From contig NC_015865.1 of the NCBI RefSeq assembly GCF_000221185.1, forward strand, positions 1,240,001 to 1,304,000: a stretch of DNA of 64,000 nt, read 5' to 3'. The notes under the pieces are model-generated. The model ran no database searches, had not been told where the DNA came from, and saw nothing but the letters and a program-made list of their open reading frames with translations. Shown here piece by piece: positions 1 to 64,000 of this stretch. The stretch comes from Thermococcus sp. 4557 (GTDB taxonomy: Archaea > Methanobacteriota_B > Thermococci > Thermococcales > Thermococcaceae). The position numbers and the translations under genes are program-made. Position 1 is the stretch's first letter. Every line of letters starts with the position of its first letter.

Positions 1-485
1 GCGAGCATGTTGTGCGGAAGACCCGAACCGCTGAAGATGGGCAGCTTCTGACCGCGGATGAGGGTGTTCATTCCGTCTATGGCGGAGACACCGGTCTGGA
101 TGAAGTCCCTCGGGTAGGCACGGGCGACGGGGTTGAGCGGTGCACCGTGGACGTCACGCCTGTCCTCCGGGATGATTTCAGGGCCTCCGTCGATGGGCTT
201 TCCGATACCGTTGAATATCCTTCCGAGCATGTCCATGCTGACCGGGACCTTGAGGGTCTCTCCGGTGAAGCGAACGCGGGTCGTCTTGACGTCGAGGTCT
301 CTCGTTCCCTCAAAGACCTGGACGATGGCCATGTCCTGCCTGGCCTCGAGGACCTGACCCTTCCTCTTCTCGCCCCTCTCGGTTTCTATCTCAACGACCT
401 CACCGTAGGCGACGCCCTTGACGCCCTGAACTATCATGAGCGGTCCGTAAATCTTGCTAACGGTTGAGTACTCCATTCCCGGCAT
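1..485 (-). CDS. atpB: A-type ATP synthase subunit B, N-terminal part (partial)
   Basis: Non-catalytic nucleotide-binding subunit of the A1 head of the archaeal A1Ao ATP synthase. The reading frame is open to the window edge, so only about 160 N-terminal residues are present. The translation begins [15 protein letters not shown] and reaches [11 protein letters not shown], both typical of this subunit. Two ATGs compete: 491, which overlaps the atpA stop as TGATG, and 485. I prefer 485 because family members as I recall them begin MPGMEYSTV. The overlap implies translational coupling to atpA. The C-terminus, and probably atpD, lie beyond position 1. Confidence 0.95.
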
Positions 486-490
486 CGACA

Positions 491-2248
491 TCACGCCCCG
501 TACCTCTTGAAGAGCTCCTCAAACTGAGCGTTCGTCTCATCAATGAGGGCCCTGACGTTCTCAATCTCGGGTTCGTATTTCATACGTCCGATCTTCTCCC
601 TAACCGGGAGCTTGGCTATCTCGTCAACCGGAACGCCCCTGTCCACGGCCTCCATGGTCTTGTCGTAGAAGTTGAGTATAACGCGCATCATGGTGACCTG
701 CTTCTTCGGCGGGCAGTAGGTGTCAACCTCGTCAAAGGCGTCCTGCTGGAGGAAGTCTTCACGTATCATCCTGGTGACGATGAGCACAGCTTTCTCCCTG
801 TCAGGGAGGGCGTCCGGACCGACTATCCTGACTATCTCCTGGAGCTCGGCCTCCTTCTGGAGGAGCTCCATGGCCCTGTCGCGCATGGCCTTCCATTCCG
901 GATCAACGTTCTGGTGCCACCAGTCCTTGATAGCGTCGACGTAGAGCGAGTAGCTCCTGAGCCAGTTGATGGCCGGGAAGTGCCTCCTCCTCGCCAGATC
1001 TGCATCGAGCGCCCAGAAGACCTTGACGACACGGAGGGTGTTCTGGACGACCGGCTCGCTGAAGTCTCCACCGGGCGGCGAAACGGCACCTATGACCGAA
1101 ACGCTTCCAATCCTCTCATCGCTTCCGAGGGTCACGACACGTCCAGCCCTCTCGTAGAACTCCGCTATCTTGCTCGCGAGGTAGGCCGGGTAACCCTCCT
1201 CACCGGGCATCTCCTCGAGACGGCCCGAAATCTCACGGAGCGCCTCGGCCCACCTGCTCGTCGAGTCGGCCATCAGAGCCACGTCGTAGCCCTGGTCGCG
1301 GAAGTACTCGGCGATGGTGATTCCGGTGTAGATTGAGGCCTCACGAGCCGCGACCGGCATGTTCGAGGTGTTGGCTATGAGAACCGTCCTCTCCATGAGC
1401 GGCTTTCCGGTCTTCGGGTCCTTGAGCTTGGGGAACTCCTCAAGAACGTCGGTCATCTCGTTTCCGCGCTCGCCGCAGCCTATGTAAACGACGACCTGCG
1501 CGTCACTCCACTTGGCGAGCTGGTGCTGGGTAACGGTCTTCCCTGAACCGAACGGACCGGGGATAGCGGCCGTTCCACCCTTCGCCTGGCTGAAGAAGGT
1601 GTCTATCGTCCTCTGGCCGGTGATTAGCGGAACCTCCGGCGGGAGCTTGTTCTTGTAGGGCCTCTTGACACGGACGGGCCAGCGGTGGTACATCTTGAGC
1701 TCCTCAATGCTCCCGTCCGGCTTCTTGACCTTGGCTATGACCTCCTCGATGGTGTAGTCGCCCTCTTCGGCTATCTCAACAATCTCTCCCTCAACCCACG
1801 GGGGAACGAGGATCCTGTGCTCGATGATGCTGGTCTCGGGAACAACACCGAGCACGTCGCCGCCAACGACCTTGTCGCCGACCTTGACCCTGGGCGTGAA
1901 GTGCCACTTCTTGTCCCTCGGAAGGGCCGGGGCGGTGAGACCTCTGGCTATGAAGTCTCCGCTGAGATCCCTGAGGGCCTCGAGCGGCCTCTGAATTCCG
2001 TCGTACATTGCGGTGAGCAGTCCGGGACCGAGCTCAACGCTCAGGGAGGCACCGGTTCCCTCGACCGGCTCACCCGGCCTTATACCTGCGGTCTCCTCGT
2101 AGACCTGGATAACAGCCCTGTCACCCTCAAGGCGGATGATTTCTCCTATGAGACCCATTTCGCCGACGCGAACGACCTCGTACATCTTGGAGCCCTTCAT
2201 CTCGTCGGCGACGACCAGGGGACCCGTAACACGAATTATCCTTCCCAT
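491..2248 (-). CDS. atpA: A-type ATP synthase catalytic subunit A
   Basis: Catalytic subunit of the A1 sector, where ATP is made or hydrolysed at the A/B interface. It has 585 residues, normal for an intein-free archaeal A subunit. It has a beta-barrel N-terminus ([17 protein letters not shown]), the bulge domain, a Walker A loop GPFGSGKT near residue 235, then [31 protein letters not shown]-type nucleotide-binding sequence (quoted here only as a family pattern) and a helical C-terminus. Some Thermococcales carry an intein in the P-loop region of this gene; here the P-loop is uninterrupted. The start follows a good ribosome site (GAGGTGA) and lies 6 nt after atpF. Confidence 0.98.
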
Positions 2249-2254
2249 TTCCTT

Positions 2255-2563
2255 TCACCTCTTCAGCTCAACACCAATTGCCCTCCTAACTATCTCCTTA
2301 ATCGCCTCTTCGCCGAACCTAGAGCCGGACTTGTCCGGCACCTGAAGGATGATCGGAAGCGTAACCTCGGGTATCTCAACCCTCTGGGCGAACCTCTCAG
2401 TTATGAGTATTATTCCCACGTCGCCCCTCTCGATAAGCTCCCTGAGCTTGTTCCTGAGCCTCTCAACCTCCAGAGGCGTGTCCTCAAAGGAATAAACCTC
2501 ATGGGCGCCGGCGAGCCTGAACCCCAGCGCCGTGTCCTTGTCCCCGAGCACGGCTATCTTCAT
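2255..2563 (-). CDS. atpF: A-type ATP synthase subunit F
   Basis: Central-stalk subunit F, 102 residues, beginning [19 protein letters not shown]. That segment is diagnostic for the Rossmann-like F subunit. The protein sits with D in the rotor stalk and regulates ATPase activity in related enzymes. Its ATG overlaps the atpC stop by 4 nt (ATGA), indicating coupled translation, and it is followed by atpA in the canonical order. Confidence 0.96.
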
Positions 2564-3660
2564 GCGGCATCACCCGCCATCTCCTTTATCCTCTCTGGCT
2601 CGAGGCCGTCGCTGATGAGCTTGGCTATGGCCCTGAGCTTCCTGACCTCGCGCTCCTTCTGAATGACGTAGCCGAGCGGCGCGGCCACGCTGAGCGGGTA
2701 GAACCTGTTGAGCTCGTTCACCCGAGTGAGGATGTGCCTCTCAAGGGCCCTCTCGAGGACGCTCAGGTCCCTCTCGACCTCCTCCCTGACGTCCCTGATG
2801 ACCGGGCCGTACTTGGTGGAGTCCAGCTCGGCCAGTGCCATGCTGAGGTCGTCCACGTGCAGGAGCGGGTCGAGCCTGACGCTTCCGCCGGGTATGAGCA
2901 TGGGCCTGATATCCTCGGCGGACATTCCAGCGGCCTTGGCCCTGAGGACGGTGAGGATGTTCAGCTTGTCTATCTTCAGCCTGACGAACTCCTCGAGGAT
3001 GACGCGTTCATCCTCCTTTCTGGAGAGGGCGTAGCTGAGCAGCTTGCCGTAGTGCATCCTGTAGAGTTCGGTCTCGAACTCCCTGGGGGTTATCTCCCCG
3101 AGGATGAGCTTCTGGTAGGGCTCCTCGTAGGGGGTGCCCTCGAGCACGACGAGTATCTCCTCCATGGTCTTGGCCCCTGCGATGGCCTTGATCTTCGGGA
3201 GCATGGTTCCGATTTCTATGACGTAGTCCGCTGCCGGCTCCCCCGCCAGCTTGGCCTTGACGACGCTCGCCACGTTCCTGACGTCCCACTCCTCAAGCAT
3301 GAGCCTGAAGAAGGGAGCGGACCTCTTCGGGAGGATTTTAATCATCAGCTCATAGGTTCCGGCCAGGGCTCTCTCCAGGGCCCTCTCTATCGATTCCACG
3401 TCGTAGCTGGAGAGATCTGCGAAGTAGTCCCTGTATTCCGTGTCCTCAAGACCGACGACGAAGTTCTGGAGCGTCCTGCTCTCCGCCAGCTCGTTGAACC
3501 TCTGCTCGGTGAGGAGCTTCGCCTCCATCGCCCTTATCCTGGCGTTGGGATAGGAGTAGGGGGTGTATTTCCAGATTATCCTGGCCGTTTTGTATCCCAC
3601 CCAGGTGAACACCACTGCAAGGGTAGTGTCCAGTATTCCGCTCACCGCTCCTGGTTCCAT
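2560..3660 (-). CDS. atpC: A-type ATP synthase subunit C
   Basis: Subunit C (equivalent to eukaryotic V-ATPase d) is the socket between the central stalk and the membrane ring. The frame can begin at GTG 3669, overlapping the atpE stop as GTGA, or at ATG 3660. I choose 3660 because GGTGAG lies 5 nt upstream. The protein is about 366 residues, mostly alpha-helical, with the [12 protein letters not shown] sequence near residue 45 and three repeated helical units characteristic of the family. It lies between E and F in the expected operon order. Confidence 0.95.
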
Positions 3661-3665
3661 CGCCC

Positions 3666-4277
3666 TCACCCGAAGAGAGCCTTGGCGATTTCCGCCCTGA
3701 GCTCGCCTTCAAACCTCTCTATCCTGGCCTCGAAGGTGTTGTCAACCCTAACCGCGCCGTCGGGGGTCTCAACGACGAGGCCGCCTATGGTGCCGACCGG
3801 CTCCCCGAGGCTTACATCGATCTCCCTGCCGAGCCTCTCGCCGAGGGCTTTTCTGAACTCATCGGCCCTCTCTGAGAGGAGCTTCAGAGTTCTCTCGTTG
3901 GAGCGAACGACGACGCTCTCGGAACCGAGCTCCTCAACAGCCTGAACCGTAAGGTCAACGAGCATCGGGAAGTACTCCTCGTCGGGAAGCTCCGCAAGCC
4001 TCTCACGAAGCGCGGTGATGACCTCCTGGATGAGCTCCTCCTGAACGGCGAGCCTCTTCTTCCTGACCTCGAGGCGGGCGTTGGCTACTATCCTCTGCTT
4101 CTCTATCTCTGCCTGGGTCTGGGCCTTCCTCATTATCCACTCGGCCCTGGCCTCGGCCCTCTTCCTCGCTTCCTCCTTGATCTTCTCCGCTTCCTGCTGG
4201 GCCTCACTGAGGATGTACTGTATCTTCTGCTCCGCTTCCCTGTTTATCTCCTGAATGATCAGCTCTGCTCCATCCAT
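3666..4277 (-). CDS. atpE: A-type ATP synthase subunit E
   Basis: Peripheral-stalk subunit E, 203 residues. The N-terminal half is a long charged coiled coil (INREAEQKIQYILSEAQQEA) that pairs with subunit H. The C-terminal half is a globular head ending RAEIAKALFG that binds the top of the A/B hexamer. A strong ribosome site (GGAGGAAGG) precedes ATG 4277. The downstream subunit C frame begins at its stop codon. Confidence 0.97.
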   Translation of the reverse strand: MDGAELIIQEINREAEQKIQYILSEAQQEAEKIKEEARKRAEARAEWIMRKAQTQAEIEKQRIVANARLEVRKKRLAVQEELIQEVITALRERLAELPDEEYFPMLVDLTVQAVEELGSESVVVRSNERTLKLLSERADEFRKALGERLGREIDVSLGEPVGTIGGLVVETPDGAVRVDNTFEARIERFEGELRAEIAKALFG

Positions 4278-4319
4278 CCTCCTTCCTCCTCGCTGCTATA
4301 AAGAAAGTTTTGGACGGAG

Positions 4320-4811
<492 letters not shown>

Positions 4812-4823
4812 TCATGCACCTCC

Positions 4824-6803
4824 TTAAGCTTCAAACTCCAACTCGGAAACTTCTCTTTTTGCCCTGAAGGGCTCGAAGGGTTTACCTTCACCTGAATAGA
4901 ACGTACCGAAAAATTCAACGTACTGGAGACGGAGCGAGTGGACGAACGCTCCGAGGGCGTTGATGGCGACCGAAAACAGCTGGCCGCCGACAAAGAGTAT
5001 GAGACCTATAACTATGCCTATCGGAACGGGGCCTACGCTCACGCCCCAGACCATCTGCACGAGGATGTTGATGACCATCGCTATTCCTGCCGTCGCTAGA
5101 GCCAGCGCCATCAGCCTGGCGTAGCTGAGCCAGCTTCCCACGAAGCCGAAGAAGTCCGAGATTATCAGCAGCACCGCCAGCCCGCCGTTGTTGACTATCT
5201 CCCCTATCGCGAAGAGCACCAGGCCTATTCCAAAGAGGGCCTTGCCCACCATTCCGGCGCTCGGGCTGTTGGTTCCCAGGACAAGAGTCACTATTCCAAG
5301 TATTATGAGCATCCAGGACAGCTGGTCGAGCACAGCCCCCTTCCTGTCGCCGTTCTTGAACTTGACCACGAAGCCGAGGGTGTAGCCGAGGAACAGGTGG
5401 GCTATTCCTATCGCGAGGGCGAGCTGGAGCACCACGAGGGCATCCTGGAAGGTGTCCCAGACGCGCGGAACGGTGAATCCAGCGAGGTCGAGGGCGTTGC
5501 CGAAGTAGCTGCCGAAGATGGCACCCATAATCATGGTGAAGAACGAACTGAGGAGCAGGGTGTAAGAGAACTTGTAGGTGCCGTCGTCGAACTTCCTGTG
5601 CCCCTTGACGAGGAGGGCCGCTATTATGGCTATGATGAGACCATACATGAAGTCGGTGAGCATGAATCCGAAGAAGAACGAGTAGGTGAAGGTTATTATC
5701 GGCGTCGGGTCTATCTCGTCGTACCTGGGAACGCCGTACATCTCGGTGAGCATCTCGAAGGGCCTGGCCCATCCGGGGTTCCTGAGCTTTATCGGAATCT
5801 CGTCGAGCTCCTCCGCACTCGGCTCGCGGACGTTTATGTAGGCCTTGTTCTCGGTGACCCTCTTTATCCCCTCGAGAACCTCCGGCACGTCGGCCCTAGG
5901 GAGCCATCCGGTTAAAGCGAAGGTCATGTTGGTTCTGGCGAGCATCGGCAGCACGGTTGACTTGTCGCGCTCGTTCTCCATCAGCTCCTGGTAGAAGACG
6001 ACGTCGTCGTAGTACTTCTCCGCCAGCATCTCGGCGTCCTTCTTGGCGCTCTCAAGCTCTTCCTCCTTGGCGCGGAGCTTCTCCTCGTAAACCGATATGA
6101 GCTCCCTCGGCGTTCCCTCACCCTCGGGAACCTCGAGCCTCTCGAGGGAGTACTTGGCGAGTATCGGGTTGGCCTTCTCGTAGTCGCGCTTGAGGAAAGC
6201 GAAGACCGCCAGAATCTTGTCCTTGAACTCCTTGGAGACGACGACGGCCCTTCCCTCCGTGGCCTTCTCGACCTCCTCAATGAGGGGCCTGAACTTGTTC
6301 CTGTCAACGGTTCCAACGATTATCTCGAGCATGTCGGTCGATTTGAGGTATGAGACGTCGAGGTTGAGCGCGGAGAGCAGCTCAAGAATCGCGATATCGT
6401 TCTTTATCCTCTCGATCTCGGTCTGGGTGGAGGTTATCTTACCCTCGACGGCCTTTATCTCAGGCTCGACTGTGGCCAGGAACGCCTCAACGTCCTTGAT
6501 GAGCTTCTCCACTCCCTCGTACCGGTACTTCTTCTTCGCCCTCTCACTTGGGAAGATGAACTCCCTTATGCCGCCCCCGGTCTGCTTCTTATACGCCTTG
6601 AGAAAATCGACGAGCCGAGATATGGTTATGCTGTACGAGGCGGCCTTCCTGTGGTACTCGTTCGGCGAGTCCTTCTGTGCCACGTCAACGCTGAGCTCCC
6701 TTATTTCGATCACGCCGTTCTCGTGGAGGTAGGTGAGGAGGCTGTCCTTGTAGCGGTTGAGCGTGATGACCTCTATTTTGACCATCTCTTCAGGCTTGAA
6801 CAT
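4824..6803 (-). CDS. atpI: A-type ATP synthase subunit I (a-subunit stator)
   Basis: Membrane stator subunit, 659 residues, that forms the two ion half-channels next to the K ring. Residues 1 to about 350 are a cytoplasmic coiled-coil arm that anchors the E/H stalks. From about residue 365 there are seven to eight membrane helices. The segment near SFGFVGSWLSYARLMALALA is the most conserved part of the channel. The frame ends KREVSELEFEA. The start at 6803 follows the atpH stop by 2 nt. Confidence 0.97.
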   Translation of the reverse strand: MFKPEEMVKIEVITLNRYKDSLLTYLHENGVIEIRELSVDVAQKDSPNEYHRKAASYSITISRLVDFLKAYKKQTGGGIREFIFPSERAKKKYRYEGVEKLIKDVEAFLATVEPEIKAVEGKITSTQTEIERIKNDIAILELLSALNLDVSYLKSTDMLEIIVGTVDRNKFRPLIEEVEKATEGRAVVVSKEFKDKILAVFAFLKRDYEKANPILAKYSLERLEVPEGEGTPRELISVYEEKLRAKEEELESAKKDAEMLAEKYYDDVVFYQELMENERDKSTVLPMLARTNMTFALTGWLPRADVPEVLEGIKRVTENKAYINVREPSAEELDEIPIKLRNPGWARPFEMLTEMYGVPRYDEIDPTPIITFTYSFFFGFMLTDFMYGLIIAIIAALLVKGHRKFDDGTYKFSYTLLLSSFFTMIMGAIFGSYFGNALDLAGFTVPRVWDTFQDALVVLQLALAIGIAHLFLGYTLGFVVKFKNGDRKGAVLDQLSWMLIILGIVTLVLGTNSPSAGMVGKALFGIGLVLFAIGEIVNNGGLAVLLIISDFFGFVGSWLSYARLMALALATAGIAMVINILVQMVWGVSVGPVPIGIVIGLILFVGGQLFSVAINALGAFVHSLRLQYVEFFGTFYSGEGKPFEPFRAKREVSELEFEA

Positions 6804-6805
6804 CG

Positions 6806-7117
6806 TCAGCTCCCTCTCACGAGTGCTATACCAGCCGAGATGGCCCTCTCGAAGTTGTTGGTGGCCTTCACCTTGAGCTCCTCAATCTCGGCGTTGCCCT
6901 CCTCGAGGACCTTTTTGGCCTCCTCCTCTCCCTCGGCGCGGGCCTTCTCGACGAGGGCTTCCGCCTGAGCCTCAGCTTTCTGTATAATCTCCCTCTCGAG
7001 AAGCTTGGCCTCCTCACGGGCCTTAAGCACTATCTCCCTGGCGTCCTCTTTGGCCTTCTCAATGCGTGCCTCGGCCTGCTTCTCTGCATCAACAATCTGC
7101 TTGATGACGTCCTCCAT
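6806..7117 (-). CDS. atpH: A-type ATP synthase subunit H (peripheral stalk)
   Basis: Short coiled-coil stalk subunit, about 103 residues, beginning MEDVIKQIVDAEKQAEARIEKA. A longer frame from 7156 exists, but ATG 7117 is preceded by GGGGGGC and gives the family start. The charged heptad pattern, rich in Ala, Glu and Lys, runs to about residue 90 and should pair with subunit E. This is the promoter-proximal gene of the ATP synthase operon. Confidence 0.93.
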   Translation of the reverse strand: MEDVIKQIVDAEKQAEARIEKAKEDAREIVLKAREEAKLLEREIIQKAEAQAEALVEKARAEGEEEAKKVLEEGNAEIEELKVKATNNFERAISAGIALVRGS

Positions 7118-7159
7118 GATTAGCCCCCCAATGACCCTGAAAACAGGTTTCCTCACACG

Positions 7160-7195
7160 TCGCTTTTGGCTTCCCTAACCGGTTTAAATAGTTTT
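7160..7195 (-). promoter_or_regulatory. Promoter of the ATP synthase operon
   Basis: On the minus strand an AAAAACTATTTAAACC element (7182-7197) matches an archaeal BRE/TATA box. The expected transcription start is near 7160, about 40 nt before the atpH ATG. No other comparable element lies between atpH and the neighbouring trkA-type gene. Confidence 0.65.
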
Positions 7196-7264
7196 TGGCC
7201 CCCACACCAAAGATATGACGAGGAAGGAACAGAAATGGACATAAAAGTTGAAAAAAATGTCATA

Positions 7265-7957
7265 TTAACTTTCATTGTCGGGTTTTCTCCTCTCGAGTAG
7301 ACCCTTCACGTTGTCCAGTATGCTGTTCTTGGCGAAGACTATGACCTGACCCCTCTCCGGAAGCTTCGTGTCGCCGGACGGGATTATCAGGTTGCCCTTC
7401 TCGTCGTAAACGGCTATCATGAGGGCGTCCCTGGGCAGTTTGAGGTCGCGGACGTACTTGCCAGCTATCTCGCTGTTTTCGTCGATGGTGAAGCGGACTA
7501 TCTCGGCGCCCTCCTTCGGGAAGAGGACGCGGTCAAAACCGGGAGTGACTATGTTCCTGCTTATGTACTCCGCAGCTATCTCCTCGGGACTGATGACGAA
7601 GTCGAAGTAGCGCTTGAGGTCGGTGACCTCCTCGAATATGCGCCTGTTCTTGGGGTTCCCCAGTCTGAGGGAGGTTTTCACCTTGGGATTCAGGTGCTTC
7701 GCCAGTATGCAGGCCAGCAGGTTGGCGTCGTCCTTGCCGGTCAGAGCCGCGAAGGCGTCCGCCTGCTTGATGTTGGCCTCCTCGAGGGTCTTCGGGTCGG
7801 TCGCGTCGCCCTCAATAACCAGGCCGTTGATGAGGAGGGAGAGCTCCTTGGCCCTCGCCTTGTCCATCTCGATTATGGTGACGTCGTGCCCCTCCTCCTC
7901 CAGCATCTTGGCCACGAGGTAGCCGACCCTTCCGGCACCCATTATCACGACGAACAT
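7265..7957 (-). CDS. trkA: TrkA-family potassium channel/transporter regulator (RCK-N and RCK-C)
   Basis: Cytoplasmic nucleotide-sensing regulator of K+ uptake, 230 residues. The N-terminus MFVVIMGAGRVGYLVAKML is a Rossmann NAD-binding glycine motif (GAGRVG). An acidic residue at the end of the second strand (IIEMD) would bind the ribose. Residues from about 140 form a TrkA-C domain (AGKYVRDLKLPRDALMIAVY). The ATG overlaps the secD stop as TGATG, so the gene is coupled to the Sec operon. No membrane TrkH/KtrB partner is in the window. Confidence 0.88.
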   Translation of the reverse strand: MFVVIMGAGRVGYLVAKMLEEEGHDVTIIEMDKARAKELSLLINGLVIEGDATDPKTLEEANIKQADAFAALTGKDDANLLACILAKHLNPKVKTSLRLGNPKNRRIFEEVTDLKRYFDFVISPEEIAAEYISRNIVTPGFDRVLFPKEGAEIVRFTIDENSEIAGKYVRDLKLPRDALMIAVYDEKGNLIIPSGDTKLPERGQVIVFAKNSILDNVKGLLERRKPDNES

Positions 7958-9480
7958 CAGTCCTCACCGAGCAGGTATTTGGCTATTTCAGCGTAGGCCG
8001 GCCTGGTGATGAGGATTCCAATGAGGACGCCGAGTATCGTGGTGAAGGCAAATCCCTTGAGCGTTCCGACGAAGTAAACCAGCAGGAAGCTCATGGCCGC
8101 TATGGTCGTCGCCGCGGATGCGAAGATGACGAAGAACGCCCTTCCCATCCTCCTGAGAACGCTGGCGCGCCTGGTTATCCTCGTGGTCCTCTCGCCGCTT
8201 AGAAGCTCGTCGGTTATGACTATCTGCTGATCGACGCCGGTACCGATCGCCGCGATGATACCCGCGATGCTCGGGAGGTCGAGGTTCCAGTTTATGAGGG
8301 ACGCGAAGCCGAGGATTATTATGACCTCAAAGAGGCTGGTGCTCGCGACTGGTATTGCGATCCTCCAGTTCCGGTAGTGGAAGTACACTATGAGGAGCAC
8401 CGCTATCAGGGCGGCGAGGCCCGCGTAGAGGGCCTGCGTCCTGAAGCCCTCACCGAGGCGCGGGGATATGAACTCCATGCCGACGACGTTGAGCTTGACC
8501 GGGAGCGAACCGCTCTTGAGGACGGTGTAGATGGTGCTGGCCTCCTGCTCGGCGGTGAGTCTGTCCGGGGCGGTTCCAGTTATCTGAACGTCCTGCTGGG
8601 GTTCACCGACCGTGAGACCCTCTCCGAGCGAGTAGGGGCCGTAGAGACCAAGAACCCTGACTATGAGCGCGTGGTCGCTCTCGCCAGGGGCCCTAGGAAC
8701 GTAGCGGACAGTGAGGTTCATTCCCTCCAGCTGGGTCTGCAGGTCCTGCGGGACATCGACGAGAACTATCTTATCCTTGCCCTCAGCGAGTTTGGCTATC
8801 TCATCGGCGCTCTGGTTGGCGTAGGCGACGACGGTTACGTTGAAGGCTTTACCGATCCTCTCCATGAGGGTCGGGGCGTTCGGAGCCTCGGCGTTGAATT
8901 CCGTGCTGTTCATGAGTTTGTAAACCGAGTCAGGCACCACCACCAGGGAGTTGACAGGGGGATCAAGGAACATGTCAACGGGCCAGCCCTTCTTACCGTA
9001 GGCGAGCTCGGCAAATTCCTCGGCGGCGGATTTTGAGATTCTGAACGGAACGGCCCAGCTGTTGTCGGGCTTTATCTGATATATTCCAACGTACTCAACG
9101 TCCTCACCGGTTCCGAACACGGTCCCGGTGAACTCCATGTAGAACACACCCTGGCTCTCGATGACGGACTTTATCTGGTTGGCCTCCTCTGTGGTGCTCA
9201 CGTTAGCGACCTTGACAAGCACTATCTGGTCTCCCTGCGCCTCGACGGTTATGTCCCTAAGTCCAAGGGTGTTGAGCCTCTTTTGCAGTGAATCAACGAC
9301 GAGCTGCATCGTATCACTGTCAACGGGGTGCTCCGTCTGAGCTACGAGGGCAACACCACCGGATATGTCGATTCCATACGTCAGGGGCCTGAGGGCCAGG
9401 GTGGCCACCGAGCCCACGAGGAACAGGATGAGCAGGATTACCCTCCAGTTGAGAAGGAGATTCCTGGTTCTTCTCTTCAT
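7957..9480 (-). CDS. secD: Protein-export membrane protein SecD
   Basis: Accessory Sec translocon subunit that uses the ion gradient to help release exported proteins. It has 507 residues: one N-terminal membrane helix, a large external domain with the P1 signature TYGIDISGGVALVAQTE near residue 35, then five membrane helices from about residue 340. The C-terminal bundle contains IGTGVDQQIVITDELL, matching the conserved SecD helix pattern. It starts in a 4-nt ATGA overlap with secF and stops on the trkA start. Confidence 0.95.
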   Translation of the reverse strand: MKRRTRNLLLNWRVILLILFLVGSVATLALRPLTYGIDISGGVALVAQTEHPVDSDTMQLVVDSLQKRLNTLGLRDITVEAQGDQIVLVKVANVSTTEEANQIKSVIESQGVFYMEFTGTVFGTGEDVEYVGIYQIKPDNSWAVPFRISKSAAEEFAELAYGKKGWPVDMFLDPPVNSLVVVPDSVYKLMNSTEFNAEAPNAPTLMERIGKAFNVTVVAYANQSADEIAKLAEGKDKIVLVDVPQDLQTQLEGMNLTVRYVPRAPGESDHALIVRVLGLYGPYSLGEGLTVGEPQQDVQITGTAPDRLTAEQEASTIYTVLKSGSLPVKLNVVGMEFISPRLGEGFRTQALYAGLAALIAVLLIVYFHYRNWRIAIPVASTSLFEVIIILGFASLINWNLDLPSIAGIIAAIGTGVDQQIVITDELLSGERTTRITRRASVLRRMGRAFFVIFASAATTIAAMSFLLVYFVGTLKGFAFTTILGVLIGILITRPAYAEIAKYLLGED

Positions 9481-10391
9481 TCGCTACCACCCCTTGCCGG
9501 GTTTGAGAGGTACCACTTCAGCACGCCGGCGTTAAGAACCCAGGTGTTCATGAAGTCTGCGAGCAGACCGAAGATGAGGACGATGGCTATGTTGTCGATG
9601 GTCTGGCTGGTGGAGATAATCCAGAGCACGAGCAGAGCACCGAGGGTGGTGGTGCTCATCGTGAATCCAGTGGAGACCGCGGCTAGGTAGGCCTCGTCCA
9701 GAGTGTCCTCCTTTCTTCTAAGGAGCTTGGTGGTCAGGAGGATGTTGCTGTCAACGGTGTAACCTATGAGCATGAGCAGAGCCGCTATCGTGGCCGTTGT
9801 CAGCTCGATGCCGAAGAGGCCCATGAGGGCGACGGCTATTGTCATGTCCGAAAGGGCAGAGAAGATTATAGTCATCGCCGGCACGAGGTTCCTGAAGAAC
9901 AGGAAGACCACCACAGCCATTGCAAGGAACGCGAAGACGAGGGCCCTGATGCCCTGCTGCTGGGCGATTTTACCGAAGGTGGGCTGAACCTCGCTGTGGG
10001 TGTACTCCGCGTTGGGATAGTCGCTCTTCAGTATCTTTATTATCTCCGCGGGATCGGTACCGACGGGAGCGTAAACCCTGATGCCGCTGGTATCGACGCT
10101 GGTGAAGCTCTCGACCCTCACGTCCACTCCCAGCTGAGCGCTCAGGGTCTTGGCGAGCTCATCGGGGTTCGCATCGATTCCATAGGCGGTGACGACCACA
10201 CCACCCTGGAGGTCTATTCCAAGCGTGGGGAAGTTGACCGCGAGCAGAATCAGAGCCGCGAGGAATACCACCAACGGGTACATGATCATCTTTTTGTATT
10301 CCATCTCGGCCAAAAATCCAAGCGTCTTTCGTTTCCTTGCCCTCACGGCATCGCCGGCCGTGGGCTTTGCCTTAGTTTTAGGCTTCGACAT
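9477..10391 (-). CDS. secF: Protein-export membrane protein SecF
   Basis: Partner of SecD, 304 residues. A charged cytoplasmic N-terminus is followed by the first membrane helix at about 35-53, the GIDLQGGVVVTAYGI external motif, and five further helices. These include LIGYTVDSNILLTTKLL, the SecF helix-4 signature. It is the first gene of a secF-secD-trkA operon. A ribosome site GGGTGAAGGT precedes ATG 10391. Confidence 0.95.
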   Translation of the reverse strand: MSKPKTKAKPTAGDAVRARKRKTLGFLAEMEYKKMIMYPLVVFLAALILLAVNFPTLGIDLQGGVVVTAYGIDANPDELAKTLSAQLGVDVRVESFTSVDTSGIRVYAPVGTDPAEIIKILKSDYPNAEYTHSEVQPTFGKIAQQQGIRALVFAFLAMAVVVFLFFRNLVPAMTIIFSALSDMTIAVALMGLFGIELTTATIAALLMLIGYTVDSNILLTTKLLRRKEDTLDEAYLAAVSTGFTMSTTTLGALLVLWIISTSQTIDNIAIVLIFGLLADFMNTWVLNAGVLKWYLSNPARGGSE

Positions 10392-10402
10392 ACCTTCACC
10401 CC

Positions 10403-10460
10403 GTCGTTAGTTTTTGCAAAACTTGTCGTTAGTTGGAAGCGCGGGTTTTAAAATTAGTGG
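10403..10460 (-). promoter_or_regulatory. secF promoter with a duplicated 10-bp element
   Basis: On the minus strand CTAATTTTAAAACC (10447-10460) resembles a TATA box for secF. Downstream of it, the sequence AACTAACGAC (read on the minus strand) occurs twice, at 10425-10434 and 10403-10412. The copies are spaced 22 bp apart, two helical turns. The position around the predicted start site would suit a repressor. No factor is known to me. Confidence 0.4.
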
Positions 10461-10678
10461 TTCATGCCTGGAAATGACCAGCGATGAGCAGGCCAAACGG
10501 GGATGGAGAGGGGACTTAATTCATGAAATCGCCTTCAAATCGGGACTAGGCCCAATCCCCCAGGAGCTTTCGGAAAATTTCGATAACAGCCAGAACTTAA
10601 CAGTTCAATGCATTCCAGGCCAATTCAGAGCAGTTCAACGGCAGAACGGCGCACCCATAGTTCCCCTCTCAAGGGCTT
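10461..10678. other. Intergenic stretch with no recognised gene
   Basis: About 220 bases between the secF promoter and the speH promoter. An 88-codon frame crosses it on the plus strand, but it has no ribosome site, unlike-family composition and no recognisable motif. I saw no tRNA, no C/D box pair and no convincing terminator. It could be a long leader or an unrecognised small RNA. Confidence 0.4.
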
Positions 10679-10724
10679 AACTTTAAAAAGGGTACGTAAT
10701 AGGAGCAACAAGAGGTGAGAGACC

Positions 10725-11150
10725 ATGAGCGAGATAGAGACCATCGGGTTCCACTACGTTGTTGAGGCCGCCGGTTGCGATCCCGAGATCCTGGGTGACG
10801 CTGACAGGATAAGGCAGATATTCCTGGAGGCAGCAAAGATAGGAAAGATGGAGGTCAAGTCAAGCTATTTCTTCAAGTTCTCCCCAACCGGTGTCAGCGG
10901 CGTCGTCATAGTCGCTGAAAGCCACATCTCAGTTCACACCTGGCCCGAGAGGGGCTACGCCGCTCTGGACGTCTACACCTGCGGCACCAAGGCAGATCCG
11001 GAGAAGGCCGTCGACTACATACTCGAGCAGTTCAAGGCCAAATACGCCCACGTCTCCGAGATAAAGCGCGGAATAGAGGAGGACGACAACACCTACACCC
11101 ACATGATAATGACGTGGGAAGAGGCCCTCAGAAAGAACGGGAAGGAATAA
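10725..11150 (+). CDS. speH: S-adenosylmethionine decarboxylase proenzyme
   Basis: Pyruvoyl-dependent enzyme that makes decarboxylated AdoMet, the aminopropyl donor for spermidine and the longer or branched polyamines of Thermococcus. It has 141 residues. The autocatalytic site is VAESHISVHTWPE: chain cleavage is expected between Glu65 and Ser66, with Ser66 becoming the pyruvoyl group. His71 and Cys86 match catalytic positions of the bacterial/archaeal class 1 family. A TATA-like ACTTTAAAAAGG lies at 10680-10691 and GAGGTGA just before the ATG. It is monocistronic. Confidence 0.95.
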   Translation: MSEIETIGFHYVVEAAGCDPEILGDADRIRQIFLEAAKIGKMEVKSSYFFKFSPTGVSGVVIVAESHISVHTWPERGYAALDVYTCGTKADPEKAVDYILEQFKAKYAHVSEIKRGIEEDDNTYTHMIMTWEEALRKNGKE

Positions 11151-11156
11151 GAGGCC

Positions 11157-11660
11157 TCACAGAAGCTTTTCTATCTCTTTTACCCTGTCCAGCGCGTCGT
11201 CAAGTATCTTCTTGACGTTCTCGAGCTTCGCTTGGAGCTCGCGGTTCTGCTCCTCGAGCTCCCTGACCCGCTCCCTGAGCTTCCCGCACTCCTCAAGCCC
11301 AGCAGGCCTGCCGCCTTCTGCAAGGACCTCGATGTTTCTGACCAGATCATCGAGCTGGCCCCTCTTTATGAGCTCGTAGGTCTCCCTAACGAGCTGACCT
11401 GCCTTGGTCTCGCCCTTGAGGTGCTTCCTTATCGTTGCCTCCGTCCTGCCGAGTTCCTCGGCGATTTCTCCAATAGTCATCCCCGCCTTCTCCCTCGCTA
11501 TCGCTCCAGCCGCCACCGCAAGGCTGTCCACCCATGTCAGCCTCTCGGCCTGGTCTTTGATCAGCTCTATGACCTCCGGCCTGAAGAGCGTCGCGAAGAG
11601 CAGTATGCTCTCCAGCCTGTGTATCTCCTCCCTCCCCAGGGGGTTCAGCGGAACCTCCAT
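11157..11660 (-). CDS. KaiC-associated helix-turn-helix regulator
   Basis: 167 residues, in three parts. An N-terminal helical region (about 1-55) is followed by a helix-turn-helix with MTIGEIAEELGRTEATIRKHL at about 60-82. The C-terminus (about 125-167) is a coiled coil with heptads (CGKLRERVRELEEQNRELQ), likely for dimerisation. It lies 21 nt downstream of the KaiC-like gene in the same operon, so it probably works with that ATPase. DNA binding is likely but the target is unknown. Confidence 0.75.
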   Translation of the reverse strand: MEVPLNPLGREEIHRLESILLFATLFRPEVIELIKDQAERLTWVDSLAVAAGAIAREKAGMTIGEIAEELGRTEATIRKHLKGETKAGQLVRETYELIKRGQLDDLVRNIEVLAEGGRPAGLEECGKLRERVRELEEQNRELQAKLENVKKILDDALDRVKEIEKLL

Positions 11661-11681
11661 CCTCTCACCCCCTTCCAGTTT

Positions 11682-12428
11682 TCACTCGAGCTCAACTACG
11701 GCCTTCCTCTTCAGCACCTTGTCGGGGTAAACCACTATTCCGCTGTCGGTTATCTCAAACGGGTGCCTCCTCATGCTGTGGCTAGTCCCGCGCATCTTCC
11801 AGACTATGAGTGAGCGCTTCAGCTCGCCGTCAATCTCGTCGAGGTCGAGCCTTATTATGCCATCAACGCCATGCTCAACGCCCGGCCCTCCAAAGCCGCG
11901 CTCACCGACGCTTATCTGGCTCACGAGTATGCTCGTAACACCAAGGCCAGCCAGAACGCGCTTGAGCTGCATGACGATGCTCCTCGCCATCGCGGGCTTG
12001 TTGATGTAGAGGGTAGTGACGGAGTCTACCACCACCCTCCTGGCGCCGATGTCCCGGATAGCCGTCCTCAGGACGTCTATGAACTCCCTGATATCCGTCA
12101 GGTCGTGGACGATGTACCTCTCGTACTCCTTGCTCTTTCCCACGCCCGCGGTGAACGCGTCCACCATCGCGAACAGGCCTTCCTCCTCATACTTCCTGAC
12201 GTCCCAGCCGAAGCCCGCCATGTTTCCCCTGACCTGAAGGGGGTGCTCCTCCAGTGCCACGTATATGCCGGGCTCGCCGTTCTGAATGCCGCTCCACAGA
12301 AACTGCTGTGAGAATATCGTCTTACCAGTTCCAGGGCCGCCGCTCAGGAGAACGACGTTCCTCTCAGGGATTCCGCCGTGGAGAACCTCGTCCATCCCGG
12401 GGATGCCCGTTCTCACCCTCCCAACCAT
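11682..12428 (-). CDS. KaiC-like RecA-superfamily ATPase
   Basis: 248 residues with one KaiC domain. The N-terminus [21 protein letters not shown] is the family entry motif. Walker A is GGPGTGKT at residues 30-37, a glutamate pair follows in [11 protein letters not shown], and Walker B is in [13 protein letters not shown]. Unlike cyanobacterial KaiC there is a single domain, and no KaiA or KaiB is present, so a clock role should not be assumed. Such proteins are common in Thermococcales as signalling or regulatory ATPases. It is followed by its HTH partner. Confidence 0.85.
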
Positions 12429-12512
12429 CGGGCATCACCCCTTTAGTTACTTTTTGTTATCAATTGGTTCATGGGGGCAAGACCTTAAAAAAGTTATGGT
12501 ACGTAAGAAAAA

Positions 12513-13019
12513 TCAGCGGTTCCGCCTTATGAACTCACCGATGTCGGTAACGTTCAGGATGAACTTCCTCCTGCTCTCAGGGTTTATCCTGCCGATACCC
12601 AGGATAACACCGTTATCGTCGTAAATCACCAGCTTCTTCGTCCCCTTCCAGTCGTACCGCCTCACGCCGCTCCTGGGCACGTCCTTACCGGTCGTGAAGA
12701 GGAATCCCGCCTTGGGGGTTAGAACGGCGTAGTTCTTCGCAACGTCAACGAAGTAGAAGAACTCGACGTTGGGGTAGAACTTCTCGACCAGGTTTTTGTC
12801 CACCTTTATCGTGCCCACGAAGGTTCCGTAGGCGTAGGGCTTGATGGGCATCCCCTCAATCTCTGCCCAGAGGGTTTCGTTTACCGCGTAGACGTCGCGG
12901 AATTTACCCTCAACCACTGCAAAGAGGTGGTGCCTGAGCTCGCCGTACTTCTCGGCCTCGCGGAGGATTAAGTCGTATTCCCAGGATGAGGCGCGTCTGT
13001 ACCTGAGTTCCCTCTCCAT
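12513..13019 (-). CDS. nip7: Nip7-like ribosome biogenesis protein (PUA domain)
   Basis: 168 residues, the size of archaeal Nip7. The N-terminal alpha/beta domain contains [19 protein letters not shown] and [13 protein letters not shown]. The C-terminal half is a PUA RNA-binding domain ([15 protein letters not shown], then [19 protein letters not shown]). The eukaryotic homologue acts in large-subunit rRNA processing; the archaeal role is inferred. A TATA-like AAGCTTTTAAGC lies about 20-30 bp upstream, so the message may be leaderless. Confidence 0.85.
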
Positions 13020-13049
13020 GGTTTCAGCCTCGACACCGAGCTTAAAAGC

Positions 13050-13610
13050 TTAGCCCGTTGCGTTTGGGGGGCTGACGTTTTCGGGGTAGGCCACGATAAC
13101 GGTAGCGTTCTCGGGGATTTCCCCTATGTGGACGTGAGCGTAGTAGTCCTCAACGACCCACTGTGCGGTAGAGGCGCTGACGATGGCGGATACGCCGAGG
13201 AGAAGCATCGCCACGAGCGAAAGCTTCCACGAAACCTCAATTCCACGGAAGAGGAGGAGCGTCCCGAGGAGGGACAGCGCCAGCCAGAGGGCAAAAATCG
13301 CCGGGAGCATGGGCGTCTCGTGAATGAACTCCGAGAGAACCGCGGCCGAGCCCAGCGCTCCAGCGCCGAAATACAAAAATCCAAGAAACCTTCCCCTGCG
13401 GACGTTGGAAGCGGAGAGGTAGTAGAGGGCCAGTATCCCGAAGGCAAAGTAGCCGAAGATAAGGAATGGCAGGGCCCAGGCCAGCTTTCCGTATAGGCTC
13501 GCAGGAATGACCACCGAGAACATGACCGCTGGAAAGCCGTAGAACACCAGGTTGATCCCCGCCTGAATGAGAAAGAGAGCGGGCAGCAGGTAGGACTTCC
13601 AGTTGGTCAT
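13050..13610 (-). CDS. Small multi-spanning membrane protein of unknown function
   Basis: About 186 residues with roughly five hydrophobic segments (for example SYLLPALFLIQAGINLVFYG and FLIFGYFAFGILALYYL). It has a short extracytoplasmic C-terminal tail with two N-glycosylation-type NxS/T sites (ENAT, PNATG). A longer frame begins at 13631, but the TATA-like AAGTAAATATAC at 13633-13644 would place the start of transcription near 13612. I therefore choose ATG 13610. I do not recognise a family. Confidence 0.7.
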   Translation of the reverse strand: MTNWKSYLLPALFLIQAGINLVFYGFPAVMFSVVIPASLYGKLAWALPFLIFGYFAFGILALYYLSASNVRRGRFLGFLYFGAGALGSAAVLSEFIHETPMLPAIFALWLALSLLGTLLLFRGIEVSWKLSLVAMLLLGVSAIVSASTAQWVVEDYYAHVHIGEIPENATVIVAYPENVSPPNATG

Positions 13611-13683
13611 GATAGACGTTTGCCCCCGCATGTATATTTACTTTTCCTTTCCCGAAGCCGCACCCATCACGACCGTGGGAAGG

Positions 13684-14199
13684 TTAGCCCTCGAGTTTAT
13701 CTAGCAGCTCGGCGAACCCCGCCATGCCAGTTCTCTCGAACTCCCTCTCGAAGCGAAGGCCGAGCTCCGCTATCTCCTCGGGGGTTATCGTCGTCTCCGG
13801 CTCCGCCGCGTTTATCCCCGGGCAGCTCTCGTCGTAGTAGAGCCAGAACTTCTCACCCTTGTACTCAAAGGGCATCTCCCCCTCAACGCCGAGGGGCTTG
13901 CGGGAGACCATGAAAGGATAGATGCGGCAGATTATCGGGTTCGCGTCGTGAACACGGCACTTTCCGGTTTCCGGGTCGTGGAAGACGCAGCCCAGGTCCC
14001 ACTCCCTCACCGCGAGGACGAAGCGTATCTTATCCCCCTCAACGGAGAACGTCACGAAGTCCTGGGGGTCGTGACCGGCCTTCGCTATTCTCTCCATATC
14101 ATTCAGAGTTAGATAGATGTGCCTCCCCCTGCAGCAGTCGAGGCAGTAGAGACACCTGAAGGGCACCGGTTCCCTGAAGGGTCTGGGTTTGAATCTCAT
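13684..14199 (-). CDS. YkgJ-family cysteine-cluster protein
   Basis: 171 residues beginning MRFKPRPFREPVPFRCLYCLDCC. Eight or so cysteines sit in the patterns CLYCLDCC, CVF, CRVH and CRIYPF, typical of the YkgJ/CxxCxxCC family thought to bind zinc or an Fe-S cluster. Its biochemical role is not established. The longer upstream frame is unlikely because GGTGGT precedes ATG 14199 and a TATA-like CATTTTTAACC lies about 25 bp further up. It is divergent from the HdeD-like gene. Confidence 0.8.
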   Translation of the reverse strand: MRFKPRPFREPVPFRCLYCLDCCRGRHIYLTLNDMERIAKAGHDPQDFVTFSVEGDKIRFVLAVREWDLGCVFHDPETGKCRVHDANPIICRIYPFMVSRKPLGVEGEMPFEYKGEKFWLYYDESCPGINAAEPETTITPEEIAELGLRFEREFERTGMAGFAELLDKLEG

Positions 14200-14259
14200 A
14201 GAACCACCTTCAAAAAACCGGTTAAAAATGCACCGGATGCTTCCGAAAACTATTCGACG

Positions 14260-14289
14260 AAATGTTTTTATGGGTTTGAAGTGTACACT
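14260..14289 (+). promoter_or_regulatory. Promoter of the HdeD-like gene with a 10-bp palindrome
   Basis: ATGTTTTTATGG (14262-14273) resembles a TATA box. A perfect palindrome AGTGTACACT (14280-14289) lies just downstream, near the predicted start of transcription. This position is usual for archaeal repressor operators. Confidence 0.4.
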
Positions 14290-14322
14290 ACATTTGCAAA
14301 AAAAGTTTTGGAGGTAATACCC

Positions 14323-14955
14323 ATGGATGAGATTAAAGAACCCGCCGGGGATGAGGAGAAGAAGCCAATGACCCCGGAGGAGTACAGGGAGGAAATGGCC
14401 GAGAAGCAGGTGGCCAGCCTGATGGCGCACTGGCAGTGGTATCTGGTTCTGGGAATCGTCCTGCTCGTTCTCGGTATCGTCGGTCTCGGCATACTGCCGT
14501 TCGTGACCCTTGCCAGCATCGCCGTCTTTGGAGTGTTCCTCATAATCGGCGGTGTCATCCTGATAGCAGTTGCACTGTTCACCAGCGGTGAGAGCGGGGG
14601 AACGCGGATATTCCAGCTCCTGCTGGCGGCACTCTACATAATAGCGGGAGCGGCAATGCTGGAGGAACCCCTTCTATCGGCCCAGATACTGACGTTCATA
14701 CTGGGCGGCGCGTACTTCATCTTCGGTATCGTCAAGGTTCTCATGGGCTTCAAGACCGAAGGCGGGGGCATAGTGATCTTCTCGGGCGTCATCGACTTCT
14801 TCATAGGAGTCATGATACTCGCCAACTGGCCCGAGTGGAGCCCGTGGGTCATAGGAATCTTCGTGGCGATTGAGCTCATAGTCGCAGGTGCGAGCTTCAT
14901 AGCGCTGTCCCTCGGGGCAAGGTCCATGAAGAACAAGCCCGAGACCCAGGCATGA
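14323..14955 (+). CDS. HdeD-family (DUF308) membrane protein
   Basis: 210 residues. A charged cytoplasmic N-terminus (about 1-36) precedes six hydrophobic helices, paired in the DUF308 repeat style (YLVLGIVLLVLGIVGLGILP, then IFQLLLAALYIIAGAAML). HdeD is linked to acid resistance in enterobacteria; no function is known in archaea. The ATG at 14323 has GGAGGTAAT 5 nt upstream, so the longer frame from 14119 is not used. Confidence 0.8.
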   Translation: MDEIKEPAGDEEKKPMTPEEYREEMAEKQVASLMAHWQWYLVLGIVLLVLGIVGLGILPFVTLASIAVFGVFLIIGGVILIAVALFTSGESGGTRIFQLLLAALYIIAGAAMLEEPLLSAQILTFILGGAYFIFGIVKVLMGFKTEGGGIVIFSGVIDFFIGVMILANWPEWSPWVIGIFVAIELIVAGASFIALSLGARSMKNKPETQA

Positions 14956-15015
14956 GCCAAATGGAAGCGAGAGAAGCGAAAAAAACGAAACCTTCTCTCT
15001 TCCCCTCTTTTAACA

Positions 15016-15543
15016 TCAGTCCTTTGGATACGCGGCCTTAAAGGCCCCCCAGTCGGACTTCGGGCCGTAGGTGACGGTGAAGTTAACCAGCTCGTAGTTC
15101 TGTGGAACCCCGTCCGGCTTGTAGAGTACCAGGTGGTAGGAGCCGTCGAGGTACCAGTAGGAGCCTGGAGGTATGCGGAAGGTGTATTTGGATATCGTGA
15201 CCTCCCTAACGCATTCCGCCTTCCTGATGTACGCAGTTCCGCTCCACACGACCACGTCCATGCACCAGCCGGGGGTCTTGAGGTCAAGAACGACGTAGTC
15301 CCCGTAATCCTCGTCGCCCTTCAGAACCAGGTTGTTGTACAGGTCAACGGCGTTCTCCCATTCCATGCCGCCGAACGTTATGTTCTTCATGAGCAGCAGC
15401 TGCCCCTTGGGAGAGGCAACGCCGTACGGCACCGGGTTGTAGGATATTATCGGGTAGTACACTATGTAGAATATAACCAGCCCGAAGAGCGATGCCACGA
15501 GAAGAACCTTAAGACGAAAAGAGGTTTCGTAGGAGAGTTTCAT
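15016..15543 (-). CDS. Membrane-anchored extracytoplasmic protein, paralogue 2
   Basis: About 175 residues. One N-terminal membrane helix (LKVLLVASLFGLVIFYIVYY) is followed by a soluble extracytoplasmic domain. It contains the pair of cysteines GWCMDV and AECVRE and ends with NFTVTYGPKSDWGAFKAAYPKD. It is clearly homologous along its length to the upstream gene, as in SYETxFRxKV, SPxGQxLL, PxWCxDxW and NFTVTYG..DWGAFK. ATG 15543 has GAGGTGG upstream. Function unknown; the conserved cysteines probably form a disulfide. Confidence 0.75.
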   Translation of the reverse strand: MKLSYETSFRLKVLLVASLFGLVIFYIVYYPIISYNPVPYGVASPKGQLLLMKNITFGGMEWENAVDLYNNLVLKGDEDYGDYVVLDLKTPGWCMDVVVWSGTAYIRKAECVREVTISKYTFRIPPGSYWYLDGSYHLVLYKPDGVPQNYELVNFTVTYGPKSDWGAFKAAYPKD

Positions 15544-15554
15544 AAAAAACCACC

Positions 15555-16130
15555 TCACGAGCTTTTAACAGACACTTTGAACGCCCCCCAATCCTTCTCT
15601 CCCCCGTAGGTCACGGTGAAGTTGACGAGCTCATGCCTCTGAACCGGGCCGTTCTTGTGGAAAACGAGGACGTATCCCGGCTCCAGGCTCCAGCGGGCTA
15701 TCTCCTTCGCCTCGTGGGTCGGAACTCTGTTGAAGGCGTACTTGCTCAGCTGAAGCTCCCTCGCACAATCATACTTCCTCACCCAGCCGTTGGCCGAGCC
15801 TCCCCACGTCCACAGGTCAACGCACCACTGCGGCGTGGAGACCGCAATCGTGAGGGTCTCGTCCAGCTCATCACTTCCCCCGAGGACGAGGGCGTTGTTC
15901 TCGGCAGTGAACGGAACGGCGTTAGTGTAGTTGACCCCAGCGATGGAGAAGTTCTGGGCGAGCAGTATCTGGCCCCGGGGAGACTCCACTTTAAGCGGAT
16001 CGACCTGGTGGGAGATGAGGGGGTAATATACTATCATGAATATAGCGATTCCAAAGATGAGAGCGAGGATGATAACCTTCACTCTGAAGGTAGTCTCATA
16101 CGACATCCGGGGTTTACCACCCTTCACCAT
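15555..16130 (-). CDS. Membrane-anchored extracytoplasmic protein, paralogue 1
   Basis: 191 residues with the same plan as its neighbour: a signal-anchor helix (VIILALIFGIAIFMIVYYPL) and an outer domain with PQWCVDLW and KYDCARE cysteines and NFTVTYGGEKDWGAFK near the end. It is the first gene of the pair, 12 nt before the second. ATG 16130 has GAGGTG 7 nt upstream; an alternative ATG is at 16106. The TATA-like ACTTTTAAGC lies at 16163-16175 on the minus strand. No family recognised. Confidence 0.75.
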   Translation of the reverse strand: MVKGGKPRMSYETTFRVKVIILALIFGIAIFMIVYYPLISHQVDPLKVESPRGQILLAQNFSIAGVNYTNAVPFTAENNALVLGGSDELDETLTIAVSTPQWCVDLWTWGGSANGWVRKYDCARELQLSKYAFNRVPTHEAKEIARWSLEPGYVLVFHKNGPVQRHELVNFTVTYGGEKDWGAFKVSVKSS

Positions 16131-16250
16131 TTGGACGCACCTCGGCTCATACTTGTTCAGTGGTGCTTAAAAGTTTTACTGAAGAGAAAAGGTTTTCCTC
16201 AGAAACCGACGATAGAAATAAACTGAGGCCGAAGAGGTATAAACCACCGT

Positions 16251-18023
16251 TCAGGTGTTCAGGTGTCCATCGAAGTGTCCGCGGGTTTCGAAGTCAGCAT
16301 AGCCCCTATCGAGCCGCTTTGCAACGTACGGCCCGTTCTTCCGGTAGCCGAACTTCCGGTAGTAGTTCCTGACGCCGACACCGCTTATGACGAGCATCTT
16401 CTTGACATCAAACTCCTCCCTCGCTATTCTCTCGGCCTCCGCAAGGAGCTCCCTTCCGTAACCGCGGTGCTGCCACTCGTACTTCGGCTTTCCGCCTATC
16501 GGCACGAGCGGCCCGTAAATGTGGAGCTCCCTAACTATCGCGGAGGGACAGCAATTTATCTCCTTCCTGTGGGCCTTCTCGCTCGGAATCCTGAGGCGGA
16601 TGAAACCTATCAGGATGTCGTTCTTGACGTCCTCGAAGCTGAGGAAAATCTCCCTCCCGCCTGCCGCCTCGTAGTCCTCGCGGAGGAGTTTGATATGTTC
16701 GATCTCTGGCTGAACCCCAAACTTCTCCATCATGTGGCCAACTTCCCTGAACCTAATCTCCCTCGGCCTTATGCCGCGCTTGACCAGCTCGTTGAAGACG
16801 AGCTGACCGAGGTTGGAGTGCTTGACGCCGTCAACGATGAGCTGAACGGGTATATCGCGCTGGATTCTCATCACACGAACCCACTTCGGGAAGAGCTTGT
16901 ATGCCTCGACGAGAAGCTCCACCGCCTCCTCCGTGCGGTAGGGGCGGTATTTACCCTCCTTCCACCAGCGGTAGAGGGGAGCATCGGCGGTAACCAGGGT
17001 GGGGTACACCTTCAGCATGTCCGGGCGGAAGCGGGGATCCTCGAAGATGGCGCGGAAGGTGTAGAGGTCGCGCTCAAAGTTGCTCCCCGGCAGGCCGGGC
17101 ATTATGTGGTAGTTGATTTTAAGCCCCGCGTCGCGGAGGAGCTGTGTAGCTTTAACTATCTCCTCGACGCCGTGACCGCGCCTCGTCCTCTCATGGATGA
17201 AGTTGAATATGGTCTGCACTCCAAGCTCAACCCTCGTGGTTCCAAGCTTCAGCATCCTGTCTATGTGCCTCTCGAAGGCCCAGTCCGGGCGGGTTTCGAT
17301 GGTAAGGCCTACCATCCTGACCTTAGCCCTCTCGTTCTTCCTCTGCTCGTCCTCGAGGTAGTAGTAGGGCTTTGAGTGGGTTTTCTCCCACGCCTCCTTG
17401 AACTTCGGATCCTCATCAAACACGGACTCATCCTTCTTCACTATCAGCCTGACGAGCTTCTCCTCAAGGTTCTCTATATCCTTAAAGTGTGGGAAGTCGT
17501 TCATCGCCTTGAAGGCGCACTTGACGAACCACTCTTGGTAGTCCAGATCAACGGCCGGGAAGGTTCCGCCCTGGATTATGACCTCCACCTTGTCCACGTC
17601 GTGCCCTATGTCTGTGAGCTGCTTTAACCTACGCATCATGATGATGTATGGATGATAGGCGCTCTGGACGGCCCTCAGGGCTGAGGGTTCTTTTCCGGTG
17701 TAGCTCTGGGGGGAGCCGACACTCGGCCCCCCTGGACAGTAGATGCAGCGCCCATGGGGACACGGGAAGGGTTTGGTCATCATGGCAACCACGGCGACGC
17801 CGCTTATCGTTCTCGTCGGCTTTCTCCTGAGCAGGTCCCTGAACTCCTCCCTCCTGTCCTCGGGGATGGCCTTGAGGATGTCCGAGTTACCGGGAATCTT
17901 CGAGAGATGATACTTCCTGGATACGGCTATCTTGTACCTGTTGAGCTCCTCACGGCTCTTTATCTCGCCTTTCATGACGGCCCTCGCGAGCTCCTCGACG
18001 GCCTTTCGGAAATCCTCACCCAT
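16251..18023 (-). CDS. elp3: tRNA uridine-34 acetyl-CoA carboxymethylation enzyme Elp3
   Basis: 590 residues. It is a radical SAM enzyme fused to a GNAT acetyltransferase that starts cm5U34 formation in wobble uridines. The Fe-S cysteines are C88, C93 and C96 (CPHGRCIYC). The radical SAM barrel contains VEVIIQGGTFPA and RVELGVQTIF. The C-terminal GNAT part (from about residue 430) ends with WQHRGYGRELLAEAERIA, the acetyl-CoA loop. In archaea it acts alone, without other Elongator subunits. ATG 18023 follows GAGGTGTT, and TTTTAAAA lies about 35 bp upstream. Confidence 0.96.
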   Translation of the reverse strand: MGEDFRKAVEELARAVMKGEIKSREELNRYKIAVSRKYHLSKIPGNSDILKAIPEDRREEFRDLLRRKPTRTISGVAVVAMMTKPFPCPHGRCIYCPGGPSVGSPQSYTGKEPSALRAVQSAYHPYIIMMRRLKQLTDIGHDVDKVEVIIQGGTFPAVDLDYQEWFVKCAFKAMNDFPHFKDIENLEEKLVRLIVKKDESVFDEDPKFKEAWEKTHSKPYYYLEDEQRKNERAKVRMVGLTIETRPDWAFERHIDRMLKLGTTRVELGVQTIFNFIHERTRRGHGVEEIVKATQLLRDAGLKINYHIMPGLPGSNFERDLYTFRAIFEDPRFRPDMLKVYPTLVTADAPLYRWWKEGKYRPYRTEEAVELLVEAYKLFPKWVRVMRIQRDIPVQLIVDGVKHSNLGQLVFNELVKRGIRPREIRFREVGHMMEKFGVQPEIEHIKLLREDYEAAGGREIFLSFEDVKNDILIGFIRLRIPSEKAHRKEINCCPSAIVRELHIYGPLVPIGGKPKYEWQHRGYGRELLAEAERIAREEFDVKKMLVISGVGVRNYYRKFGYRKNGPYVAKRLDRGYADFETRGHFDGHLNT

Positions 18024-18082
18024 CTCAACACCTCTCGGCTGGAGTTAAGGCTCGGTTTTAAAAGGGTTTGCCGGAAGGTTTA

Positions 18083-18114
18083 TATTCACTTAGTGAATAA
18101 TTCAGTTGGTGAAT
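18083..18114 (+). promoter_or_regulatory. Nested palindromes over the promoter of the DUF234 ATPase gene
   Basis: A perfect inverted repeat TATTCACT-T-AGTGAATA (18083-18099) directly overlaps the TATA-like TTTATATTC. A second imperfect one, ATTCA-GTTGG-TGAAT (18100-18114), runs up to the start codon. An operator covering both the TATA box and the start of transcription would give tight repression. Confidence 0.55.
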
Positions 18115-18117
18115 AGA

Positions 18118-19524
18118 ATGCGCTTTGTAGACAGGGAGCGCGAGATGGAAGTTCTTGGGAGGGCCAGAAAACGCTCTCGGAGGAAGCTCTACACCCTCGC
18201 AATCTACGGCCTCAGGCGGGTAGGCAAAACAAGGCTTTTGAGGGAATTCTTGGGCGAGGACGACATTTACTTCTTCGTGAACCGGGGTAAGAGCTCCGTT
18301 TCGCTCCTCAGGGAGTACTCAGAGATTCTCAAGGAAAAGGGTGTCCTCTCAAAGAGGGAAACCATAACGAGCTGGAGTGACTTCTTCGAGGTGCTCTTCG
18401 AGAGATTTGAAGGGGTCGTAGCCTTTGACGAATTCCAGGACTTTAGGTTTGTTGATCCTGCCGTCTATCCAACACTCCAGAGGTGTATAGACGAGAACGA
18501 GGATAGGCCAATCCTGTTGATCTTCACAGGCTCAACCATTGGCATGGTGGAGAAACTCTTTAAGGACTCAAAAGAACCCCTCTACGGCAGGATTAAGCGA
18601 GAACTTCGCCTTGAACCGTTGAACATCAGGGGAAGTTATTTAATGGCCAAAGAGCTTGAAATAGAGAACCTAGATAGCTTCATGACGCTCTACGCCGTCT
18701 TCGGAGGTTTTCCCCGCTACTGGGTGGCGGTTGAAGATGAGGGACTTGAAGGCGAGAGCGCGGAAAGAATCCTTGAGGAGTTAATCTTCACGTACTCAGC
18801 ACCGCTTGAGGAGGAAGTTCCAAGAATCCTCTCAATTGAGTTCGGCAAGCGCTCTGGGATTTATTATGATATTCTCGAGGCCATAGCCAACGGCTCAACA
18901 TCGCCGAGTGAAATCGCGGGCTACCTGAACAGAAAGGAGACCTCTATAACGAGGCAACTACACGAACTTGTCGGCTATTTCAAGCTTGTTGACTACGACA
19001 GGGCAGTCCTCGGAAAGGGGGGAGTCCTCCACATAAAACATCCCTACCTCAACTTCTGGTTTCGATTCATCCAGCCAAGGCTCAGCGAGTACGAGGTAAA
19101 CAGGGAAAAGCTTTGGGAAAATGTCCTCCACAAACTTCCAGACTACGTTGGTCAGAGGTTCGACTTCGCCTGCAGGGAGCTTGTGAGACTCGCCGAAGAA
19201 AGAGGCCTCATCCCCCTCGAAGTCTCAAAGATTGGGAGGCACTGGGGGTACTACAGAGAAGAAGGAAAGAGAAGGGTATACGAGATCGATATCGTCGCAC
19301 TCGACGCCGAGGGGAAAAGGGCACTCTTTGGCGAGTGCAAATGGAGGAAGAAGGCTATAAACACCAAAAAACTCGTTGAAGAACTGAAAAGAAAGGTAGA
19401 ACTAACCGGATGGAAAGGAGAAAGTTACTATCTTGTAATCGGGAGAACGCTAAAGAACGTCCCGGAAAACGTTATAGCCCTTAACGAGGAAGACATCAAA
19501 AACCTGCTGGAGGGAAAGTTATGA
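18118..19524 (+). CDS. Archaeal AAA+ ATPase with C-terminal DUF234 nuclease-like domain
   Basis: 468 residues. The N-terminus has FVDREREMEVL and a P-loop variant YGLRRVGKTRLL, followed by VVAFDEFQDF (Walker B) and LLIFTGSTIGMV (sensor). Both match the archaeal ATPase family. A winged-helix stretch (about 265-300) leads to a DUF234 domain with VYEIDIVALDAEGKRALFGECKWRKK. That is a D-ECK arrangement like PD-(D/E)XK nucleases, suggesting DNA cleavage. GTG 18109 and TTG 18106 are alternative starts; the message is probably leaderless. These genes are often mobile in archaea. Confidence 0.82.
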   Translation: MRFVDREREMEVLGRARKRSRRKLYTLAIYGLRRVGKTRLLREFLGEDDIYFFVNRGKSSVSLLREYSEILKEKGVLSKRETITSWSDFFEVLFERFEGVVAFDEFQDFRFVDPAVYPTLQRCIDENEDRPILLIFTGSTIGMVEKLFKDSKEPLYGRIKRELRLEPLNIRGSYLMAKELEIENLDSFMTLYAVFGGFPRYWVAVEDEGLEGESAERILEELIFTYSAPLEEEVPRILSIEFGKRSGIYYDILEAIANGSTSPSEIAGYLNRKETSITRQLHELVGYFKLVDYDRAVLGKGGVLHIKHPYLNFWFRFIQPRLSEYEVNREKLWENVLHKLPDYVGQRFDFACRELVRLAEERGLIPLEVSKIGRHWGYYREEGKRRVYEIDIVALDAEGKRALFGECKWRKKAINTKKLVEELKRKVELTGWKGESYYLVIGRTLKNVPENVIALNEEDIKNLLEGKL

Positions 19525-20273
19525 ACCGCGACGAGCTCGTTGCCTTCCTTGACGAATACCTCAACGTTCAGGCTTACCCCGACAAGTCGAGCAACGGCCT
19601 CCAGGTGGAGGGGAAGACGGAGGTCAAGAGGGTAGCGTTTGCAGTCGATACAACGCTAAGAACCATCGAGAGGGCCGCAAAGGCCGAGGCCGACATGCTC
19701 ATCGTTCACCACGGCATGATATGGGGCGGCCTCGGCTACATCACGGGGATACATTACAAACGCCTTAAGGCCCTCATGGAGAGCGGGATAAACCTCTACG
19801 CCGCCCACCTGCCGTTAGATGCGCACCCAGAGGTCGGCAACAACGCCGAGCTGCTCCGCCTCCTAGGCATTGAGCCCCGGGGGCCCTTCGGCGAGTACAG
19901 GGGGCTCTCCGTCGGTTTCTGGGGAGAGTTTGAGGAGCCGCAACCGATAGAGAAGGTTGCACAGATTCTGGCCGAGAAGCTCGATACCACGGTCAAAACC
20001 TACAAGTTCGGGGCGAGGGAGATAAAAAAGGTCGGTGCCGTGAGCGGCGCCGGGGCCTTCGCACTTGAGGAGGCGCACAGAAAGGGAATCGACCTGCTCG
20101 TAACGGGCGAATTCACCCACGCGGATTATCTAACGGCCATCGACCTGCCCCAGAGCGTCCTCGTTGCCGGCCACTACAAGACCGAGACGCTCGGGGTTAA
20201 AGCGCTCATGGAGGTCGTGAGAACAAAGCTCGGGCTGGAAGTCTTCTTCATAGACGAGCCAACCGGGCTTTAA
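19521..20273 (+). CDS. Nif3-like dinuclear metal-centre protein
   Basis: 250 residues of the Nif3/DUF34 family. The metal ligands appear as MLIVHHGMIWGG (His-His), AAHLPLDAHPEVGNN and, near the C-terminus, VAGHYKTETLGVKAL (His and Glu). The protein is usually hexameric, and GTP cyclohydrolase-like activity has been proposed for the family but is unproven. It starts in a 4-nt ATGA overlap with the ATPase gene, so the two are translated together. Confidence 0.88.
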   Translation: MNRDELVAFLDEYLNVQAYPDKSSNGLQVEGKTEVKRVAFAVDTTLRTIERAAKAEADMLIVHHGMIWGGLGYITGIHYKRLKALMESGINLYAAHLPLDAHPEVGNNAELLRLLGIEPRGPFGEYRGLSVGFWGEFEEPQPIEKVAQILAEKLDTTVKTYKFGAREIKKVGAVSGAGAFALEEAHRKGIDLLVTGEFTHADYLTAIDLPQSVLVAGHYKTETLGVKALMEVVRTKLGLEVFFIDEPTGL

Positions 20274-20319
20274 CCGGATAAAAAAATTTAAATAACATCT
20301 GTTAAATAAGCCTTACACA

Positions 20320-21522
20320 ATGACCAATGGGGAAGAAAATAAATATGGTGGGGTATCTATCCTACTCATAATTTCAACACTACTTTTTCAGCTAGTATTC
20401 ACAGAAATCCATGACCAACAAAACAAAATATATGAAGTGAATACAACAATACACCTAGCTATGGTAGATAATACTTATAAAACAGCCCTCACTACAACCC
20501 TTTCAAAAATCAATGAGTCTCTGATAATAAAATCAATAATCCTAGAAGTGGCTATAATTTTGCTATTTAGTACGTATTTTTATTACTTGTTGTTTTATCT
20601 GCGTAATGACAATGATTACATAACCATCTCAATAACCATGCTAGTCCTTCTGAACGGATTTTTGTTCGCATTACTGACCTCGGATGTGACTAATACTATC
20701 CTTAGGGGAGTACCAACGGACAATTTATTTCTCACAGTTGAGTTCTTGATATTTATAGTATTACCTCTTACAATCTTACAAATCAGTGGCATTGATACTA
20801 AAAGACTCCTTGGAATACCCTCAAGAAAAGACGAAGCGTGGGTTTTTCTTTCAATATGGTGGGCAATTGCCATTATTGTGATATACCTGATGATTATTGG
20901 ACCATACCTAGTCAATACTAAAGCAATAAACATTGTAATCCTGATATATCTTTTTGTGGGCCTTCCATTTTTAGCTACCAAGAAACAGTGGAAAAACATA
21001 GGTATTTCACTAATACCCAAGCAGAATATTGGTATTCATGTGAACTCAGACTTGATTTCATTTTTAGTTAGTACAAGCGTTATAGCTCTTCTTTGTTTAA
21101 TCGTTGACATTATGGCAAATTTAGACTTCGTAGTGAAAATACTTAATATAATTTCCCGAGTATTTTCTCCATTATCCCAGCAAACCATCATTGTGGAAAT
21201 TATAAAATTAGCATCTACCCACAAGGCATTAGCTATTGGAGCTATTGTTGGAGGGATAATTTATTTTGGATATTTACTGAGCCTATTTATTTTAAATAGC
21301 GAATGGACAGAAAGAGAGTTAGGTATCTACATCAGTATGTCAATTTTCTCATTATTAACCGTGTTTTACAACAAACTAACCGGTGGATCTCTGAAATGGT
21401 CGTCTTTGCTCATACTCTCCCTCAGTGGGTATGGGGTTGTAACATATTATACAATAAGAAAGATATTTGAATGGATTGATAAGAAATCTCAAAACATTCC
21501 CAAAGACAAATACCACTCATAA
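20320..21522 (+). CDS. AT-rich multi-spanning membrane protein, unknown
   Basis: 400 residues with about nine hydrophobic segments and no recognisable domain. Base composition and codon use (many ATA, AAT and TTA codons) differ sharply from the GC-rich genes on either side, suggesting recent acquisition. There is no ribosome site. A TATA-like AAATTTAAATAAC (20285-20297) sits about 25 bp before the start, so a leaderless message is likely. Its 3' end overlaps the convergent gene at 21489-21884 by 34 bp. Confidence 0.7.
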   Translation: MTNGEENKYGGVSILLIISTLLFQLVFTEIHDQQNKIYEVNTTIHLAMVDNTYKTALTTTLSKINESLIIKSIILEVAIILLFSTYFYYLLFYLRNDNDYITISITMLVLLNGFLFALLTSDVTNTILRGVPTDNLFLTVEFLIFIVLPLTILQISGIDTKRLLGIPSRKDEAWVFLSIWWAIAIIVIYLMIIGPYLVNTKAINIVILIYLFVGLPFLATKKQWKNIGISLIPKQNIGIHVNSDLISFLVSTSVIALLCLIVDIMANLDFVVKILNIISRVFSPLSQQTIIVEIIKLASTHKALAIGAIVGGIIYFGYLLSLFILNSEWTERELGIYISMSIFSLLTVFYNKLTGGSLKWSSLLILSLSGYGVVTYYTIRKIFEWIDKKSQNIPKDKYHS

Positions 21523-21884
21523 AACATGACAGTAATTTTTTTATCGCTTTTTATCTCCATTTTCAGGCCAAGCTCTTTGGCGTAGCTCTCGACCCAGCCG
21601 GGGCTAGTCCTGAAAGGTGTTACCACCCACAGCTCCGGAAACCCAGCCCTGTGGGCCTTAACAACGTCGTAGAGGAGCCTTTGAGGGAACCACTTAAAGG
21701 AAGCTTCAAGCTCTATCGCGAGGAGCTTCCGCTCGCCGTCGAGAATCGCTATGTCTATCCTCGTGCCGTCGGGCGTTCGGTATTCCGGAACCGCATTCAA
21801 GCCGAGCCCATCGGCGAGCGCGACGATCTCTCTCGTGAGGGTTTTGACTTTGATTTTGAACCACCTATAAGTGTACGAGGACAT
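21489..21884 (-). CDS. PD-(D/E)XK-like small protein, possible nuclease relative
   Basis: 131 residues. The core GTRIDIAILDGERKLLAIELE has the beta-hairpin and D...E-x-E pattern of restriction-endonuclease-like folds. The usual catalytic lysine is replaced by glutamate (ELE rather than ExK), so activity is doubtful. The later part (QRLLYDVVKAHRAGFPELWVV) resembles DNA-binding nuclease relatives. It overlaps the convergent membrane-protein gene by 34 bp. Confidence in a real gene is good; function is speculative. Confidence 0.65.
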   Translation of the reverse strand: MSSYTYRWFKIKVKTLTREIVALADGLGLNAVPEYRTPDGTRIDIAILDGERKLLAIELEASFKWFPQRLLYDVVKAHRAGFPELWVVTPFRTSPGWVESYAKELGLKMEIKSDKKITVMFYEWYLSLGMF

Positions 21885-21896
21885 TAGTATAAAAGG

Positions 21897-23138
21897 TCAA
21901 TCCCAAGAGCTGAAATCAATTCTCAAAAGTCTGAACCTGGCAAGCAACAGGAAGAATACCGCAAGGAAAGCAAAGACAAGAGAGGCCACGCTGGAGTTGA
22001 TGGCTGGAGCAAACAGCAGGGCAAGGACAGGAATTCCAAGTAACGCACCTTTTTTAGTAAAAAGCCCGACAAGGAAAGTTAACGACGCAAGAAAGAACGC
22101 TACCCCAAAAGAAGCTCCAACAAATGGAAGCGAAATCGCAAAGAGAGCAGAAACTACCAGAAAACGCCGAATAATGTAGTCTCTTCCAACAGGCTTGCTG
22201 AGGAGTAAAACCGGATTCTCGGAGAGAACCTCCAGAGTTGCTAGGGGAAATAAGAAGAGCAGGACAAAGGATTTTAGGGTTCTCCAGAAGGGCAGAAGCA
22301 TCAGGAATACAAAGACAACAAAGGCCCTCGAAGCCCATAGATTGGCCAGCTCCTTCCTGAACCACCACGGGAGAAAGGAAAGATAGAGGGACGGCGGAGA
22401 GGGCATTAGAAATTCCCTAGGCTCAAAGTGAAGGAAGATAACGAACGAAACGGCAGTAAAGAAGATAAAAAGTCCCATAGATAAACTCAGTCTGAACACA
22501 GCGTCCTTTTTGTCGCCTGTTTCCAAGGCCCTCGCGAAGAGTTCAAGCTGGGCTCCCGGGGAGAAGAAGACGTAGGTTGTGTATCGCTTTTCAAGTTCAG
22601 AAACCATTTTGTGATACTCGGTTCTCCTAGCATTGTAATCTTCCAAGCTATGGACATCTAACATTGTCTGTGCCTTTTCTTGGGCTTTCATCTGGACAAT
22701 TCCCGGTGGAACAAAGGTCAAAATGAGGAACAGAACGATACCCACGAGGAAGGTTTTCCTAGGGTTCCTTAGAACCAACACGGTAACATAGCCAAGTGGG
22801 AGGAAAGGAAGGGCAAAGACTGAATAAAGGGCAGAAGTGGGGTTCAGAAAGGCAAACGGAGCCACTATAATAGATGCCACGATGATGTTTGAGAACAAAA
22901 GTCCCAGAAAAAGACCGGAGCGCCTGAATGGCTTTGAGAGAAAGAACCCAACCGTTACACCTAAATCCCTGGGAAACACCGTTGAGAATAGAAAGCCCAC
23001 TATGAAGTATGGAATTACCGGGGACAGCTCTCCAAAGGCCATTGCTGCAAATAGAGCCACCACGAGCAAAAGGAGAAACTTCCCCCGAAATCTCAAGAGT
23101 TCAAGATGGATCAATGGGATTGAAACCCTAGGCACCAT
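21897..23138 (-). CDS. ABC-2-like membrane permease, orphan
   Basis: About 413 residues with some eleven hydrophobic helices in two similar halves. A polar loop at about 170-215 (KAQEKAQTMLDVHSLEDYNARR) splits them, as in ABC-2 type export permeases. No ATP-binding subunit is adjacent. No ribosome site is visible; a TATA-like GTTTTTAAATTTTC lies about 25-35 bp upstream of ATG 23138, fitting a leaderless message. The assignment rests on topology, not on a clear motif. Confidence 0.6.
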   Translation of the reverse strand: MVPRVSIPLIHLELLRFRGKFLLLLVVALFAAMAFGELSPVIPYFIVGFLFSTVFPRDLGVTVGFFLSKPFRRSGLFLGLLFSNIIVASIIVAPFAFLNPTSALYSVFALPFLPLGYVTVLVLRNPRKTFLVGIVLFLILTFVPPGIVQMKAQEKAQTMLDVHSLEDYNARRTEYHKMVSELEKRYTTYVFFSPGAQLELFARALETGDKKDAVFRLSLSMGLFIFFTAVSFVIFLHFEPREFLMPSPPSLYLSFLPWWFRKELANLWASRAFVVFVFLMLLPFWRTLKSFVLLFLFPLATLEVLSENPVLLLSKPVGRDYIIRRFLVVSALFAISLPFVGASFGVAFFLASLTFLVGLFTKKGALLGIPVLALLFAPAINSSVASLVFAFLAVFFLLLARFRLLRIDFSSWD

Positions 23139-23183
23139 TTTAACCAACAGTTAGAAAGAAAAGAAAATTTAAAAACCTAACCC

Positions 23184-25925
23184 TCAGCCGAGCCTCTTCT
23201 TAACCTCCTCTATCGCCTCCTCGGCCTTCAGCGGGTTCTTTATTCTGCCCTGGGCAAGCTCTTTCCTTCCGCCGCCACCGCCGCCGGCGACACTCGTTAC
23301 CGCCCTGGCCAGCTCCCCGGCCTTTACGTCCAGGCCGTCGCCAACCGCAACGACGAAGTGGCCCTCCCTGCTGATGAGAACTATAACCCTCTTCTCCTTC
23401 CTGAGCTTGTTTGCCGCCTCGCGAAGGTCGTCCATCGCGCCCTCAACGACGGCTCCGATGAACTCAACCTCCCCAACCTTCTCGACCTTCCCCTCGAGCT
23501 CGTAGACGAGGAGCTTGGCCAGCTCCTTCCTGAGCTTCTCGACCTCTTTCTTAGCCGCTTTCCACTCGTTGAAGAACCTCTCGGCGGTCTCCGGCACCTT
23601 CTCGGGCGGGACGCGGAAGACCTCGGCGGTCTTCTTGAGCAACCTCTCGGTCTCCTGCATCCAGTCAACAGCGGCCTCTCCGGCGGCGAAGATTATTCTC
23701 TCAACGCCGTCCTGTATGCGCTCGGTTCTCAGAATCTTGATCGGGCCCACGAGCCCGGTGTTCGGCAGGTGGGTTCCACCGCACGCCTGAACGTCCCAGT
23801 CCTCGATCTTGAGCACCCTGATGACCCTTCCCGGAACGACTCCACCCTGGTAAAGCCTGAAGCCGTACTTCATCTCGGCCTCGGTCCTCGGGAGCCACTC
23901 CCAGGTCACCTTCCTGTTCTCCATGACGACGCGGTTGGCGAGGCGCTCTATCTCCCTGAGCTCCTCCTCGCTTATGCGCTTGTAGTGGCTTATATCAAGC
24001 CTGGCCCAGTCGGTGTGGAGCTGTGAACCGGCCTGCCAGACGTGCTTTCCGAGAACCCTCACGAGGGCCCCCATGAGGACGTGGGTTCCCGTGTGGTGGC
24101 GCATGTGCTGTATTCTCCTGTCCCAGTCGATCCTTCCGTGAACCTTCGCGCCGGGTTTGAAGAGTTCCGGCCTCTCGACCCTGTGGAGGATGACCTTACC
24201 TATCTTCTGAACGTCCCTGACCTCAACCTTCTCCCCCTCAACCTCGAGCTCACCGAGGTCGCACGGCTGACCGCCGCCCTCGGGATAGAAGGCGGTCTGG
24301 TTGAGAATCACCCAGTCGTCTATGACCTTGAGAACCTCCGCATCGAACTCCTTCATGAACGGATCCTCGTAGTAGAGCGTCTTCGTGTCGGGGAGATCCT
24401 TGACCAGCTCGAAGTCAACGGCGTATTCAGCGGCGGTCTTCTTCTCCGTCTTCTCTGCCTCCTTGGCGACCAGCGTGTAGAAGTTGTCGGGGATCTCGAC
24501 CTTTATACCTTCTTTCTGCGCCACCTCGGCCACTATCTCCGGCGTTAGTCCGTGGCTCTCGTAGAACAGAAGGAGCCTTTCGAGCGGAATCTCGTCCCTG
24601 CCGGCCTTCTTGAGCTTGGCCACCTCGCGCTTCACGAGGTCGCTTCCGCGCCTGAGGGTCTCCTGGTAGCGCTTCTCCTCGACGTTGATTATGTCCAGGA
24701 TAACGTCTTCCATCTCCTTGAACTCAGGGTAGGTAGGCGAGAGCTCCTTGATGTGCATGGCGACGATTTCAGCGAGCGGTATCCCCAGACCGAGCTCGCG
24801 GAGGTGTCTTATGCTCTTTCTGATGAGAAGCCTCGCAAGGTAGCCGGCCTTAACGTTGGACGGGATAACGCCGTCGGCGAGCATGAATGTGAGCGCCTTG
24901 GTGTGGTCCGCTACAGCATATATCAGCTCGTAGGGTCTCACAGCCTTTGTAAGCTCCTCGACGCTTATTCCAACGCGTTTAGCGACTTGCTCGCGGAGGT
25001 ACCTCAGGTCGCCCATGTCTTCTATGTCAAACATTCCGGCCAATCTGGAGTTCTCCATGAGGATGCGCTCGTCTATCTTTTCAACTCCCGCCATCCTCTT
25101 GAGCGGCTCGACGACGTAGCCGAGGACGGCGTCGTAGGCGGTGGGCGTTCCGTGGCTCATCCAGACGAGCCTCTCGAGGCCGTATCCGGTGTCAACAACG
25201 CGGGTCTCCATCGGGACGTAGTAGTCGCCCTTTATCTCGACAACCTGGGCGGGGTCGGCGTCCTTTGGCGCCTTCTTGTACTGCATGAAAACCAGCGTTG
25301 CCACCTCAAGACCGCGGTAGAGCACCTCAAAGGCCGGGCCCGCGTTCCCACCGCCGGCCCACGGGTTCTCCTTGAAGGTGATGTCCTCGGCCTTCATGCC
25401 CAGTTCCTTGGTGAAGAACTCGAAGGCCAGTTCCACGGTCTCGTCCATCCAGTAGATCGGCTTGCCCGGGTAGTTGAAGGCGTGGTGGGCCATCATCTCG
25501 AAAATCGTGAAGTGTCTGCCGGTTATTCCAACGTTGTCTATGTCGGTGAAGCGAATCGAGGGCTGGCTTATGGTGAGCGGGTTGGCCGGCGGGTCAGCTT
25601 CGCCGCTTATGACCCACGGCTGGAAGTCCATGATCGAAGCCCCGACGAGGAGAACGTCGTCCCTCCAGCGCGGAAGGACCGGGAAGCGCTTCACCCTCCC
25701 GTGGCCGTGCTTTTCGAAGAAGCTCAGGAACTTCTCGCGCATCTCCTCGAGGGTGTACTTCTTCGGTATCCCAGGCTTTCCAATGAACGAGTACTCGTCA
25801 CACGGCGGGTCACCGCAGGTCTCCCTGTCCGGGTCGAGCGTCCAGAAGAATTTGCCGCACTTGGGGCACTGCTTCCTTATCCACCCCTCTTCCTTAAACA
25901 TCCTCGTGGTCATGTCCATGCTCAT
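23184..25925 (-). CDS. alaS: Alanyl-tRNA synthetase, archaeal type
   Basis: 913 residues. The archaeal N-terminal extension has Cys pairs (CPKCGKFF and CGDPPC) that probably bind zinc. The class II aminoacylation core follows, then the editing domain with [15 protein letters not shown] (HxxxH) and the [10 protein letters not shown] cysteine/histidine of the zinc site. The C-Ala end contains the glycine-rich [17 protein letters not shown] choose ATG 25925, with AGGTGA 5 nt upstream, over GTG 25934. It is monocistronic. Confidence 0.97.
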
Positions 25926-25980
25926 TAGCCTCACCTCTTAAACTGAAGTAGAAAAGGGGGTTGGGCTATTAAGGTTTTCC

Positions 25981-26277
25981 TCAGTCCTTCGAATCGGGCC
26001 CGAGGTCCACATCCACGTCCTCGAACTGCTCCTCGTCGATGTATATCATGGGAATCTTAAGCTTCCGGAGAAACTCCACCAGCCGTTTCTCGCGCCGCTC
26101 CATCATCTCAATCCTGTGCCTCAGGCTTGCGTTCTCTATGGCGAGCCTGTTGGCCTCGTCCACCTTGAGGTTCAGCTGCATCCTCAGCTCTACAAGCTCA
26201 TCCTCCAGCTCCCGGAGCGAGCGCTCCAGCCGGTCGATTTCCTCCAGGTACTCCCGACAGAGGCGTTCCCTTATCAT
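25981..26277 (-). CDS. Small coiled-coil protein, unknown
   Basis: 98 residues. Residues about 5-65 form a nearly uninterrupted coiled coil (EIDRLERSLRELEDELVELR). The acidic C-terminal tail (DEEQFEDVDVDLGPDSKD) follows a short hydrophobic strand IPMIYIDEE. No ribosome site precedes ATG 26277. Instead a C/D box sRNA occupies the sequence immediately upstream, and both probably come from one promoter. Function unknown. Confidence 0.65.
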   Translation of the reverse strand: MIRERLCREYLEEIDRLERSLRELEDELVELRMQLNLKVDEANRLAIENASLRHRIEMMERREKRLVEFLRKLKIPMIYIDEEQFEDVDVDLGPDSKD

Positions 26278-26337
26278 CTCGGTCAGCCCCGCGAAACCTC
26301 CTCACCGATCAGGGGGCTCCAGACTCATCATCCCAAT
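26278..26337 (-). ncRNA. C/D box guide sRNA upstream of the coiled-coil gene
   Basis: On the minus strand: C box ATGATGA (26331-26325), a 12-nt guide, D' box CTGA (26312-26309), a 4-nt spacer, C' box TGAGGA (26304-26299), a second 12-nt guide, and D box CTGA (26286-26283). The 49-nt core and two 12-nt guides are canonical for archaeal 2'-O-methylation guides. A TATA-like CCTTTTAACGTC (26360-26371) is placed to start transcription at about 26340. The targets would contain GGGGCTCCAGAC and CCCCGCGAAACC; I could not place them. Confidence 0.75.
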
Positions 26338-26411
26338 CACCCGAGGTAGGCGGAGGACGTTAAAAGGTTTCACCCGCTAAAGCTTTAAGGCGTATTCTCC
26401 TACGACCCCCC

Positions 26412-27194
26412 ATGCGGTCAAAAATGTACCTCGCGGCAATACTGGTGGCAGCGATGCTCGTAACTTCTGGCTGCCTCGGAAGCACGTCAACCCTGGAAGC
26501 CACCGTGGAGAAAACCACGACCCTGGAAAAAACCAGAACGGTCACCGAAACCATCACCGTGACAGAAACCAAGTACATTGAGAACCGCAGCGTTGAAATG
26601 GAGCTCAGAAAGAACCTCACTGCCTGCATCGAGAACCTCCGGCTCCTGAACTCGACGTTGGCCCGGACGAGTGAGAGCCTTGAGGAGCTCAGCGCGAAGT
26701 ACCGCGACTGCCTGCTGGAGGGGTCAAAAAAGGAGGAGAACGTTCCTCCTGCGAAACTGCTGGTGGATGACGCGTATTATAGGAGCCTCATCGAGGACAT
26801 ACGCGGTGCGCGAGAGAGCGTTTACGTCACCATGTTCCTCATGAAGTACGACCCCACCGACAGCTACGACCACGCCAACGACCTGATAAGGGCGCTGGTG
26901 GAGGCCAGGAAGAGGGGCGTGAGCGTCCACGTGATACTCGAAAACGGCATCGAGGACAACAGTGCCACCTACGACTACCTCCGCTCCAACGGGGTCGATG
27001 TGGTCTTTGATTCCTCCTCGGTAACCCTCCACACAAAGATGGTCGTGATAGACGGCAGGGTGGTTTACGTCGGAAGCCACAACTGGAGCGAGGCCGCGCT
27101 GGACTGGAATCACGAGGTGAGCGTTAGAATCGAGTCCCAGGAGATTGCGGAGTCGCTCTTGGAGTACTTCGAGGAGATTAAAAGGGGGCATTAG
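26412..27194 (+). CDS. Phospholipase D-like lipoprotein (single HKD motif)
   Basis: 260 residues. The N-terminus is a lipoprotein signal with lipobox-like VTSGC (Cys20), then a Thr-rich linker and a short coiled coil. The catalytic domain has one HKD motif, HTKMVVIDGRVVYVGSHNWSEAA, which suggests a homodimer like bacterial Nuc endonucleases. It could cut nucleic acids or phospholipids outside the cell. A TATA-like GCTTTAAGGCG at 26382-26392 implies a leaderless start at 26412. Confidence 0.85.
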   Translation: MRSKMYLAAILVAAMLVTSGCLGSTSTLEATVEKTTTLEKTRTVTETITVTETKYIENRSVEMELRKNLTACIENLRLLNSTLARTSESLEELSAKYRDCLLEGSKKEENVPPAKLLVDDAYYRSLIEDIRGARESVYVTMFLMKYDPTDSYDHANDLIRALVEARKRGVSVHVILENGIEDNSATYDYLRSNGVDVVFDSSSVTLHTKMVVIDGRVVYVGSHNWSEAALDWNHEVSVRIESQEIAESLLEYFEEIKRGH

Positions 27195-27198
27195 ATCG

Positions 27199-27327
27199 AT
27201 GAAAATGCTGGGTGGATTGAAGAGGGCATACTGGCGCTGGCGCTCCCGCTGCCCGTTCGTGAGGAAGCTCGAGGAGTGGAGGATGAAGAGGAAGGCGCGG
27301 GAGTTCAGGGTGGAGGTGAAGAAATAG
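27199..27327 (+). CDS. Small basic protein downstream of the PLD-like gene
   Basis: 42 residues, about a third Arg or Lys (MKMLGGLKRAYWRWRSRCPF), with three Trp. It begins 4 nt after the PLD-like stop, with AAGGGGG about 14 nt upstream, so it may be translated from the same message. A nucleic-acid-binding or membrane-surface role would fit the charge, but nothing identifies it. It could also be chance. Confidence 0.4.
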   Translation: MKMLGGLKRAYWRWRSRCPFVRKLEEWRMKRKAREFRVEVKK

Positions 27328-27439
27328 GTTTTGCTGTTTCCCAAACTCTTTTCCACAAGACATTATTTTGATACACCTCCCACTGAGGCTTAAAAAGGGA
27401 GTGCTTCATGTCTCCCCATGCAGTTTTCCATTTTTTGTA

Positions 27440-27490
27440 TACTATTTTTAATAGTAAGTAAAATGTGAATAGAAAAGTCTTTTAAGTTCC
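27440..27490 (+). promoter_or_regulatory. Promoter of the large secreted protein with upstream 17-bp inverted repeat
   Basis: TACTATT-TTT-AATAGTA (27440-27456) is a perfect inverted repeat. A TATA-like GTCTTTTAAGTTCC (27477-27490) follows 20 bp later, and translation starts at 27521 after GGTGA. An element upstream of TATA is the usual place for an archaeal activator. Confidence 0.5.
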
Positions 27491-27520
27491 GATTTTTGAT
27501 AGTACTTTGGTGAAATCTTA

Positions 27521-30500
27521 ATGAGGAAAGCAGTAGGAGTGTTGCTGATAACCCTCCTGCTGGGATCGATAGTAGCGGCGGCAGGGAGTACGGTCTACGC
27601 CACCACCGTTGAAGCCCAGGACGACCCGTACGAGAAATTCTGGGAAATCCTCAACAAGGAAGCCGAACTCGTGGTCCAATTCAATGCTACCGGGAACATC
27701 GTCCTCGCCAGAGAACTGATTCAAAACTCTCGCATTGGTGCAGAGAATGCAGCCAACATTTCAGCTTTAATCTGGCAGGCTCTGGAAGAACTGAAGGCTT
27801 CCGGCGTGAAGACGCACTACACTGCGGAAGAATTGAGGGAAATAGCTCGGAACATCAGCCGGAACGGTCTCCCCCAAGAGACGGTAGAGGCTCTAAAGAC
27901 CCAAGGCTGGACTGATGAGCAGATTCAAGCATTGGAAGATTACATTGCCAAGAACGCTGGTGAGATTAATGAGGACTTCAACATGACGGCTTTCCTCGAG
28001 GAGTTTTCCATGGCCTTCATTGATGTAGCGTTCAAATACAACGAGTACGAAACATGGACGCTAAAGAAATGGAAATGGATTCATTCTGCCGAATTCCAGC
28101 AGACCCGTGACAATGAGATAATAAACCCAACACTCGCCAAAGGCTGGCTTGAATTCTATAAAGCTTACTCCTCCAGGGATTACAAGGGAATGGAGAAGAA
28201 AGCTCGTCAGTTGAGAGATTCAATGTACGAACTGCTGACTGGTGAAAAAATATCCGGTAATCTGACCTTCCTCAAAGATGAGAAAGTTGTAACCCAAACA
28301 GGAATGATCAAGAGTGTCAACCATACCACAAACGGTTCCTTAGTCTTCACAGTGCTAGTTACTATTCCAGATGGCGATTATCTAATCTGGAATGCTACTA
28401 CTTATTACTGGCACAATGCATTAAATGCCTACGAATTGCTAGATAATGTTCTTACATTGGCAACCGCAATAGCGTCTGGAAACGAAAATTGGGAAACTGA
28501 AAGTATTTTACACCAGAAAGTTGCCGAATTAAAAGATTCTCTAAAGGTCGTAATAGTCAAAAGTGAGAGTTATAGAACTAGGAAAAAAGATGAACCAATA
28601 AAACCCACAGAGCCGATATATCCAATAAACCCGAAACTCCCCGTACAGCCAGTATATGCAGGTTCTACAGAAGAGCCCACAATATCAACAGAACCCTTTA
28701 CCAGCATAGTCACAATAACCCCTGCCGATGAAATCACCACAATAGCCCTGAATCCAGAAGACAGCCAGAGAATCTTAGAGATAAACCATATAACGATCAC
28801 TCCAGTCGAAGTATCAACAGACTATGCAACATACAAGGTCTCAATGGACATCACGGCCAGTAAGGCAAGTGCCGTGAACGTGAAGGTGAAAATCGAAGGA
28901 ACAGAGCTTGAGTACTCCAAAAACATCGGAGCTATAAACAACGGGGAAACCATCACAGTTGAGAGTACAATCAGCGGAAGAGTTTATGGGGATTACGAAG
29001 TGGAAGTCAGCGGAAAGATTAAGGTGACGTATCAGTTCATCACGGAATATCGCACCAACTCAGAAAGCGGCTTAAATCTAGATGATACTTCCTCAAAATA
29101 TTCAACACGCCAAGCCGTTGAGGAGTACTCCTCAACGATAAAGCTTCAATACGACCCCACAAAGAACATAGACGTTGAAGTCACAACAATCCCTCAGAGC
29201 AGAAATATTGAAGAGGGTGACTCCGTCCAATTCAAAATAAAAGTTAGCAACCTCAATCCCTTCAGCGTTACTGGCAACTACTCCCTGAAAGTTGAAGTAC
29301 CGTACATGGTCGAAAATAACCTCATAGAAAGTAAATTCAAAGAGTTTACCGGCTCTCTTTCGCTTCAGGGATTCGACGACTCAACTGTGTACGTTGGAAG
29401 TGTAACCTATCCCAAGCATGGAACTTACAAGTACGAGGGCTACTTTAAGGTGGGACAGTACTACAAGAAGTTCAACGGTACCATAGAAGTCAAACCACGT
29501 CCAGATGATGACTCCCCAAGCATCAAAATCACCCCACTGGACTGGCCATCAACTGCCCGCAGAGGAAATACCGTCCGCTTTAAGGTACAGCTCGACAGCA
29601 CGTACAAAGATGACAGAGAGGCAAAGATAGAACTGATAATAGACGACGAACTTTCTCCAGTCCACACGGTTGAGACGTCTGTTAAAGGAGGGTCCAGCAC
29701 CATGGTGACGCTCTCATGGAACGTTCCGAGCGCCTTTCCTATAGGTGAGCACAGTGTAAAAGTGAAGGTCATGTCAAGACACGTTAATTCAAACGATCCA
29801 TGGGACCTCGAAGCCAGCGAGACAAAGTCAATTACAATCCAGAACCTTAACGACAGGTTCGGTATTAAGTTGGTCGCTTACCCGACTGAGCTTGAGGGTG
29901 GCGGAGAAGTGTATTTGCAAGTGAAGGCGTGGAATTACGATGGATCAATGATTCCAGTTAGAGGATTCATTGAAATCAATGGGAAACGGGAAAATATTGA
30001 CGCTAAAATTCCGATCAGCGCTAACGGTGATCCCATAATAACACTCAGACGGAACATCGTTGGAGTCGGCGTTCACACGATCAAAGTATTCCTCGACAAT
30101 CACGATGGCGAACCTAACGGAGCAGGAGAAGAGCACTGGAGCGAAGCGACAGTGGAAGTGAAGTCAATGAACGGAACAGAACTCAAACAAGTGAGCTTTG
30201 AGTGCGATAATCCTAAATTCAACTGGAACGGAATAGAATACAAGGCCACATTAGTGTGCAAGGCATTTGTCTATAATCCCACTCAAGAAAATGTCTTCTT
30301 GAACGCTGTGAGTGTTAGCGAGTGGCATACTGATAACTCAGACTTTACGCGATCTCTTGGCTCCTCGTGGACAGTTGAGTATCCCACCGTAATACAGAGC
30401 TCTGAAACTGCTACGATAATCTTCAAGAACACAGCACACACAGGACTCATCACGCTTGAAAGAGACCTGTTTGGAGATTATATCTCAATATCGCTGAAGT

Positions 30501-30748
30501 ATGTGGTGTCCCCACAAAATGGAAACGACATTATATTCACAGGCATTGACACAATAAACATAGGGCAAGATAACAAGGACGTGATAGTAGACGTTGGAAC
30601 CAATGTTATACTTGTGGGAGCAGACGTCAAAGCAGGGATCACAATATTGAAACTGGCACGTAATGGTGAGGTGGTGAGTGCTTTCAAAAATTCATGGCCC
30701 TACCTAGTGAGCTTCTTTAGATGGGCGTGGCCAAAGCTCCACAATTGA
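27521..30748 (+). CDS. Large secreted multidomain protein, putative polymorphic-toxin-type carrier
   Basis: 1075 residues. A signal peptide (RKAVGVLLITLLLGSIVAAAG) is followed by a helical N-terminal region to about 300 and a proline-rich linker near 356-380 (EPIKPTEPIYPINP). At least four beta-sandwich, Ig/CARDB-like units then run to about 880. The C-terminal about 212 residues begin at a junction (NGAGEEHWSEATVEVKS, about 867-883). They contain a Cys pair 17 residues apart and end in an aromatic tail, WPYLVSFFRWAWPKLHN. The same junction sequence starts two orphan C-terminal modules downstream. I recognise no catalytic motif. Secretion and modular build are seen; a toxin or recognition role is inferred. 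Confidence 0.8.
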   Translation: MRKAVGVLLITLLLGSIVAAAGSTVYATTVEAQDDPYEKFWEILNKEAELVVQFNATGNIVLARELIQNSRIGAENAANISALIWQALEELKASGVKTHYTAEELREIARNISRNGLPQETVEALKTQGWTDEQIQALEDYIAKNAGEINEDFNMTAFLEEFSMAFIDVAFKYNEYETWTLKKWKWIHSAEFQQTRDNEIINPTLAKGWLEFYKAYSSRDYKGMEKKARQLRDSMYELLTGEKISGNLTFLKDEKVVTQTGMIKSVNHTTNGSLVFTVLVTIPDGDYLIWNATTYYWHNALNAYELLDNVLTLATAIASGNENWETESILHQKVAELKDSLKVVIVKSESYRTRKKDEPIKPTEPIYPINPKLPVQPVYAGSTEEPTISTEPFTSIVTITPADEITTIALNPEDSQRILEINHITITPVEVSTDYATYKVSMDITASKASAVNVKVKIEGTELEYSKNIGAINNGETITVESTISGRVYGDYEVEVSGKIKVTYQFITEYRTNSESGLNLDDTSSKYSTRQAVEEYSSTIKLQYDPTKNIDVEVTTIPQSRNIEEGDSVQFKIKVSNLNPFSVTGNYSLKVEVPYMVENNLIESKFKEFTGSLSLQGFDDSTVYVGSVTYPKHGTYKYEGYFKVGQYYKKFNGTIEVKPRPDDDSPSIKITPLDWPSTARRGNTVRFKVQLDSTYKDDREAKIELIIDDELSPVHTVETSVKGGSSTMVTLSWNVPSAFPIGEHSVKVKVMSRHVNSNDPWDLEASETKSITIQNLNDRFGIKLVAYPTELEGGGEVYLQVKAWNYDGSMIPVRGFIEINGKRENIDAKIPISANGDPIITLRRNIVGVGVHTIKVFLDNHDGEPNGAGEEHWSEATVEVKSMNGTELKQVSFECDNPKFNWNGIEYKATLVCKAFVYNPTQENVFLNAVSVSEWHTDNSDFTRSLGSSWTVEYPTVIQSSETATIIFKNTAHTGLITLERDLFGDYISISLKYVVSPQNGNDIIFTGIDTINIGQDNKDVIVDVGTNVILVGADVKAGITILKLARNGEVVSAFKNSWPYLVSFFRWAWPKLHN

Positions 30749-30762
30749 GGGAGGTGATGAAT

Positions 30763-31284
30763 ATGTTAGACGAAAAACTACTAATCCTTTTCTTATTTGT
30801 TTTTTCCGGTATTTATGGGACATTTATATATCAAGGAAAGACTACAAAGGGATTTAAAATATCTATTACCATTCTGCTTTCATTATACATAGCAGGAAAA
30901 ATACTCTCAGAATCTGATTCCAAGCTATGGGGATTATTAGTACCTGTATTAGTGTTCTATCTCACGAGTATTGGGTACTACTCATTAATGGATATCAACG
31001 GACGTCTTGATGAATTCCTTTCAGGAAGAAAGAGACAAGAATGGAACCCGAGGAATATTTTCGCTCTAACTCTGTTAATCCTTTTGTTTGAGATTGTTCC
31101 ATTGATTGCGGTATACCTTACCACTCACAGTGTTTTCCTTTCTATTACAGTTGGACTTGGCACAGGCCTTTTCTTTTTCACTTTGCCGAATTTTGACAAA
31201 ATGACGTTTAAGTTTGTGTTTAACATCTACACAATCTTAACAGTTGTGACGACAGTATTACTCGTTTCAGGATTATGTGTGTAG
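30763..31284 (+). CDS. Small membrane protein after the full-length tip, candidate immunity protein A
   Basis: 173 residues with about five or six hydrophobic helices (for example ILFLFVFSGIYGTFIYQ). The start is ATG 30763 with GAGGTGA upstream, 14 nt after the stop of the 1075-residue gene, so it is probably cotranscribed. AT-rich codon use matches the island. It has no known family. Its position directly after the variable tip is that of an immunity protein, and a multi-spanning membrane protein would suit a membrane-active tip. Confidence 0.65.
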   Translation: MLDEKLLILFLFVFSGIYGTFIYQGKTTKGFKISITILLSLYIAGKILSESDSKLWGLLVPVLVFYLTSIGYYSLMDINGRLDEFLSGRKRQEWNPRNIFALTLLILLFEIVPLIAVYLTTHSVFLSITVGLGTGLFFFTLPNFDKMTFKFVFNIYTILTVVTTVLLVSGLCV

Positions 31285-31298
31285 TGGAGGTGATGTGA

Positions 31299-31646
31299 GT
31301 GCTAGCAGTTGAGGGTAGATTTGTAATTCCCGCTTTTATGTTTTTTATCTCAGTAGCAAGCACGTTTTATCTTGCAAAGTATCTAATCCTGCAATTTATA
31401 ATCACCGCGTATATTGTTGGATTCCTCGCCGTGTATTGGAAGAAAAGGTTATCTCCCAAGGAGAAAACCATGATAGTCATTGTAGTTAGTTTTCCACTGT
31501 ATTTTCTTCCAGCATGGGCGGTGACGGATAATATAACTCTCGCCCTCTCACTTGGAGCATTGTGGGACATTTCCACAGGCTTAGGAATTCATACAACACT
31601 AACAAAAAGACCAGATGGGAATCAAACATGGCCAAGTAGTAGCTAG
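31299..31646 (+). CDS. Small membrane protein, second candidate partner of the first tip
   Basis: 115 residues from a GTG start preceded by GGAGGTGATGT, 14 nt after the previous gene. Three to four hydrophobic segments (IPAFMFFISVASTFYLAKYL and IVIVVSFPLYFLPAWA). No recognised family. The same composition and tight spacing suggest one transcription unit with the secreted protein. Confidence 0.55.
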   Translation: MLAVEGRFVIPAFMFFISVASTFYLAKYLILQFIITAYIVGFLAVYWKKRLSPKEKTMIVIVVSFPLYFLPAWAVTDNITLALSLGALWDISTGLGIHTTLTKRPDGNQTWPSSS

Positions 31647-31676
31647 TGTCCTTTAGCCTCTAGTTTTTAAACTATT

Positions 31677-32390
31677 GACAGAGAACCAAACGAAGCAGGA
31701 GAAGAGCACTGGAGCGAGGTGAAAGTGGAAGTAAAGTCATGGAAAGCAGATTTGAAGTTAGAATGCGATGATGAAGTTGTGCTGGGTGAAAATGATGTAG
31801 ACGACCTTGACTGTACTTTATACTTATTCCGAACTAACCCAGAAGAATCGGTGCAAGTCAGAATATCAGGAATCGACGTTGGGGGAGCAAAAGTCTGGCC
31901 AAGCGAGTTTAAAGGACTCACATTGTCAAAGGATACTCTTAGAGTGACTCCGAATGATCCAGATGACGAGATCCACATCAAGATTACGATAGATGAGAAC
32001 TTTGCAGAGTTTTACTTTGGGATCGATCCTCGCTTCCCATGGCACTCTTATGTGGATAAACTTGCCATGGAGCAACCTTGGGAGATAGTGATACACTTTG
32101 AGAATGCGCCACCAATAAGCACGACATTCCAGATACTAAAGAACAGCGGCACCACGATTGAAGACGCAGTTGAATACGGCGGTTCGGGAACATTTGTAGT
32201 GACAGAGATACTCGAAAAAGCAGGATATATAACAACCGAGGCAACAGGACCTGGATCACTGGCAGTTGTTGGATCTAAACTATTCGGATATGTTGGATTA
32301 CTCCTCTTCGTATCAGATATAGCGGAGGAAGCATATTTTTATGGCTGGAGACAGCCAAGAGATTTCGATAACGATGGTTTTGTGGGGTGA
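31677..32390 (+). pseudogene. Orphan C-terminal module 2 (no start codon or ribosome site of its own)
   Basis: The frame opens after TAA at 31668 and reads EPNEAGEEHWSEVKVEVKSW. A 57-bp stretch (31683-31739) matches the internal junction of the full-length gene (30110-30166) at 51 of 57 positions. A Cys-pair domain follows, then a wholly different tip with a hydrophobic helix (VGSKLFGYVGLLLFVSDIA), ending at TGA 32390. A GTG at 31719 exists but lies inside the junction without a ribosome site. It looks like a silent cassette that could be exchanged into the long gene by recombination. Not decayed: about 235 open codons. Confidence 0.7.
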
Positions 32391-32394
32391 TACC

Positions 32395-32916
32395 ATGGAC
32401 GAACTCCGCGTTCATAACATTCTGACTTTTTATCTTCCTCTTTTGATTTTGACTAGTTTTATGTACGAATTCTTGAATAAGAACTCTAGGGCGCTGATTT
32501 ATGTTGTGGGATATTTGATAGCATATCTGGCAATTAGACTTGAAATTCATCACTACACCCACAAATGGAGTGCACATAGAGATCCGGAGGTTATCAAAAT
32601 TCTTTTGATTTATAACCTGCTTGCAGTGGGTTTTCTATTACCTACTCTTCTTGCGTATTCAACAAAAGCAACTCTTATCAGGAATATCATGATTTACATT
32701 ATTGTTGTACTTGTCCTGTATGTGCCAATTTCCAAAATGATCGTTAGATTATTAGGACGTGGGTTATTTATCTTATCCTTTGGATCTTCGCTTGTAATCT
32801 TCATAATCACGCAAAACATTCTAGAACCCACGATATTCGCTCTCCTTAGTTTATGGACATACTTGGTACTGAAACATGATTTAGTAGCTTATACCCAAGA
32901 AAGGAGCGTTAGCTAA
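32395..32916 (+). CDS. Small membrane protein after module 2, candidate immunity protein B
   Basis: 173 residues and five to six hydrophobic helices (VLVLYVPISKMIVRLLGRGL is one region). ATG 32395 lies 5 nt after the stop of module 2, with GGGTGAT as ribosome site. An in-frame ATG at 32341 is inside module 2 and unlikely. The island's AT-rich codon use applies. It has no recognised family. Being kept intact beside a silent cassette fits an immunity gene that must move with its tip. Confidence 0.6.
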   Translation: MDELRVHNILTFYLPLLILTSFMYEFLNKNSRALIYVVGYLIAYLAIRLEIHHYTHKWSAHRDPEVIKILLIYNLLAVGFLLPTLLAYSTKATLIRNIMIYIIVVLVLYVPISKMIVRLLGRGLFILSFGSSLVIFIITQNILEPTIFALLSLWTYLVLKHDLVAYTQERSVS

Positions 32917-32954
32917 AACATAAGCTCTCCTCAAAAGACTGTGACCAAAACTAG

Positions 32955-33682
32955 ATGAACAAGAGGAGAACACTGGAGCGAGGTGAAAGTGGAAGTGAAA
33001 ACTGACGACAAACTTAAACAGGTAACATCGGACTGCAATCCACTGTACTCCAAATATAACATGGGAGACTATGAAGCAACTCTCACTTGCCGACTAACAA
33101 TATACAATGGATACAATTAAAAGTAACGGGAGACATTGTTTCAAGCATAAACGCCTCGATATTAAACAGATATCTGCAACTCCAACCAGGAAGCACCTCT
33201 CCAGTGATCAGTTACATTGATCCCAAAACAATACCCGCCAAAGGTTACGCCACCATAACTTCCACCGCACACTTCAAAATACCAAAACCCGATATCTTTG
33301 TAATTGGAGACATATTCCCATATTGGGAAGACGCATAGAATGATATTCAAGTGGAGGGGATTTATGGAGCAAGGGTTCCAGTAAAAATAATTCATGACGT
33401 GCCTTTTGATAAACTCGGGATTCGGCGCTTCACTCTTCAAAGCAGTACCTACGTGGAAGTAGACCACATAGCAGTAGTTGCAGACATTGCTGCCGATACA
33501 TACTTAACGTACAAACTTGGATCAAAAGTTCAGCCTATTGCTAATATCAAGTTTATCAAAGATGCTCTCAATAAGCTCCACCAGAAGTCAAGGAGAAGGT
33601 AAAACCAATAATCGGACAGATAAGTGTCAATTGGCTTGCTAATTGGATGAAAGAGTACGCTATAACATGGTGGAGGGGATGA
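32955..33682 (+). pseudogene. Orphan C-terminal module 3, decayed by frameshifts and a stop
   Basis: It begins with the junction (GEHWSEVKVEVK, 32964-32999), then LKQVTSDCNPLYSKYNMG, close to the pre-tip domain of the full-length gene including both cysteines. The first frame stops at about 33118. Homology resumes in another frame (from about 33090), which has TAG at 33336-33338 and stops at 33602. A third frame then gives SVNWLANWMKEYAITWWRG and TGA at 33680-33682. At least two shifts and one internal stop mean it is broken as it stands. Confidence 0.65.
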
Positions 33683-34410
33683 TAGATGTCGGAAAGGGTG
33701 CCCTTCAAGGGGATATGGAAGTCTCTCTTTTTATTTATCTCTTTAGTCTCTTACAGTTAGGAATTGCAGTTCTCTTGCATCATGAAGGTGCTCATTCAAC
33801 CAAAGTTCTGGGATTGCTGACAATGCCTGTAATTCTAATCCTGTTTTTCTTAGTATACGTCGGGGATGATCCCAAGTTTGCAGGGTTCTTCTTTTATTGG
33901 CTAGGTTTTTTGATGGTCGCAAGCATAAAAGCATCACTTCCTGTTAGGATACTGATTTTTGTCGGTTTGCCGGCATTCTGGTTTTTCGTGTATTTAGATT
34001 TAAGGAACGTACGCTGGACTTTGCTCTTGGAAAGGGTTTTCAATATGGGTAAAGTCGCCTCTTTGCTTCTTGCGATAATAGCCATCGTAAGCCTTGTGGG
34101 GATTAATTACAAACTGTTCGTCATCTCAGAGGCATCTATGTATAGGATTTTCCTCATTATCTGTGAAGTAATAGTATTTGTAGTCCTTTACAAATTAGCT
34201 AGCTCACAAAATGAGAGCACTAAGAAGAAAATAATCAAACTCACACCGTGGGTTTATATATTCTTGTACATCCCATTAGTTCCGACTACAGTGGACCTTT
34301 GGGCAGGCCTTTTACTGCTGATTGTCGGCCCCATTGCATGGGCACTTCTCTTGACACTTGTGATGATGACATCACTAAGAACAAAAGACGTCGAAGGAGG
34401 CGGAACATGA
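33679..34410 (+). CDS. Membrane protein after module 3, candidate immunity protein C
   Basis: About 243 residues with seven or so hydrophobic helices. The start is uncertain. ATG 33679 overlaps the module-3 stop (ATGA). ATG 33715 is in the same frame. ATG 33686 has the best ribosome site (GGAGGGG) but is in another frame, and its 24-codon peptide hits a stop at 33760, so the 5' end may be frameshifted. A middle segment (RILIFVGLPAFWFFVYLDLRN) resembles one in the gene at 35590-35988, marking them as paralogues. Confidence 0.55.
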   Translation: MIDVGKGALQGDMEVSLFIYLFSLLQLGIAVLLHHEGAHSTKVLGLLTMPVILILFFLVYVGDDPKFAGFFFYWLGFLMVASIKASLPVRILIFVGLPAFWFFVYLDLRNVRWTLLLERVFNMGKVASLLLAIIAIVSLVGINYKLFVISEASMYRIFLIICEVIVFVVLYKLASSQNESTKKKIIKLTPWVYIFLYIPLVPTTVDLWAGLLLLIVGPIAWALLLTLVMMTSLRTKDVEGGGT

Positions 34411-34922
34411 AGGGACTGCTTAGATACATTCCAGCTGTTATCGGCCTGCTTTTTCTGGCTTATTTATTTCACACCGGCGACTATCACTCTGAAACTGCCT
34501 ACCCGTTGCTTCAGCTGAACCTGTATTTAACGGCACTGGTTATAGTGCTTCCATGGTTGGAAGATGAGCGTTTTGGATTTGAAGTGAAAGTCTTTGCGCC
34601 CTTATGGTTGCCGATAGCAGCGGTATTGGCTGGGATGGAGTTCTTGGGCGGTCTTGCAGCAATTTTGTGGTTGACATGGCTATTCCTACCACTCTTCAGG
34701 ATTGATAGTGTGCTTATCTTTCTTAGGAAATTAACGGAGAATCTAAATCTGCGAAAGAATCCAGTGAGGGCGCTAATAATAGTGTTAGCACATCCCTTGT
34801 TAATTGTAGTGTGGTATCATGCAATTTTTGGAGTACAGGCAGTTGTTCTAATGGCAATATATGTTATCTATGTCATTCCCATAGAGTTTAGGAAGTCTAG
34901 AGATACTAAAGATAAAGAGTAG
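34407..34922 (+). CDS. Membrane protein, second partner after module 3
   Basis: 171 residues, five to six hydrophobic helices (GLLRYIPAVIGLLFLAYLF near the start). The ATG overlaps the preceding stop by 4 nt (ATGA) and has AAGGAGG upstream, so the pair is coupled. Two membrane genes after a tip mirror the pair after the full-length gene. It has weak resemblance to the decayed gene at 35028-35510 (a short helix, then an Arg-rich loop, then a helix). No known family. Confidence 0.6.
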   Translation: MKGLLRYIPAVIGLLFLAYLFHTGDYHSETAYPLLQLNLYLTALVIVLPWLEDERFGFEVKVFAPLWLPIAAVLAGMEFLGGLAAILWLTWLFLPLFRIDSVLIFLRKLTENLNLRKNPVRALIIVLAHPLLIVVWYHAIFGVQAVVLMAIYVIYVIPIEFRKSRDTKDKE

Positions 34923-34926
34923 GGGG

Positions 34927-35025
34927 TTGCTAACTGCAGGTCTGTTGGTACTAAATCTCCACGACTGGCTCTTTGGACCAAGACCAAATACCGGTGTAGA
35001 CAATAACAATGTAGTGGGGGGATAA
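34927..35025 (+). pseudogene. Remnant of a fourth tip (last about 32 codons)
   Basis: An open stretch LLTAGLLVLNLHDWLFGPRPNTGVDNNN ends at TAA 35023-35025 with no start of its own. It resembles the end of module 2 (GLLLFVSDIAEEAYFYGWRQPRDFDNDGFVG): a hydrophobic helix, an aromatic/Arg/Pro turn, then an Asp/Asn-rich end. It is followed directly by a ribosome site and a membrane-protein start, as the other tips are. It is short, so chance similarity cannot be excluded. Confidence 0.4.
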
Positions 35026-35027
35026 TT

Positions 35028-35510
35028 ATGAGAGGTGCAATTACAAAAGGTGTAGTGGTTATTGTCACTGCCATTTCAATTATCTTTACTTTTTGGTGGG
35101 GAGAAATTACAAACAGCCAATATTACTACACCTTGTTATATTTTGGAGCCTAGCCTTTGGAATATTGTTCCGGTCTACTACTTGGGAGAAATTCTTTGAA
35201 AAGACAACGTTCATTCCGTACTGAATTACTATTGCAAACTTTGCAGGGGCGTGTCTTGGAAGTCCCATCTTGTGGCTCCTCGTCCTGTTTACCCCATGGC
35301 TTTTAATAGACAAAACGTTCACAATGTGGGAGATTGTGCTAAGTAGGCTCAGGATTACCCCAACTAGAAAGACACGTGCCTTCATGTTCACATTTTTGCC
35401 CTCCGTACTGGCAATCATAATTGATGGGGTTAATATCGGCAGTTTGTATCTGCAAGCCATCGGTATAACATACTCAGGAATGCTTATCCTGGAAATTTCT
35501 CATCAATGAT
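35028..35510 (+). pseudogene. Decayed membrane protein after tip remnant 4
   Basis: ATG 35028 with GGGGGGAT upstream opens a frame of 41 codons (MRGAITKGVVVIVTAISIIF) that stops at 35151-35153. Membrane-helix coding potential continues in another frame up to 35509 (WLLVLFTPWLLIDKTFTMW). A coherent protein would need at least one frame change. It resembles weakly the gene at 34407-34922. It is best read as a degraded immunity-type gene. Confidence 0.45.
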
Positions 35511-35512
35511 CC

Positions 35513-35589
35513 TCCAGCATTAACTGGCTCGCCAATTAGATAAAAGAAGCTGCCATAACGAAAGATTCCGAACATGAGTGGTGGTTAAG
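35513..35589 (+). pseudogene. Remnant of a fifth tip (C-terminal tail)
   Basis: The sequence reads INWLAN, then TAG, then IKEAAITKDSEHEWWLR and a stop. It matches the tail of module 3 (SVNWLANWMKEYAITWWRG) with one Trp codon changed to a stop. DNA from 35520 to 35558 aligns with 33630-33668 without gaps at most positions. It is followed at once by a membrane-protein gene, like the other tips. Confidence 0.5.
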
Positions 35590-35988
35590 ATGAAGAGGGA
35601 ATGCCTGCACTCTATATATTCTCTTTTTCATTTCGACGTTAATTTGGGAATGTTCCTTTCCAAGGGGCCGTTTGGTACGGAGGACATAGTCTTCCTGAGT
35701 TTAGCCCCATTGGTCCTCGCGTTCCTGTTCCTGCTGGAAGACAGCACGACACTGTCCAGCCTAGTTTTTATCTACATTCTATTCGGCCCGATGATGATAC
35801 TCGAAGACCATATTTCCCAGCCATACCGGCTGCTCGTGTTTGTAACAGTACCAGCCCTCTGGGCGGCGGGTTATGAAAATGCACGTAAATGCAGGTACGT
35901 CACATGGAAGAACATCAAAAAATTACTGGCGATAGCAGTTGGACGCCTCACAAAAAATGGCAATGAACGGAGGCCAGGAAATGATTGA
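35590..35988 (+). CDS. Membrane protein after tip remnant 5, candidate immunity protein D
   Basis: 132 residues with three to four hydrophobic segments. The region YRLLVFVTVPALWAAGYENARKCRYVTW parallels the central part of the gene at 33679-34410, which is longer at both ends, so this one may be a shortened relative. ATG 35590 is preceded by GTGGTGG; GTG 35578 is an alternative. It is the last open gene of the island, 22 nt from the hisS stop. Confidence 0.5.
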   Translation: MKRECLHSIYSLFHFDVNLGMFLSKGPFGTEDIVFLSLAPLVLAFLFLLEDSTTLSSLVFIYILFGPMMILEDHISQPYRLLVFVTVPALWAAGYENARKCRYVTWKNIKKLLAIAVGRLTKNGNERRPGND

Positions 35989-36010
35989 AAAGGCCAAAGT
36001 GGAACTAAAA

Positions 36011-37318
36011 TCACAGTATCCCAACGATGACCTCCACAACCTTCTCCTTTTCCACCGTTCTCTGCTCTCCGCTCTCCATGTCCCTTACCGTGACCTTTCC
36101 TTCCGCCAGGTCCTTCTTTCCAACGAGGACGACGTACGGAACACCGAGCTTTCCAGCGTAATCGAGTGCCTTCCTGAGCTTTCTTCCGGTTAGCTCGCAG
36201 TCGGTTTTGACGCCCGCGGCCCTCAGAGCGCTCGTTACCTCAACGGCGGCCCTCCTCAGCTCGGCGTCCTTCCCTATGGGCACGACGTAGACATCTGGCC
36301 TGAGCTTCGGCTCCGGGATGAGCCCCTTCCACTCGAGTATCGGAATGAGGCGCTCGATTCCGATGGCAAAGCCCGTCGCCGGAGTTGGTTTTCCGCCGAA
36401 GACGGAGATGAGGTTGTCGTAGCGGCCGCCGCCGCCTATCGAGCCTATGCCGAGGTCGTTGGGGGCGATTGCTTCAAAGACTATGCTCGTGTAGTAGTCG
36501 AAGCCCCTCGCTATTCCGAGGTCTATCCTTATCCACTTCGAGACGCCGTAGGCATCAAGCAAATCGACCAGCCCGTAGAGGCGGCCAATCTCGGCCCTCG
36601 CCGCCTCGCCCGCGAAAAGCTCCTCTGCCTTCGGAAGAACCTCCTCGGGGAGGCCCTTTATCTCCACCAGCGCCAGAACTTTCTCGACGCCCTCATCGTC
36701 CAGCCCAAAGTCTTTCAAAGCTTTAACGAAGTCCTCGCGGCTCATCTTGTCCTTCTTGTCTATGAGCCTCATCAGGCCTATGTCGTCCTCGACGCCGAGC
36801 ATCTTTGCGAACTCATCGAGGAGAACGCGGTCGCCTATGTTCACGGTGAAGTCCTCCAAACCGGTGGCGAGGTAGCTCTCAACGAAGAGCGCTATAACCT
36901 CCGCGTCCGCCTCAACTTTATCGCTTCCGAGGAGCTCCACCCCTGCCTGCCAGAACTCGCGGTAACGGCCGCTCTGGGGTTCCTCATAGCGGAACATGTT
37001 GGCCATGTAGTACCATTTAACGGGCTTCGGGGCGTTCTGGAAGCCGTTGACGTAGAGCCTCGCGACGCTGGACGTCATGTCGGGTCTGAGCGAGAGGTTC
37101 CGTCCGCCCTTGTCGTCGAAGGCGTAGAGCTGCTCGACAACCTCCTCACCGCTCCTCAGCTTGAAGAGCTCGGTGTACTCAAAGGTGGGCGTGAGAACCT
37201 CATGAAAGTTATACCGCTCGAAGACCTCACGGATTCTCTCGAAAACCCATCTCCTCTTCGCCATCTCCTCCGGGAGCAGGTCTCGCGTTCCCTTAACCTT
37301 TTCAAGCCTTACCTTCAT
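36011..37318 (-). CDS. hisS: Histidyl-tRNA synthetase
   Basis: 435 residues, class II. It begins MKVRLEKVKGTRDLLPEEM (histidyl entry motif with GTRD). Motif 2 has LRPDMTSSVARL, and the His-binding signature GIARGFDYYTSIVFE is followed by the motif 3 glycine run GGGGRYDNL. The C-terminal anticodon-binding domain contains VYVVPIGKDAEL. ATG 37318 has GGAGGGTTGA upstream and a TATA-like ACCTTTTAACC at 37351-37361. The AT-rich island ends exactly at its stop codon. Confidence 0.97.
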   Translation of the reverse strand: MKVRLEKVKGTRDLLPEEMAKRRWVFERIREVFERYNFHEVLTPTFEYTELFKLRSGEEVVEQLYAFDDKGGRNLSLRPDMTSSVARLYVNGFQNAPKPVKWYYMANMFRYEEPQSGRYREFWQAGVELLGSDKVEADAEVIALFVESYLATGLEDFTVNIGDRVLLDEFAKMLGVEDDIGLMRLIDKKDKMSREDFVKALKDFGLDDEGVEKVLALVEIKGLPEEVLPKAEELFAGEAARAEIGRLYGLVDLLDAYGVSKWIRIDLGIARGFDYYTSIVFEAIAPNDLGIGSIGGGGRYDNLISVFGGKPTPATGFAIGIERLIPILEWKGLIPEPKLRPDVYVVPIGKDAELRRAAVEVTSALRAAGVKTDCELTGRKLRKALDYAGKLGVPYVVLVGKKDLAEGKVTVRDMESGEQRTVEKEKVVEVIVGIL

Positions 37319-37414
37319 TCTCAACCCTCCTTTCCTGAAAAAGCTCAAGAGGTTAAAAGGTTAGCCCAGGAGTTCTGGCCCTGCCCGTTCACAGGACAGC
37401 GGGCCGAAGGGCCG

Positions 37415-38038
37415 TCATGCAGCGGAAGTCATCAGGAGGTATATCCCCACGACTCCCTGAACCATCATCTGGGCACCAATAGCCATCGTGAACATACCGA
37501 TTATCCTTATGAAGACGCCCAGGGTCGTTTTGCTGACGTTCTTGATCAGGTACAGCGTCACGAACATGACGAGGGCAGTCATCAGGATGGCAAGGAACAC
37601 CGCCGCGGTGGCGTGGTAGAGGCCCTTCTCGGCGGTCAGGGTTATCGCGGTGGTTATCGCGGCGGGGCCGGCTATCAGGGGAGTTGCAACCGGAACCGCG
37701 GCCAGAGCCAGTATGTTCTTCTCCCTCTTGAGGGTCAGCATTCCACCGCTCTCGAGGGCCTCGAGACCTATCTTGAAGAGGACGAAACCCCCGGCGACGC
37801 GGAGGGCGTTTATGTCGATATGGAATATCTCCTGGAGAATTATCTGGCCGGAAACCGCGAACAGGAAGAGTAGGAGAAAGCCTATCAGGTTCGCCCTCAC
37901 TATGAGGGTCTTTATGTCCTCTATGTGGAAGTCCTCCCTCAGGAGGCTGACCAGGAGTATCTTGTCGCTCGGGTCTATCATGATGAGCATGAACAGTGCC
38001 GAACTGAGTATCGAAAGCCACTCGCTCATGTTCGCCAC
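37415..38038 (-). CDS. snatA: MarC-family membrane transporter (SnatA-like)
   Basis: 207 residues with six membrane helices. The family features are an acidic motif after helix 1 ([14 protein letters not shown]) and the repeated glycine/proline-rich halves with [19 protein letters not shown] member from Thermococcus sp. KS-1, SnatA, was reported to transport small neutral amino acids such as Gly and Ala with Na+ or H+. The same substrate is likely but not shown by sequence alone. Confidence 0.85.
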
Positions 38039-38084
38039 TGCGGTGAGGGTTTTATAAAGCTATGCCATAAAGTGTGCACTCGGG

Positions 38085-39209
38085 TTACCTGGTGTAGAGG
38101 GACTTGAGGAGGGGCGGCGTTATCACCGTCGTGACGAATACCATGAGGATCGCCACCGTCAGGGCGTCGGGGCCGATTATTCCGCTCCCGATTGCAACGG
38201 CCAGCATCGCCAGCTCCACACCCAGCCTGGGTATCATGCCGACGCCTATCCTGAGGGAGGAGTTCCAGTCGAACCCGGAGACCCTTGCACCGAGGCCACA
38301 GCCGAGTACCTTACTGAGCACGGCCGCGAGGGTGTAGAGGACCGCGAAGGCCCCCGCGTGGAGGATGTAGCCCAGTTCTATCCTCATGCCGACCTCGACG
38401 AAGAACAGCGGGATGAAGAGGGAGTACCCCAGGACGTTCATGTGATCCATTATCGACTTTTTCCTGGAGCTCTGGCCGAGGGCGAGGCCCGTGAGGTAGG
38501 CGCCGAGTATCGAAGCGAGGTTCAGGTGCTCCGCAAGGAAGGCGAAGGCTATCAGAAATATCAGGGCGAACGCGGTCTCCGCCTCGGGCAGGTCTATGCG
38601 CGAGATGAAGCGGAACGCCCTGTCGGCGAGGCCGGGTCCGAAGTAGAGAAAGAAGAAAAGGAGGAGCGAGACCGAGACCACGACCTCGGCTAGGCTCGCG
38701 TAGTTGACCGCGCCGCCCTTGATCATGGATATCGCAATGGTGAGGATGAGGATGCCGAGGACGTCGTCGACGACCGCGGCGGCGAGGATCGTCGTCCCCT
38801 CGCGGGTGTTGAGCCTCCTGAGTTCCATGAGAACCTTGACGGTTATGCTGACGCTCGTCGGGGTCATCATGGCGCCGTAGAGAACCGCCTCGTGGATGGG
38901 GACGAAAAAGTAAGCAACCGAGAACCCGAAGACGAACGCCACAAGGACTCCCAGGCCCGCGACCACCACGCTCTGCTTTCCAACGCGCTTGAACTCCTCC
39001 AGCTCGCTCTCAAGACCGGCCATGAAGAGAAGCAGGAGGACGCCCAGGTTGGCGAACTGGCCGATTACCGGGTTGGTGTCAAAGAATATCCCTATGAGGA
39101 GACCCCCGAATATCTGCCCCAGCACCACCGGCTGACCGAGGCGCTCGAAGAGGTAGCCCACGAGTTTGGCCATTGCCAGCATGAGGGCCATCAGGAGGAG
39201 TATCTCCAT
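38085..39209 (-). CDS. CPA2-family cation:proton antiporter
   Basis: 374 residues with about twelve helices. It contains LAAAVVDDVLGILILTIA: the tandem Asp (DD) is the ion-binding pair of the electrogenic NapA/KefB-type branch. The N-terminal helices include GQIFGGLLIGIFF. There is no TrkA-N domain attached. It is 1 nt downstream of a second antiporter of the same family, so the two are probably cotranscribed. Na+ or K+ exchange cannot be told apart here. Confidence 0.88.
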   Translation of the reverse strand: MEILLLMALMLAMAKLVGYLFERLGQPVVLGQIFGGLLIGIFFDTNPVIGQFANLGVLLLLFMAGLESELEEFKRVGKQSVVVAGLGVLVAFVFGFSVAYFFVPIHEAVLYGAMMTPTSVSITVKVLMELRRLNTREGTTILAAAVVDDVLGILILTIAISMIKGGAVNYASLAEVVVSVSLLLFFFLYFGPGLADRAFRFISRIDLPEAETAFALIFLIAFAFLAEHLNLASILGAYLTGLALGQSSRKKSIMDHMNVLGYSLFIPLFFVEVGMRIELGYILHAGAFAVLYTLAAVLSKVLGCGLGARVSGFDWNSSLRIGVGMIPRLGVELAMLAVAIGSGIIGPDALTVAILMVFVTTVITPPLLKSLYTR

Positions 39210-39210
39210 A

Positions 39211-40353
39211 TCACTCCCTCGAGAACGCCCACTTGAGGAGGAAAGGCGTTACAAGCGTTGTTATTATCACCATGCTGACCGGTATCGAAAACGTCCCCCT
39301 GTCGAACACCCCTTCTTTCAGTCCGATGTTGGCCATGATGAGCGCGACCTCCATCCTCGGAACCATTCCCATTCCAATCTGCAGGGCCTCCCTGCCCTTG
39401 AACCTGGTCAGCAGTCCACCGATACCGCAGCCGAGTATCTTTCCGGCTATCGCCAGAACCGCGTAAAGTCCTGCAAAAGCTCCGATGTGGGCCAGAACGT
39501 GGATGTCGGTCTCGACACCTATGCTGACGAGGAAAACGGGTATGAAGAGGGAGTAACCGATGGTCAGGGTCTTGCTCGTCACCTCCCTTGCCTCGGCACT
39601 GCCTGCCACGATGAGACCGGCTAAGTAAGCGCCGGTTATGCCCGCCAGCTGGAACCGCTCGGCTATGGAGGCGAAGATGAGCATTATGGCTATGGCGAAG
39701 GCCGTTATGGTCTCGGGCAGGTTTATCCTCTCTGATGCCCTGAGGGCCTCCTTTACTGCCGGACTGCCGAGGAGGAGGCCGAGGATAAAGAACAGGGTGA
39801 CCTCACCGAGGATTATGAGGACATCCACAGGATAGACGCTGCCCTTTGTGTTCATGGCGACAAGAACCGTCAGAATTATGATGCCGAGGACGTCGTCGAC
39901 GACCGCGGCGGCGAGGATCGTCGTTCCCACGCGGCTCCTCAGCTTCTTCATCTCCATGAGTATGCTCGTGGTGAGGCCGACGCTCGTGGCCGTGAGGATT
40001 CCACCGAGAAAGAGTGCCTGAATGTCCGAATAGCCCCACGCGAGGGCTCCGACGTAGCCCAGAACGAAGGGTATTATGACACCGAGAACCGCCACTATGA
40101 AAGCAGGGACACCCACGTTCTTGAACTCCTCAACGTCGGTCTCAAGGCCCGCCAGGAAAAGGAGCATGACGACCCCAAGCTCGGCAACGAGTCTCACTCC
40201 CTCATCGTAGGCCACCAGATTCAGCAGGGATGGTCCTATGAGGATTCCACCGAGGAGCTGCCCGAGGGCGGCTGGAAAGCCAAGCCGAACCGTGAGGTAG
40301 CCGAACAGCTTTGCAACCACGAGTATCAGCGCCAGCTCCAGGAATACGTCCAT
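39211..40353 (-). CDS. CPA2-family cation:proton antiporter
   Basis: 380 residues, with the same plan as its neighbour and the same LAAAVVDDVLGIIILTVL ion-binding helix. The two share many blocks (GTTILAAAVVDDVLG, GYSLFIP, ILGCGxG), so they come from duplication. ATG 40353 is chosen over 40362 for its GGGATGAT ribosome-like site. It is the upstream gene of the pair, 36 nt after the CBS-domain gene, which may be in the same transcript and regulate them. Confidence 0.87.
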   Translation of the reverse strand: MDVFLELALILVVAKLFGYLTVRLGFPAALGQLLGGILIGPSLLNLVAYDEGVRLVAELGVVMLLFLAGLETDVEEFKNVGVPAFIVAVLGVIIPFVLGYVGALAWGYSDIQALFLGGILTATSVGLTTSILMEMKKLRSRVGTTILAAAVVDDVLGIIILTVLVAMNTKGSVYPVDVLIILGEVTLFFILGLLLGSPAVKEALRASERINLPETITAFAIAIMLIFASIAERFQLAGITGAYLAGLIVAGSAEAREVTSKTLTIGYSLFIPVFLVSIGVETDIHVLAHIGAFAGLYAVLAIAGKILGCGIGGLLTRFKGREALQIGMGMVPRMEVALIMANIGLKEGVFDRGTFSIPVSMVIITTLVTPFLLKWAFSRE

Positions 40354-40389
40354 GATTATCATCCCTTAGACGCTTTAGATTCGAGCGGT

Positions 40390-40947
40390 TTACTCAGACA
40401 CTATGCGTATCAGACGGATTATGTCCTTGACCTCCAGGACGCCGTGGACGCGGTTCTCATCATCAACGACGGGGAGATGGTGCTTTCCGGTCTCTATCAT
40501 GACCTTTATCGCCCTGCCGAGGTTGTCATCGACGTGGATCGTTACGGGCCTCCTGACCATTATGTCAGAGACGTTGGAGGCACGGTTTACAGAGTACTTC
40601 TTCAGGAGACCAACGCCAACTATGGAGTACCTCCTGGGAGGTTCGAAAAAGTGGAGGAGGTCCTTCATCGTGATGAAGCCCATGAGGCGCCCTTCCTCGT
40701 CTGTAACGACCGCGGAGCTTTCTTCGCCCCGGAGCTCCTGGACAAGCCTGGAAAGGGAATCACTCGGATGGAGAACGAGGAAATCCCGGTCCATGGCGAT
40801 CCTCACCGGGACCTTGGAGATGTAGCGGATGTTATAGCTCAGTTCCTCCTTCCTCCTGAGCTGGAGCATTCTGCGCTTGCTGTGGATTATTCGTATCTTC
40901 TTCGCCTTGGCCTCATGGGATTTCTCTCCAGCATTCAAAGTGTCCAT
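40390..40947 (-). CDS. CBS-domain pair protein
   Basis: About 185 residues. A basic N-terminal stretch (KAKKIRIIHSKRRMLQLRRK) is followed by two CBS domains at about 60-115 and 125-185. They have the usual pattern of IAMDRDFLVLHPSDSLSRLV, then LMGFITMKDLL, then ITMKD/VLEVKD ends. CBS pairs bind adenine nucleotides. Placement before two antiporters suggests control of ion transport. TATA-like TCTTTAAAC lies at 40982-40990. GTG 40956 is an alternative start. Confidence 0.82.
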   Translation of the reverse strand: MDTLNAGEKSHEAKAKKIRIIHSKRRMLQLRRKEELSYNIRYISKVPVRIAMDRDFLVLHPSDSLSRLVQELRGEESSAVVTDEEGRLMGFITMKDLLHFFEPPRRYSIVGVGLLKKYSVNRASNVSDIMVRRPVTIHVDDNLGRAIKVMIETGKHHLPVVDDENRVHGVLEVKDIIRLIRIVSE

Positions 40948-41105
40948 ACGCCCCACGTTTAAACACTAATGTGCGAAAGTGTTTAAAGATTTCGGAGAGT
41001 TTTTTGAGTGCTAAATGTTAAAAGCACTGCACATCCCAGACAGGTTAACCAAAAACTTGCCAAAAACTTTTTAAGTGGCCACTCAGAGACATAGGCAAGG
41101 GAAAT

Positions 41106-42572
41106 ATGGTTTCTGAAGCAGAAAACGGAAAGACCTACGATGTCGTGATTATAGGTGCCGGCCCCGCTGGCCTTTTCGCGGCCTACGAGCTGGCGGAAAA
41201 GGGCGATTTTAGGGTCCTTGTGATAGAGGAAGGCGGCAACGTCGAGCAGAGGATCTGCCCGATGTACGATCTCGGCTACTGCATTGGCTGTCAGCCCTGC
41301 CACATAATGAGCGGGGTGGGCGGTGCCGGCGGTCTAAGCGACGGCACGATAAACCTCCGCCCGGACATAGGCGGCGATCTGAGCGAGCTGACCGACGATG
41401 AGAACTACGCCTGGCAGCTCGTCTGGGAGGTTGACAGGATTCTCCTGCGCCACAGGTCGCCCAGAAACCTGTTCAGGGGAAACCCGGAGGAGATCCGCTA
41501 CTGGGAGCAGAAGGCGGCGCAGGCGGGTGTGAAGTTCATCCCCATAATCCAGCGCCACATAGGCTCTGACAGGACGCCCGAGGTCATAGCCGACATAAAG
41601 AGGCACCTCGAGGGCAGAGGCGTCGAGTTTCTCCTCTGGACCAAGGCCCTTGAGTTCGGGAAAGGCTGGGTGAAGGTGAAGCGGGGGAAGAACATCTTCA
41701 CGATCAGCGCCCGCTACATAATCGTCGCCCCTGGGAGGGGCGGAGCGGACTGGTTCCACGACGTGGCCCAGAGGATAGGGCTTGAGGCGAGGCACGGGCC
41801 GATCGACGTTGGAGTCAGGGTTGAGGTTCCCGCGATAGTGATGGAGCCGATAACGAGCATAAACCACGACCCCAAGTTCCACATCTACACCGACACCTAC
41901 GACGACTTCGTTAGAACATTCTGCACCAATCCAAACGGCTTCGTCGTCGAGGAGAAGTACGACTCCTACGTCGGCGTCAACGGGCACTCGATGCACGAGA
42001 AGAAGAGCAACAACACCAACTTCGCATTCCTGACGAGGATAGAGCTGACCGAGCCGGTTGAGGACACGACGGCCTACGGGAAGAGCATAGCACAGCTCGC
42101 GACGACGATCGGCGGCGGCAAACCGCTCCTCCAGCGCCTCGGCGACCTCAGGAGGGGTAGGAGGAGCACGTGGGCACGCATAAAGAGGAGCGACGTTGAG
42201 CCGACCCTGAGGCACGTCACGCCGGGGGACATAGCGATGGCCCTGCCGCACCGCGTCGTGACCAACATCATAGAGGGGCTTGAAAAGCTCGACCGCGTTC
42301 TTCCGGGCGTTGCGAGCGACCACACCCTGCTCTACGCGCCGGAGATAAAGTACTACGCAATGAAGGTCGAGGTGGACGAGAACCTTGAGACGAGCATAGA
42401 GGGCATCTTCGCCGCCGGCGACGGTGCAGGCTTGAGCAGGGACATAGTGAACGCGGCCGCCACCGGATTGCTCGCCGCGAGGGGGATACTCAAGAAGGAG
42501 GGCATTTTCACGGAGAAGGACTTCAGGAAACCCGGGAACTGGAGGCACTCGATAGAGACCCTCGACGGGTAG
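41106..42572 (+). CDS. FAD-dependent dehydrogenase (COG2509-like)
   Basis: 488 residues. The FAD-binding Rossmann motif YDVVIIGAGPAGLFAAYELAE starts at residue 10. Cysteines CPMYDLGYCIGCQPC (near 51-65) could be redox-active or bind a cluster. The C-terminal FAD contact is IEGIFAAGDGAGLSRDIVNAA. The family is uncharacterised, and substrate and partner are unknown. A TATA-like ACTTTTTAAGTGG (41065-41077) fits a short leader; AAGGG precedes ATG 41106. It is transcribed away from the CBS gene. Confidence 0.82.
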   Translation: MVSEAENGKTYDVVIIGAGPAGLFAAYELAEKGDFRVLVIEEGGNVEQRICPMYDLGYCIGCQPCHIMSGVGGAGGLSDGTINLRPDIGGDLSELTDDENYAWQLVWEVDRILLRHRSPRNLFRGNPEEIRYWEQKAAQAGVKFIPIIQRHIGSDRTPEVIADIKRHLEGRGVEFLLWTKALEFGKGWVKVKRGKNIFTISARYIIVAPGRGGADWFHDVAQRIGLEARHGPIDVGVRVEVPAIVMEPITSINHDPKFHIYTDTYDDFVRTFCTNPNGFVVEEKYDSYVGVNGHSMHEKKSNNTNFAFLTRIELTEPVEDTTAYGKSIAQLATTIGGGKPLLQRLGDLRRGRRSTWARIKRSDVEPTLRHVTPGDIAMALPHRVVTNIIEGLEKLDRVLPGVASDHTLLYAPEIKYYAMKVEVDENLETSIEGIFAAGDGAGLSRDIVNAAATGLLAARGILKKEGIFTEKDFRKPGNWRHSIETLDG

Positions 42573-42633
42573 TTCCAACATAATCCAGTAAAGTTTCTAA
42601 ACCTCAATTCATATTTATTTTCTGGGTGGTTGT

Positions 42634-43161
42634 GTGGAAGCGCTCGCAATGGTGATAGGCTCGGCGGTTGCGTACCTGGTTCTATCAGGGAGGAAGGAAA
42701 GGGAATGGGAGGAGGAGCTCGATCTCAGCAGGGGCCTCAACATCGTCAGGATGTTCAAGGACCCGGAATACAACATAACCCCCAAGAACCGGCAGAATAC
42801 CAAGGTTGCGGTCAAACACGCAGTAAAGATAAACAAACGCGCCCTTCTGGATGGCATGCCAAAGAGCGCGACACTGATTATCGTGGACAGCGCAGGGAGG
42901 GCCTACGCGGGCAAGTTCGGGGGAATCGAATATGAAAGGAGGGGCCTGATCCTCAAGAGGGACGTCCCGAAGATCAAGGTACGAACGGCAAAGCAGGGAC
43001 GGCCGGTCGTGAGGGAGTACGACGACATCCAGGAGGTGTACATCAAGCTCATGAAGAGCACCGAGCACGTGGCAAACGAGTGGAGAAAGGATAAGTTCTA
43101 CTACGCCGCCATCGTGGCGAAAAAGAAGGGCACGTATCCGTTTAAGATAAAGAGAGGTTAA
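42634..43161 (+). CDS. Conserved-looking protein with N-terminal membrane helix, unknown
   Basis: 175 residues. A short N-terminal hydrophobic helix (LAMVIGSAVAYLVLSG) is followed by a basic soluble domain with SATLIIVDSAGRAYAGKFGG. The end is Lys-rich (AAIVAKKKGTYPFKIKRG). GTG 42634 with GGGTGGT upstream is the likely start; ATG 42649 is possible. It lies upstream of ttuA. I do not recognise a family. Confidence 0.65.
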   Translation: MEALAMVIGSAVAYLVLSGRKEREWEEELDLSRGLNIVRMFKDPEYNITPKNRQNTKVAVKHAVKINKRALLDGMPKSATLIIVDSAGRAYAGKFGGIEYERRGLILKRDVPKIKVRTAKQGRPVVREYDDIQEVYIKLMKSTEHVANEWRKDKFYYAAIVAKKKGTYPFKIKRG

Positions 43162-43208
43162 CGTTAAAAGCCCCCAATCTCTTCTAATTTTCGGTGGGAG
43201 AAATGCCC

Positions 43209-44117
43209 ATGAGGTGCAAGTTCTGCGAGAGGCCGGCGTTCATAAAACTCCACTACCCAAGGATGTACCTGTGCCCCGAACACTTCACCGAGTACTTTGA
43301 GAGAAAGGTCAAACGCACGATAGAGCGCTACAAGCTGATAAAACCCGGCGAGAGGATTCTGGTTGTTGTGAGCGGGGGAAAGGACTCTGCCGTTACCGCT
43401 TACGTCCTCAAGAAGCTCGGCTACGACATCGAGTGCCTCCACATCAACCTGGGAATCGGCGAGTACTCCGAGAAGAGCGAGGAGTACGCCAAAAGGCAGT
43501 GCGAGGCTTTGGGAGTTCCCCTCCACATCGTCCGCGTTAAGGAGCTGCTCGGAAAGGGCATCGGAGAGGTTAGAACCAGAAGACCGACCTGCTCCTACTG
43601 CGGGCTAACGAAGAGGTACATCTTCAACAAGTTCGCCTACGACAACGGCTTTGACGCGGTGGCGACCGGTCACAACCTTGACGACGAGGCCAGCTTCATC
43701 TTCGCCAACCTGATGAACTGGAACACGCAGTATTTAGCCAAACAGGGACCGATAACCCCGGCGCAGTTCAACGGGAAGCTCGTGAAGAAGATAAAGCCGC
43801 TCTACGAGGTGACAGAGAGGGAGGTAGTCGCCTACGCCCTCGCCAACGGCATAGAGTACCACATCGAGGAATGCCCCCACGCGGTCGGGGCCACTACGAT
43901 AGAGGTTAAGGGCATACTCAACGAGATGGAGGAGAGGCGGCCGGGAACGAAGATAAACTTCGTGAAGGGCTACCTCAGGAAGAAGGCCCTCTTCGAGAAG
44001 GAGCTCCAAGAGGCCGACCTCAGGGAGTGCAGGGTCTGCGGCATGCCCGCCAGCGGCGAGGTCTGTTCATTCTGCAGGTTCTGGCGCAGGGAGGAGCCAG
44101 TAAACTTCAAACTCTGA
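43209..44117 (+). CDS. ttuA: tRNA-5-methyluridine-54 2-sulfurtransferase (TtuA family)
   Basis: 302 residues, making 2-thio-ribothymidine in the T-loop, which stabilises tRNA in hyperthermophiles. The N-terminal zinc finger is MRCKFCERPA plus LCPEHF, the PP-loop ATP site is VVVSGGKDSA, and the Fe-S/catalytic cysteine region is RRPTCSYCGLTKR. A second zinc finger closes the protein (CRVCGMPASGEVCSFC). GTG 43194 and ATG 43203 are possible, but ATG 43209 has GGTGGGAG at a good distance and begins at the first zinc cysteines. Confidence 0.92.
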   Translation: MRCKFCERPAFIKLHYPRMYLCPEHFTEYFERKVKRTIERYKLIKPGERILVVVSGGKDSAVTAYVLKKLGYDIECLHINLGIGEYSEKSEEYAKRQCEALGVPLHIVRVKELLGKGIGEVRTRRPTCSYCGLTKRYIFNKFAYDNGFDAVATGHNLDDEASFIFANLMNWNTQYLAKQGPITPAQFNGKLVKKIKPLYEVTEREVVAYALANGIEYHIEECPHAVGATTIEVKGILNEMEERRPGTKINFVKGYLRKKALFEKELQEADLRECRVCGMPASGEVCSFCRFWRREEPVNFKL

Positions 44118-44233
44118 TCCCTCCTCATTCCAAAGGACTGCTTTCGAGAGAGAGGGAGTAAGACGAAAGACTATTTAAATCCACTGGAATATTTTTCTAC
44201 ATCATCAGCACCACAAGTAATGAGGTGATAAAA

Positions 44234-44890
44234 ATGAGCGTACCTGACGGCCTCATGATGAACATCTGGGAATCCCTGAGGATGGGCGAGATAGTCCTCA
44301 TGGAGAGGACGGACAGCGGGGATCAGTACTTCGGCTTCTACCAGGCGGTGAGCTGGGGCAGGAGCAAGGGATACAAGGTTGCGGTCATCGACATCCTGGA
44401 CTCGCTCCACATCCTGAAGGCCAAGGCGCGGCTCGCGGGCCTGGATGACGGAATCCTGGACAACATGAAGGTCATCAAGATAGGCGGCACGATAGAAACC
44501 GGGGAAGTCGTCGGGTGGATAAGGGACATCTCCGAGCCGGTGATTCTGGCAAAGAAGTTCATGGAAACCTACACCGAGCTCCTCGAATCAGAAGGGCCAA
44601 CCCTCACCGCGGTGGTGGGCCTTGAGAAGCTCTTCGTGGCATCGGAGTTCTCACCGAAGAACGTCCAGGTCATAATCAGCGCCATATCCAAATACGTTGG
44701 CGACGAGAGGCGGCTTGCCGTCCAGTTCCTAAAGGCCAACGTCATAGACGGCATGAGGCAACCGGTCGTCAGGCTCCTGGAGGACATCGCAACCACCGTA
44801 ATTCAGATATCGAGAAAGGACAAGGCGACTGAGTTCAGGGTGCTGAAGTCGGTGGACCCGAAACTTGAGGGAATGACGATAAAGATGTAA
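44234..44890 (+). CDS. DUF257-family protein
   Basis: 218 residues of a family largely restricted to Thermococcales. The order of strands and helices (GDQYFGFYQAVSWGRSKGYKVAVIDILDSLH) recalls RecA/KaiC-like proteins without a Walker A lysine motif. ATG binding is therefore doubtful and the role unknown. GAGGTGA precedes ATG 44234, and a TATA-like GACTATTTAAATCC lies at 44170-44183. Confidence 0.75.
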   Translation: MSVPDGLMMNIWESLRMGEIVLMERTDSGDQYFGFYQAVSWGRSKGYKVAVIDILDSLHILKAKARLAGLDDGILDNMKVIKIGGTIETGEVVGWIRDISEPVILAKKFMETYTELLESEGPTLTAVVGLEKLFVASEFSPKNVQVIISAISKYVGDERRLAVQFLKANVIDGMRQPVVRLLEDIATTVIQISRKDKATEFRVLKSVDPKLEGMTIKM

Positions 44891-45095
44891 TCAGACCCCA
44901 TGCTAGACGATTAAATGTTCATTGAGGTCCACTCTTTTCCAACTTGTTGTTAGTATCGATAACACAAAGCATTGTCGCTTGAAATATACAAACTTCCAAG
45001 TTACATATGTCCTCCCAGATAAGTATCATTTTACATAGGTCCAAAGAAAAAAGCTTAAGTATCAAGATTTGCACAATTAGAATCTGGGGAGCACC

Positions 45096-48002
45096 ATGAA
45101 AAGAGTTGCTGCAATTATAATTACTATTGCAATTATGACCGCAGCGGTGGGGTTCTGGACAGGATATGGCCAAAGTACAAATCAAAGCCGGCCGATACCC
45201 CCCACAGTAACCATAACGCTGGAAGGTAATACGCCATTTGAGATAGTAAACCCCAAAATTGTCAGAGAACAGTATCCATCCATACCTCATGTATCCTCGA
45301 CAAAAACGGCTTTCTCGTACAAACCAAAAATAGAGAAAGCCGGTATTCCCCCTGCCCCTGCAGCCGTTATCACATCATCAAAGACAACCGCCGGAAAAAG
45401 CGATCCCGGGATCAGGGAGAAACTTTCTAGACAACAGGAGACTGCGGCTCTAAGAACCGCTCCACCGGGGGGTGTGGAGGTTCTCATATACCTCGATCCG
45501 GGGTACTTTAAAGGCAGGAAGTTCAAAGAGGCATTGAGGGATATTGCAGAGCAGCTGGGAATCGCAGGAATCCGGGTTCTAGACTCAAGTGCAAACCCTA
45601 TAGTGGCCGTTATACCCAGTGAAAGCGCACTAAAAGCTGCAGAAAACATGCCCGAAATCTCGTACATACGGGAGGCAGGACGCCCATTTGCAGTTCCTGT
45701 CGCAGGAAGCGTGACGAGTCAGGGAATATTCAACGTATCCGCAGTATATGCCTGGAGGAAGGGCTACAACGGAAGCGGCGTTAAGGTCGGAGTTCTTGAC
45801 ATTCCTGATGGGGGATTCAGCAACTATCAGACGCTGGTCAGCCAGGGCGAGCTTCCTTCCAGCACCCAGCTCTACACCCCCAACGGGGCAGGCTCGAGTG
45901 TTCACGGGAGCGCGTGCGCCGAGATAGTGTACGACGTGGCACCGGGGATAGACGGCCTGTACCTGGCCACGTATGGGGACACCAAGCAGATGTACGATGC
46001 GGTGAAATGGTTCATTGACAACGGCGTCAGGGTCGTTTCCCACTCCATAAGCAACTTCGGCTGGGGACCGAGTCAGTTCGACACGGATAATGACGAGACC
46101 CCAGAGTTCTGGGATGTGTATCTGATTATAAACTACACCATCCAAAACGACGTCCTGTGGGTGAACGCGGCTGGAAACAACAGGCTCGAACACTGGGAGG
46201 GGGATTGGACGGACAACGACGGCGATGGAATACTCGACATTTACGGCACGGCGGTGGACGGTAACAGCGTAGAAGAAGACAGGGAGGGCATACAGGTCAC
46301 ACTTAACAGTGACACCTCAACAACTTTCAGGGCGTGGATAAGGTGGAGCGACTACCCCTACCCGAACGGCGGCCCAACCAACGATTTTGACGCGTACTTT
46401 GAATGTCAAAACGGAAATCAGTGGGAACTAATTGCCAAATCAGAAGATTACCAGAACGGGCAATTTGGCCAGGAACCCCTCGAGAGTATAAGCGTGGACT
46501 TAAACTCCGCAGGGCTTGCCGACGGTAACAACCACTACTGCCGGCTGTACATTAAGAAATACAACGCCCCAGACTCCGACCAGATGCACTTCGACGTCTG
46601 GTGGGATGGGGTAGCCGGATACTGGTACAGTTACGGTGGCGACAGCACCTATAATCCAGTGGTCAAAGAGGGCAGCGTGACACCCCCGGCAGACCACCCG
46701 AATGTTCTCGCGGTGGGTGCAGTTAACTGGACCGACACCTCTAAACTGGAGTGGTTCTCCTCAGAGGGGCCGGCGTACAACTCATACCTGAGAAGTGGCC
46801 AGTGGCTCAAACCCAATGTCGTTGCGCCTGACTGGGTATCAACGGCCAGCTACGGAGCTTTCTCCGGAACATCTGCAGCAGCACCCCACGCGGCAGGAGT
46901 TGCAGCCCTGGTGCTGAGCGCAAAGTCAAGCCTGAGCCAGCGCGACGTATGGGCCATACTTCAGCTCACAGCGAAGGACGTGAACGAAACAGGCATCGAC
47001 TACAACACCGGCTACGGCCTCGTGAACGCGAGCGATGCAACACCCCAATATCTCTCCTGGAAGTACCCGACTCCAGAGAACGGGGCAAGGATAGATGAGG
47101 CCAGCGTTGTAATCAACATCACGTCACTGTTCAAATCCCTTAAGGAGAGCAATCTAACGGTCAACAATAACGATTACACAATGAACCCCATGGATTCCAC
47201 CAACAAGTCCTGGAGTTTCCAGCTGAACAACCTCCCTAACGGAGAGTACGTCTACAACGCCACCACAAGGGACTCCTTCAGGGTATGGATCGTCAGGACG
47301 GGCAGCAGGAAGTTCTACGTGGATTTAGGAGAGAAAACCGCGCAGGAGGGCATAGACGGCGACCCTGCTTCCGGAGGATGGGCGAGCGATCAGATCGTCT
47401 CACCCGGAACGAGCACCGTGATAAACGGGGTCTTCGTGTGGAAGGATTCAGACGACGGAGGCTTCACCTCATCGTGTACAGGCAAGACGTACGACATAAA
47501 AGGTCTCCAGCTCCGGGCAGATGGAGATTACATCTACGTGATGGTCAATCTATCGGAGATACCGAACTACGGAAAGCCCCCGACACCACTTGTTGGAGTT
47601 GGATTCGATGTTAATAATGACGGAAACCTCGACTACTACGCATACGCATTCCTTGACAAGGTTGGTGTCTCTGCTGGAAGTGCCGAGTTCCTGGACATCT
47701 ACGACACCGATTGGAACAACGTTGCCGCCAATGACCCGGACTCCGTGTTCGTGGCCGGCGGCAACGTCATAGAGATGCAGATCCCGCGCGCCTCTATTGG
47801 AAACCCCAACGGACAGATAGGAATATCTGCCCAGGTCTATGAGGGGCTTGGAGCGGGAAGGATATGCTCCGGCAGTGACTACATGACCGACAACGGGAAC
47901 ACGGTAACGACGGTTGACCTAGCGAGCGTTCCCTTTTTCTCCAGCGTAATGATGCTTGCGCTGATAGTCCTGGGACTCTCGATGTACTTCAGAAAACTCT
48001 GA
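45096..48002 (+). CDS. Secreted subtilisin-like serine protease (S8) with C-terminal membrane anchor
   Basis: 968 residues: signal peptide (RVAAIIITIAIMTAAVGFW), a propeptide-like region to about 205, and a catalytic domain. The triad is Asp235 (VLDIPDGG), His270 (VHGSACAE) and Ser593 (GTSAAAPHAAG); WVNAAGNN gives the oxyanion Asn. A large insertion between His and Ser carries an extra beta domain (about 375-535). A C-terminal beta domain (YVDLGEKTA..., about 740-940) leads to a final helix VMMLALIVLGLSMYF with RKL, an anchor. The His motif VHGSA rather than the classic HGTxVAG is unusual. Confidence 0.9.
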   Translation: MKRVAAIIITIAIMTAAVGFWTGYGQSTNQSRPIPPTVTITLEGNTPFEIVNPKIVREQYPSIPHVSSTKTAFSYKPKIEKAGIPPAPAAVITSSKTTAGKSDPGIREKLSRQQETAALRTAPPGGVEVLIYLDPGYFKGRKFKEALRDIAEQLGIAGIRVLDSSANPIVAVIPSESALKAAENMPEISYIREAGRPFAVPVAGSVTSQGIFNVSAVYAWRKGYNGSGVKVGVLDIPDGGFSNYQTLVSQGELPSSTQLYTPNGAGSSVHGSACAEIVYDVAPGIDGLYLATYGDTKQMYDAVKWFIDNGVRVVSHSISNFGWGPSQFDTDNDETPEFWDVYLIINYTIQNDVLWVNAAGNNRLEHWEGDWTDNDGDGILDIYGTAVDGNSVEEDREGIQVTLNSDTSTTFRAWIRWSDYPYPNGGPTNDFDAYFECQNGNQWELIAKSEDYQNGQFGQEPLESISVDLNSAGLADGNNHYCRLYIKKYNAPDSDQMHFDVWWDGVAGYWYSYGGDSTYNPVVKEGSVTPPADHPNVLAVGAVNWTDTSKLEWFSSEGPAYNSYLRSGQWLKPNVVAPDWVSTASYGAFSGTSAAAPHAAGVAALVLSAKSSLSQRDVWAILQLTAKDVNETGIDYNTGYGLVNASDATPQYLSWKYPTPENGARIDEASVVINITSLFKSLKESNLTVNNNDYTMNPMDSTNKSWSFQLNNLPNGEYVYNATTRDSFRVWIVRTGSRKFYVDLGEKTAQEGIDGDPASGGWASDQIVSPGTSTVINGVFVWKDSDDGGFTSSCTGKTYDIKGLQLRADGDYIYVMVNLSEIPNYGKPPTPLVGVGFDVNNDGNLDYYAYAFLDKVGVSAGSAEFLDIYDTDWNNVAANDPDSVFVAGGNVIEMQIPRASIGNPNGQIGISAQVYEGLGAGRICSGSDYMTDNGNTVTTVDLASVPFFSSVMMLALIVLGLSMYFRKL

Positions 48003-48047
48003 AGTTCCCACGATTTTCTTTTTTAGAAATGGAAAATCCGGGAGGGC
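48003..48047 (+). terminator. T-rich region between convergent genes
   Basis: GATTTTCTTTTTTAG (48011-48025) follows the protease stop on the plus strand. Archaeal transcription stops at such T-runs without a hairpin. It lies between two convergent genes. Confidence 0.45.
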
Positions 48048-50006
48048 TTAGAGCTCCCTGAACCTCAGTCTGAACCTCAGCTCCCCATCAACCGGCAGGA
48101 GGACGGTGTAGCTGACGCCCTGCTGCACGAAGTCCCAGCCGGCTTCGCTCTGGCTGAGGGTCTTTATCGGATACTTCCACACTCTCGCCTTTTTGTCGAG
48201 CTCCACCGCCACCCTTCCGATACCGTATGGGTCGTTCACCTCGAACTTCTCAGCCTCGAACTCAGCCGGCTCCTCCATGACGCTGTGGACGGCAAGGTTG
48301 AGCTCGACGCCGAAGAGGGCCTTTGCGTCACTCCTCACGGTGTAGTCCACCACGAAGCCATCCTCAGTCAGGTGGAAGGTCTTCTCCACCCTCGCCGGCC
48401 TTCCGGAGACAGTTCCGTCCCTCTCGAGGGTGACGCCGCCCTCAAACAGGCTGTAGTTGTAGGCACCCGTCACGAAGTCCCCAAGCTCGATGTGCCTATT
48501 GAGGCGGTACTCCTCGAGTGTCGTCTCCGGGTCAAGGAAGTGGTCCTGCAGGATGGCCCTCAGGTGATCATCGTAGGCAAGCTCGCGCCGTATCTCGTCG
48601 GGGATCTTCCTGCCGACCTCGTGTATACTCGCGACACCTTCCCCACCTTCCTCCTCCGGCGTTGCCGCCTCCGGAACCTCGTGGTAGTGCTCCCAGCGCC
48701 TCGCGAGCACGTCGTTGTAGTTGACGGCCCTCCTGCGTGAGGAGAGCTCAAAGAGAGAACCACCGTAGGCTGGCTTAAAGACGGCGTAGAAGTTCTCGTC
48801 CTCGATGAACACCTCATCGCGGCCGTCAAAGTCTATGTCGCGGACGAAACTGCCCGTGGAGGCGAAGCCGTTGGCCCTTATTATGTTCTCCCAGACCGCC
48901 CTGCGGAGGTGCGGGAGGTAAACCCCTCCGAAGACGCCGTGCCAGTAGGCGTCGTTGCACTGGGCCTTGAGGACGAACCTCCTCGCCTGAGGGTTGTCCC
49001 TCACCAGCTTGCTCACCATCAGCATCCTCTTGTGCATGTAGTTGCTCTCGGGGTACTTGAAGAAGAAGTTCTTCCATATTCCGCCCCTGACGAAGACGCG
49101 GTACTTCTCGAACTGGCCCTGTCCCTTGAGCTTTTCAACGAACTCGACGAAGAGCTTCGCCTGCTTTGCAGGGAGGGACCACTCGCTCATCTCGAAGTAG
49201 GAGGCAATGGGCAGGTAGACCAGCCCGCGGGGCTTGAACCTCGCAAGGTACTCGGAGTAAAGCGTTAGATTTATCCTCTCATCGCTCGAAATCCTGTCAA
49301 AGAACTCCCTGAGCCAGCCCTTCTCGTAAACCCACTCGTACGTCCCCGGCCAGACACCGAACTTCTCACCGTCGTCGTGGAAGACCGCGACCCTGCTCTC
49401 GTCACCGTTGTCGAGGCTGTGGAGGTACTCGACGGTCTTCTCAACGGGGCGGAACGGGATGAGGTAGCGGAGCTTCTCGTCTATCGGGAAAACGGCTATT
49501 ACTTCCCCGCCGTCCTCGGTGTAGTACGGCCAGTAAAGCTCCTCCTTGCTCAGGCCGGCGCTCATGAAGTGGTAGTCATCGACGATGACGTACTCGATTC
49601 CAGCCTCGCGGAGGCTCTTGACGAGTTCGGGCTGCCAGACGCGCTCGGTGAGCCAGACGCCCCTGGCGTCGTAGCCGAGTTTCTTCGCGAAGTCCTTGAG
49701 GAGCTTAACCTGCTCAATCCTGTCCTCCTTCGGAATGGCGGCGAGAACTGGCTCGTAGAAGCCTGCAACGACTATCTCCAGCTGCCCCTTCTTCACCAGG
49801 GAGCGGAGGAGGTCCATGTACTCGGGCCTGTTGGCATCGAGCCATTCGAGGAGGGGGCCGCTTATGTGAACCGCGGCCTTCATGTTCGGGTACTCCTCCA
49901 GAATCTCCATGAAAGGCCGGTAGGACCTATCGTAGGCGCTCTCGAAGACCCAGCCGAAGTTTCCGAGGGGCTGATGGTTATGAATGCCAAAGATAAAGTT
50001 CACCAT
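48048..50006 (-). CDS. 4-alpha-glucanotransferase, glycoside hydrolase family 57
   Basis: 652 residues, matching the about 659-residue Thermococcus litoralis enzyme. It transfers maltodextrin chains and can make cycloamylose. The GH57 signatures are FGIHNHQPLGNFGWV at the start, the nucleophile Glu121 in VWLTERVWQPEL and the acid/base Asp212 in AVFHDDGEKFG (91 residues apart, as in the litoralis enzyme). DUF1926-type beta domains form the C-terminal half. The longer frame to 50087 is rejected because the TGM operator lies in it and GGTGGTTGGCA precedes ATG 50006. It lacks a signal peptide, so it is cytoplasmic. Confidence 0.95.
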   Translation of the reverse strand: MVNFIFGIHNHQPLGNFGWVFESAYDRSYRPFMEILEEYPNMKAAVHISGPLLEWLDANRPEYMDLLRSLVKKGQLEIVVAGFYEPVLAAIPKEDRIEQVKLLKDFAKKLGYDARGVWLTERVWQPELVKSLREAGIEYVIVDDYHFMSAGLSKEELYWPYYTEDGGEVIAVFPIDEKLRYLIPFRPVEKTVEYLHSLDNGDESRVAVFHDDGEKFGVWPGTYEWVYEKGWLREFFDRISSDERINLTLYSEYLARFKPRGLVYLPIASYFEMSEWSLPAKQAKLFVEFVEKLKGQGQFEKYRVFVRGGIWKNFFFKYPESNYMHKRMLMVSKLVRDNPQARRFVLKAQCNDAYWHGVFGGVYLPHLRRAVWENIIRANGFASTGSFVRDIDFDGRDEVFIEDENFYAVFKPAYGGSLFELSSRRRAVNYNDVLARRWEHYHEVPEAATPEEEGGEGVASIHEVGRKIPDEIRRELAYDDHLRAILQDHFLDPETTLEEYRLNRHIELGDFVTGAYNYSLFEGGVTLERDGTVSGRPARVEKTFHLTEDGFVVDYTVRSDAKALFGVELNLAVHSVMEEPAEFEAEKFEVNDPYGIGRVAVELDKKARVWKYPIKTLSQSEAGWDFVQQGVSYTVLLPVDGELRFRLRFREL

Positions 50007-50029
50007 TGCCAACCACCCACCAGATGTGT

Positions 50030-50046
50030 TATCACTAGCGGTGATA
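50030..50046. promoter_or_regulatory. Thermococcales Glycolytic Motif (TGM), perfect copy
   Basis: TATCAC-TAGCG-GTGATA matches the TGM consensus TATCAC-N5-GTGATA bound by Tgr/TrmBL1. It lies between the minus-strand TATA box (50058-50071) and the glucanotransferase ATG. A downstream position is associated with repression when sugar is absent. Confidence 0.9.
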
Positions 50047-50055
50047 TGGGAAGAA

Positions 50056-50072
50056 AGGCATATAAACCTTTT
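50056..50072. promoter_or_regulatory. TATA region serving divergent promoters
   Basis: GGCATATAAACCTTT reads as TATAAA on the plus strand and as AAGGTTTATATGCC on the minus strand. It is the only good TATA candidate for either gene. Predicted starts are near 50090 (plus) and 50035 (minus), each inside a TGM or TGM-like sequence. Confidence 0.6.
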
Positions 50073-50080
50073 TCTCCTAA

Positions 50081-50099
50081 TACTCACTACGGGTGATTA
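50081..50099. promoter_or_regulatory. Imperfect second TGM-like element
   Basis: TACTCAC-TACGG-GTGATTA keeps TCAC-N5-GTGA of the TGM core but differs at outer bases. It sits downstream of the TATA region in the direction of the secreted-protein gene, mirroring the perfect copy on the other side. Confidence 0.5.
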
Positions 50100-50141
50100 C
50101 CGTACACCCCTGGGGATTCACCCCCGCTGGAGGTGGACAAT

Positions 50142-53100
50142 GTGAAGAAAACGGCGGCAGTTATGTTAACCTTCGTTCTGTTGCTTGGTTTAGTGCCCAC
50201 GTTTAGCGGCCTCGTCAGCGCGATGTACGGCACTAAAATCATAGACGGCGACCTAAGTGACTGGACCTCCGCAGACATTATCTCAACTGGTCGGGACAAT
50301 GGACAGGACGGAGCCAACCTCGACAGGCTCTACGTTTCATGGGACGACCAGTACCTCTACATAGCAATCAAGACCAACAACACGGGAAGCTGGGACGTCG
50401 CCTACGGAATAGGAATAGACGTGGACCCCGGAACCGGAAACGGCTACGTATCCGGCGGCGATTCGTGGGGAAGGAGCGTCGAGTTCTCGAACGGCTTTGC
50501 CCCGGACTACGAGATTTACTTCTGGTGGGGCTGGGACAGCGGAATGGGTACCGACAACTTCAACACTTACACAGGAAGCGGGTGGAACTACAACAGCATC
50601 TCCGGCGTCGGCGGAAGCTTCGCCTACACCGGCGACACCTCAACCGGCCTTCAGACGGTCGAGATAAAGATACCGTGGAGTACCCTGGGCGGAAAGCCGG
50701 AGAAGATAGCCGTGATGGCGTGGGTCACCGGTAGCGGTGGTTCGGCCGTGGACAGTCTGCCGGTAGACCCGGCGATAGACTACTCCAACATAGGCGGCGA
50801 GTGGGGAGACACCGACACCTTCACCAGCATGGCCGTCATCTACGTCGCTCCGAAGACCATAGACGGTGACCTGAGCGACTGGAGCGACGCCGACCTCATG
50901 GTGGTCGGAAAGGACAACGGACTTGCCGGGGCCAACATGGATAGGATGTACGTCTCCTGGGACGACCAGTACCTCTACATAGCAATCAAGACCAACAACA
51001 CGGGGAGCTGGGACATCGCCTACGGAATAGGAATAGACGTGGACCCCGGAACCGGAAACGGCTACGTATCCGGCGGCGATTCGTGGGGCAGGAGTGTTGA
51101 GTTCGCCAACGGATTCGCGGTCGATTACGAACTCTACTTCTGGTGGGGCTGGGACAGCGGAATGGGTACCGACAACTTCAACACTTACACAGGAAGCGGG
51201 TGGAACTACGGAAGCCTGGCCGACGTCGGGGCCAAGTTTGCCTACACCGGCGACACCTCAACCGGCCTTCAGACCCTCGAGATAGCCATTCCCTGGAGCG
51301 CCCTCGGCGGCAAGCGCTCCAGGTTTGCCGTCATGTCGTGGATAACCGGAAGCGGCGGCTCCGCCGTGGACAGTCTGCCGGTAGACCCGGCGATAGACTA
51401 CTCCAACATAGGCGGCGAGTGGGGAGACACCGACACCTTCACCAGCATGCTCGTCGGCGAGTGGTTCCTCATGGCTGACCTGACCGTCGGCGTGAGCGGA
51501 CCCGGGGTGGTCGGCCTCAACAGGAACGCCGTCTACAACGTCACCGTCAGGAACGAGGGCTCCCTGCCGGCCCAGAACGCCAGCGTTGAGGTCTACGTGA
51601 ACGACACCCTCCTCGCCAACCGGACGGTTGACCTTGGAGCCGGCGAGAGCCGGTGGTTCACCTTCACATGGAAGCCGAACGCCACCGGGCTTTACACGAT
51701 AAGGGCCGTCGTGGACGAGGAGAACGCCATACCCGAGGCCAGCGAGAGCAACAACGAGTTCACCATGAACGTACAGGTCGTCTGGGTGGGCAACATAGAC
51801 GTGGACGGTAACCCCGACGACTGGATAAGCCCCGAGATAGCTCCGAACTCATACACGGTCCAGGACGGCTACTTCATCTGGAGGGACGCCGAGAACGACC
51901 AGAGAACCGATAAGGACCCGTACCTTCCGGGTGGAAGCTCCTCCCACGCCGACATCACCGAGGTGGGCGTCACCAAGGACGACCGCTACGTCTACTTCCT
52001 CTTCAAGTTCAAGGACATGAGCAACATCAAGATAGGCGACAACGGAGCTACCTTCATAGCGGTGCCGATAGACTACAAGAATGGCGGGGGCGAGACCTTC
52101 GCGGGCAGGATGGACACCAGGACGGTCATAGCCTGGGACATTCAGATGGCCATAAACCTCGGAGGAAAGCAGTACGTCGGCCAGACCAAGGCCACAGCCG
52201 CCGCCGGCGATAGCCTGACCTCACTGCTCTACTTCATCGACCCGAGCGGAAATATCATGAAGGTCGACGGCGCGATGGTCGGAATTGACCTCGAGAAGAA
52301 CGCCGTTGAGGTCAGGGTTCCGGTTGGCGTCTTTGAGGGCGCCAAGGAGTTCAACTTCCAGGTCGCGACCGGCTTCAGCTACGGTGAGGGCGTCTGGAAC
52401 TTCGGAAACGACTTCGCCGACGACGGAATAAGCGACATCGTCGATACCATAAGCACCGACTCCGCCGTCAAGGAGCTGGCCGACAACGTGCCCGACTACT
52501 ACGTCCGCGTAAGAATGGACAACATCATCGAGGGCGGAAGCGTCGTCTCCGTCAAGCTCCAGAGGCTCATGGCCTTCCAGAACGCCTTCGTGATGCACAA
52601 CAGGTACTACGGAGTCAGGCACTTCGAGAGGGACTACGATAGGTACACCGAGCTCGACAACCAGCTCAGGAGCATGCCTCTGCCGGAGGACATGAAGGAC
52701 AGGCTGGATGAGATAGAGAACGAGATCATGGACCTCCTCAGGCTCTACAACGAGGGCAAGGAGCTCATAGATAGCCCGAACTACGCCTTCGGCGCCTCGC
52801 TCAAGATATACCGCGCCTACACCGGCCTCAAGAAGATCGTCAGCGAGATGGAGGCCATGCTCGAGAAGGCCCAGAGCGGTGAGCTGGAGAGGGAGAAGTA
52901 TATGGAGGAGCTCGCCAAGAACCTCACCAAGACCATAGATGGCAACCTCGACGACTGGAGCGTCGAGCCAGTGGCGGTGGATGAGACCGGCTACGGCCAG
53001 GACGGAGCGAACCTCAAGGCCATCTACGTCGACTACGACGACCAGTTCCTCTACATAGCGATAACCACCGAGAACAAGGCCTCCTGGAGGGTCGCCTACG

Positions 53101-53555
53101 GCATAGCCCTCGACTACAAGGACGGCGGCTACACCACCGGCCAGGACAGCTGGGCCAGGAAGGTGAGCTTCAGCAGGGGCGTCGATGCACAGCTCTACGT
53201 CTTCTGGAACGGCGAGTTCTTCGGCGACAAGGGAACCAGCAACATAACCAGCGCCCAGTTCATGCTCTGGAACGACGGAAGCTGGAGGTACGAGGAGCTC
53301 AAGTGGGTGGGCTTCTACGCCTACACCGGAGGGGCCGAGAACGGACTGCAGACACTTGAGATAGCGATTCCATGGGAAGCCCTCGGCGTTAAGCCGGGAG
53401 AGATAAACGTGGTCGCCTACGTCACGGGACAGGGTGCCGGCGATTCGGCCGTTGACTCACTGCCGCTCCAGGACGCCGTCAGGGACAACGACCCAGGCCA
53501 GGAGTGGGGTGACGCCGATACCTTTACCCAGTTCGCGACGGTCACGATAGAGTGA
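50142..53555 (+). CDS. Large secreted protein with CBM9/glucodextranase-C-like repeats, no catalytic domain
   Basis: 1137 residues. The signal peptide (KKTAAVMLTFVLLLGLVP) ends near residue 27. Two near-identical 206-residue units (about 33-238 and 239-444), each with DGDLSDW and SWDDQYLYIAIKTNNTGSW, are followed by a CARDB-like domain (about 450-550). A third distinct beta domain comes next (DVDGNPDDWISPEI, about 555-785). A helical segment (about 800-925) leads to a last repeat (TIDGNLDDWSVEP, about 930-1137). These resemble the C-terminal binding parts of amylopullulanases and glucodextranase. No GH catalytic motif is seen. GGAGGTG precedes GTG 50142. Confidence 0.82.
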   Translation: MKKTAAVMLTFVLLLGLVPTFSGLVSAMYGTKIIDGDLSDWTSADIISTGRDNGQDGANLDRLYVSWDDQYLYIAIKTNNTGSWDVAYGIGIDVDPGTGNGYVSGGDSWGRSVEFSNGFAPDYEIYFWWGWDSGMGTDNFNTYTGSGWNYNSISGVGGSFAYTGDTSTGLQTVEIKIPWSTLGGKPEKIAVMAWVTGSGGSAVDSLPVDPAIDYSNIGGEWGDTDTFTSMAVIYVAPKTIDGDLSDWSDADLMVVGKDNGLAGANMDRMYVSWDDQYLYIAIKTNNTGSWDIAYGIGIDVDPGTGNGYVSGGDSWGRSVEFANGFAVDYELYFWWGWDSGMGTDNFNTYTGSGWNYGSLADVGAKFAYTGDTSTGLQTLEIAIPWSALGGKRSRFAVMSWITGSGGSAVDSLPVDPAIDYSNIGGEWGDTDTFTSMLVGEWFLMADLTVGVSGPGVVGLNRNAVYNVTVRNEGSLPAQNASVEVYVNDTLLANRTVDLGAGESRWFTFTWKPNATGLYTIRAVVDEENAIPEASESNNEFTMNVQVVWVGNIDVDGNPDDWISPEIAPNSYTVQDGYFIWRDAENDQRTDKDPYLPGGSSSHADITEVGVTKDDRYVYFLFKFKDMSNIKIGDNGATFIAVPIDYKNGGGETFAGRMDTRTVIAWDIQMAINLGGKQYVGQTKATAAAGDSLTSLLYFIDPSGNIMKVDGAMVGIDLEKNAVEVRVPVGVFEGAKEFNFQVATGFSYGEGVWNFGNDFADDGISDIVDTISTDSAVKELADNVPDYYVRVRMDNIIEGGSVVSVKLQRLMAFQNAFVMHNRYYGVRHFERDYDRYTELDNQLRSMPLPEDMKDRLDEIENEIMDLLRLYNEGKELIDSPNYAFGASLKIYRAYTGLKKIVSEMEAMLEKAQSGELEREKYMEELAKNLTKTIDGNLDDWSVEPVAVDETGYGQDGANLKAIYVDYDDQFLYIAITTENKASWRVAYGIALDYKDGGYTTGQDSWARKVSFSRGVDAQLYVFWNGEFFGDKGTSNITSAQFMLWNDGSWRYEELKWVGFYAYTGGAENGLQTLEIAIPWEALGVKPGEINVVAYVTGQGAGDSAVDSLPLQDAVRDNDPGQEWGDADTFTQFATVTIE
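50238..51473 (+). repeat. Tandem 618-bp in-frame repeat (two copies)
   Basis: Blocks repeat at an exact offset of 618 bp, for example TCTGGTGGGGCTGGGACAGC at 50521 and 51139. Long stretches differ at only a few bases. This points to recent duplication or ongoing gene conversion. Confidence 0.9.
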
Positions 53556-53590
53556 CCGCCCGCTTCTTCCCCTTTTCTGGAGTTTATCCC

Positions 53591-54211
53591 TCAGACTACG
53601 AACCCCGCCAGGTAAACGGCCAGTGCCACCACCAGCTGATTGGAGAAGTTGTCGTCGGGCGGGAGGTTGTAGAACTCGGCGACGGTTCCGGCTATGGAGC
53701 CTACCAGCGCCAGGGGAAGACCAACGAGGGGCCAGAGTACGGCAACCCCGGAAAGGAAGTACGCCAGGCTTCCCTCCAGGCTCTTGCCGTTGGAGAAGCG
53801 GTGCCTTCCGAGGGACTTGCCCACTATGGCCGCCAGGGCATCGCCAACGGTCGCGACGGTGATTGCACCGACCGCCACCTCCATCGGGAAGAAGTACACC
53901 ACTACGAAGGAGGCCGCGGCGAAGTAGATGTGGGCCGCGACGCGGTAGCGCTCATGGGAGCGGGTTATCTCGTCTATGTGCTTTTCCAGAACCTCCACCC
54001 TGCCCATGACGTCCTCATCGACGTATATCCTGAGCCGTTTCTTGATGTTGTCCCTGAGCTCCTCTATTATCCTGAAGGGTTCGAGGACGACAAAGAGGAA
54101 AAATGAGATGCCTATGAGCGTGAGGGTAAGCTCCCTGCCGAACAGGTGGTAGGAGAGCGGAACGAGCAGACCCGTCATGTGGAGGGACTTACGCTTCAGC
54201 TCGCTTTTCAT
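53591..54211 (-). CDS. Dolichol kinase / phosphatidate cytidylyltransferase-like membrane protein
   Basis: 206 residues, six or seven membrane helices. The signature VGDALAAIVGKSLGRHRF, followed by NGKSLEGSLAYF, matches the SEC59/dolichol and phytol kinase group, which uses CTP. A role in making dolichyl phosphate for archaeal N-glycosylation or recycling polyprenols is plausible. GTG 54217 is an alternative. The gene starts 23 bp inside the upstream HAD gene, so the two are coupled. Confidence 0.82.
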   Translation of the reverse strand: MKSELKRKSLHMTGLLVPLSYHLFGRELTLTLIGISFFLFVVLEPFRIIEELRDNIKKRLRIYVDEDVMGRVEVLEKHIDEITRSHERYRVAAHIYFAAASFVVVYFFPMEVAVGAITVATVGDALAAIVGKSLGRHRFSNGKSLEGSLAYFLSGVAVLWPLVGLPLALVGSIAGTVAEFYNLPPDDNFSNQLVVALAVYLAGFVV

Positions 54212-54884
54212 GCTCACGCCTTATCACCTCCAGGGCTTCGATGAGGTCTTTGACCACGTAGTCCGCGTGTTTGGCGAGCCTTCCGCGGAAGTATCCCCTC
54301 TGAACCAGTATCGTCGTCGCCCCAATCTCCCTGCCCCCGCGCATGTCGGTGTCGTCCCTGTCCCCGACCATGTAAACTTCATCATCGGGGAAGAGCCTGC
54401 GGGCAAGGCGGAAGTTGTGGGGTTCGAGCTTGCTGTGGCCGGTTTCACCGCTTATTATCAGCGCGTCGAAATAGTCCTTTATCCCGAGGTACTCCAGCTT
54501 CTTCCTCTGCCACTTGGTGGAGGAGTCCGTAATGAGAACGAGCCGCGCACCCATGGCTTTGAGACCCCTCAGGAAGGGGATAGCGTCCGGGTAGAGCTTC
54601 AGATTGGAAAAGAACACCCTATCGACCAGTTCTGTTATATCATCCAGCTCGTCCGGGCTGATTTTGGCGTAGACCTTGCTCATCACCCTCTCGACGAGCT
54701 TATCGAAGTCCAGGGTGTGGAATTCCCTCGACTGTTCCAGCTCCCGGTAGCGGGCCGTGAGAATGTAGAAGAACGCCCTGAACTTCCTCCGTCTGAGCAG
54801 ATAGGGTATCAGGCGGAGAACGCTGTACCTGCCGGCCTCCCAGGTGTTGCAGAGCGTGTCGTCGAGGTCAACGAGCACAAGCAT
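54189..54884 (-). CDS. HAD-superfamily hydrolase
   Basis: 231 residues. Motif I is VLVDLDDTLCNTW (nucleophile Asp6), motif II LVLITDSST, motif III a Lys in GHSKLEPHNF, and motif IV MVGDRDDTDMRGG. The helical cap lies between motifs I and II (about 20-100). The substrate is unknown. Its overlap with the dolichol-kinase-like gene hints at a linked lipid-phosphate task, but that is only context. Confidence 0.85.
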   Translation of the reverse strand: MLVLVDLDDTLCNTWEAGRYSVLRLIPYLLRRRKFRAFFYILTARYRELEQSREFHTLDFDKLVERVMSKVYAKISPDELDDITELVDRVFFSNLKLYPDAIPFLRGLKAMGARLVLITDSSTKWQRKKLEYLGIKDYFDALIISGETGHSKLEPHNFRLARRLFPDDEVYMVGDRDDTDMRGGREIGATTILVQRGYFRGRLAKHADYVVKDLIEALEVIRREHEKRAEA

Positions 54885-54964
54885 GTTAAAGAATCCCCAC
54901 GGGTCGTTTTAATCCTTTGGGTTCGGCGCTAAGTTTTAAAAGGTGGAAGGGAAGCCCATACCGT

Positions 54965-55213
54965 ATGGATGGGAAAACGCTGATACTGAGCGGGATGGCG
55001 CTTATATTCATCGGCTTCCTGTTAGTTTTCATTGGGACCCTCGTTTCTGCCCTCGGAGGAGAGGCGGACGTTGAGGGGGGCGGGGTGATAATGATAGGCC
55101 CCATTCCGATAATATTCGGGACAAGCAGGGGGGCCGCTGGGCTCGCGGCAGTACTGGCGATAATACTCATGGCGCTCTGGCTGATCACAGCCCTGCTGAC
55201 GAGGGGGGACTGA
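54965..55213 (+). CDS. Small two-helix membrane protein (DUF131/TIGR00304-like)
   Basis: 82 residues. Two hydrophobic helices (SGMALIFIGFLLVFIGTLV and GLAAVLAIILMALWLITALL) flank a conserved-looking GGGVIMIGPIPIIFGTS turn, the mark of this archaeal family of unknown function. A TATA-like AAGTTTTAAAAGG (54931-54943) predicts a start of transcription at the ATG, so a leaderless message. It is followed after 1 nt by the antiporter gene, probably in one transcript. Confidence 0.8.
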   Translation: MDGKTLILSGMALIFIGFLLVFIGTLVSALGGEADVEGGGVIMIGPIPIIFGTSRGAAGLAAVLAIILMALWLITALLTRGD

Positions 55214-55214
55214 C

Positions 55215-56390
55215 GTGGACTTCCTGGCGGCGCTCGCGATTCTTCTCGTTACGGCAAAGAGCATAGAGTGGCTCTTTGAGAGGGTGGAGGTACACCCAAT
55301 AATAGCCCACGTCCTCACGGGAATACTCCTGGGGCCATTCGTCCTCGGAGTGATCGAACCGACGGATGACCTGAGGGTTCTCGCCGAGTTCGGGCTGATA
55401 ATGATGATGCTCTACATGGGACTCACCAGCAACTTCTCCGCCATAGCCCAGAACACCAAGAAGGCGGTGGTCGTTGCGGCCCTTGGAGTGGCGTTCTCCT
55501 TCGCCCTGGGCTTCCTAACCGTCGAGGTGGCCGGGAAAGGAACCACGGCGGCAATATTCATCGGGGTAACCCTCGGAAACACCGCGATAGAGGTAACCAG
55601 CGGCGTCCTTGTGAAGGAACGTGTGAGGAGGGAGGTCTCGTCGATACTCATGGGGGCCGCCTTTGCCGATGACATAATGGCCGTTTACCTCATAGGTATA
55701 ATCACCGCCCTTGCGGGAGGGGGGCTCGACGCGGCTTCCTTTGGAATACTGACGGTCAAGATATTCGCATTCATAGCCGCGACGCTTCTGGTATCTGAAT
55801 ACATCTTCAAGAGGTCCCGGTGGTTTTACTCCATCGTCAAGAACCTCAACGTGTTCTTCACCTTCACGCTCATCCTGACCTTCACCCTGGCCATAATAGC
55901 CCAGTGGGCGGGCCTCAACCAGATAATAGGCGCCTACCTCGCGGGCCTCACCATAAGCCGCCTCCGCGAGAGGAAGGACCCGCTCGTCGTGACGAGGATA
56001 AAGCTCAACGAACTCATAAACGACCTCCAGGTCGTTCTCACCGAGTTCTTCATACCCCTGTTCTTCATCTACGTCGGGCTGATGTTCAACCCGCCCCTGG
56101 CCGACATAAGCCTGGCCCTCATAGCGGCACTCTACCTCGCGGCGGTGATGGGCAAGCTCATCGGCTGCGGCCTCGGCGCGAGGCTCTTTGGCCTGAACTG
56201 GAGGGACTCGATAACGATAGGTATCGGAATGGGCGGCAGGGGAAGCCTAGAGCTGGCCATACTCACGTTCGGCCTCTCGGCGGGCCTCATAGACCAGGTT
56301 CTCTTCGCGAGCGTCATAGCGGTCTCCATGCTCACCGCGCTGACAACACCGGTGTTCTTCAAGGGCTACCTGAAGAGGGCAAAGGCTTAA
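55215..56390 (+). CDS. CPA2-family cation:proton antiporter
   Basis: 391 residues, GTG start 1 nt after the DUF131-like stop. About twelve helices. The ion site helix reads GAAFADDIMAVYLIGIITAL, with the Asp-Asp pair, and the N-terminus has HVLTGILLGPFVLGVI. It is more distant from the two antiporters at 38-40 kb than those are from each other, because their shared AAAVVDDVLGI block is replaced. Ion specificity is not evident. Confidence 0.87.
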   Translation: MDFLAALAILLVTAKSIEWLFERVEVHPIIAHVLTGILLGPFVLGVIEPTDDLRVLAEFGLIMMMLYMGLTSNFSAIAQNTKKAVVVAALGVAFSFALGFLTVEVAGKGTTAAIFIGVTLGNTAIEVTSGVLVKERVRREVSSILMGAAFADDIMAVYLIGIITALAGGGLDAASFGILTVKIFAFIAATLLVSEYIFKRSRWFYSIVKNLNVFFTFTLILTFTLAIIAQWAGLNQIIGAYLAGLTISRLRERKDPLVVTRIKLNELINDLQVVLTEFFIPLFFIYVGLMFNPPLADISLALIAALYLAAVMGKLIGCGLGARLFGLNWRDSITIGIGMGGRGSLELAILTFGLSAGLIDQVLFASVIAVSMLTALTTPVFFKGYLKRAKA

Positions 56391-56427
56391 ATTCGGGGGA
56401 TAAAACTAGGCACAGGCTGGTGAGACC

Positions 56428-57582
56428 ATGTTCCCGAAGAAAGGAGCGAGCGAAGAGGAAGTTCTGGCGGAGCTGGAGGAGAAGACGTCGGAGGACCTGA
56501 CCTTTGATTCAGGCAGGATCCTCGGCTCGATGTGCACAAATCCACATCCCTTCGCCGCCGAGGTGGTGCGGCGTTACATCGATAGGAACCTCGGAGACCC
56601 TGGACTGCACGTTGGAAGCCAGAGGGTGGAGAGAGAGGCAATATCAATGCTGTCCAGCCTTCTTGGCCTCGAAAGAGGCTACGGGAACATAGTCTCAGGG
56701 GGAACCGAGGCCAACATCCTCGCCGTGAGGGCGTTCCGCAACCTGGCGGATGTGGAGAACCCCGAGCTGATTCTCCCCAGAAGCGCCCATTTCTCGTTCC
56801 TAAAAGCGAGCGAGATGCTGAAGGTCCGGCTCGTCTGGGCGGACCTGCGGGAGGACTACTCCGTCGACGTGAGGGATGTTGAGGAAAAGATAACCTCCAA
56901 CACAATAGGCATCGTTGGAATCGCCGGAACCACCGGCCTGGGAGTTGTGGACGACATTCCGGCCCTGAGCGATCTGGCCCTGGACTACGGGCTTCCCCTC
57001 CACGTTGATGCGGCCTTCGGGGGCTTCGTCATTCCCTTCGCCAAGGCCCTGGGATACGATATCCCGGACTTCGATTTCAGGCTGAGGGGCGTCAAGAGCG
57101 TAACCATAGACCCCCACAAGATGGGCATGGTCCCCATCCCGGCGGGAGGGATAATATTCCGCGAGAAGCGGTTCCTGGAGGCGATAAGCGTTCCCGCGCC
57201 ATACCTCGCCGGCGGCAAGGTCTGGCAGGCGACGATAACGGGTACGAGACCAGGAGCACAGGCACTGGCGGTGTGGGCGATGATAAAGCACCTCGGATTC
57301 GAGGGCTACACCGAGATCGTCAAGCGGGCCATGGAGCTGAGCAGGTGGTTCGCGGGCGAGCTCAAGAGGATCCCAGGAATCCACCTCATCCGCGAGCCGG
57401 TTCTCAACATCGTTTCCTTCGGGGCAAAGAACCTGGAAGAGGTCGAGGAGGAGCTTAAGAAGCGCGGCTGGGGTGTGAGCGCCCACAGGGGGTACATCAG
57501 GATCGTCATGATGCCCCACGTTAGAAGGGAGCATCTGGAGGCGTTTTTGATGGACCTGAGGGAGGCAGTCGGGGCACGATAA
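56428..57582 (+). CDS. mfnA: L-aspartate/L-tyrosine decarboxylase (MfnA family)
   Basis: 384 residues, PLP enzyme of the group II decarboxylase fold. The cofactor lysine is Lys231 in TIDPHKMGMVP. Earlier landmarks are VSGGTEANILAVRA and GTTGLGVVDDI, and LHVDAAFGGFVIP has the Asp contacting the pyridine nitrogen. In Thermococcus kodakarensis the homologue was shown to decarboxylate aspartate to beta-alanine for coenzyme A. Methanogen relatives use tyrosine for methanofuran, which Thermococcus lacks. GGTGAG precedes the ATG. Confidence 0.92.
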   Translation: MFPKKGASEEEVLAELEEKTSEDLTFDSGRILGSMCTNPHPFAAEVVRRYIDRNLGDPGLHVGSQRVEREAISMLSSLLGLERGYGNIVSGGTEANILAVRAFRNLADVENPELILPRSAHFSFLKASEMLKVRLVWADLREDYSVDVRDVEEKITSNTIGIVGIAGTTGLGVVDDIPALSDLALDYGLPLHVDAAFGGFVIPFAKALGYDIPDFDFRLRGVKSVTIDPHKMGMVPIPAGGIIFREKRFLEAISVPAPYLAGGKVWQATITGTRPGAQALAVWAMIKHLGFEGYTEIVKRAMELSRWFAGELKRIPGIHLIREPVLNIVSFGAKNLEEVEEELKKRGWGVSAHRGYIRIVMMPHVRREHLEAFLMDLREAVGAR

Positions 57583-57606
57583 CGCGATCCGTGACGGAGG
57601 TCCGAG

Positions 57607-58467
57607 CTACTCCGTAACCCCCTTTATGTCCACGTGAACGAAGGCGACCTCAACCTCGGGGAGGCTCTCTATAACCCTTTTAACCTCCTCGCTGACGTCG
57701 TGGGCCTCTTTGAGGCTCAGCTCAGGGGGCACCTCTATGTGGAGCTCGACGTGAAGCTTGCTGCCGACGTAGTGGGCCCTCAAATCGTGGATGCCGAGAA
57801 CGTTCGGGACACCCAGAGCGCGCTCCTTTATTTCCTCGCAGACCTCAAAGGGCGGGGCCTGCCCCGTCAGGTAGCGGACGTTCTCAAGGATTATGTCAAG
57901 TGAGACCTTTAGGAGGAAGACCGCGACGACGAGGCCCGCAATGGAGTCCCCGTACATAAAACCGAGTTCCTGGGCACCGAGACCGATTAGAACCGCAACG
58001 CTGCTCAGTGCATCGCTCCTGTGGTGGTAGGCATCGGCGACGAGTATCTGACTGTCCAGCTTTCTGCCGACGCGGACGGAGTAGCGGAACATGAGCTCCT
58101 TGGAGAGTATCGAGAACAGGGCGACGCCGAGCATTACGGAGTTGACCTCTATGGCCCCACCCGCAACTATCCTGTAAACCGCATCGCGGCCTATCTCGTA
58201 CGCCACTATTATAAGCGCTTCCCCAATCAGGAAGGCCACCAGGGGCTCAAAGCGGGAGTGGCCAAAGGGATGGCTTTTGTCGGGCGGTTTTGAGGATATC
58301 CTAATGCCCGCGTAGCCGATGACGCTCGTGATAACGTCGCTTAAGGAGTGGACGCCGTCGGATATCAGGGCGATGCTGGAGTACATGAAGCCCACGGCTA
58401 GCTTGAGCAGGGAAAGGAGAACGTTGCCGATGATACTGACCCAGATGGGCTTGTACACCTCCTCCAT
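57607..58467 (-). CDS. Cation diffusion facilitator metal transporter
   Basis: 286 residues. Six membrane helices with the metal site Asp residues in ISDGVHSLSDVITS (helix 2) and YHHRSDALSSVAVL (helix 5, HxxxD). The cytoplasmic C-terminal domain (about 200-286, LRAHYVGSKLHVELHIEVPP) binds metal and dimerises. Zn or Mn/Fe specificity is not clear. The longer frame to 58533 is rejected: GGTGGT lies just before ATG 58467. Confidence 0.9.
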   Translation of the reverse strand: MEEVYKPIWVSIIGNVLLSLLKLAVGFMYSSIALISDGVHSLSDVITSVIGYAGIRISSKPPDKSHPFGHSRFEPLVAFLIGEALIIVAYEIGRDAVYRIVAGGAIEVNSVMLGVALFSILSKELMFRYSVRVGRKLDSQILVADAYHHRSDALSSVAVLIGLGAQELGFMYGDSIAGLVVAVFLLKVSLDIILENVRYLTGQAPPFEVCEEIKERALGVPNVLGIHDLRAHYVGSKLHVELHIEVPPELSLKEAHDVSEEVKRVIESLPEVEVAFVHVDIKGVTE

Positions 58468-58567
58468 GGTACCACCGTGATGGGTCCGCAGTCCCATAAA
58501 GACCCGGGCGGCGGATTTTATTAGGTTTTCCAATTTTATTAGGTTAATCGAAAAAAGACTGTAAACG

Positions 58568-58628
58568 GGCGGTCAGTCCGTCACTCCATCATCACGAGCC
58601 TCAGGCAAGGCTGAACTCATCATCCCAG
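58568..58628 (-). ncRNA. C/D box guide sRNA, predicted 16S rRNA guide
   Basis: Minus strand: C box ATGATGA (58623-58617), 12-nt guide GTTCAGCCTTGC, D' CTGA (58604-58601), 5-nt spacer, C' GTGATGA (58595-58589), 12-nt guide TGGAGTGACGGA, D CTGA (58576-58573). All boxes are perfect. A TATA-like CCCTTTTAAGG (58646-58656) would start transcription just before the C box. The first guide is complementary over 11 nt to GCAAGGCTGAA, the sequence I recall in archaeal 16S rRNA before the conserved AAACTTAAAGG region. The N+5 rule points to the fifth base (G). Confidence 0.85.
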
Positions 58629-58655
58629 AAAAGGTTGGGGATGGGCCTTAAAAGG

Positions 58656-58716
58656 GTTGCTCAGAGATCACCTTTCCGTCCTCATCAATCGGTTCGCCCA
58701 TCACTCATCATCGCGT
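58656..58716 (-). ncRNA. Second tandem C/D box-like sRNA
   Basis: Minus strand: C box ATGATGA (58711-58705), C' TGATGA (58687-58682) and D CTGA (58664-58661), with a degenerate D' (CCGA, 58692-58689). The C-to-D core is 51 nt, the same as the neighbouring sRNA. A TATA-like GTTTTAAGGC (58734-58743) is placed to start near the C box. The D' guide region matches GTTCGCCCAT, a sequence conserved in 23S rRNA, over 10 nt. Confidence 0.5.
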
Positions 58717-58822
58717 TGTGAAATTGTTGAAGAGCCTTAAAACGATTGTCATCGAGAAACCCTATGAACATTCCCACAAGAAATGGAAATCTTTAAATAT
58801 TCGAGGCCCCTTTAATTAAATG

Positions 58823-58839
58823 TCATTAAATATCATTAA
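58823..58839 (+). promoter_or_regulatory. Direct repeats before the RHH-like gene
   Basis: TCATTAA occurs at 58823-58829 and 58833-58839, exactly 10 bp apart, near the start predicted from TATA-like ATCTTTAAATATTC (58789-58802). Ribbon-helix-helix proteins commonly bind such short repeats one turn apart, so autoregulation is possible. Confidence 0.4.
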
Positions 58840-58856
58840 GACTGGAGGTGCCGGCT

Positions 58857-59084
58857 ATGGCTGAGGAGAAGAAGTACACCACAGTTTCCATACCAAAGCC
58901 CCTCTACGACAAGATTAAGGCCAGGATAGATGGCACAGGCTTCACTTCAGTTTCTGACTACGTCACCTACGTCCTCCGTGAGGTTCTGGCGAGCCTCGAA
59001 GAGGAGGAGAAGGAAGAAGTCTTCACCGAAGAGGAGGAAGAGAAGGTCAAGGAGAGGCTTCGCGCCCTCGGCTACCTTGACTGA
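58857..59084 (+). CDS. Ribbon-helix-helix-like small protein
   Basis: 75 residues. The N-terminus KKYTTVSIPKPLYDKIKARIDGTGFTSVSDYVTYVLREVL has the beta strand plus two helices of the CopG/RHH DNA-binding fold. The C-terminal third is very acidic (EEEEKEEVFTEEEEEK), which could neutralise or replace DNA contacts. GGAGGTG precedes ATG 58857. It is 25 nt upstream of sat and probably cotranscribed, so it may regulate the sulfate cluster. Confidence 0.75.
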   Translation: MAEEKKYTTVSIPKPLYDKIKARIDGTGFTSVSDYVTYVLREVLASLEEEEKEEVFTEEEEEKVKERLRALGYLD

Positions 59085-59109
59085 GGTCTTTCCTTTTTGA
59101 GGTGATACC

Positions 59110-60249
59110 ATGGTCTCAAAGCCCCACGGCGGAAGGCTCGTCAGAAGGCTCGTCGCTGAGAGGACCCGCGAGAGGATTCTAAGCGAGCAGAGAGAATACC
59201 CCCGCGTTCAGATTGAGCACGGGAGGGCCATAGACCTCGAGAACATTGCCCACGGTGTTTATTCGCCCCTCAAGGGCTTCCTCACGAGCGACGACTTCGA
59301 GAGCGTCCTCGACCACATGCGTCTGAGCGACGACACACCATGGACGATTCCGATAGTGCTCGACGTGAAGGAGAGGGCCTTCGACGAGGGCGACGCGATA
59401 CTACTGTATTACGATGACCTGCCGATAGCCAGGATGCACGTCGAGGAGATTTACACCTACGACAAGAGGGAATTCGCGGTCAATGTCTTCAAGACCGACG
59501 ACCCGGCCCACCCCGGAGTGGCTCGCGTTATGAACATGGGCGACTACCTCGTCGGCGGCGAGATTGAACTCCTCAACGAGCTCCCGAATCCCTTCGCCAA
59601 GTACACCCTCAGGCCAGTTGAAACAAGGGTTCTCTTCAAGGAGCGCGGATGGAAGACGATAGTCGCATTCCAGACGAGGAACGTTCCCCACCTCGGCCAC
59701 GAGTACGTGCAGAAAGCTGCCCTCACCTTCGTCGATGGCCTTTTCATCAACCCGGTTCTCGGAAGAAAGAAGAAGGGCGACTACCGCGATGAAGTCATAA
59801 TCAAGGCCTATGAAACGCTCTTCGAGCACTACTATCCCAAGGATGCGGCAACTTTGGCAACCGTCCGCTACGAGATGCGCTATGCCGGACCGAGGGAAGC
59901 CGTCCACCACGCGATAATGAGGAAGAACTTCGGTGCGACGCACTTCATCGTGGGAAGGGACCACGCAGGCGTTGGCGACTACTACGGGCCCTACGAAGCA
60001 TGGGATATGTTCAGCAACTTCCCAGACCTGGGAATAACCCCGATGTTCATCCGCGAGTCCTTCTACTGCAGGAAGTGCGGCGGCATGGTCAACGCGAAGA
60101 TATGCCCCCACGACAAGGAGTTCCACATCCACATAAGCGGCACCAAGCTCAGGAAGATGATAATGGCCGGCGAGCAGCCGCCGGAGTACATGATGCGGCC
60201 GGAGGTCTTCGAGGTCGTGAGGAGCTTCGAGAACCCGTTCGTTGAATGA
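59110..60249 (+). CDS. sat: Sulfate adenylyltransferase (ATP sulfurylase)
   Basis: 379 residues. It makes adenosine 5'-phosphosulfate from ATP and sulfate. The active-site motif FQTRNVPHLGHEY begins with Gln188 (QTRN and HxGH), and GRDHAGVGDYYG is the second nucleotide motif. A zinc site is seen in CRKCGGMVNAKICPH. It lacks the C-terminal APS-kinase domain, which is encoded separately downstream (cysC). The ATG follows AGGTGATACC. Confidence 0.96.
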   Translation: MVSKPHGGRLVRRLVAERTRERILSEQREYPRVQIEHGRAIDLENIAHGVYSPLKGFLTSDDFESVLDHMRLSDDTPWTIPIVLDVKERAFDEGDAILLYYDDLPIARMHVEEIYTYDKREFAVNVFKTDDPAHPGVARVMNMGDYLVGGEIELLNELPNPFAKYTLRPVETRVLFKERGWKTIVAFQTRNVPHLGHEYVQKAALTFVDGLFINPVLGRKKKGDYRDEVIIKAYETLFEHYYPKDAATLATVRYEMRYAGPREAVHHAIMRKNFGATHFIVGRDHAGVGDYYGPYEAWDMFSNFPDLGITPMFIRESFYCRKCGGMVNAKICPHDKEFHIHISGTKLRKMIMAGEQPPEYMMRPEVFEVVRSFENPFVE

Positions 60250-60279
60250 CCTTCACTATTTTTTTCCGGGGTGAGTTAG

Positions 60280-61215
60280 GTGAATCTAATCGTCCACCAC
60301 TGGGACACGGATGGGATAGCGTCGGCGGCCCTGCTGGTCAGGGCGCTCTCTCTGGAGGAGTTCACCAACATGACGGCCCAGATAGGTGAGTTCAGCTTCG
60401 ACGAGAGGATATGGGGGGCCATTGAGAGGGCCGAGAGGCTCTACGTTCTTGACTTCAACGTTCCGGAGGAGGTCGAGAAGGTCAGGGTTCCGACGCTCTT
60501 CATCGACCACCACACCCAGCCGAGGATCAAGAATCCGCTCGTGGAGCAGGTGAACCCCTCGCTGGAGGAGGAGTACTGGCCGGCCAACTCCCTCGTCGTC
60601 TCGGAGCACTTCGGAATATGGAACGCCTGGAGCGCCCTCGGCGTCGTTGGGGACATAGGCGAGAAGGCCTTTGGGCTGGAGAGGGTCAGAGAACTCCTGG
60701 GGAAAGGGGGAATCTCGCGGGAGGAAGCGCTGAGGCTCGTCGAGCTCATAGACTCCAACTACATCGCGGTGGATCGGGAGGCCGTCGAGGAAGCCGTTGG
60801 GGTGCTCCTGAGTCATCCCCTTAAGGAGCTCCTTGAGTACGAGCCGTGGGTGAAGAAAGCCGAGGCAATAAGGGACGCCATCGAGGGGGCGGTTTCAAAC
60901 GCCGGGGAGAGGAACGGCTTTGCCATCGTTCACTTTGAGAGCCCGTTCAACATAATCTCCAAGGTCGCGAGGAAGCTCGTCTGGGAGCTCGGTTACAGGG
61001 GCGCGGCCGTGGTCAACGAGAACTTCCACGGGAAGGCGCAGGTGTACTTTAGAATTTCAGGAAAAGAAGCCGAGAGAATAAACATGGCCGAGGTCATCGA
61101 GCGCGTTAGGGCTCTCGGAACCAACGCCGGCGGCAAGAGGGAAGTCCTCGGCTGCGTCTGTGAGAGGGATAAAATCGAGGATGTGCTCGCAATAATCGAG
61201 GAGTACCTGAGGTGA
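60280..61215 (+). CDS. DHH-family phosphoesterase
   Basis: 311 residues, GTG start. The DHH motifs are VHHWDTDGIASAALL (Asp9 and Asp11), YVLDFNVP and LFIDHHTQP, all Mn ligands. A DHHA1-like C-terminal part has GTNAGGKREVLGCV. Relatives include NrnA-type enzymes that hydrolyse nanoRNA and 3'-phosphoadenosine 5'-phosphate (pAp). Between sat and cysC, a pAp phosphatase would remove the by-product of PAPS-dependent sulfation. That role is inferred from context. Confidence 0.82.
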   Translation: MNLIVHHWDTDGIASAALLVRALSLEEFTNMTAQIGEFSFDERIWGAIERAERLYVLDFNVPEEVEKVRVPTLFIDHHTQPRIKNPLVEQVNPSLEEEYWPANSLVVSEHFGIWNAWSALGVVGDIGEKAFGLERVRELLGKGGISREEALRLVELIDSNYIAVDREAVEEAVGVLLSHPLKELLEYEPWVKKAEAIRDAIEGAVSNAGERNGFAIVHFESPFNIISKVARKLVWELGYRGAAVVNENFHGKAQVYFRISGKEAERINMAEVIERVRALGTNAGGKREVLGCVCERDKIEDVLAIIEEYLR

Positions 61216-61220
61216 GGAGA

Positions 61221-62651
61221 ATGGAGTTTGAAAGGAAAGTTAAGGAGGGAATGGAGCGGACGAAGAAGGTGCTCGTCATAGGCCTCGACTCCGCCCCGCC
61301 AGAGCTCCTGTTCAACCGCTTCATCGACGACATGCCCAACGTGAAGAGGCTCCTGGAAAAGTCCGTCTACGGCCCGATGCAGACGGGAATCCCCGCGATA
61401 ACCATCCCGATGTGGATGGTGATGGTCACGGGAAAGACGGCTGGAGAGCTCGGTCTCTACGGCTTCAGGCACAGGACGGGCTATTCCTACACGGACTACT
61501 GGATAGCCCACAGCAGGAAGGTGAAGGAGCCGACCCTCTGGGACTATCTCGGCGAGCGTGGAAAGAAGTCGATAATAGTGGGCGTCCCACCGACCTACCC
61601 GCCGAAGCCGATCAACGGCCACCTCGTGAGCTGCTTCATAACGCCCGATGCAAGTGTCGACTACACATACCCGAAGGAGCTCAAGGGCGAGATTGAGCGC
61701 CTTGTCGGCGAGTACATCTTCGACGTCCCCTTCAGAAGGGAAGCTAAGGACGAGGTCAGGGACGGCATCTGGGAGATGACAGAAAAGCGCTTCGAGGTCA
61801 TCCGCTACCTCATCCAAGAGAAGGAGTGGGACTACTTCCACTTCGTCGAGATTGGCCTTGACAGGCTCCACCACGCCTTCTGGCGCTATTTTGACCCGAA
61901 CCACCACCTCTACCCCGGGAAGGGGAACAAGTACGAGAACGTCATCCCCGACTACTACAAGCTCCTTGACAAGGAGATAGGCGAGACGCTCAAGCTCATA
62001 GACCTCGACGAGACGGCCGTGTTCATAGTTTCGGACCACGGGATAAAGGCCATGCACGGCAACTTCGCGGTGAACCAGTGGCTGGCCGAGGAGGGCCTGC
62101 TGAAGGTCAGGAACCCCGAGGTTCTCCACGACGGAAAGGTCAAGCGCTTCGAGAGCCTCGACGTGGACTGGAAGGAAACCACCGCCTGGGGCTGGGGCGG
62201 CTACTACTCGCGCGTCTTCCTCAACGTCCTCGGAAGGGAGAAGGAGGGCAAGATACCCCTCTCCAGGTTCGAGAAGGTGAGGGACGAGGTTGCCGAGCAG
62301 ATAAAGTCAATACGCGGCCCGAACGGCGAGAAGTGGGACACCAAGGTGTTCTATCCGGAGGACATCTATCCGATAGCGAAGGGAAGCAAGCCGGACATAA
62401 TGGTCTACTTCGACAACCTCAACTGGCGCGCGGCTGGAACCGTCGGCCACCCGAGCAACTATCTGCCCGAGAACGACACCGGGCCGGACGATGCCAACCA
62501 CTCCGAGTTCGGAGTGTTCTCGATGTATTTACCTGGCTTCGACGAGAGTAAAGCAACACAGCTCACCATCTATGACTTCGCTCCAACCATGCTCAGACTC
62601 TTCGGCATAGAGGAGCCTCTCGCCAGTATGCACGGAAGGAGCATCCTCTGA
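61221..62651 (+). CDS. Alkaline-phosphatase-superfamily phosphodiesterase/nucleotide pyrophosphatase
   Basis: 476 residues. Metal ligands appear in VLVIGLDSAPPELL (Asp), the nucleophile region TGIPAITIPMW (probably Thr), and VFIVSDHGIKAM (Asp-His). A late His is found in SVLDVF-adjacent sequence (DANHSEFGVFSM). No signal peptide, so cytoplasmic. ATG 61221 follows GGTGAGGA; ATG 61251 is an alternative. In the sulfate cluster it could act on nucleotide, phosphate or sulfate esters. Confidence 0.82.
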   Translation: MEFERKVKEGMERTKKVLVIGLDSAPPELLFNRFIDDMPNVKRLLEKSVYGPMQTGIPAITIPMWMVMVTGKTAGELGLYGFRHRTGYSYTDYWIAHSRKVKEPTLWDYLGERGKKSIIVGVPPTYPPKPINGHLVSCFITPDASVDYTYPKELKGEIERLVGEYIFDVPFRREAKDEVRDGIWEMTEKRFEVIRYLIQEKEWDYFHFVEIGLDRLHHAFWRYFDPNHHLYPGKGNKYENVIPDYYKLLDKEIGETLKLIDLDETAVFIVSDHGIKAMHGNFAVNQWLAEEGLLKVRNPEVLHDGKVKRFESLDVDWKETTAWGWGGYYSRVFLNVLGREKEGKIPLSRFEKVRDEVAEQIKSIRGPNGEKWDTKVFYPEDIYPIAKGSKPDIMVYFDNLNWRAAGTVGHPSNYLPENDTGPDDANHSEFGVFSMYLPGFDESKATQLTIYDFAPTMLRLFGIEEPLASMHGRSIL

Positions 62652-62699
62652 CCTTCAATCTTTCACCTTCCAATCAACGGCTGAAACGAGGTGAGTGTA

Positions 62700-63245
62700 A
62701 TGGACGGGCTGAAGAACCTTGAGAAGGGATTCACCATCTGGCTCACGGGGCCGAGCGGTGCCGGAAAGACGACCCTGGCGGTAAAGCTCGCGAGAAAGCT
62801 CAGGGAGATGGGCTACCGCGTGGAGATACTCGACGGGGACACGATAAGGAAGACCCTCTATCCAAACCTCGGCTTCTCGAAGGAAGCGAGGGAGATGCAC
62901 AACCGCGTCGTCATCCACATGGCCAAGCTCCTCAGCAGGAACGGTGTGGTAGCTATAGTCTCTCTGATATCGCCCTACAAAGCGGTCAGGGAGTACGCTA
63001 GGAAGGAGATAGGGAACTTCATCGAGGTCTACGTCTACGCCCCGCTGGAGGTCAGGATTCAGCGCGACCCGAAGGGTCTGTACGCCAAGGCTTTGAGGGG
63101 CGAGATAAAGGGCCTCACCGGCTACGACGGCGTCTATGAGGAGCCCGAAGACCCGGAGGTGAGGGTGGACAGCTCAAAGATGACGCCGGAGGAGGAAGTC
63201 GCGGCTGTAATAGAAAAGGCCCGGGAGCTCGGTTATCTGCCTTGA
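62700..63245 (+). CDS. cysC: Adenylylsulfate (APS) kinase
   Basis: 181 residues. It phosphorylates APS to PAPS. The P-loop is GPSGAGKTT (residues 17-25), LDGDTIRKTLYPNLGFS carries the APS-binding Asp/Arg and lid residues, and ALISPY-type sequence VSLISPYKAVRE has the conserved Ser. ATG 62700 has GAGGTGA upstream. It completes the PAPS pathway with sat; no PAPS reductase is visible. Confidence 0.96.
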   Translation: MDGLKNLEKGFTIWLTGPSGAGKTTLAVKLARKLREMGYRVEILDGDTIRKTLYPNLGFSKEAREMHNRVVIHMAKLLSRNGVVAIVSLISPYKAVREYARKEIGNFIEVYVYAPLEVRIQRDPKGLYAKALRGEIKGLTGYDGVYEEPEDPEVRVDSSKMTPEEEVAAVIEKARELGYLP

Positions 63246-63260
63246 ACGGGGGGTAAAGCC

Positions 63261-64000
63261 TTGACTCCGCCGACCTTCGTAGGACTGGGCCTCTTCGTTG
63301 GATTTCTCGTGGGCCTAACAGGGGTTGGCGGCGGGGCTTTGATGACTCCTTCCCTCATTTTCCTCGGTGTTGAACCGCTAACGGCTGTGGGAACGGACCT
63401 GCTCTACGCCACCGTCACTAGGGTCTTCGGCGTTTTCTTCCACGGGAGGAGAGGCAGGATAAGGTACGACATAGCACTTAGGCTCTTCGCAGGGAGCGTC
63501 CCCGCGATAGTTCTTGGAGGAGTGCTCCTCCGCTGGATCAACAAGGAGGCTCTCAACGAGTACCTTACTATTCTCCTCGGAGCCGTCCTCGTTGTCAGCG
63601 CGGTTCTGAGCCTCCTCAAAGGGGAGATTCACCTTCCGATACGGCCCAGATGGGCCTACGTCTATCTCCTCGGCTTCGTGGTAGGCCTGACCGTTCAGTT
63701 CACCTCCGTCGGTGCCGGAGTCATAGTGAGCTTCGCCCTCATGAACGTCGCCAGGCTCGAGCCGAGGGACGTCGTTGGAGTGACGATAACCTACGGCCTG
63801 GCCCTGTCGGCGTTCAGCTTCGTAAACTACGCGGGCATGGGCAGTGTGGACTACCGGCTGGCGGGGGCCCTTATCCTGGGGGCCATCCCGGGGGTGTACC
63901 TCGGCACCCACGTCAACCGGAGGGCGGACAGGGAGAAGCTTAAAAGGGTCATGAACGTGATAATCCTGCTGATCGGGCTGTTCACACTGCTGGGCGGGTG
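63261..64000 (+). CDS. TauE/SafE-family membrane transporter (partial)
   Basis: At least 246 residues, open at the window edge. TTG start at 63261 after GGGGGGTAAAG. The family repeat GFLVGLTGVGGGALMTPSLIF is in helix 1, and a second copy (GFVVGLTVQFTSVGAGVIVSF) lies in the second half. About seven helices are seen. Relatives export sulfite, sulfoacetate or other sulfur anions, or take up sulfate. Placement after cysC suggests a sulfur anion as substrate. Confidence 0.87.
   Translation, partial: MTPPTFVGLGLFVGFLVGLTGVGGGALMTPSLIFLGVEPLTAVGTDLLYATVTRVFGVFFHGRRGRIRYDIALRLFAGSVPAIVLGGVLLRWINKEALNEYLTILLGAVLVVSAVLSLLKGEIHLPIRPRWAYVYLLGFVVGLTVQFTSVGAGVIVSFALMNVARLEPRDVVGVTITYGLALSAFSFVNYAGMGSVDYRLAGALILGAIPGVYLGTHVNRRADREKLKRVMNVIILLIGLFTLLGG

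Follow-up and report, generated by a model that had tools for sequence, protein, structure and literature searches.

The locus lies in the closed 2.01-Mb genome of a member of the Thermococcales, Thermococcus sp. 4557, and was analysed within a window of 64,000 nt (the whole stretch of DNA under study), to which all coordinates refer. Between about 27.5 and 36.0 kb of the window, a low-GC island (GC about 41% vs 57%) adjoins the gene for histidyl-tRNA synthetase. A 1075-aa surface-type protein comes first in the island and is followed by small membrane genes, all of them co-directed. Immediately 5' of the island, a lipoprotein-like protein of the phospholipase-D (HKD) type was assigned by eye from its sequence (26412-27194). 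Rfam and tRNA scans of the region gave no match, and a promoter and terminator scan, the models of which are bacterial and unsuited to archaea, gave no excess over shuffled sequences. The large gene contains one copy of a 62-nt repeat (30110), termed junction core in the following; two further copies mark where module 2 (31683) and module 3 (32947) begin. The features are as follows.

27521-30748, plus strand: large surface protein of 1075 aa, consisting of a conserved body and the attached tip 1, with a hydrophobic signal-like N-terminus and a VARTIG arCOG07710-type organisation.
30110-30171, plus strand: junction core copy 1, inside the large gene and in frame, EPNGAGEEHWSEATVEVKS; 62-nt repeat D1, conservation peak ending 30 nt past TGG.
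30763-31284, plus strand: partner 1a, 5 TM, behind tip 1; family in 7 genomes, 6 behind tip 1.
31299-31646, plus strand: partner 1b, 3 TM, GTG start.
31671-32390, plus strand: module 2 tip, a start-less open frame with a predicted Ig-like sandwich and a hydrophobic helical tail, ending in DNDGFVG.
31683-31744, plus strand: junction core copy 2, the start of module 2, containing GTG 31719 and GTG 31725.
31692-32956, plus strand: inserted unit of 1264 bp that is absent from the related genome G014; its ends are approximate within a 43-nt core overlap.
32384-32391, plus strand: GGGGTGAT, which serves partner 2 as ribosome site and is made up of the last Gly codon and the stop of the tip.
32395-32916, plus strand: partner 2, a multi-helix membrane protein of 173 aa with a confident helical model and no PDB relative.
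32947-33008, plus strand: junction core copy 3, the start of module 3.
32959-33602, plus strand: module 3 tip, broken by a frame change near 33120, an in-frame TAG at 33336-33338 and a change near 33600.
33643-34410, plus strand: partner 3, an intact membrane protein behind the broken tip.

Further downstream lies a remnant of a fourth tip, comprising its final 46 codons and ending in DNNNVVGG (34885-35025), after which pieces of partner genes occur (35015-35509).

The island belongs to VARTIG, a type of hypervariable island described previously (Makarova 2021, PMC8416519). It shares with VARTIG (arCOG07710/arCOG14200, PMC8416519) a large secreted protein, putatively Ig-type, in first position, a variable C-terminal tip, smaller downstream homologues, membrane partner genes, a horizontally variable island and a C-terminal DNNxxxGG-like motif. 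The co-directed run is opened by a protein of more than 500 aa with a signal peptide, as judged by eye (27521-30748), and the smaller tip homologues with membrane partners are modules 2 and 3. Several Ig-like domains may be present: Pfam matches in the body were sub-threshold only, and the tip was modelled as an Ig-like sandwich with generic matches. Hypervariability of the C-terminus was seen in G000 and G017, where bodies have a nucleotide identity of about 0.7-0.9 and tips mostly of 0.2-0.4, with the break at the core. Matches were obtained in 39 of 94 Thermococcales genomes, and those of the genome-contig search came from Thermococcaceae alone. A plasmid or virus as carrier of the cassettes was considered and rejected, with no relatives found among plasmids or viral contigs.

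The preliminary description had presented module 2 as about 235 open codons with neither a start codon nor a ribosome site. The open frame was borne out and spans 239 codons, or 237 when counted from the D-R-E-P-N junction, up to the stop TGA at 32388-32390, and no in-frame ATG, GTG or TTG lies upstream of the junction. At island composition, 239 open codons would arise by chance with a probability of about 3e-7, and a chance open frame was dropped as an explanation. The earliest in-frame start candidates are GTG 31719 and GTG 31725, both within the conserved junction. A Shine-Dalgarno-like GAGGTGA of 7 nt (31716-31722) overlaps the first and lies 2 nt from the second, so the absence of a ribosome site had been worded slightly too strongly. 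Given a spacing of 4-6 nt in 12 of the 13 strong ribosome sites elsewhere in the window, however, the claim is probably right, and module 2 would probably be without a functional site.

Translation of the orphan tip in place from GTG 31725 (or 31719), giving a separate protein without signal peptide on which selection acts, is quite improbable. GAGGTGA stands directly before GTG 31725 and is in mild excess in orphan cores (16 of 28, as against 5 of 19 fused cores), and tip dN/dS is uniform across orphan and fused contexts. However, the excess is not significant (Fisher p 0.07), the spacing is 2 nt instead of 4-6 nt, the same codons are needed by the fused protein, and a signal peptide would be missing from an Ig-type domain that is exported and has two conserved cysteines. 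A sequencing error by which module 2 would be joined to the upstream gene is likewise unlikely because G014 repeats the layout of upstream gene and start-less junction. Among 29 orphan junctions in the order, 16 are open for at least 214 codons, 10 of these without any upstream in-frame start, and the intact start-less tip is therefore recurrent and not an accident of this genome. Broken tips lie behind about half of the orphan junctions.

As soon as module 2 is compared with related islands, it appears as an exchangeable unit. G014 carries the same island, with a large protein that is 86% identical, and there module 1 is directly followed by module 3. Window positions 26003-31735 align with 1893-7638 of G014 and positions 32957-34905 with 7596-9544; the two alignments share 43 nt of G014 at the core, which is present in a single copy in G014 and in two copies flanking 1264 bp here. 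A sequence tail matching that behind partner 2 occurs in G002 and G023, again downstream of partner 2. The D-R-E-P-N variant to the left of module 2 occurs to the left of module 3 in G014 and G037, and on grounds of parsimony this placement favours a gain of module 2 here over its loss in G014.

Joints at the core were also found elsewhere. In G023, the body is joined straight to tip 2, without module 1, and the joint lies in the core; altogether, at least 32 of about 62 island comparisons, which are not independent of each other, join there. Conservation across the junctions is highest between about 60 nt before and 29 nt after the core TGG and then collapses, with a drop from 0.93 to about 0.5 within 30 nt after the TGG. 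Pairwise profiles show tips that are common to different bodies as well as similar bodies with different tips. The conserved joining stretch of about 30-90 nt encodes (DNYDGKPNGKGE)EHWSEVKVEV, and its frame is equal in all copies, so that recombination between copies can put a spare tip on a body. This state is carried by relatives: G011 and G007 form an orphan/fused pair for tip 2, and for tip 3 the spare and loaded states are represented by G071, G037, G014 and the window against G047. No recombinase was seen, and homologous recombination through the core would be the simplest mechanism. A second conserved stretch within Ig tips (LTPTNMQEDLTITI...ELANYYFG) forms a joint in locus L049 (oriented) at about 8088 and 9017, which may mean that exchange takes place inside tips as well. 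From the core onwards, modules 3-4 of G014 and G071 (L059 and L063) are about 98% identical, which suggests a recent transfer.

Tip 2 was found fused in frame at the end of a 1097-aa frame in G002, which belongs to another genus (89% identical), and at the end of a 1128-aa frame in G023 (87% identical). In G007, a tip 2 of 77% identity sits on a broken body, and G011 and G063 carry orphan, frameshifted copies; several relatives are draft or metagenome assemblies, so single frameshifts in them may be errors. The dS of tip 2 to G002 is 0.39, whereas alanyl-tRNA synthetase (AlaRS) is saturated for the same genome pair, and therefore the tip moved between genera. To G023, the dS of tip 2 is 0.41 and that of AlaRS 0.45, though the bodies are only 42% identical.

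A comparison of the dN/dS of the tip with its homologues, as proposed beforehand, revealed constraint at the protein level. The branch leading to module 2 carries 22 synonymous codon changes against 10 replacements, and no stop (dN/dS 0.13-0.16), while about 64 replacements and 4 stops are expected of a wholly neutral branch, and its neutral share is at most about 12%. Hence, either silencing was recent, or selection on the protein persists through re-loading or translation in place. The earlier proposal that the integrity of the frame comes from selection through exchange or from recent arrival is supported by this result, and both alternatives fit. A raised dN/dS of orphan over fused tips was sought as a sign of silence and was not found; as the values are the same, the data do not choose between recent silencing and persisting selection. 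A value of 0.65 for tip 3 of G014 and G071 was set aside, as it stems mostly from codons before the core.

Module 3, the tip of which is intact in G014, G071 and G054, has at least three lesions in the tip here and a partner gene that is still open, and its decay may be what longer silence does. An unlikely alternative would regard module 2 in the same way, as a recently arrived or demoted leftover that is untranslated, functionless and decaying, with an intact frame inherited from an expressed past. The broken neighbouring module 3, the share of orphan junctions with broken tips, the frameshifted orphan tips of G011 and G063 and the up to about 12% of the branch that may be neutral point in this direction. 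However, the 10 of 16 intact orphans without an upstream start come from many genomes, the partners remain intact and constrained, and the recurrence of orphan/fused pairs points to a renewed use of spares.

The partner gene had been described as directly following the tip with a good ribosome site, which holds except that the gap is 4 nt and not 5, with the ATG of partner 2 at 32395. Partner 2 stands immediately behind the tip at all six tip 2 loci, and tip 2 was never found without it. In turn, the family of partner 2 is intact at 11 loci, of which four have an intact tip 2, two a frameshifted one and five none. Tips 1, 2 and 3 are each paired with a different partner family, and close relatives of partner 3 sit behind tip 3. 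Partners are intact and constrained. A partner without its tip, yet never a tip without its partner, is an immunity-like pattern that would be expected of immunity genes, and partner 2 might protect against kin bearing tip 2. The partner 2 of G002 (L048) is 60% identical, against 89% for the tip, yet its last 27 residues are nearly identical, and exchange inside the unit of tip and partner is a likely cause of this pattern.

Tip and partner also overlap at the level of the ribosome site. Among tips of the DNN type (with a DNNxxxGG-like end), the partner starts 1-6 nt past the stop in 37 of 37 cases, and in 26 of these 37 the last Gly codon or codons together with the stop form the Shine-Dalgarno sequence of the partner. 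Because of this overlap, the last Gly of DNNxxxGG, a proposed sorting motif, is on sequence grounds at least partly a nucleotide-level constraint. In tips ending in IIGD, the ribosome site of the partner is placed after the stop.

Structural models gave a first idea of what tip and partner might do. For tip 2, an Ig-like sandwich was predicted at residues 24-155 (mostly pLDDT 75-91), followed by a tail of two long helices of low confidence (below pLDDT 50), and hydropathy supported one membrane-spanning stretch. Comparison of the model with known structures yielded generic Ig-like matches only, of the adhesion and complement type. The model of partner 2 is confident (pLDDT 86) and shows six long helices in a bundle. 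No relatives of tip or partner were found in a PDB sequence search, and the partner 2 model was also without a PDB match. No toxin domain was detected in Pfam, NCBIfam, PADLOC or PDB searches, and assignment to a known toxin or defence family was given up for lack of a match. If the tip acts at the membrane, its pairing with a membrane partner would be comparable to the ionophore toxins of contact-dependent inhibition (CDI; PMC11630599), and a toxin/immunity reading of tip 2 and partner 2 could be proposed.

A different function, which concerns what the cassettes do and not the silent-cassette mechanism, seems rather doubtful. In this reading, the cassettes would diversify an adhesin or a surface for recognition (self/non-self or complement-like), with the partner as a membrane anchor, receptor or export factor instead of an immunity protein. 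The Ig-like tip model with its generic adhesion and complement-type matches and the lack of a toxin domain in the searches are consistent with such a role, and two of the three hypotheses put forward by the VARTIG authors correspond to it. However, persistence without a tip, as seen for partner 2 at 5 of 11 loci and for partner 3 here, is unexpected of a dedicated anchor or receptor, and having a separate partner family for each of tips 1, 2 and 3 also argues against it.

The claim that module 2 is an intact silent cassette with its own partner was strengthened by the fused tips in relatives, the empty site of G014, the exchange between genera and the protein-constrained branch. With a probability of roughly 60%, module 2 represents a C-terminal tip kept in reserve and probably untranslated, which occupies the second position of a VARTIG cassette array together with its cognate membrane partner. 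The comparisons show that a unit of core, tip, partner and tail is inserted, removed and re-ordered by joining at the core. The large surface protein ends with the first unit, many later units being start-less, and presumably no tip but the first is displayed. In each spare unit, the partner would still be made because its ribosome site is part of the 3' end of the tip. It may neutralise its tip when this is presented by kin, similar to an immunity protein, and the tip is proposed to act at the membrane via its hydrophobic tail. Intact spare tips would persist by frequent exchange and re-loading, or by recent arrival.

Similar arrangements have been reported from bacteria. In orphan cdiA-CT/cdiI modules of CDI and the 'silent cassettes' of Rhs (Poole et al. 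2011, PMC3150448), a start-less C-terminal fragment is likewise followed by an expressible partner, and loading onto the main gene by recombination at a boundary motif was proposed (PMC3150448); this motif is VENN in CDI, whereas EHWSEVxVEV is found here. Unlike CDI and Rhs, the present system is archaeal, has a putative Ig-type body, is without CdiB or YD repeats and combines no recognised toxin with a membrane partner, and no sequence relation to CDI/Rhs modules was found. The MafB-CT silent cassettes of Neisseria with MafI (PMC4287609) are also start-less C-terminal cassettes, each with a partner and fused in other strains, but belong to different protein families, and one MafB toxin is a demonstrated nuclease. 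CDI ionophore toxins (PMC11630599) resemble tip 2 in combining a separate domain with hydrophobic helices and have very variable cognate immunity proteins; they contain a five-helix domain, whereas two helices were predicted here with low confidence. The layout of polymorphic toxins (CDI/Rhs/Maf) is thus present, with a variable C-terminus, a partner directly downstream and start-less orphans with a common boundary motif. However, the locus was not filed as a polymorphic toxin system because a recognisable toxin domain was not found.

According to the VARTIG authors, recombination could fall anywhere within a stretch of about 600 nt; they could not place the site and observed no such events inside loci, treated the small downstream tips as genes and found no toxin domain (PMC8416519). 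In contrast to that paper, the joint is narrowed here to a core that was seen in both the empty and the occupied state, many of the small tips are start-less, and the final GG overlaps the ribosome site of the partner. Four points are new beyond the 2021 VARTIG paper (PMC8416519): the exchange core and its empty site, the lack of starts in many small tips, the pattern of partners outliving their tips and the ribosome-site overlap. This overlap also provides a simpler account of the terminal GG, which is part of the proposed sorting signal. Together, the exchange core, the empty/occupied pair, the intact start-less spares and the partners that outlive their tips make the polymorphic-toxin hypothesis directly testable, and the Thermococcales include genetically tractable species. 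It is possible, and put forward tentatively, that these islands constitute a polymorphic system of archaea, used as a weapon or for recognition. Its membrane-acting Ig-type tips would be stored without starts, exchanged between genera and loaded onto a surface protein at the core, and the partners, translated from ribosome sites that lie within the silent tips, would serve as a standing immunity repertoire.

Follow-up and report, generated by a model that had tools for sequence, protein, structure and literature searches.

A shared BRE-TATA-BRE promoter flanked by mirror TGM sites probably places a 4-alpha-glucanotransferase gene and a secreted-protein gene of Thermococcus sp. 4557 under joint Tgr/TrmBL1 control

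A 64-kb stretch (hereafter the window, to which all unprefixed coordinates refer) of the complete 2.01-Mb genome of Thermococcus sp. 4557 contains two head-to-head genes that share a single TATA element, with a TGM palindrome on either side of it. The data presented below make it probable that this intergenic region is a bidirectional BRE-TATA-BRE promoter, with a TGM over each transcription start, through which Tgr/TrmBL1 controls both genes jointly in response to maltodextrin.

The minus-strand gene, at 48048..50006, encodes a GH57 4-alpha-glucanotransferase of 652 aa, with its ATG at 50006. Upstream of it lies TGM1, TATCACTAGCGGTGATA, at 50030..50046, which matches TATCACN5GTGATA with 0 mismatches, as the initial annotation had stated; no other site in the window is perfect. 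Its centre, 50038, is close to the expected start of the minus transcript. The core between the two TGMs, AAGAAAGG-CATATAAAC-CTTTTTC, comprises an A-rich BRE, a TATA readable both ways, as had also been claimed, and a mirror-oriented second BRE, so that an A-rich BRE stands on each side of a single TATA. The plus-facing BRE AAGAAAGG is located at 50051..50058 (+), on the basis of conservation counts and the sequence logo; the shared TATA (CATATAAAC on the plus strand, TTTATATG on the minus strand) at 50059..50067, with its centre at ~50063; and the minus-facing BRE, GAAAAAGG on the minus strand, at 50067..50074 (-), on the basis of the sequence and the logo. TGM2, the imperfect ACTCACTACGGGTGATT, was found at 50082..50098, rather than at 50081-50099 as first annotated, and its centre, 50090, is close to the expected start of the plus transcript.

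The centres of TGM1 and TGM2 are 52 bp apart. Each is 25-27 bp from the TATA centre and, in agreement with the initial annotation, lies downstream of TATA for its own gene. Seen from the opposite gene, each also lies upstream of TATA, a position that is tied to activation. Beyond TGM2, at a distance of 20 bp, is the conserved GTACACCCCTGGGGATT (50102..50118), which may be a degenerate TGM3 or another (leader) element, and which occupies the place of a strong third TGM in related genera. The Shine-Dalgarno sequence GGAGGTGG of the secreted-protein gene follows at 50130..50137 (+), and the gene itself, probably a member of the PF1109 family, extends over 50142..53555 (+), encoding 1137 aa from a GTG start at 50142. 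No second TATA-like element was seen in the 75-bp interval between the TATA and this GTG.

TGM2 has 3 mismatches to TATCACN5GTGATA, with its outer positions lost, and judged by mismatch count alone it is not significant, as 13 three-mismatch sites were found vs 14.7 expected. When the window was scored instead with a weight matrix derived from 20 further TGMs of the same genome, TGM2 took rank 3 among 63,984 positions, which upholds the site itself as first annotated. A score of 11 or more within a 13-position slot was reached in 0.06% of slots, and a mirror site 45-57 bp away was present at 0 of the 13 other TGM promoters in this genome. A strict pair pattern, TCACN5GTGA-N34-42-TCACN5GTGA, matched in 26 of 94 related genomes, while the reversed pattern, used as a control, gave 0 matches; all but three of the matching places were this promoter. 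It should be added that the right half of the TGM, GGTGAT, resembles a Shine-Dalgarno sequence, and that this can inflate matches near start codons. The affinity of TGM2 may be low, because the site is weak in the window's group.

The distribution of the promoter elements was compared across the Thermococcaceae. The glucanotransferase gene occurs in 83 of 94 genomes and the secreted-protein gene in 55. TGM1 was present in 73 of the 79 glucanotransferase promoters that were recovered, perfect in 72 and with 1 mismatch in the remaining genome (G012). Among these 73 promoters, a TGM2-like site was found in 44 of the 45 with the secreted gene adjacent vs 4 of the 28 without it (Fisher p=4e-14), and in nearly all genomes with the secreted-protein gene TGM1 and TGM2 are spaced 50-52 bp apart. 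The four promoters that keep a site at the mirror position without the gene look like recent gene losses. On the glucanotransferase tree, the neighbouring gene switched at least 12 times, counted over supported branches; TGM2 tracked ~9 of the changes and opposed 0 (p ~0.004).

The absence of TGM2 after deletion of the secreted gene is partly trivial, because its DNA went too. For this reason the plus-facing BRE, which lies across the TATA on the glucanotransferase side and need not be lost with the gene, was examined as well. It is present in 45 of 45 promoters with the secreted gene vs 7 of 28 without it (p=1e-12), with independent pairs at 7.7:0. Since this BRE decays where the gene is absent, the plus direction of the shared TATA appears to be retained mainly while the gene is present. 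Taken together, these sequence comparisons support the view that TGM2 and the plus-facing BRE have persisted or disappeared together with the secreted gene, over independent gains or losses.

The layout on the side of the secreted gene varies between genera. The window's group has TGM2 at +52, and the conserved GTACACCC.TGGGGA, not a good TGM, occurs 20 bp later; the true Shine-Dalgarno sequence lies 30-50 bp from TGM2, of which the left half, TCAC/TATCAC, is conserved too and is not Shine-Dalgarno-like. In other genera a weaker site is found at +50 (TATCAACAAGGGTGAAC) and a strong one at +70 (TATCACCCGGGGTGAAT, TGM3), the right half of the latter doubling as the Shine-Dalgarno sequence, so that two TGMs stand downstream of TATA for the secreted-protein gene. 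Four genus-g3 genomes have the secreted gene elsewhere, with one TGM ~29 bp beyond its own TATA, and in G004, a genome without Tgr, no TGM was seen at the secreted-gene promoter. A second mirror-TGM promoter, with TTTAAAAA at its middle, was noted at L208 (G020:C1:1052636), G027:C1:1302410 and L226 (G072:C1:997031). It is flanked by an ORF of ~31 codons on the minus strand (MTPMMYVWLITVEREARQKLQKKTLKPEDAF in L208, by eye) and a pelota-like gene on the plus strand, and the half-TGM adjoining the short ORF serves in addition as the Shine-Dalgarno sequence of that ORF.

The genome encodes Tgr, a 340-aa protein with both TrmB domains, which adjoins a maltodextrin transport operon containing an amylopullulanase gene. 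Tgr of T. kodakarensis has the same position beside the maltodextrin operon (PMC4158304). In genomes at least 90% complete, TGM1 was found in 66 of 69 with Tgr vs 0 of 3 without (p=3e-4). Further TGM sites of this genome precede genes for amylase, ADP-PFK, glucose-6-phosphate isomerase, branching enzyme and phosphorylase. The promoter shares with the Thermococcales glycolytic regulon the palindrome, the position downstream of BRE/TATA and the encoded regulator. With TGM downstream of TATA, TrmBL1 repressed 9 of 9 templates in vitro, and the P. furiosus genes PF0272 (a proposed 4-alpha-glucanotransferase) and PF1109/PF1110 are both TrmBL1 ChIP-seq targets with a downstream TGM (PMC4706686). A TGM upstream of TATA has been linked to activation, and opposite signs have been proposed for PF1538 and PF1539 from the single TGM at those genes (PMC4706686). 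The initial annotation's assignment of shared Tgr-type control gains from the conserved TGMs and BRE that track the gene, from the encoded Tgr and from the lack of TGM1 where Tgr is lacking; it had overlooked the upstream, activating position of each site. Two other promoters of this genome have TGMs upstream of TATA, an activating layout, before genes that read like those for fructose-1,6-bisphosphatase and phosphoglycerate kinase (L193 ~1009 and L201 ~1009). At the maltodextrin-operon promoter (L188 6920-6980, also L015), two TGM-like sites lie downstream of TATA, at a spacing of 30 bp.

The domain content of the two products was also examined. The glucanotransferase has the GH57 catalytic domain and both glucanotransferase-type C-terminal domains (PF03065, PF09094 and PF09095), all scoring far above the cut-off. 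The 1137-aa protein, whose secretion is predicted from an N-terminal signal-like helix only, consists of a signal peptide, two N-terminal CBM74/CBM9-like repeats, a CARDB domain, a helical part and a C-terminal repeat, in that order. No confident Pfam or NCBIfam family was assigned to the repeats, so a structure model was needed. The first repeat (50220..50849 (+); AlphaFold2 pLDDT 91) matched the CBM74 of Sas6 with a Z score of 18.3 (2.8 A over 196 residues, 27% identity), compared with 11.8 for the next match, CBM9, and a background of 7.9; the predicted model has the CBM74 core fold. A profile search with the repeats matched CBM74 and CBM9 weakly (E 0.003 each). At ~210 residues the repeat is ~110 residues shorter than the 321-residue stretch of CBM74 that it matched. 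CBM74 is a resistant-starch-binding module (PMC13271388).

It is apparent that the secreted protein, which had been described as uncharacterised, has a relative in P. furiosus PF1109, a secreted protein, starch-binding as described, that is up on starch (PMC3824201). The CARDB domain at 51459..51788 (+) matched the PF1109 structure 3idu with a Z score of 19.8 and 46-47% identity (residues 440-549 vs 433-542), a comparison that covers the solved CARDB domain only; the CARDB domains of PF1109 and of the homologue in genome G009 are 68% identical. The window protein probably belongs with PF1109, a protein of the starch-binding type, and may itself bind starch. The tie to maltodextrin use that the initial annotation had proposed is strengthened by the TGM that accompanies the plus gene even where that gene is located elsewhere. 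For the family the starch link is not new: earlier work had described PF1109 as starch-binding, induced by starch and targeted by TrmBL1. The secreted protein is not named in the part of the T. barophilus secretome paper covered by our search.

Several related observations were made in and around these genes. The secreted gene is interrupted in G063:C268, apparently by a transposon gene, and is split at G087:C1:1815320-1817847; the glucanotransferase is split into two frames at G029:C1:636574-638525. In the window, a secreted S8 subtilase (968 aa) is encoded at 45096-48002 (+) by a gene that converges on that of the glucanotransferase; the C-terminal part of the subtilase reads like another DOMON/CBM9-type domain.

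In the mechanism proposed here, one TATA with a BRE on each side would permit TBP-TFB assembly in either direction, and a TGM operator would overlie each of the two transcription starts. At shared BRE-TATA-BRE promoters of P. furiosus, the transcripts start ~49-50 bp apart (PMC6640164); with TGM centres spaced 50-52 bp around a single TATA, each start is expected to fall within a TGM. Without maltodextrins, Tgr/TrmBL1 would occupy both TGMs and block RNA polymerase both ways. With maltotriose or maltose, the regulator would depart, and the intracellular glucanotransferase and the secreted protein would be made together, in competition for the one TATA. With only one TGM, repression of one gene and perhaps activation of the other would be expected, because that site is downstream of TATA for the one and upstream for the other; the sign of control is uncertain for each gene for the same reason, that a TGM upstream of TATA can activate. 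The mirror TGM2 would give both genes the same response, presumably by overriding activation from the upstream position. It is tentatively suggested, as a possibility that falls short of being likely, that this is a true two-gene bidirectional promoter in which the mirror operator has converted an opposite-sign switch like that of PF1538/PF1539 into joint repression, with the TBP-TFB site shared by competition.

Other explanations of the two sites must be weighed against joint repression. Control might be opposite, such that in the absence of sugar Tgr at TGM1 activates the plus gene and represses the glucanotransferase, TGM2 being too weak to matter. An upstream TGM does go with activation, and the single TGM of PF1538/PF1539 with opposite signs; TGM2 carries 3 mismatches, and the 25 bp between TGM1 and the TATA is like the ~20-25 bp between TGM and TATA centres at the activating-type promoters of this genome (fbp-like and pgk-like). 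This explanation is nonetheless considered unlikely, given the conservation of TGM2 at the start-site position (44/45), the increase of PF1109 on starch with a downstream TGM, the TGM downstream of TATA at the stand-alone secreted gene, and the two downstream TGMs that other genera place before it. TGM2 might also be a conserved start-site or leader element, or one resembling a Shine-Dalgarno sequence, the plus gene being outside Tgr control. The likeness of its right half, GGTGAT, to a Shine-Dalgarno sequence and the conservation of GTACACCC.TGGGGA past TGM2, though not a good TGM, are in line with this idea. It is rendered improbable by the conserved left half, which is unlike a Shine-Dalgarno sequence, by the 30-50 bp that separate the true Shine-Dalgarno sequence from TGM2 in the window's group, by the binding of TrmBL1 at P. 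furiosus PF1109 and by the missing plus-gene TGM where Tgr is missing.

Bridging of the two sites is a further possibility, in which a TrmBL1 tetramer would join TGM1 and TGM2 (52 bp, five turns, same face) and close the TATA in a small loop. TrmBL1 assembles as tetramers and octamers (PMC4158304) and the spacing is held at 50-52 bp, but that spacing follows equally from two sites tied to starts around one TATA, and a 52-bp loop would be stiff. There is thus little to expect of bridging, although it could hold together with joint repression. The least probable proposal, to which we give hardly any credence, is that plus transcription from the shared TATA represents antisense-type background, the promoter of the plus gene being elsewhere. 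It is true that at ~10% of head-to-tail P. furiosus promoters a single TATA also drives strong antisense transcription, which was judged to be non-functional (PMC6640164). Here, however, the 75 bp from TATA to start hold no other TATA-like element, and the plus-facing BRE is present in 45/45 promoters with the gene vs 7/28 without.

Comparison with known systems places joint repression in context. The TGM/TrmBL1 (Tgr) regulon of P. furiosus and T. kodakarensis (PMC4706686, PMC4158304) involves the same palindrome, regulator and class of genes, but there the targets are separate, with one TGM each, whereas the window has head-to-head genes with one TATA and two mirror TGMs. At PF1538/PF1539, TrmBL1 acts at a divergent promoter region, as predicted for the window; a single TGM with opposite effects was proposed there (PMC4706686), in contrast to the two TGMs and same sign predicted here. 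The bidirectional promoters of P. furiosus (PMC6640164) likewise carry a BRE on each side of a single TATA, with starts ~50 bp apart as predicted for the window, but their second transcript was judged to be mostly antisense noise, while the window has two conserved coding genes with a putative operator each. The extracellular starch-binding protein PF1109/PF1110 (PMC3824201) is like the window protein, for which secretion is predicted, in the place of its CARDB domain and its promoter TGM, and differs from it at the N-terminus (LYTPTPFSID vs AMYGTKIIDG). The predicted fold of the repeat is that of the CBM74 of Ruminococcus bromii Sas6 (PDB 7uwv), with the difference in length given above. No description of a paired mirror-TGM arrangement was found in a search limited to open-licence papers. 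The parts are known, and the arrangement appears to be new.

Up to now, transcription in both directions from a single archaeal TATA has chiefly been described as noise. In this promoter each direction appears to serve a conserved gene with a putative operator of its own, and the elements required for one direction decay in genomes that lack the corresponding gene. The promoter offers a compact, testable model of how the archaeal transcription machinery, which is eukaryote-like, sets the direction and sign of control. It would also connect the maltodextrin regulon to a widespread secreted protein with a predicted starch-module fold. If the two-gene bidirectional reading is true, the at least dozen changes of state within the family would constitute a natural mutant series.
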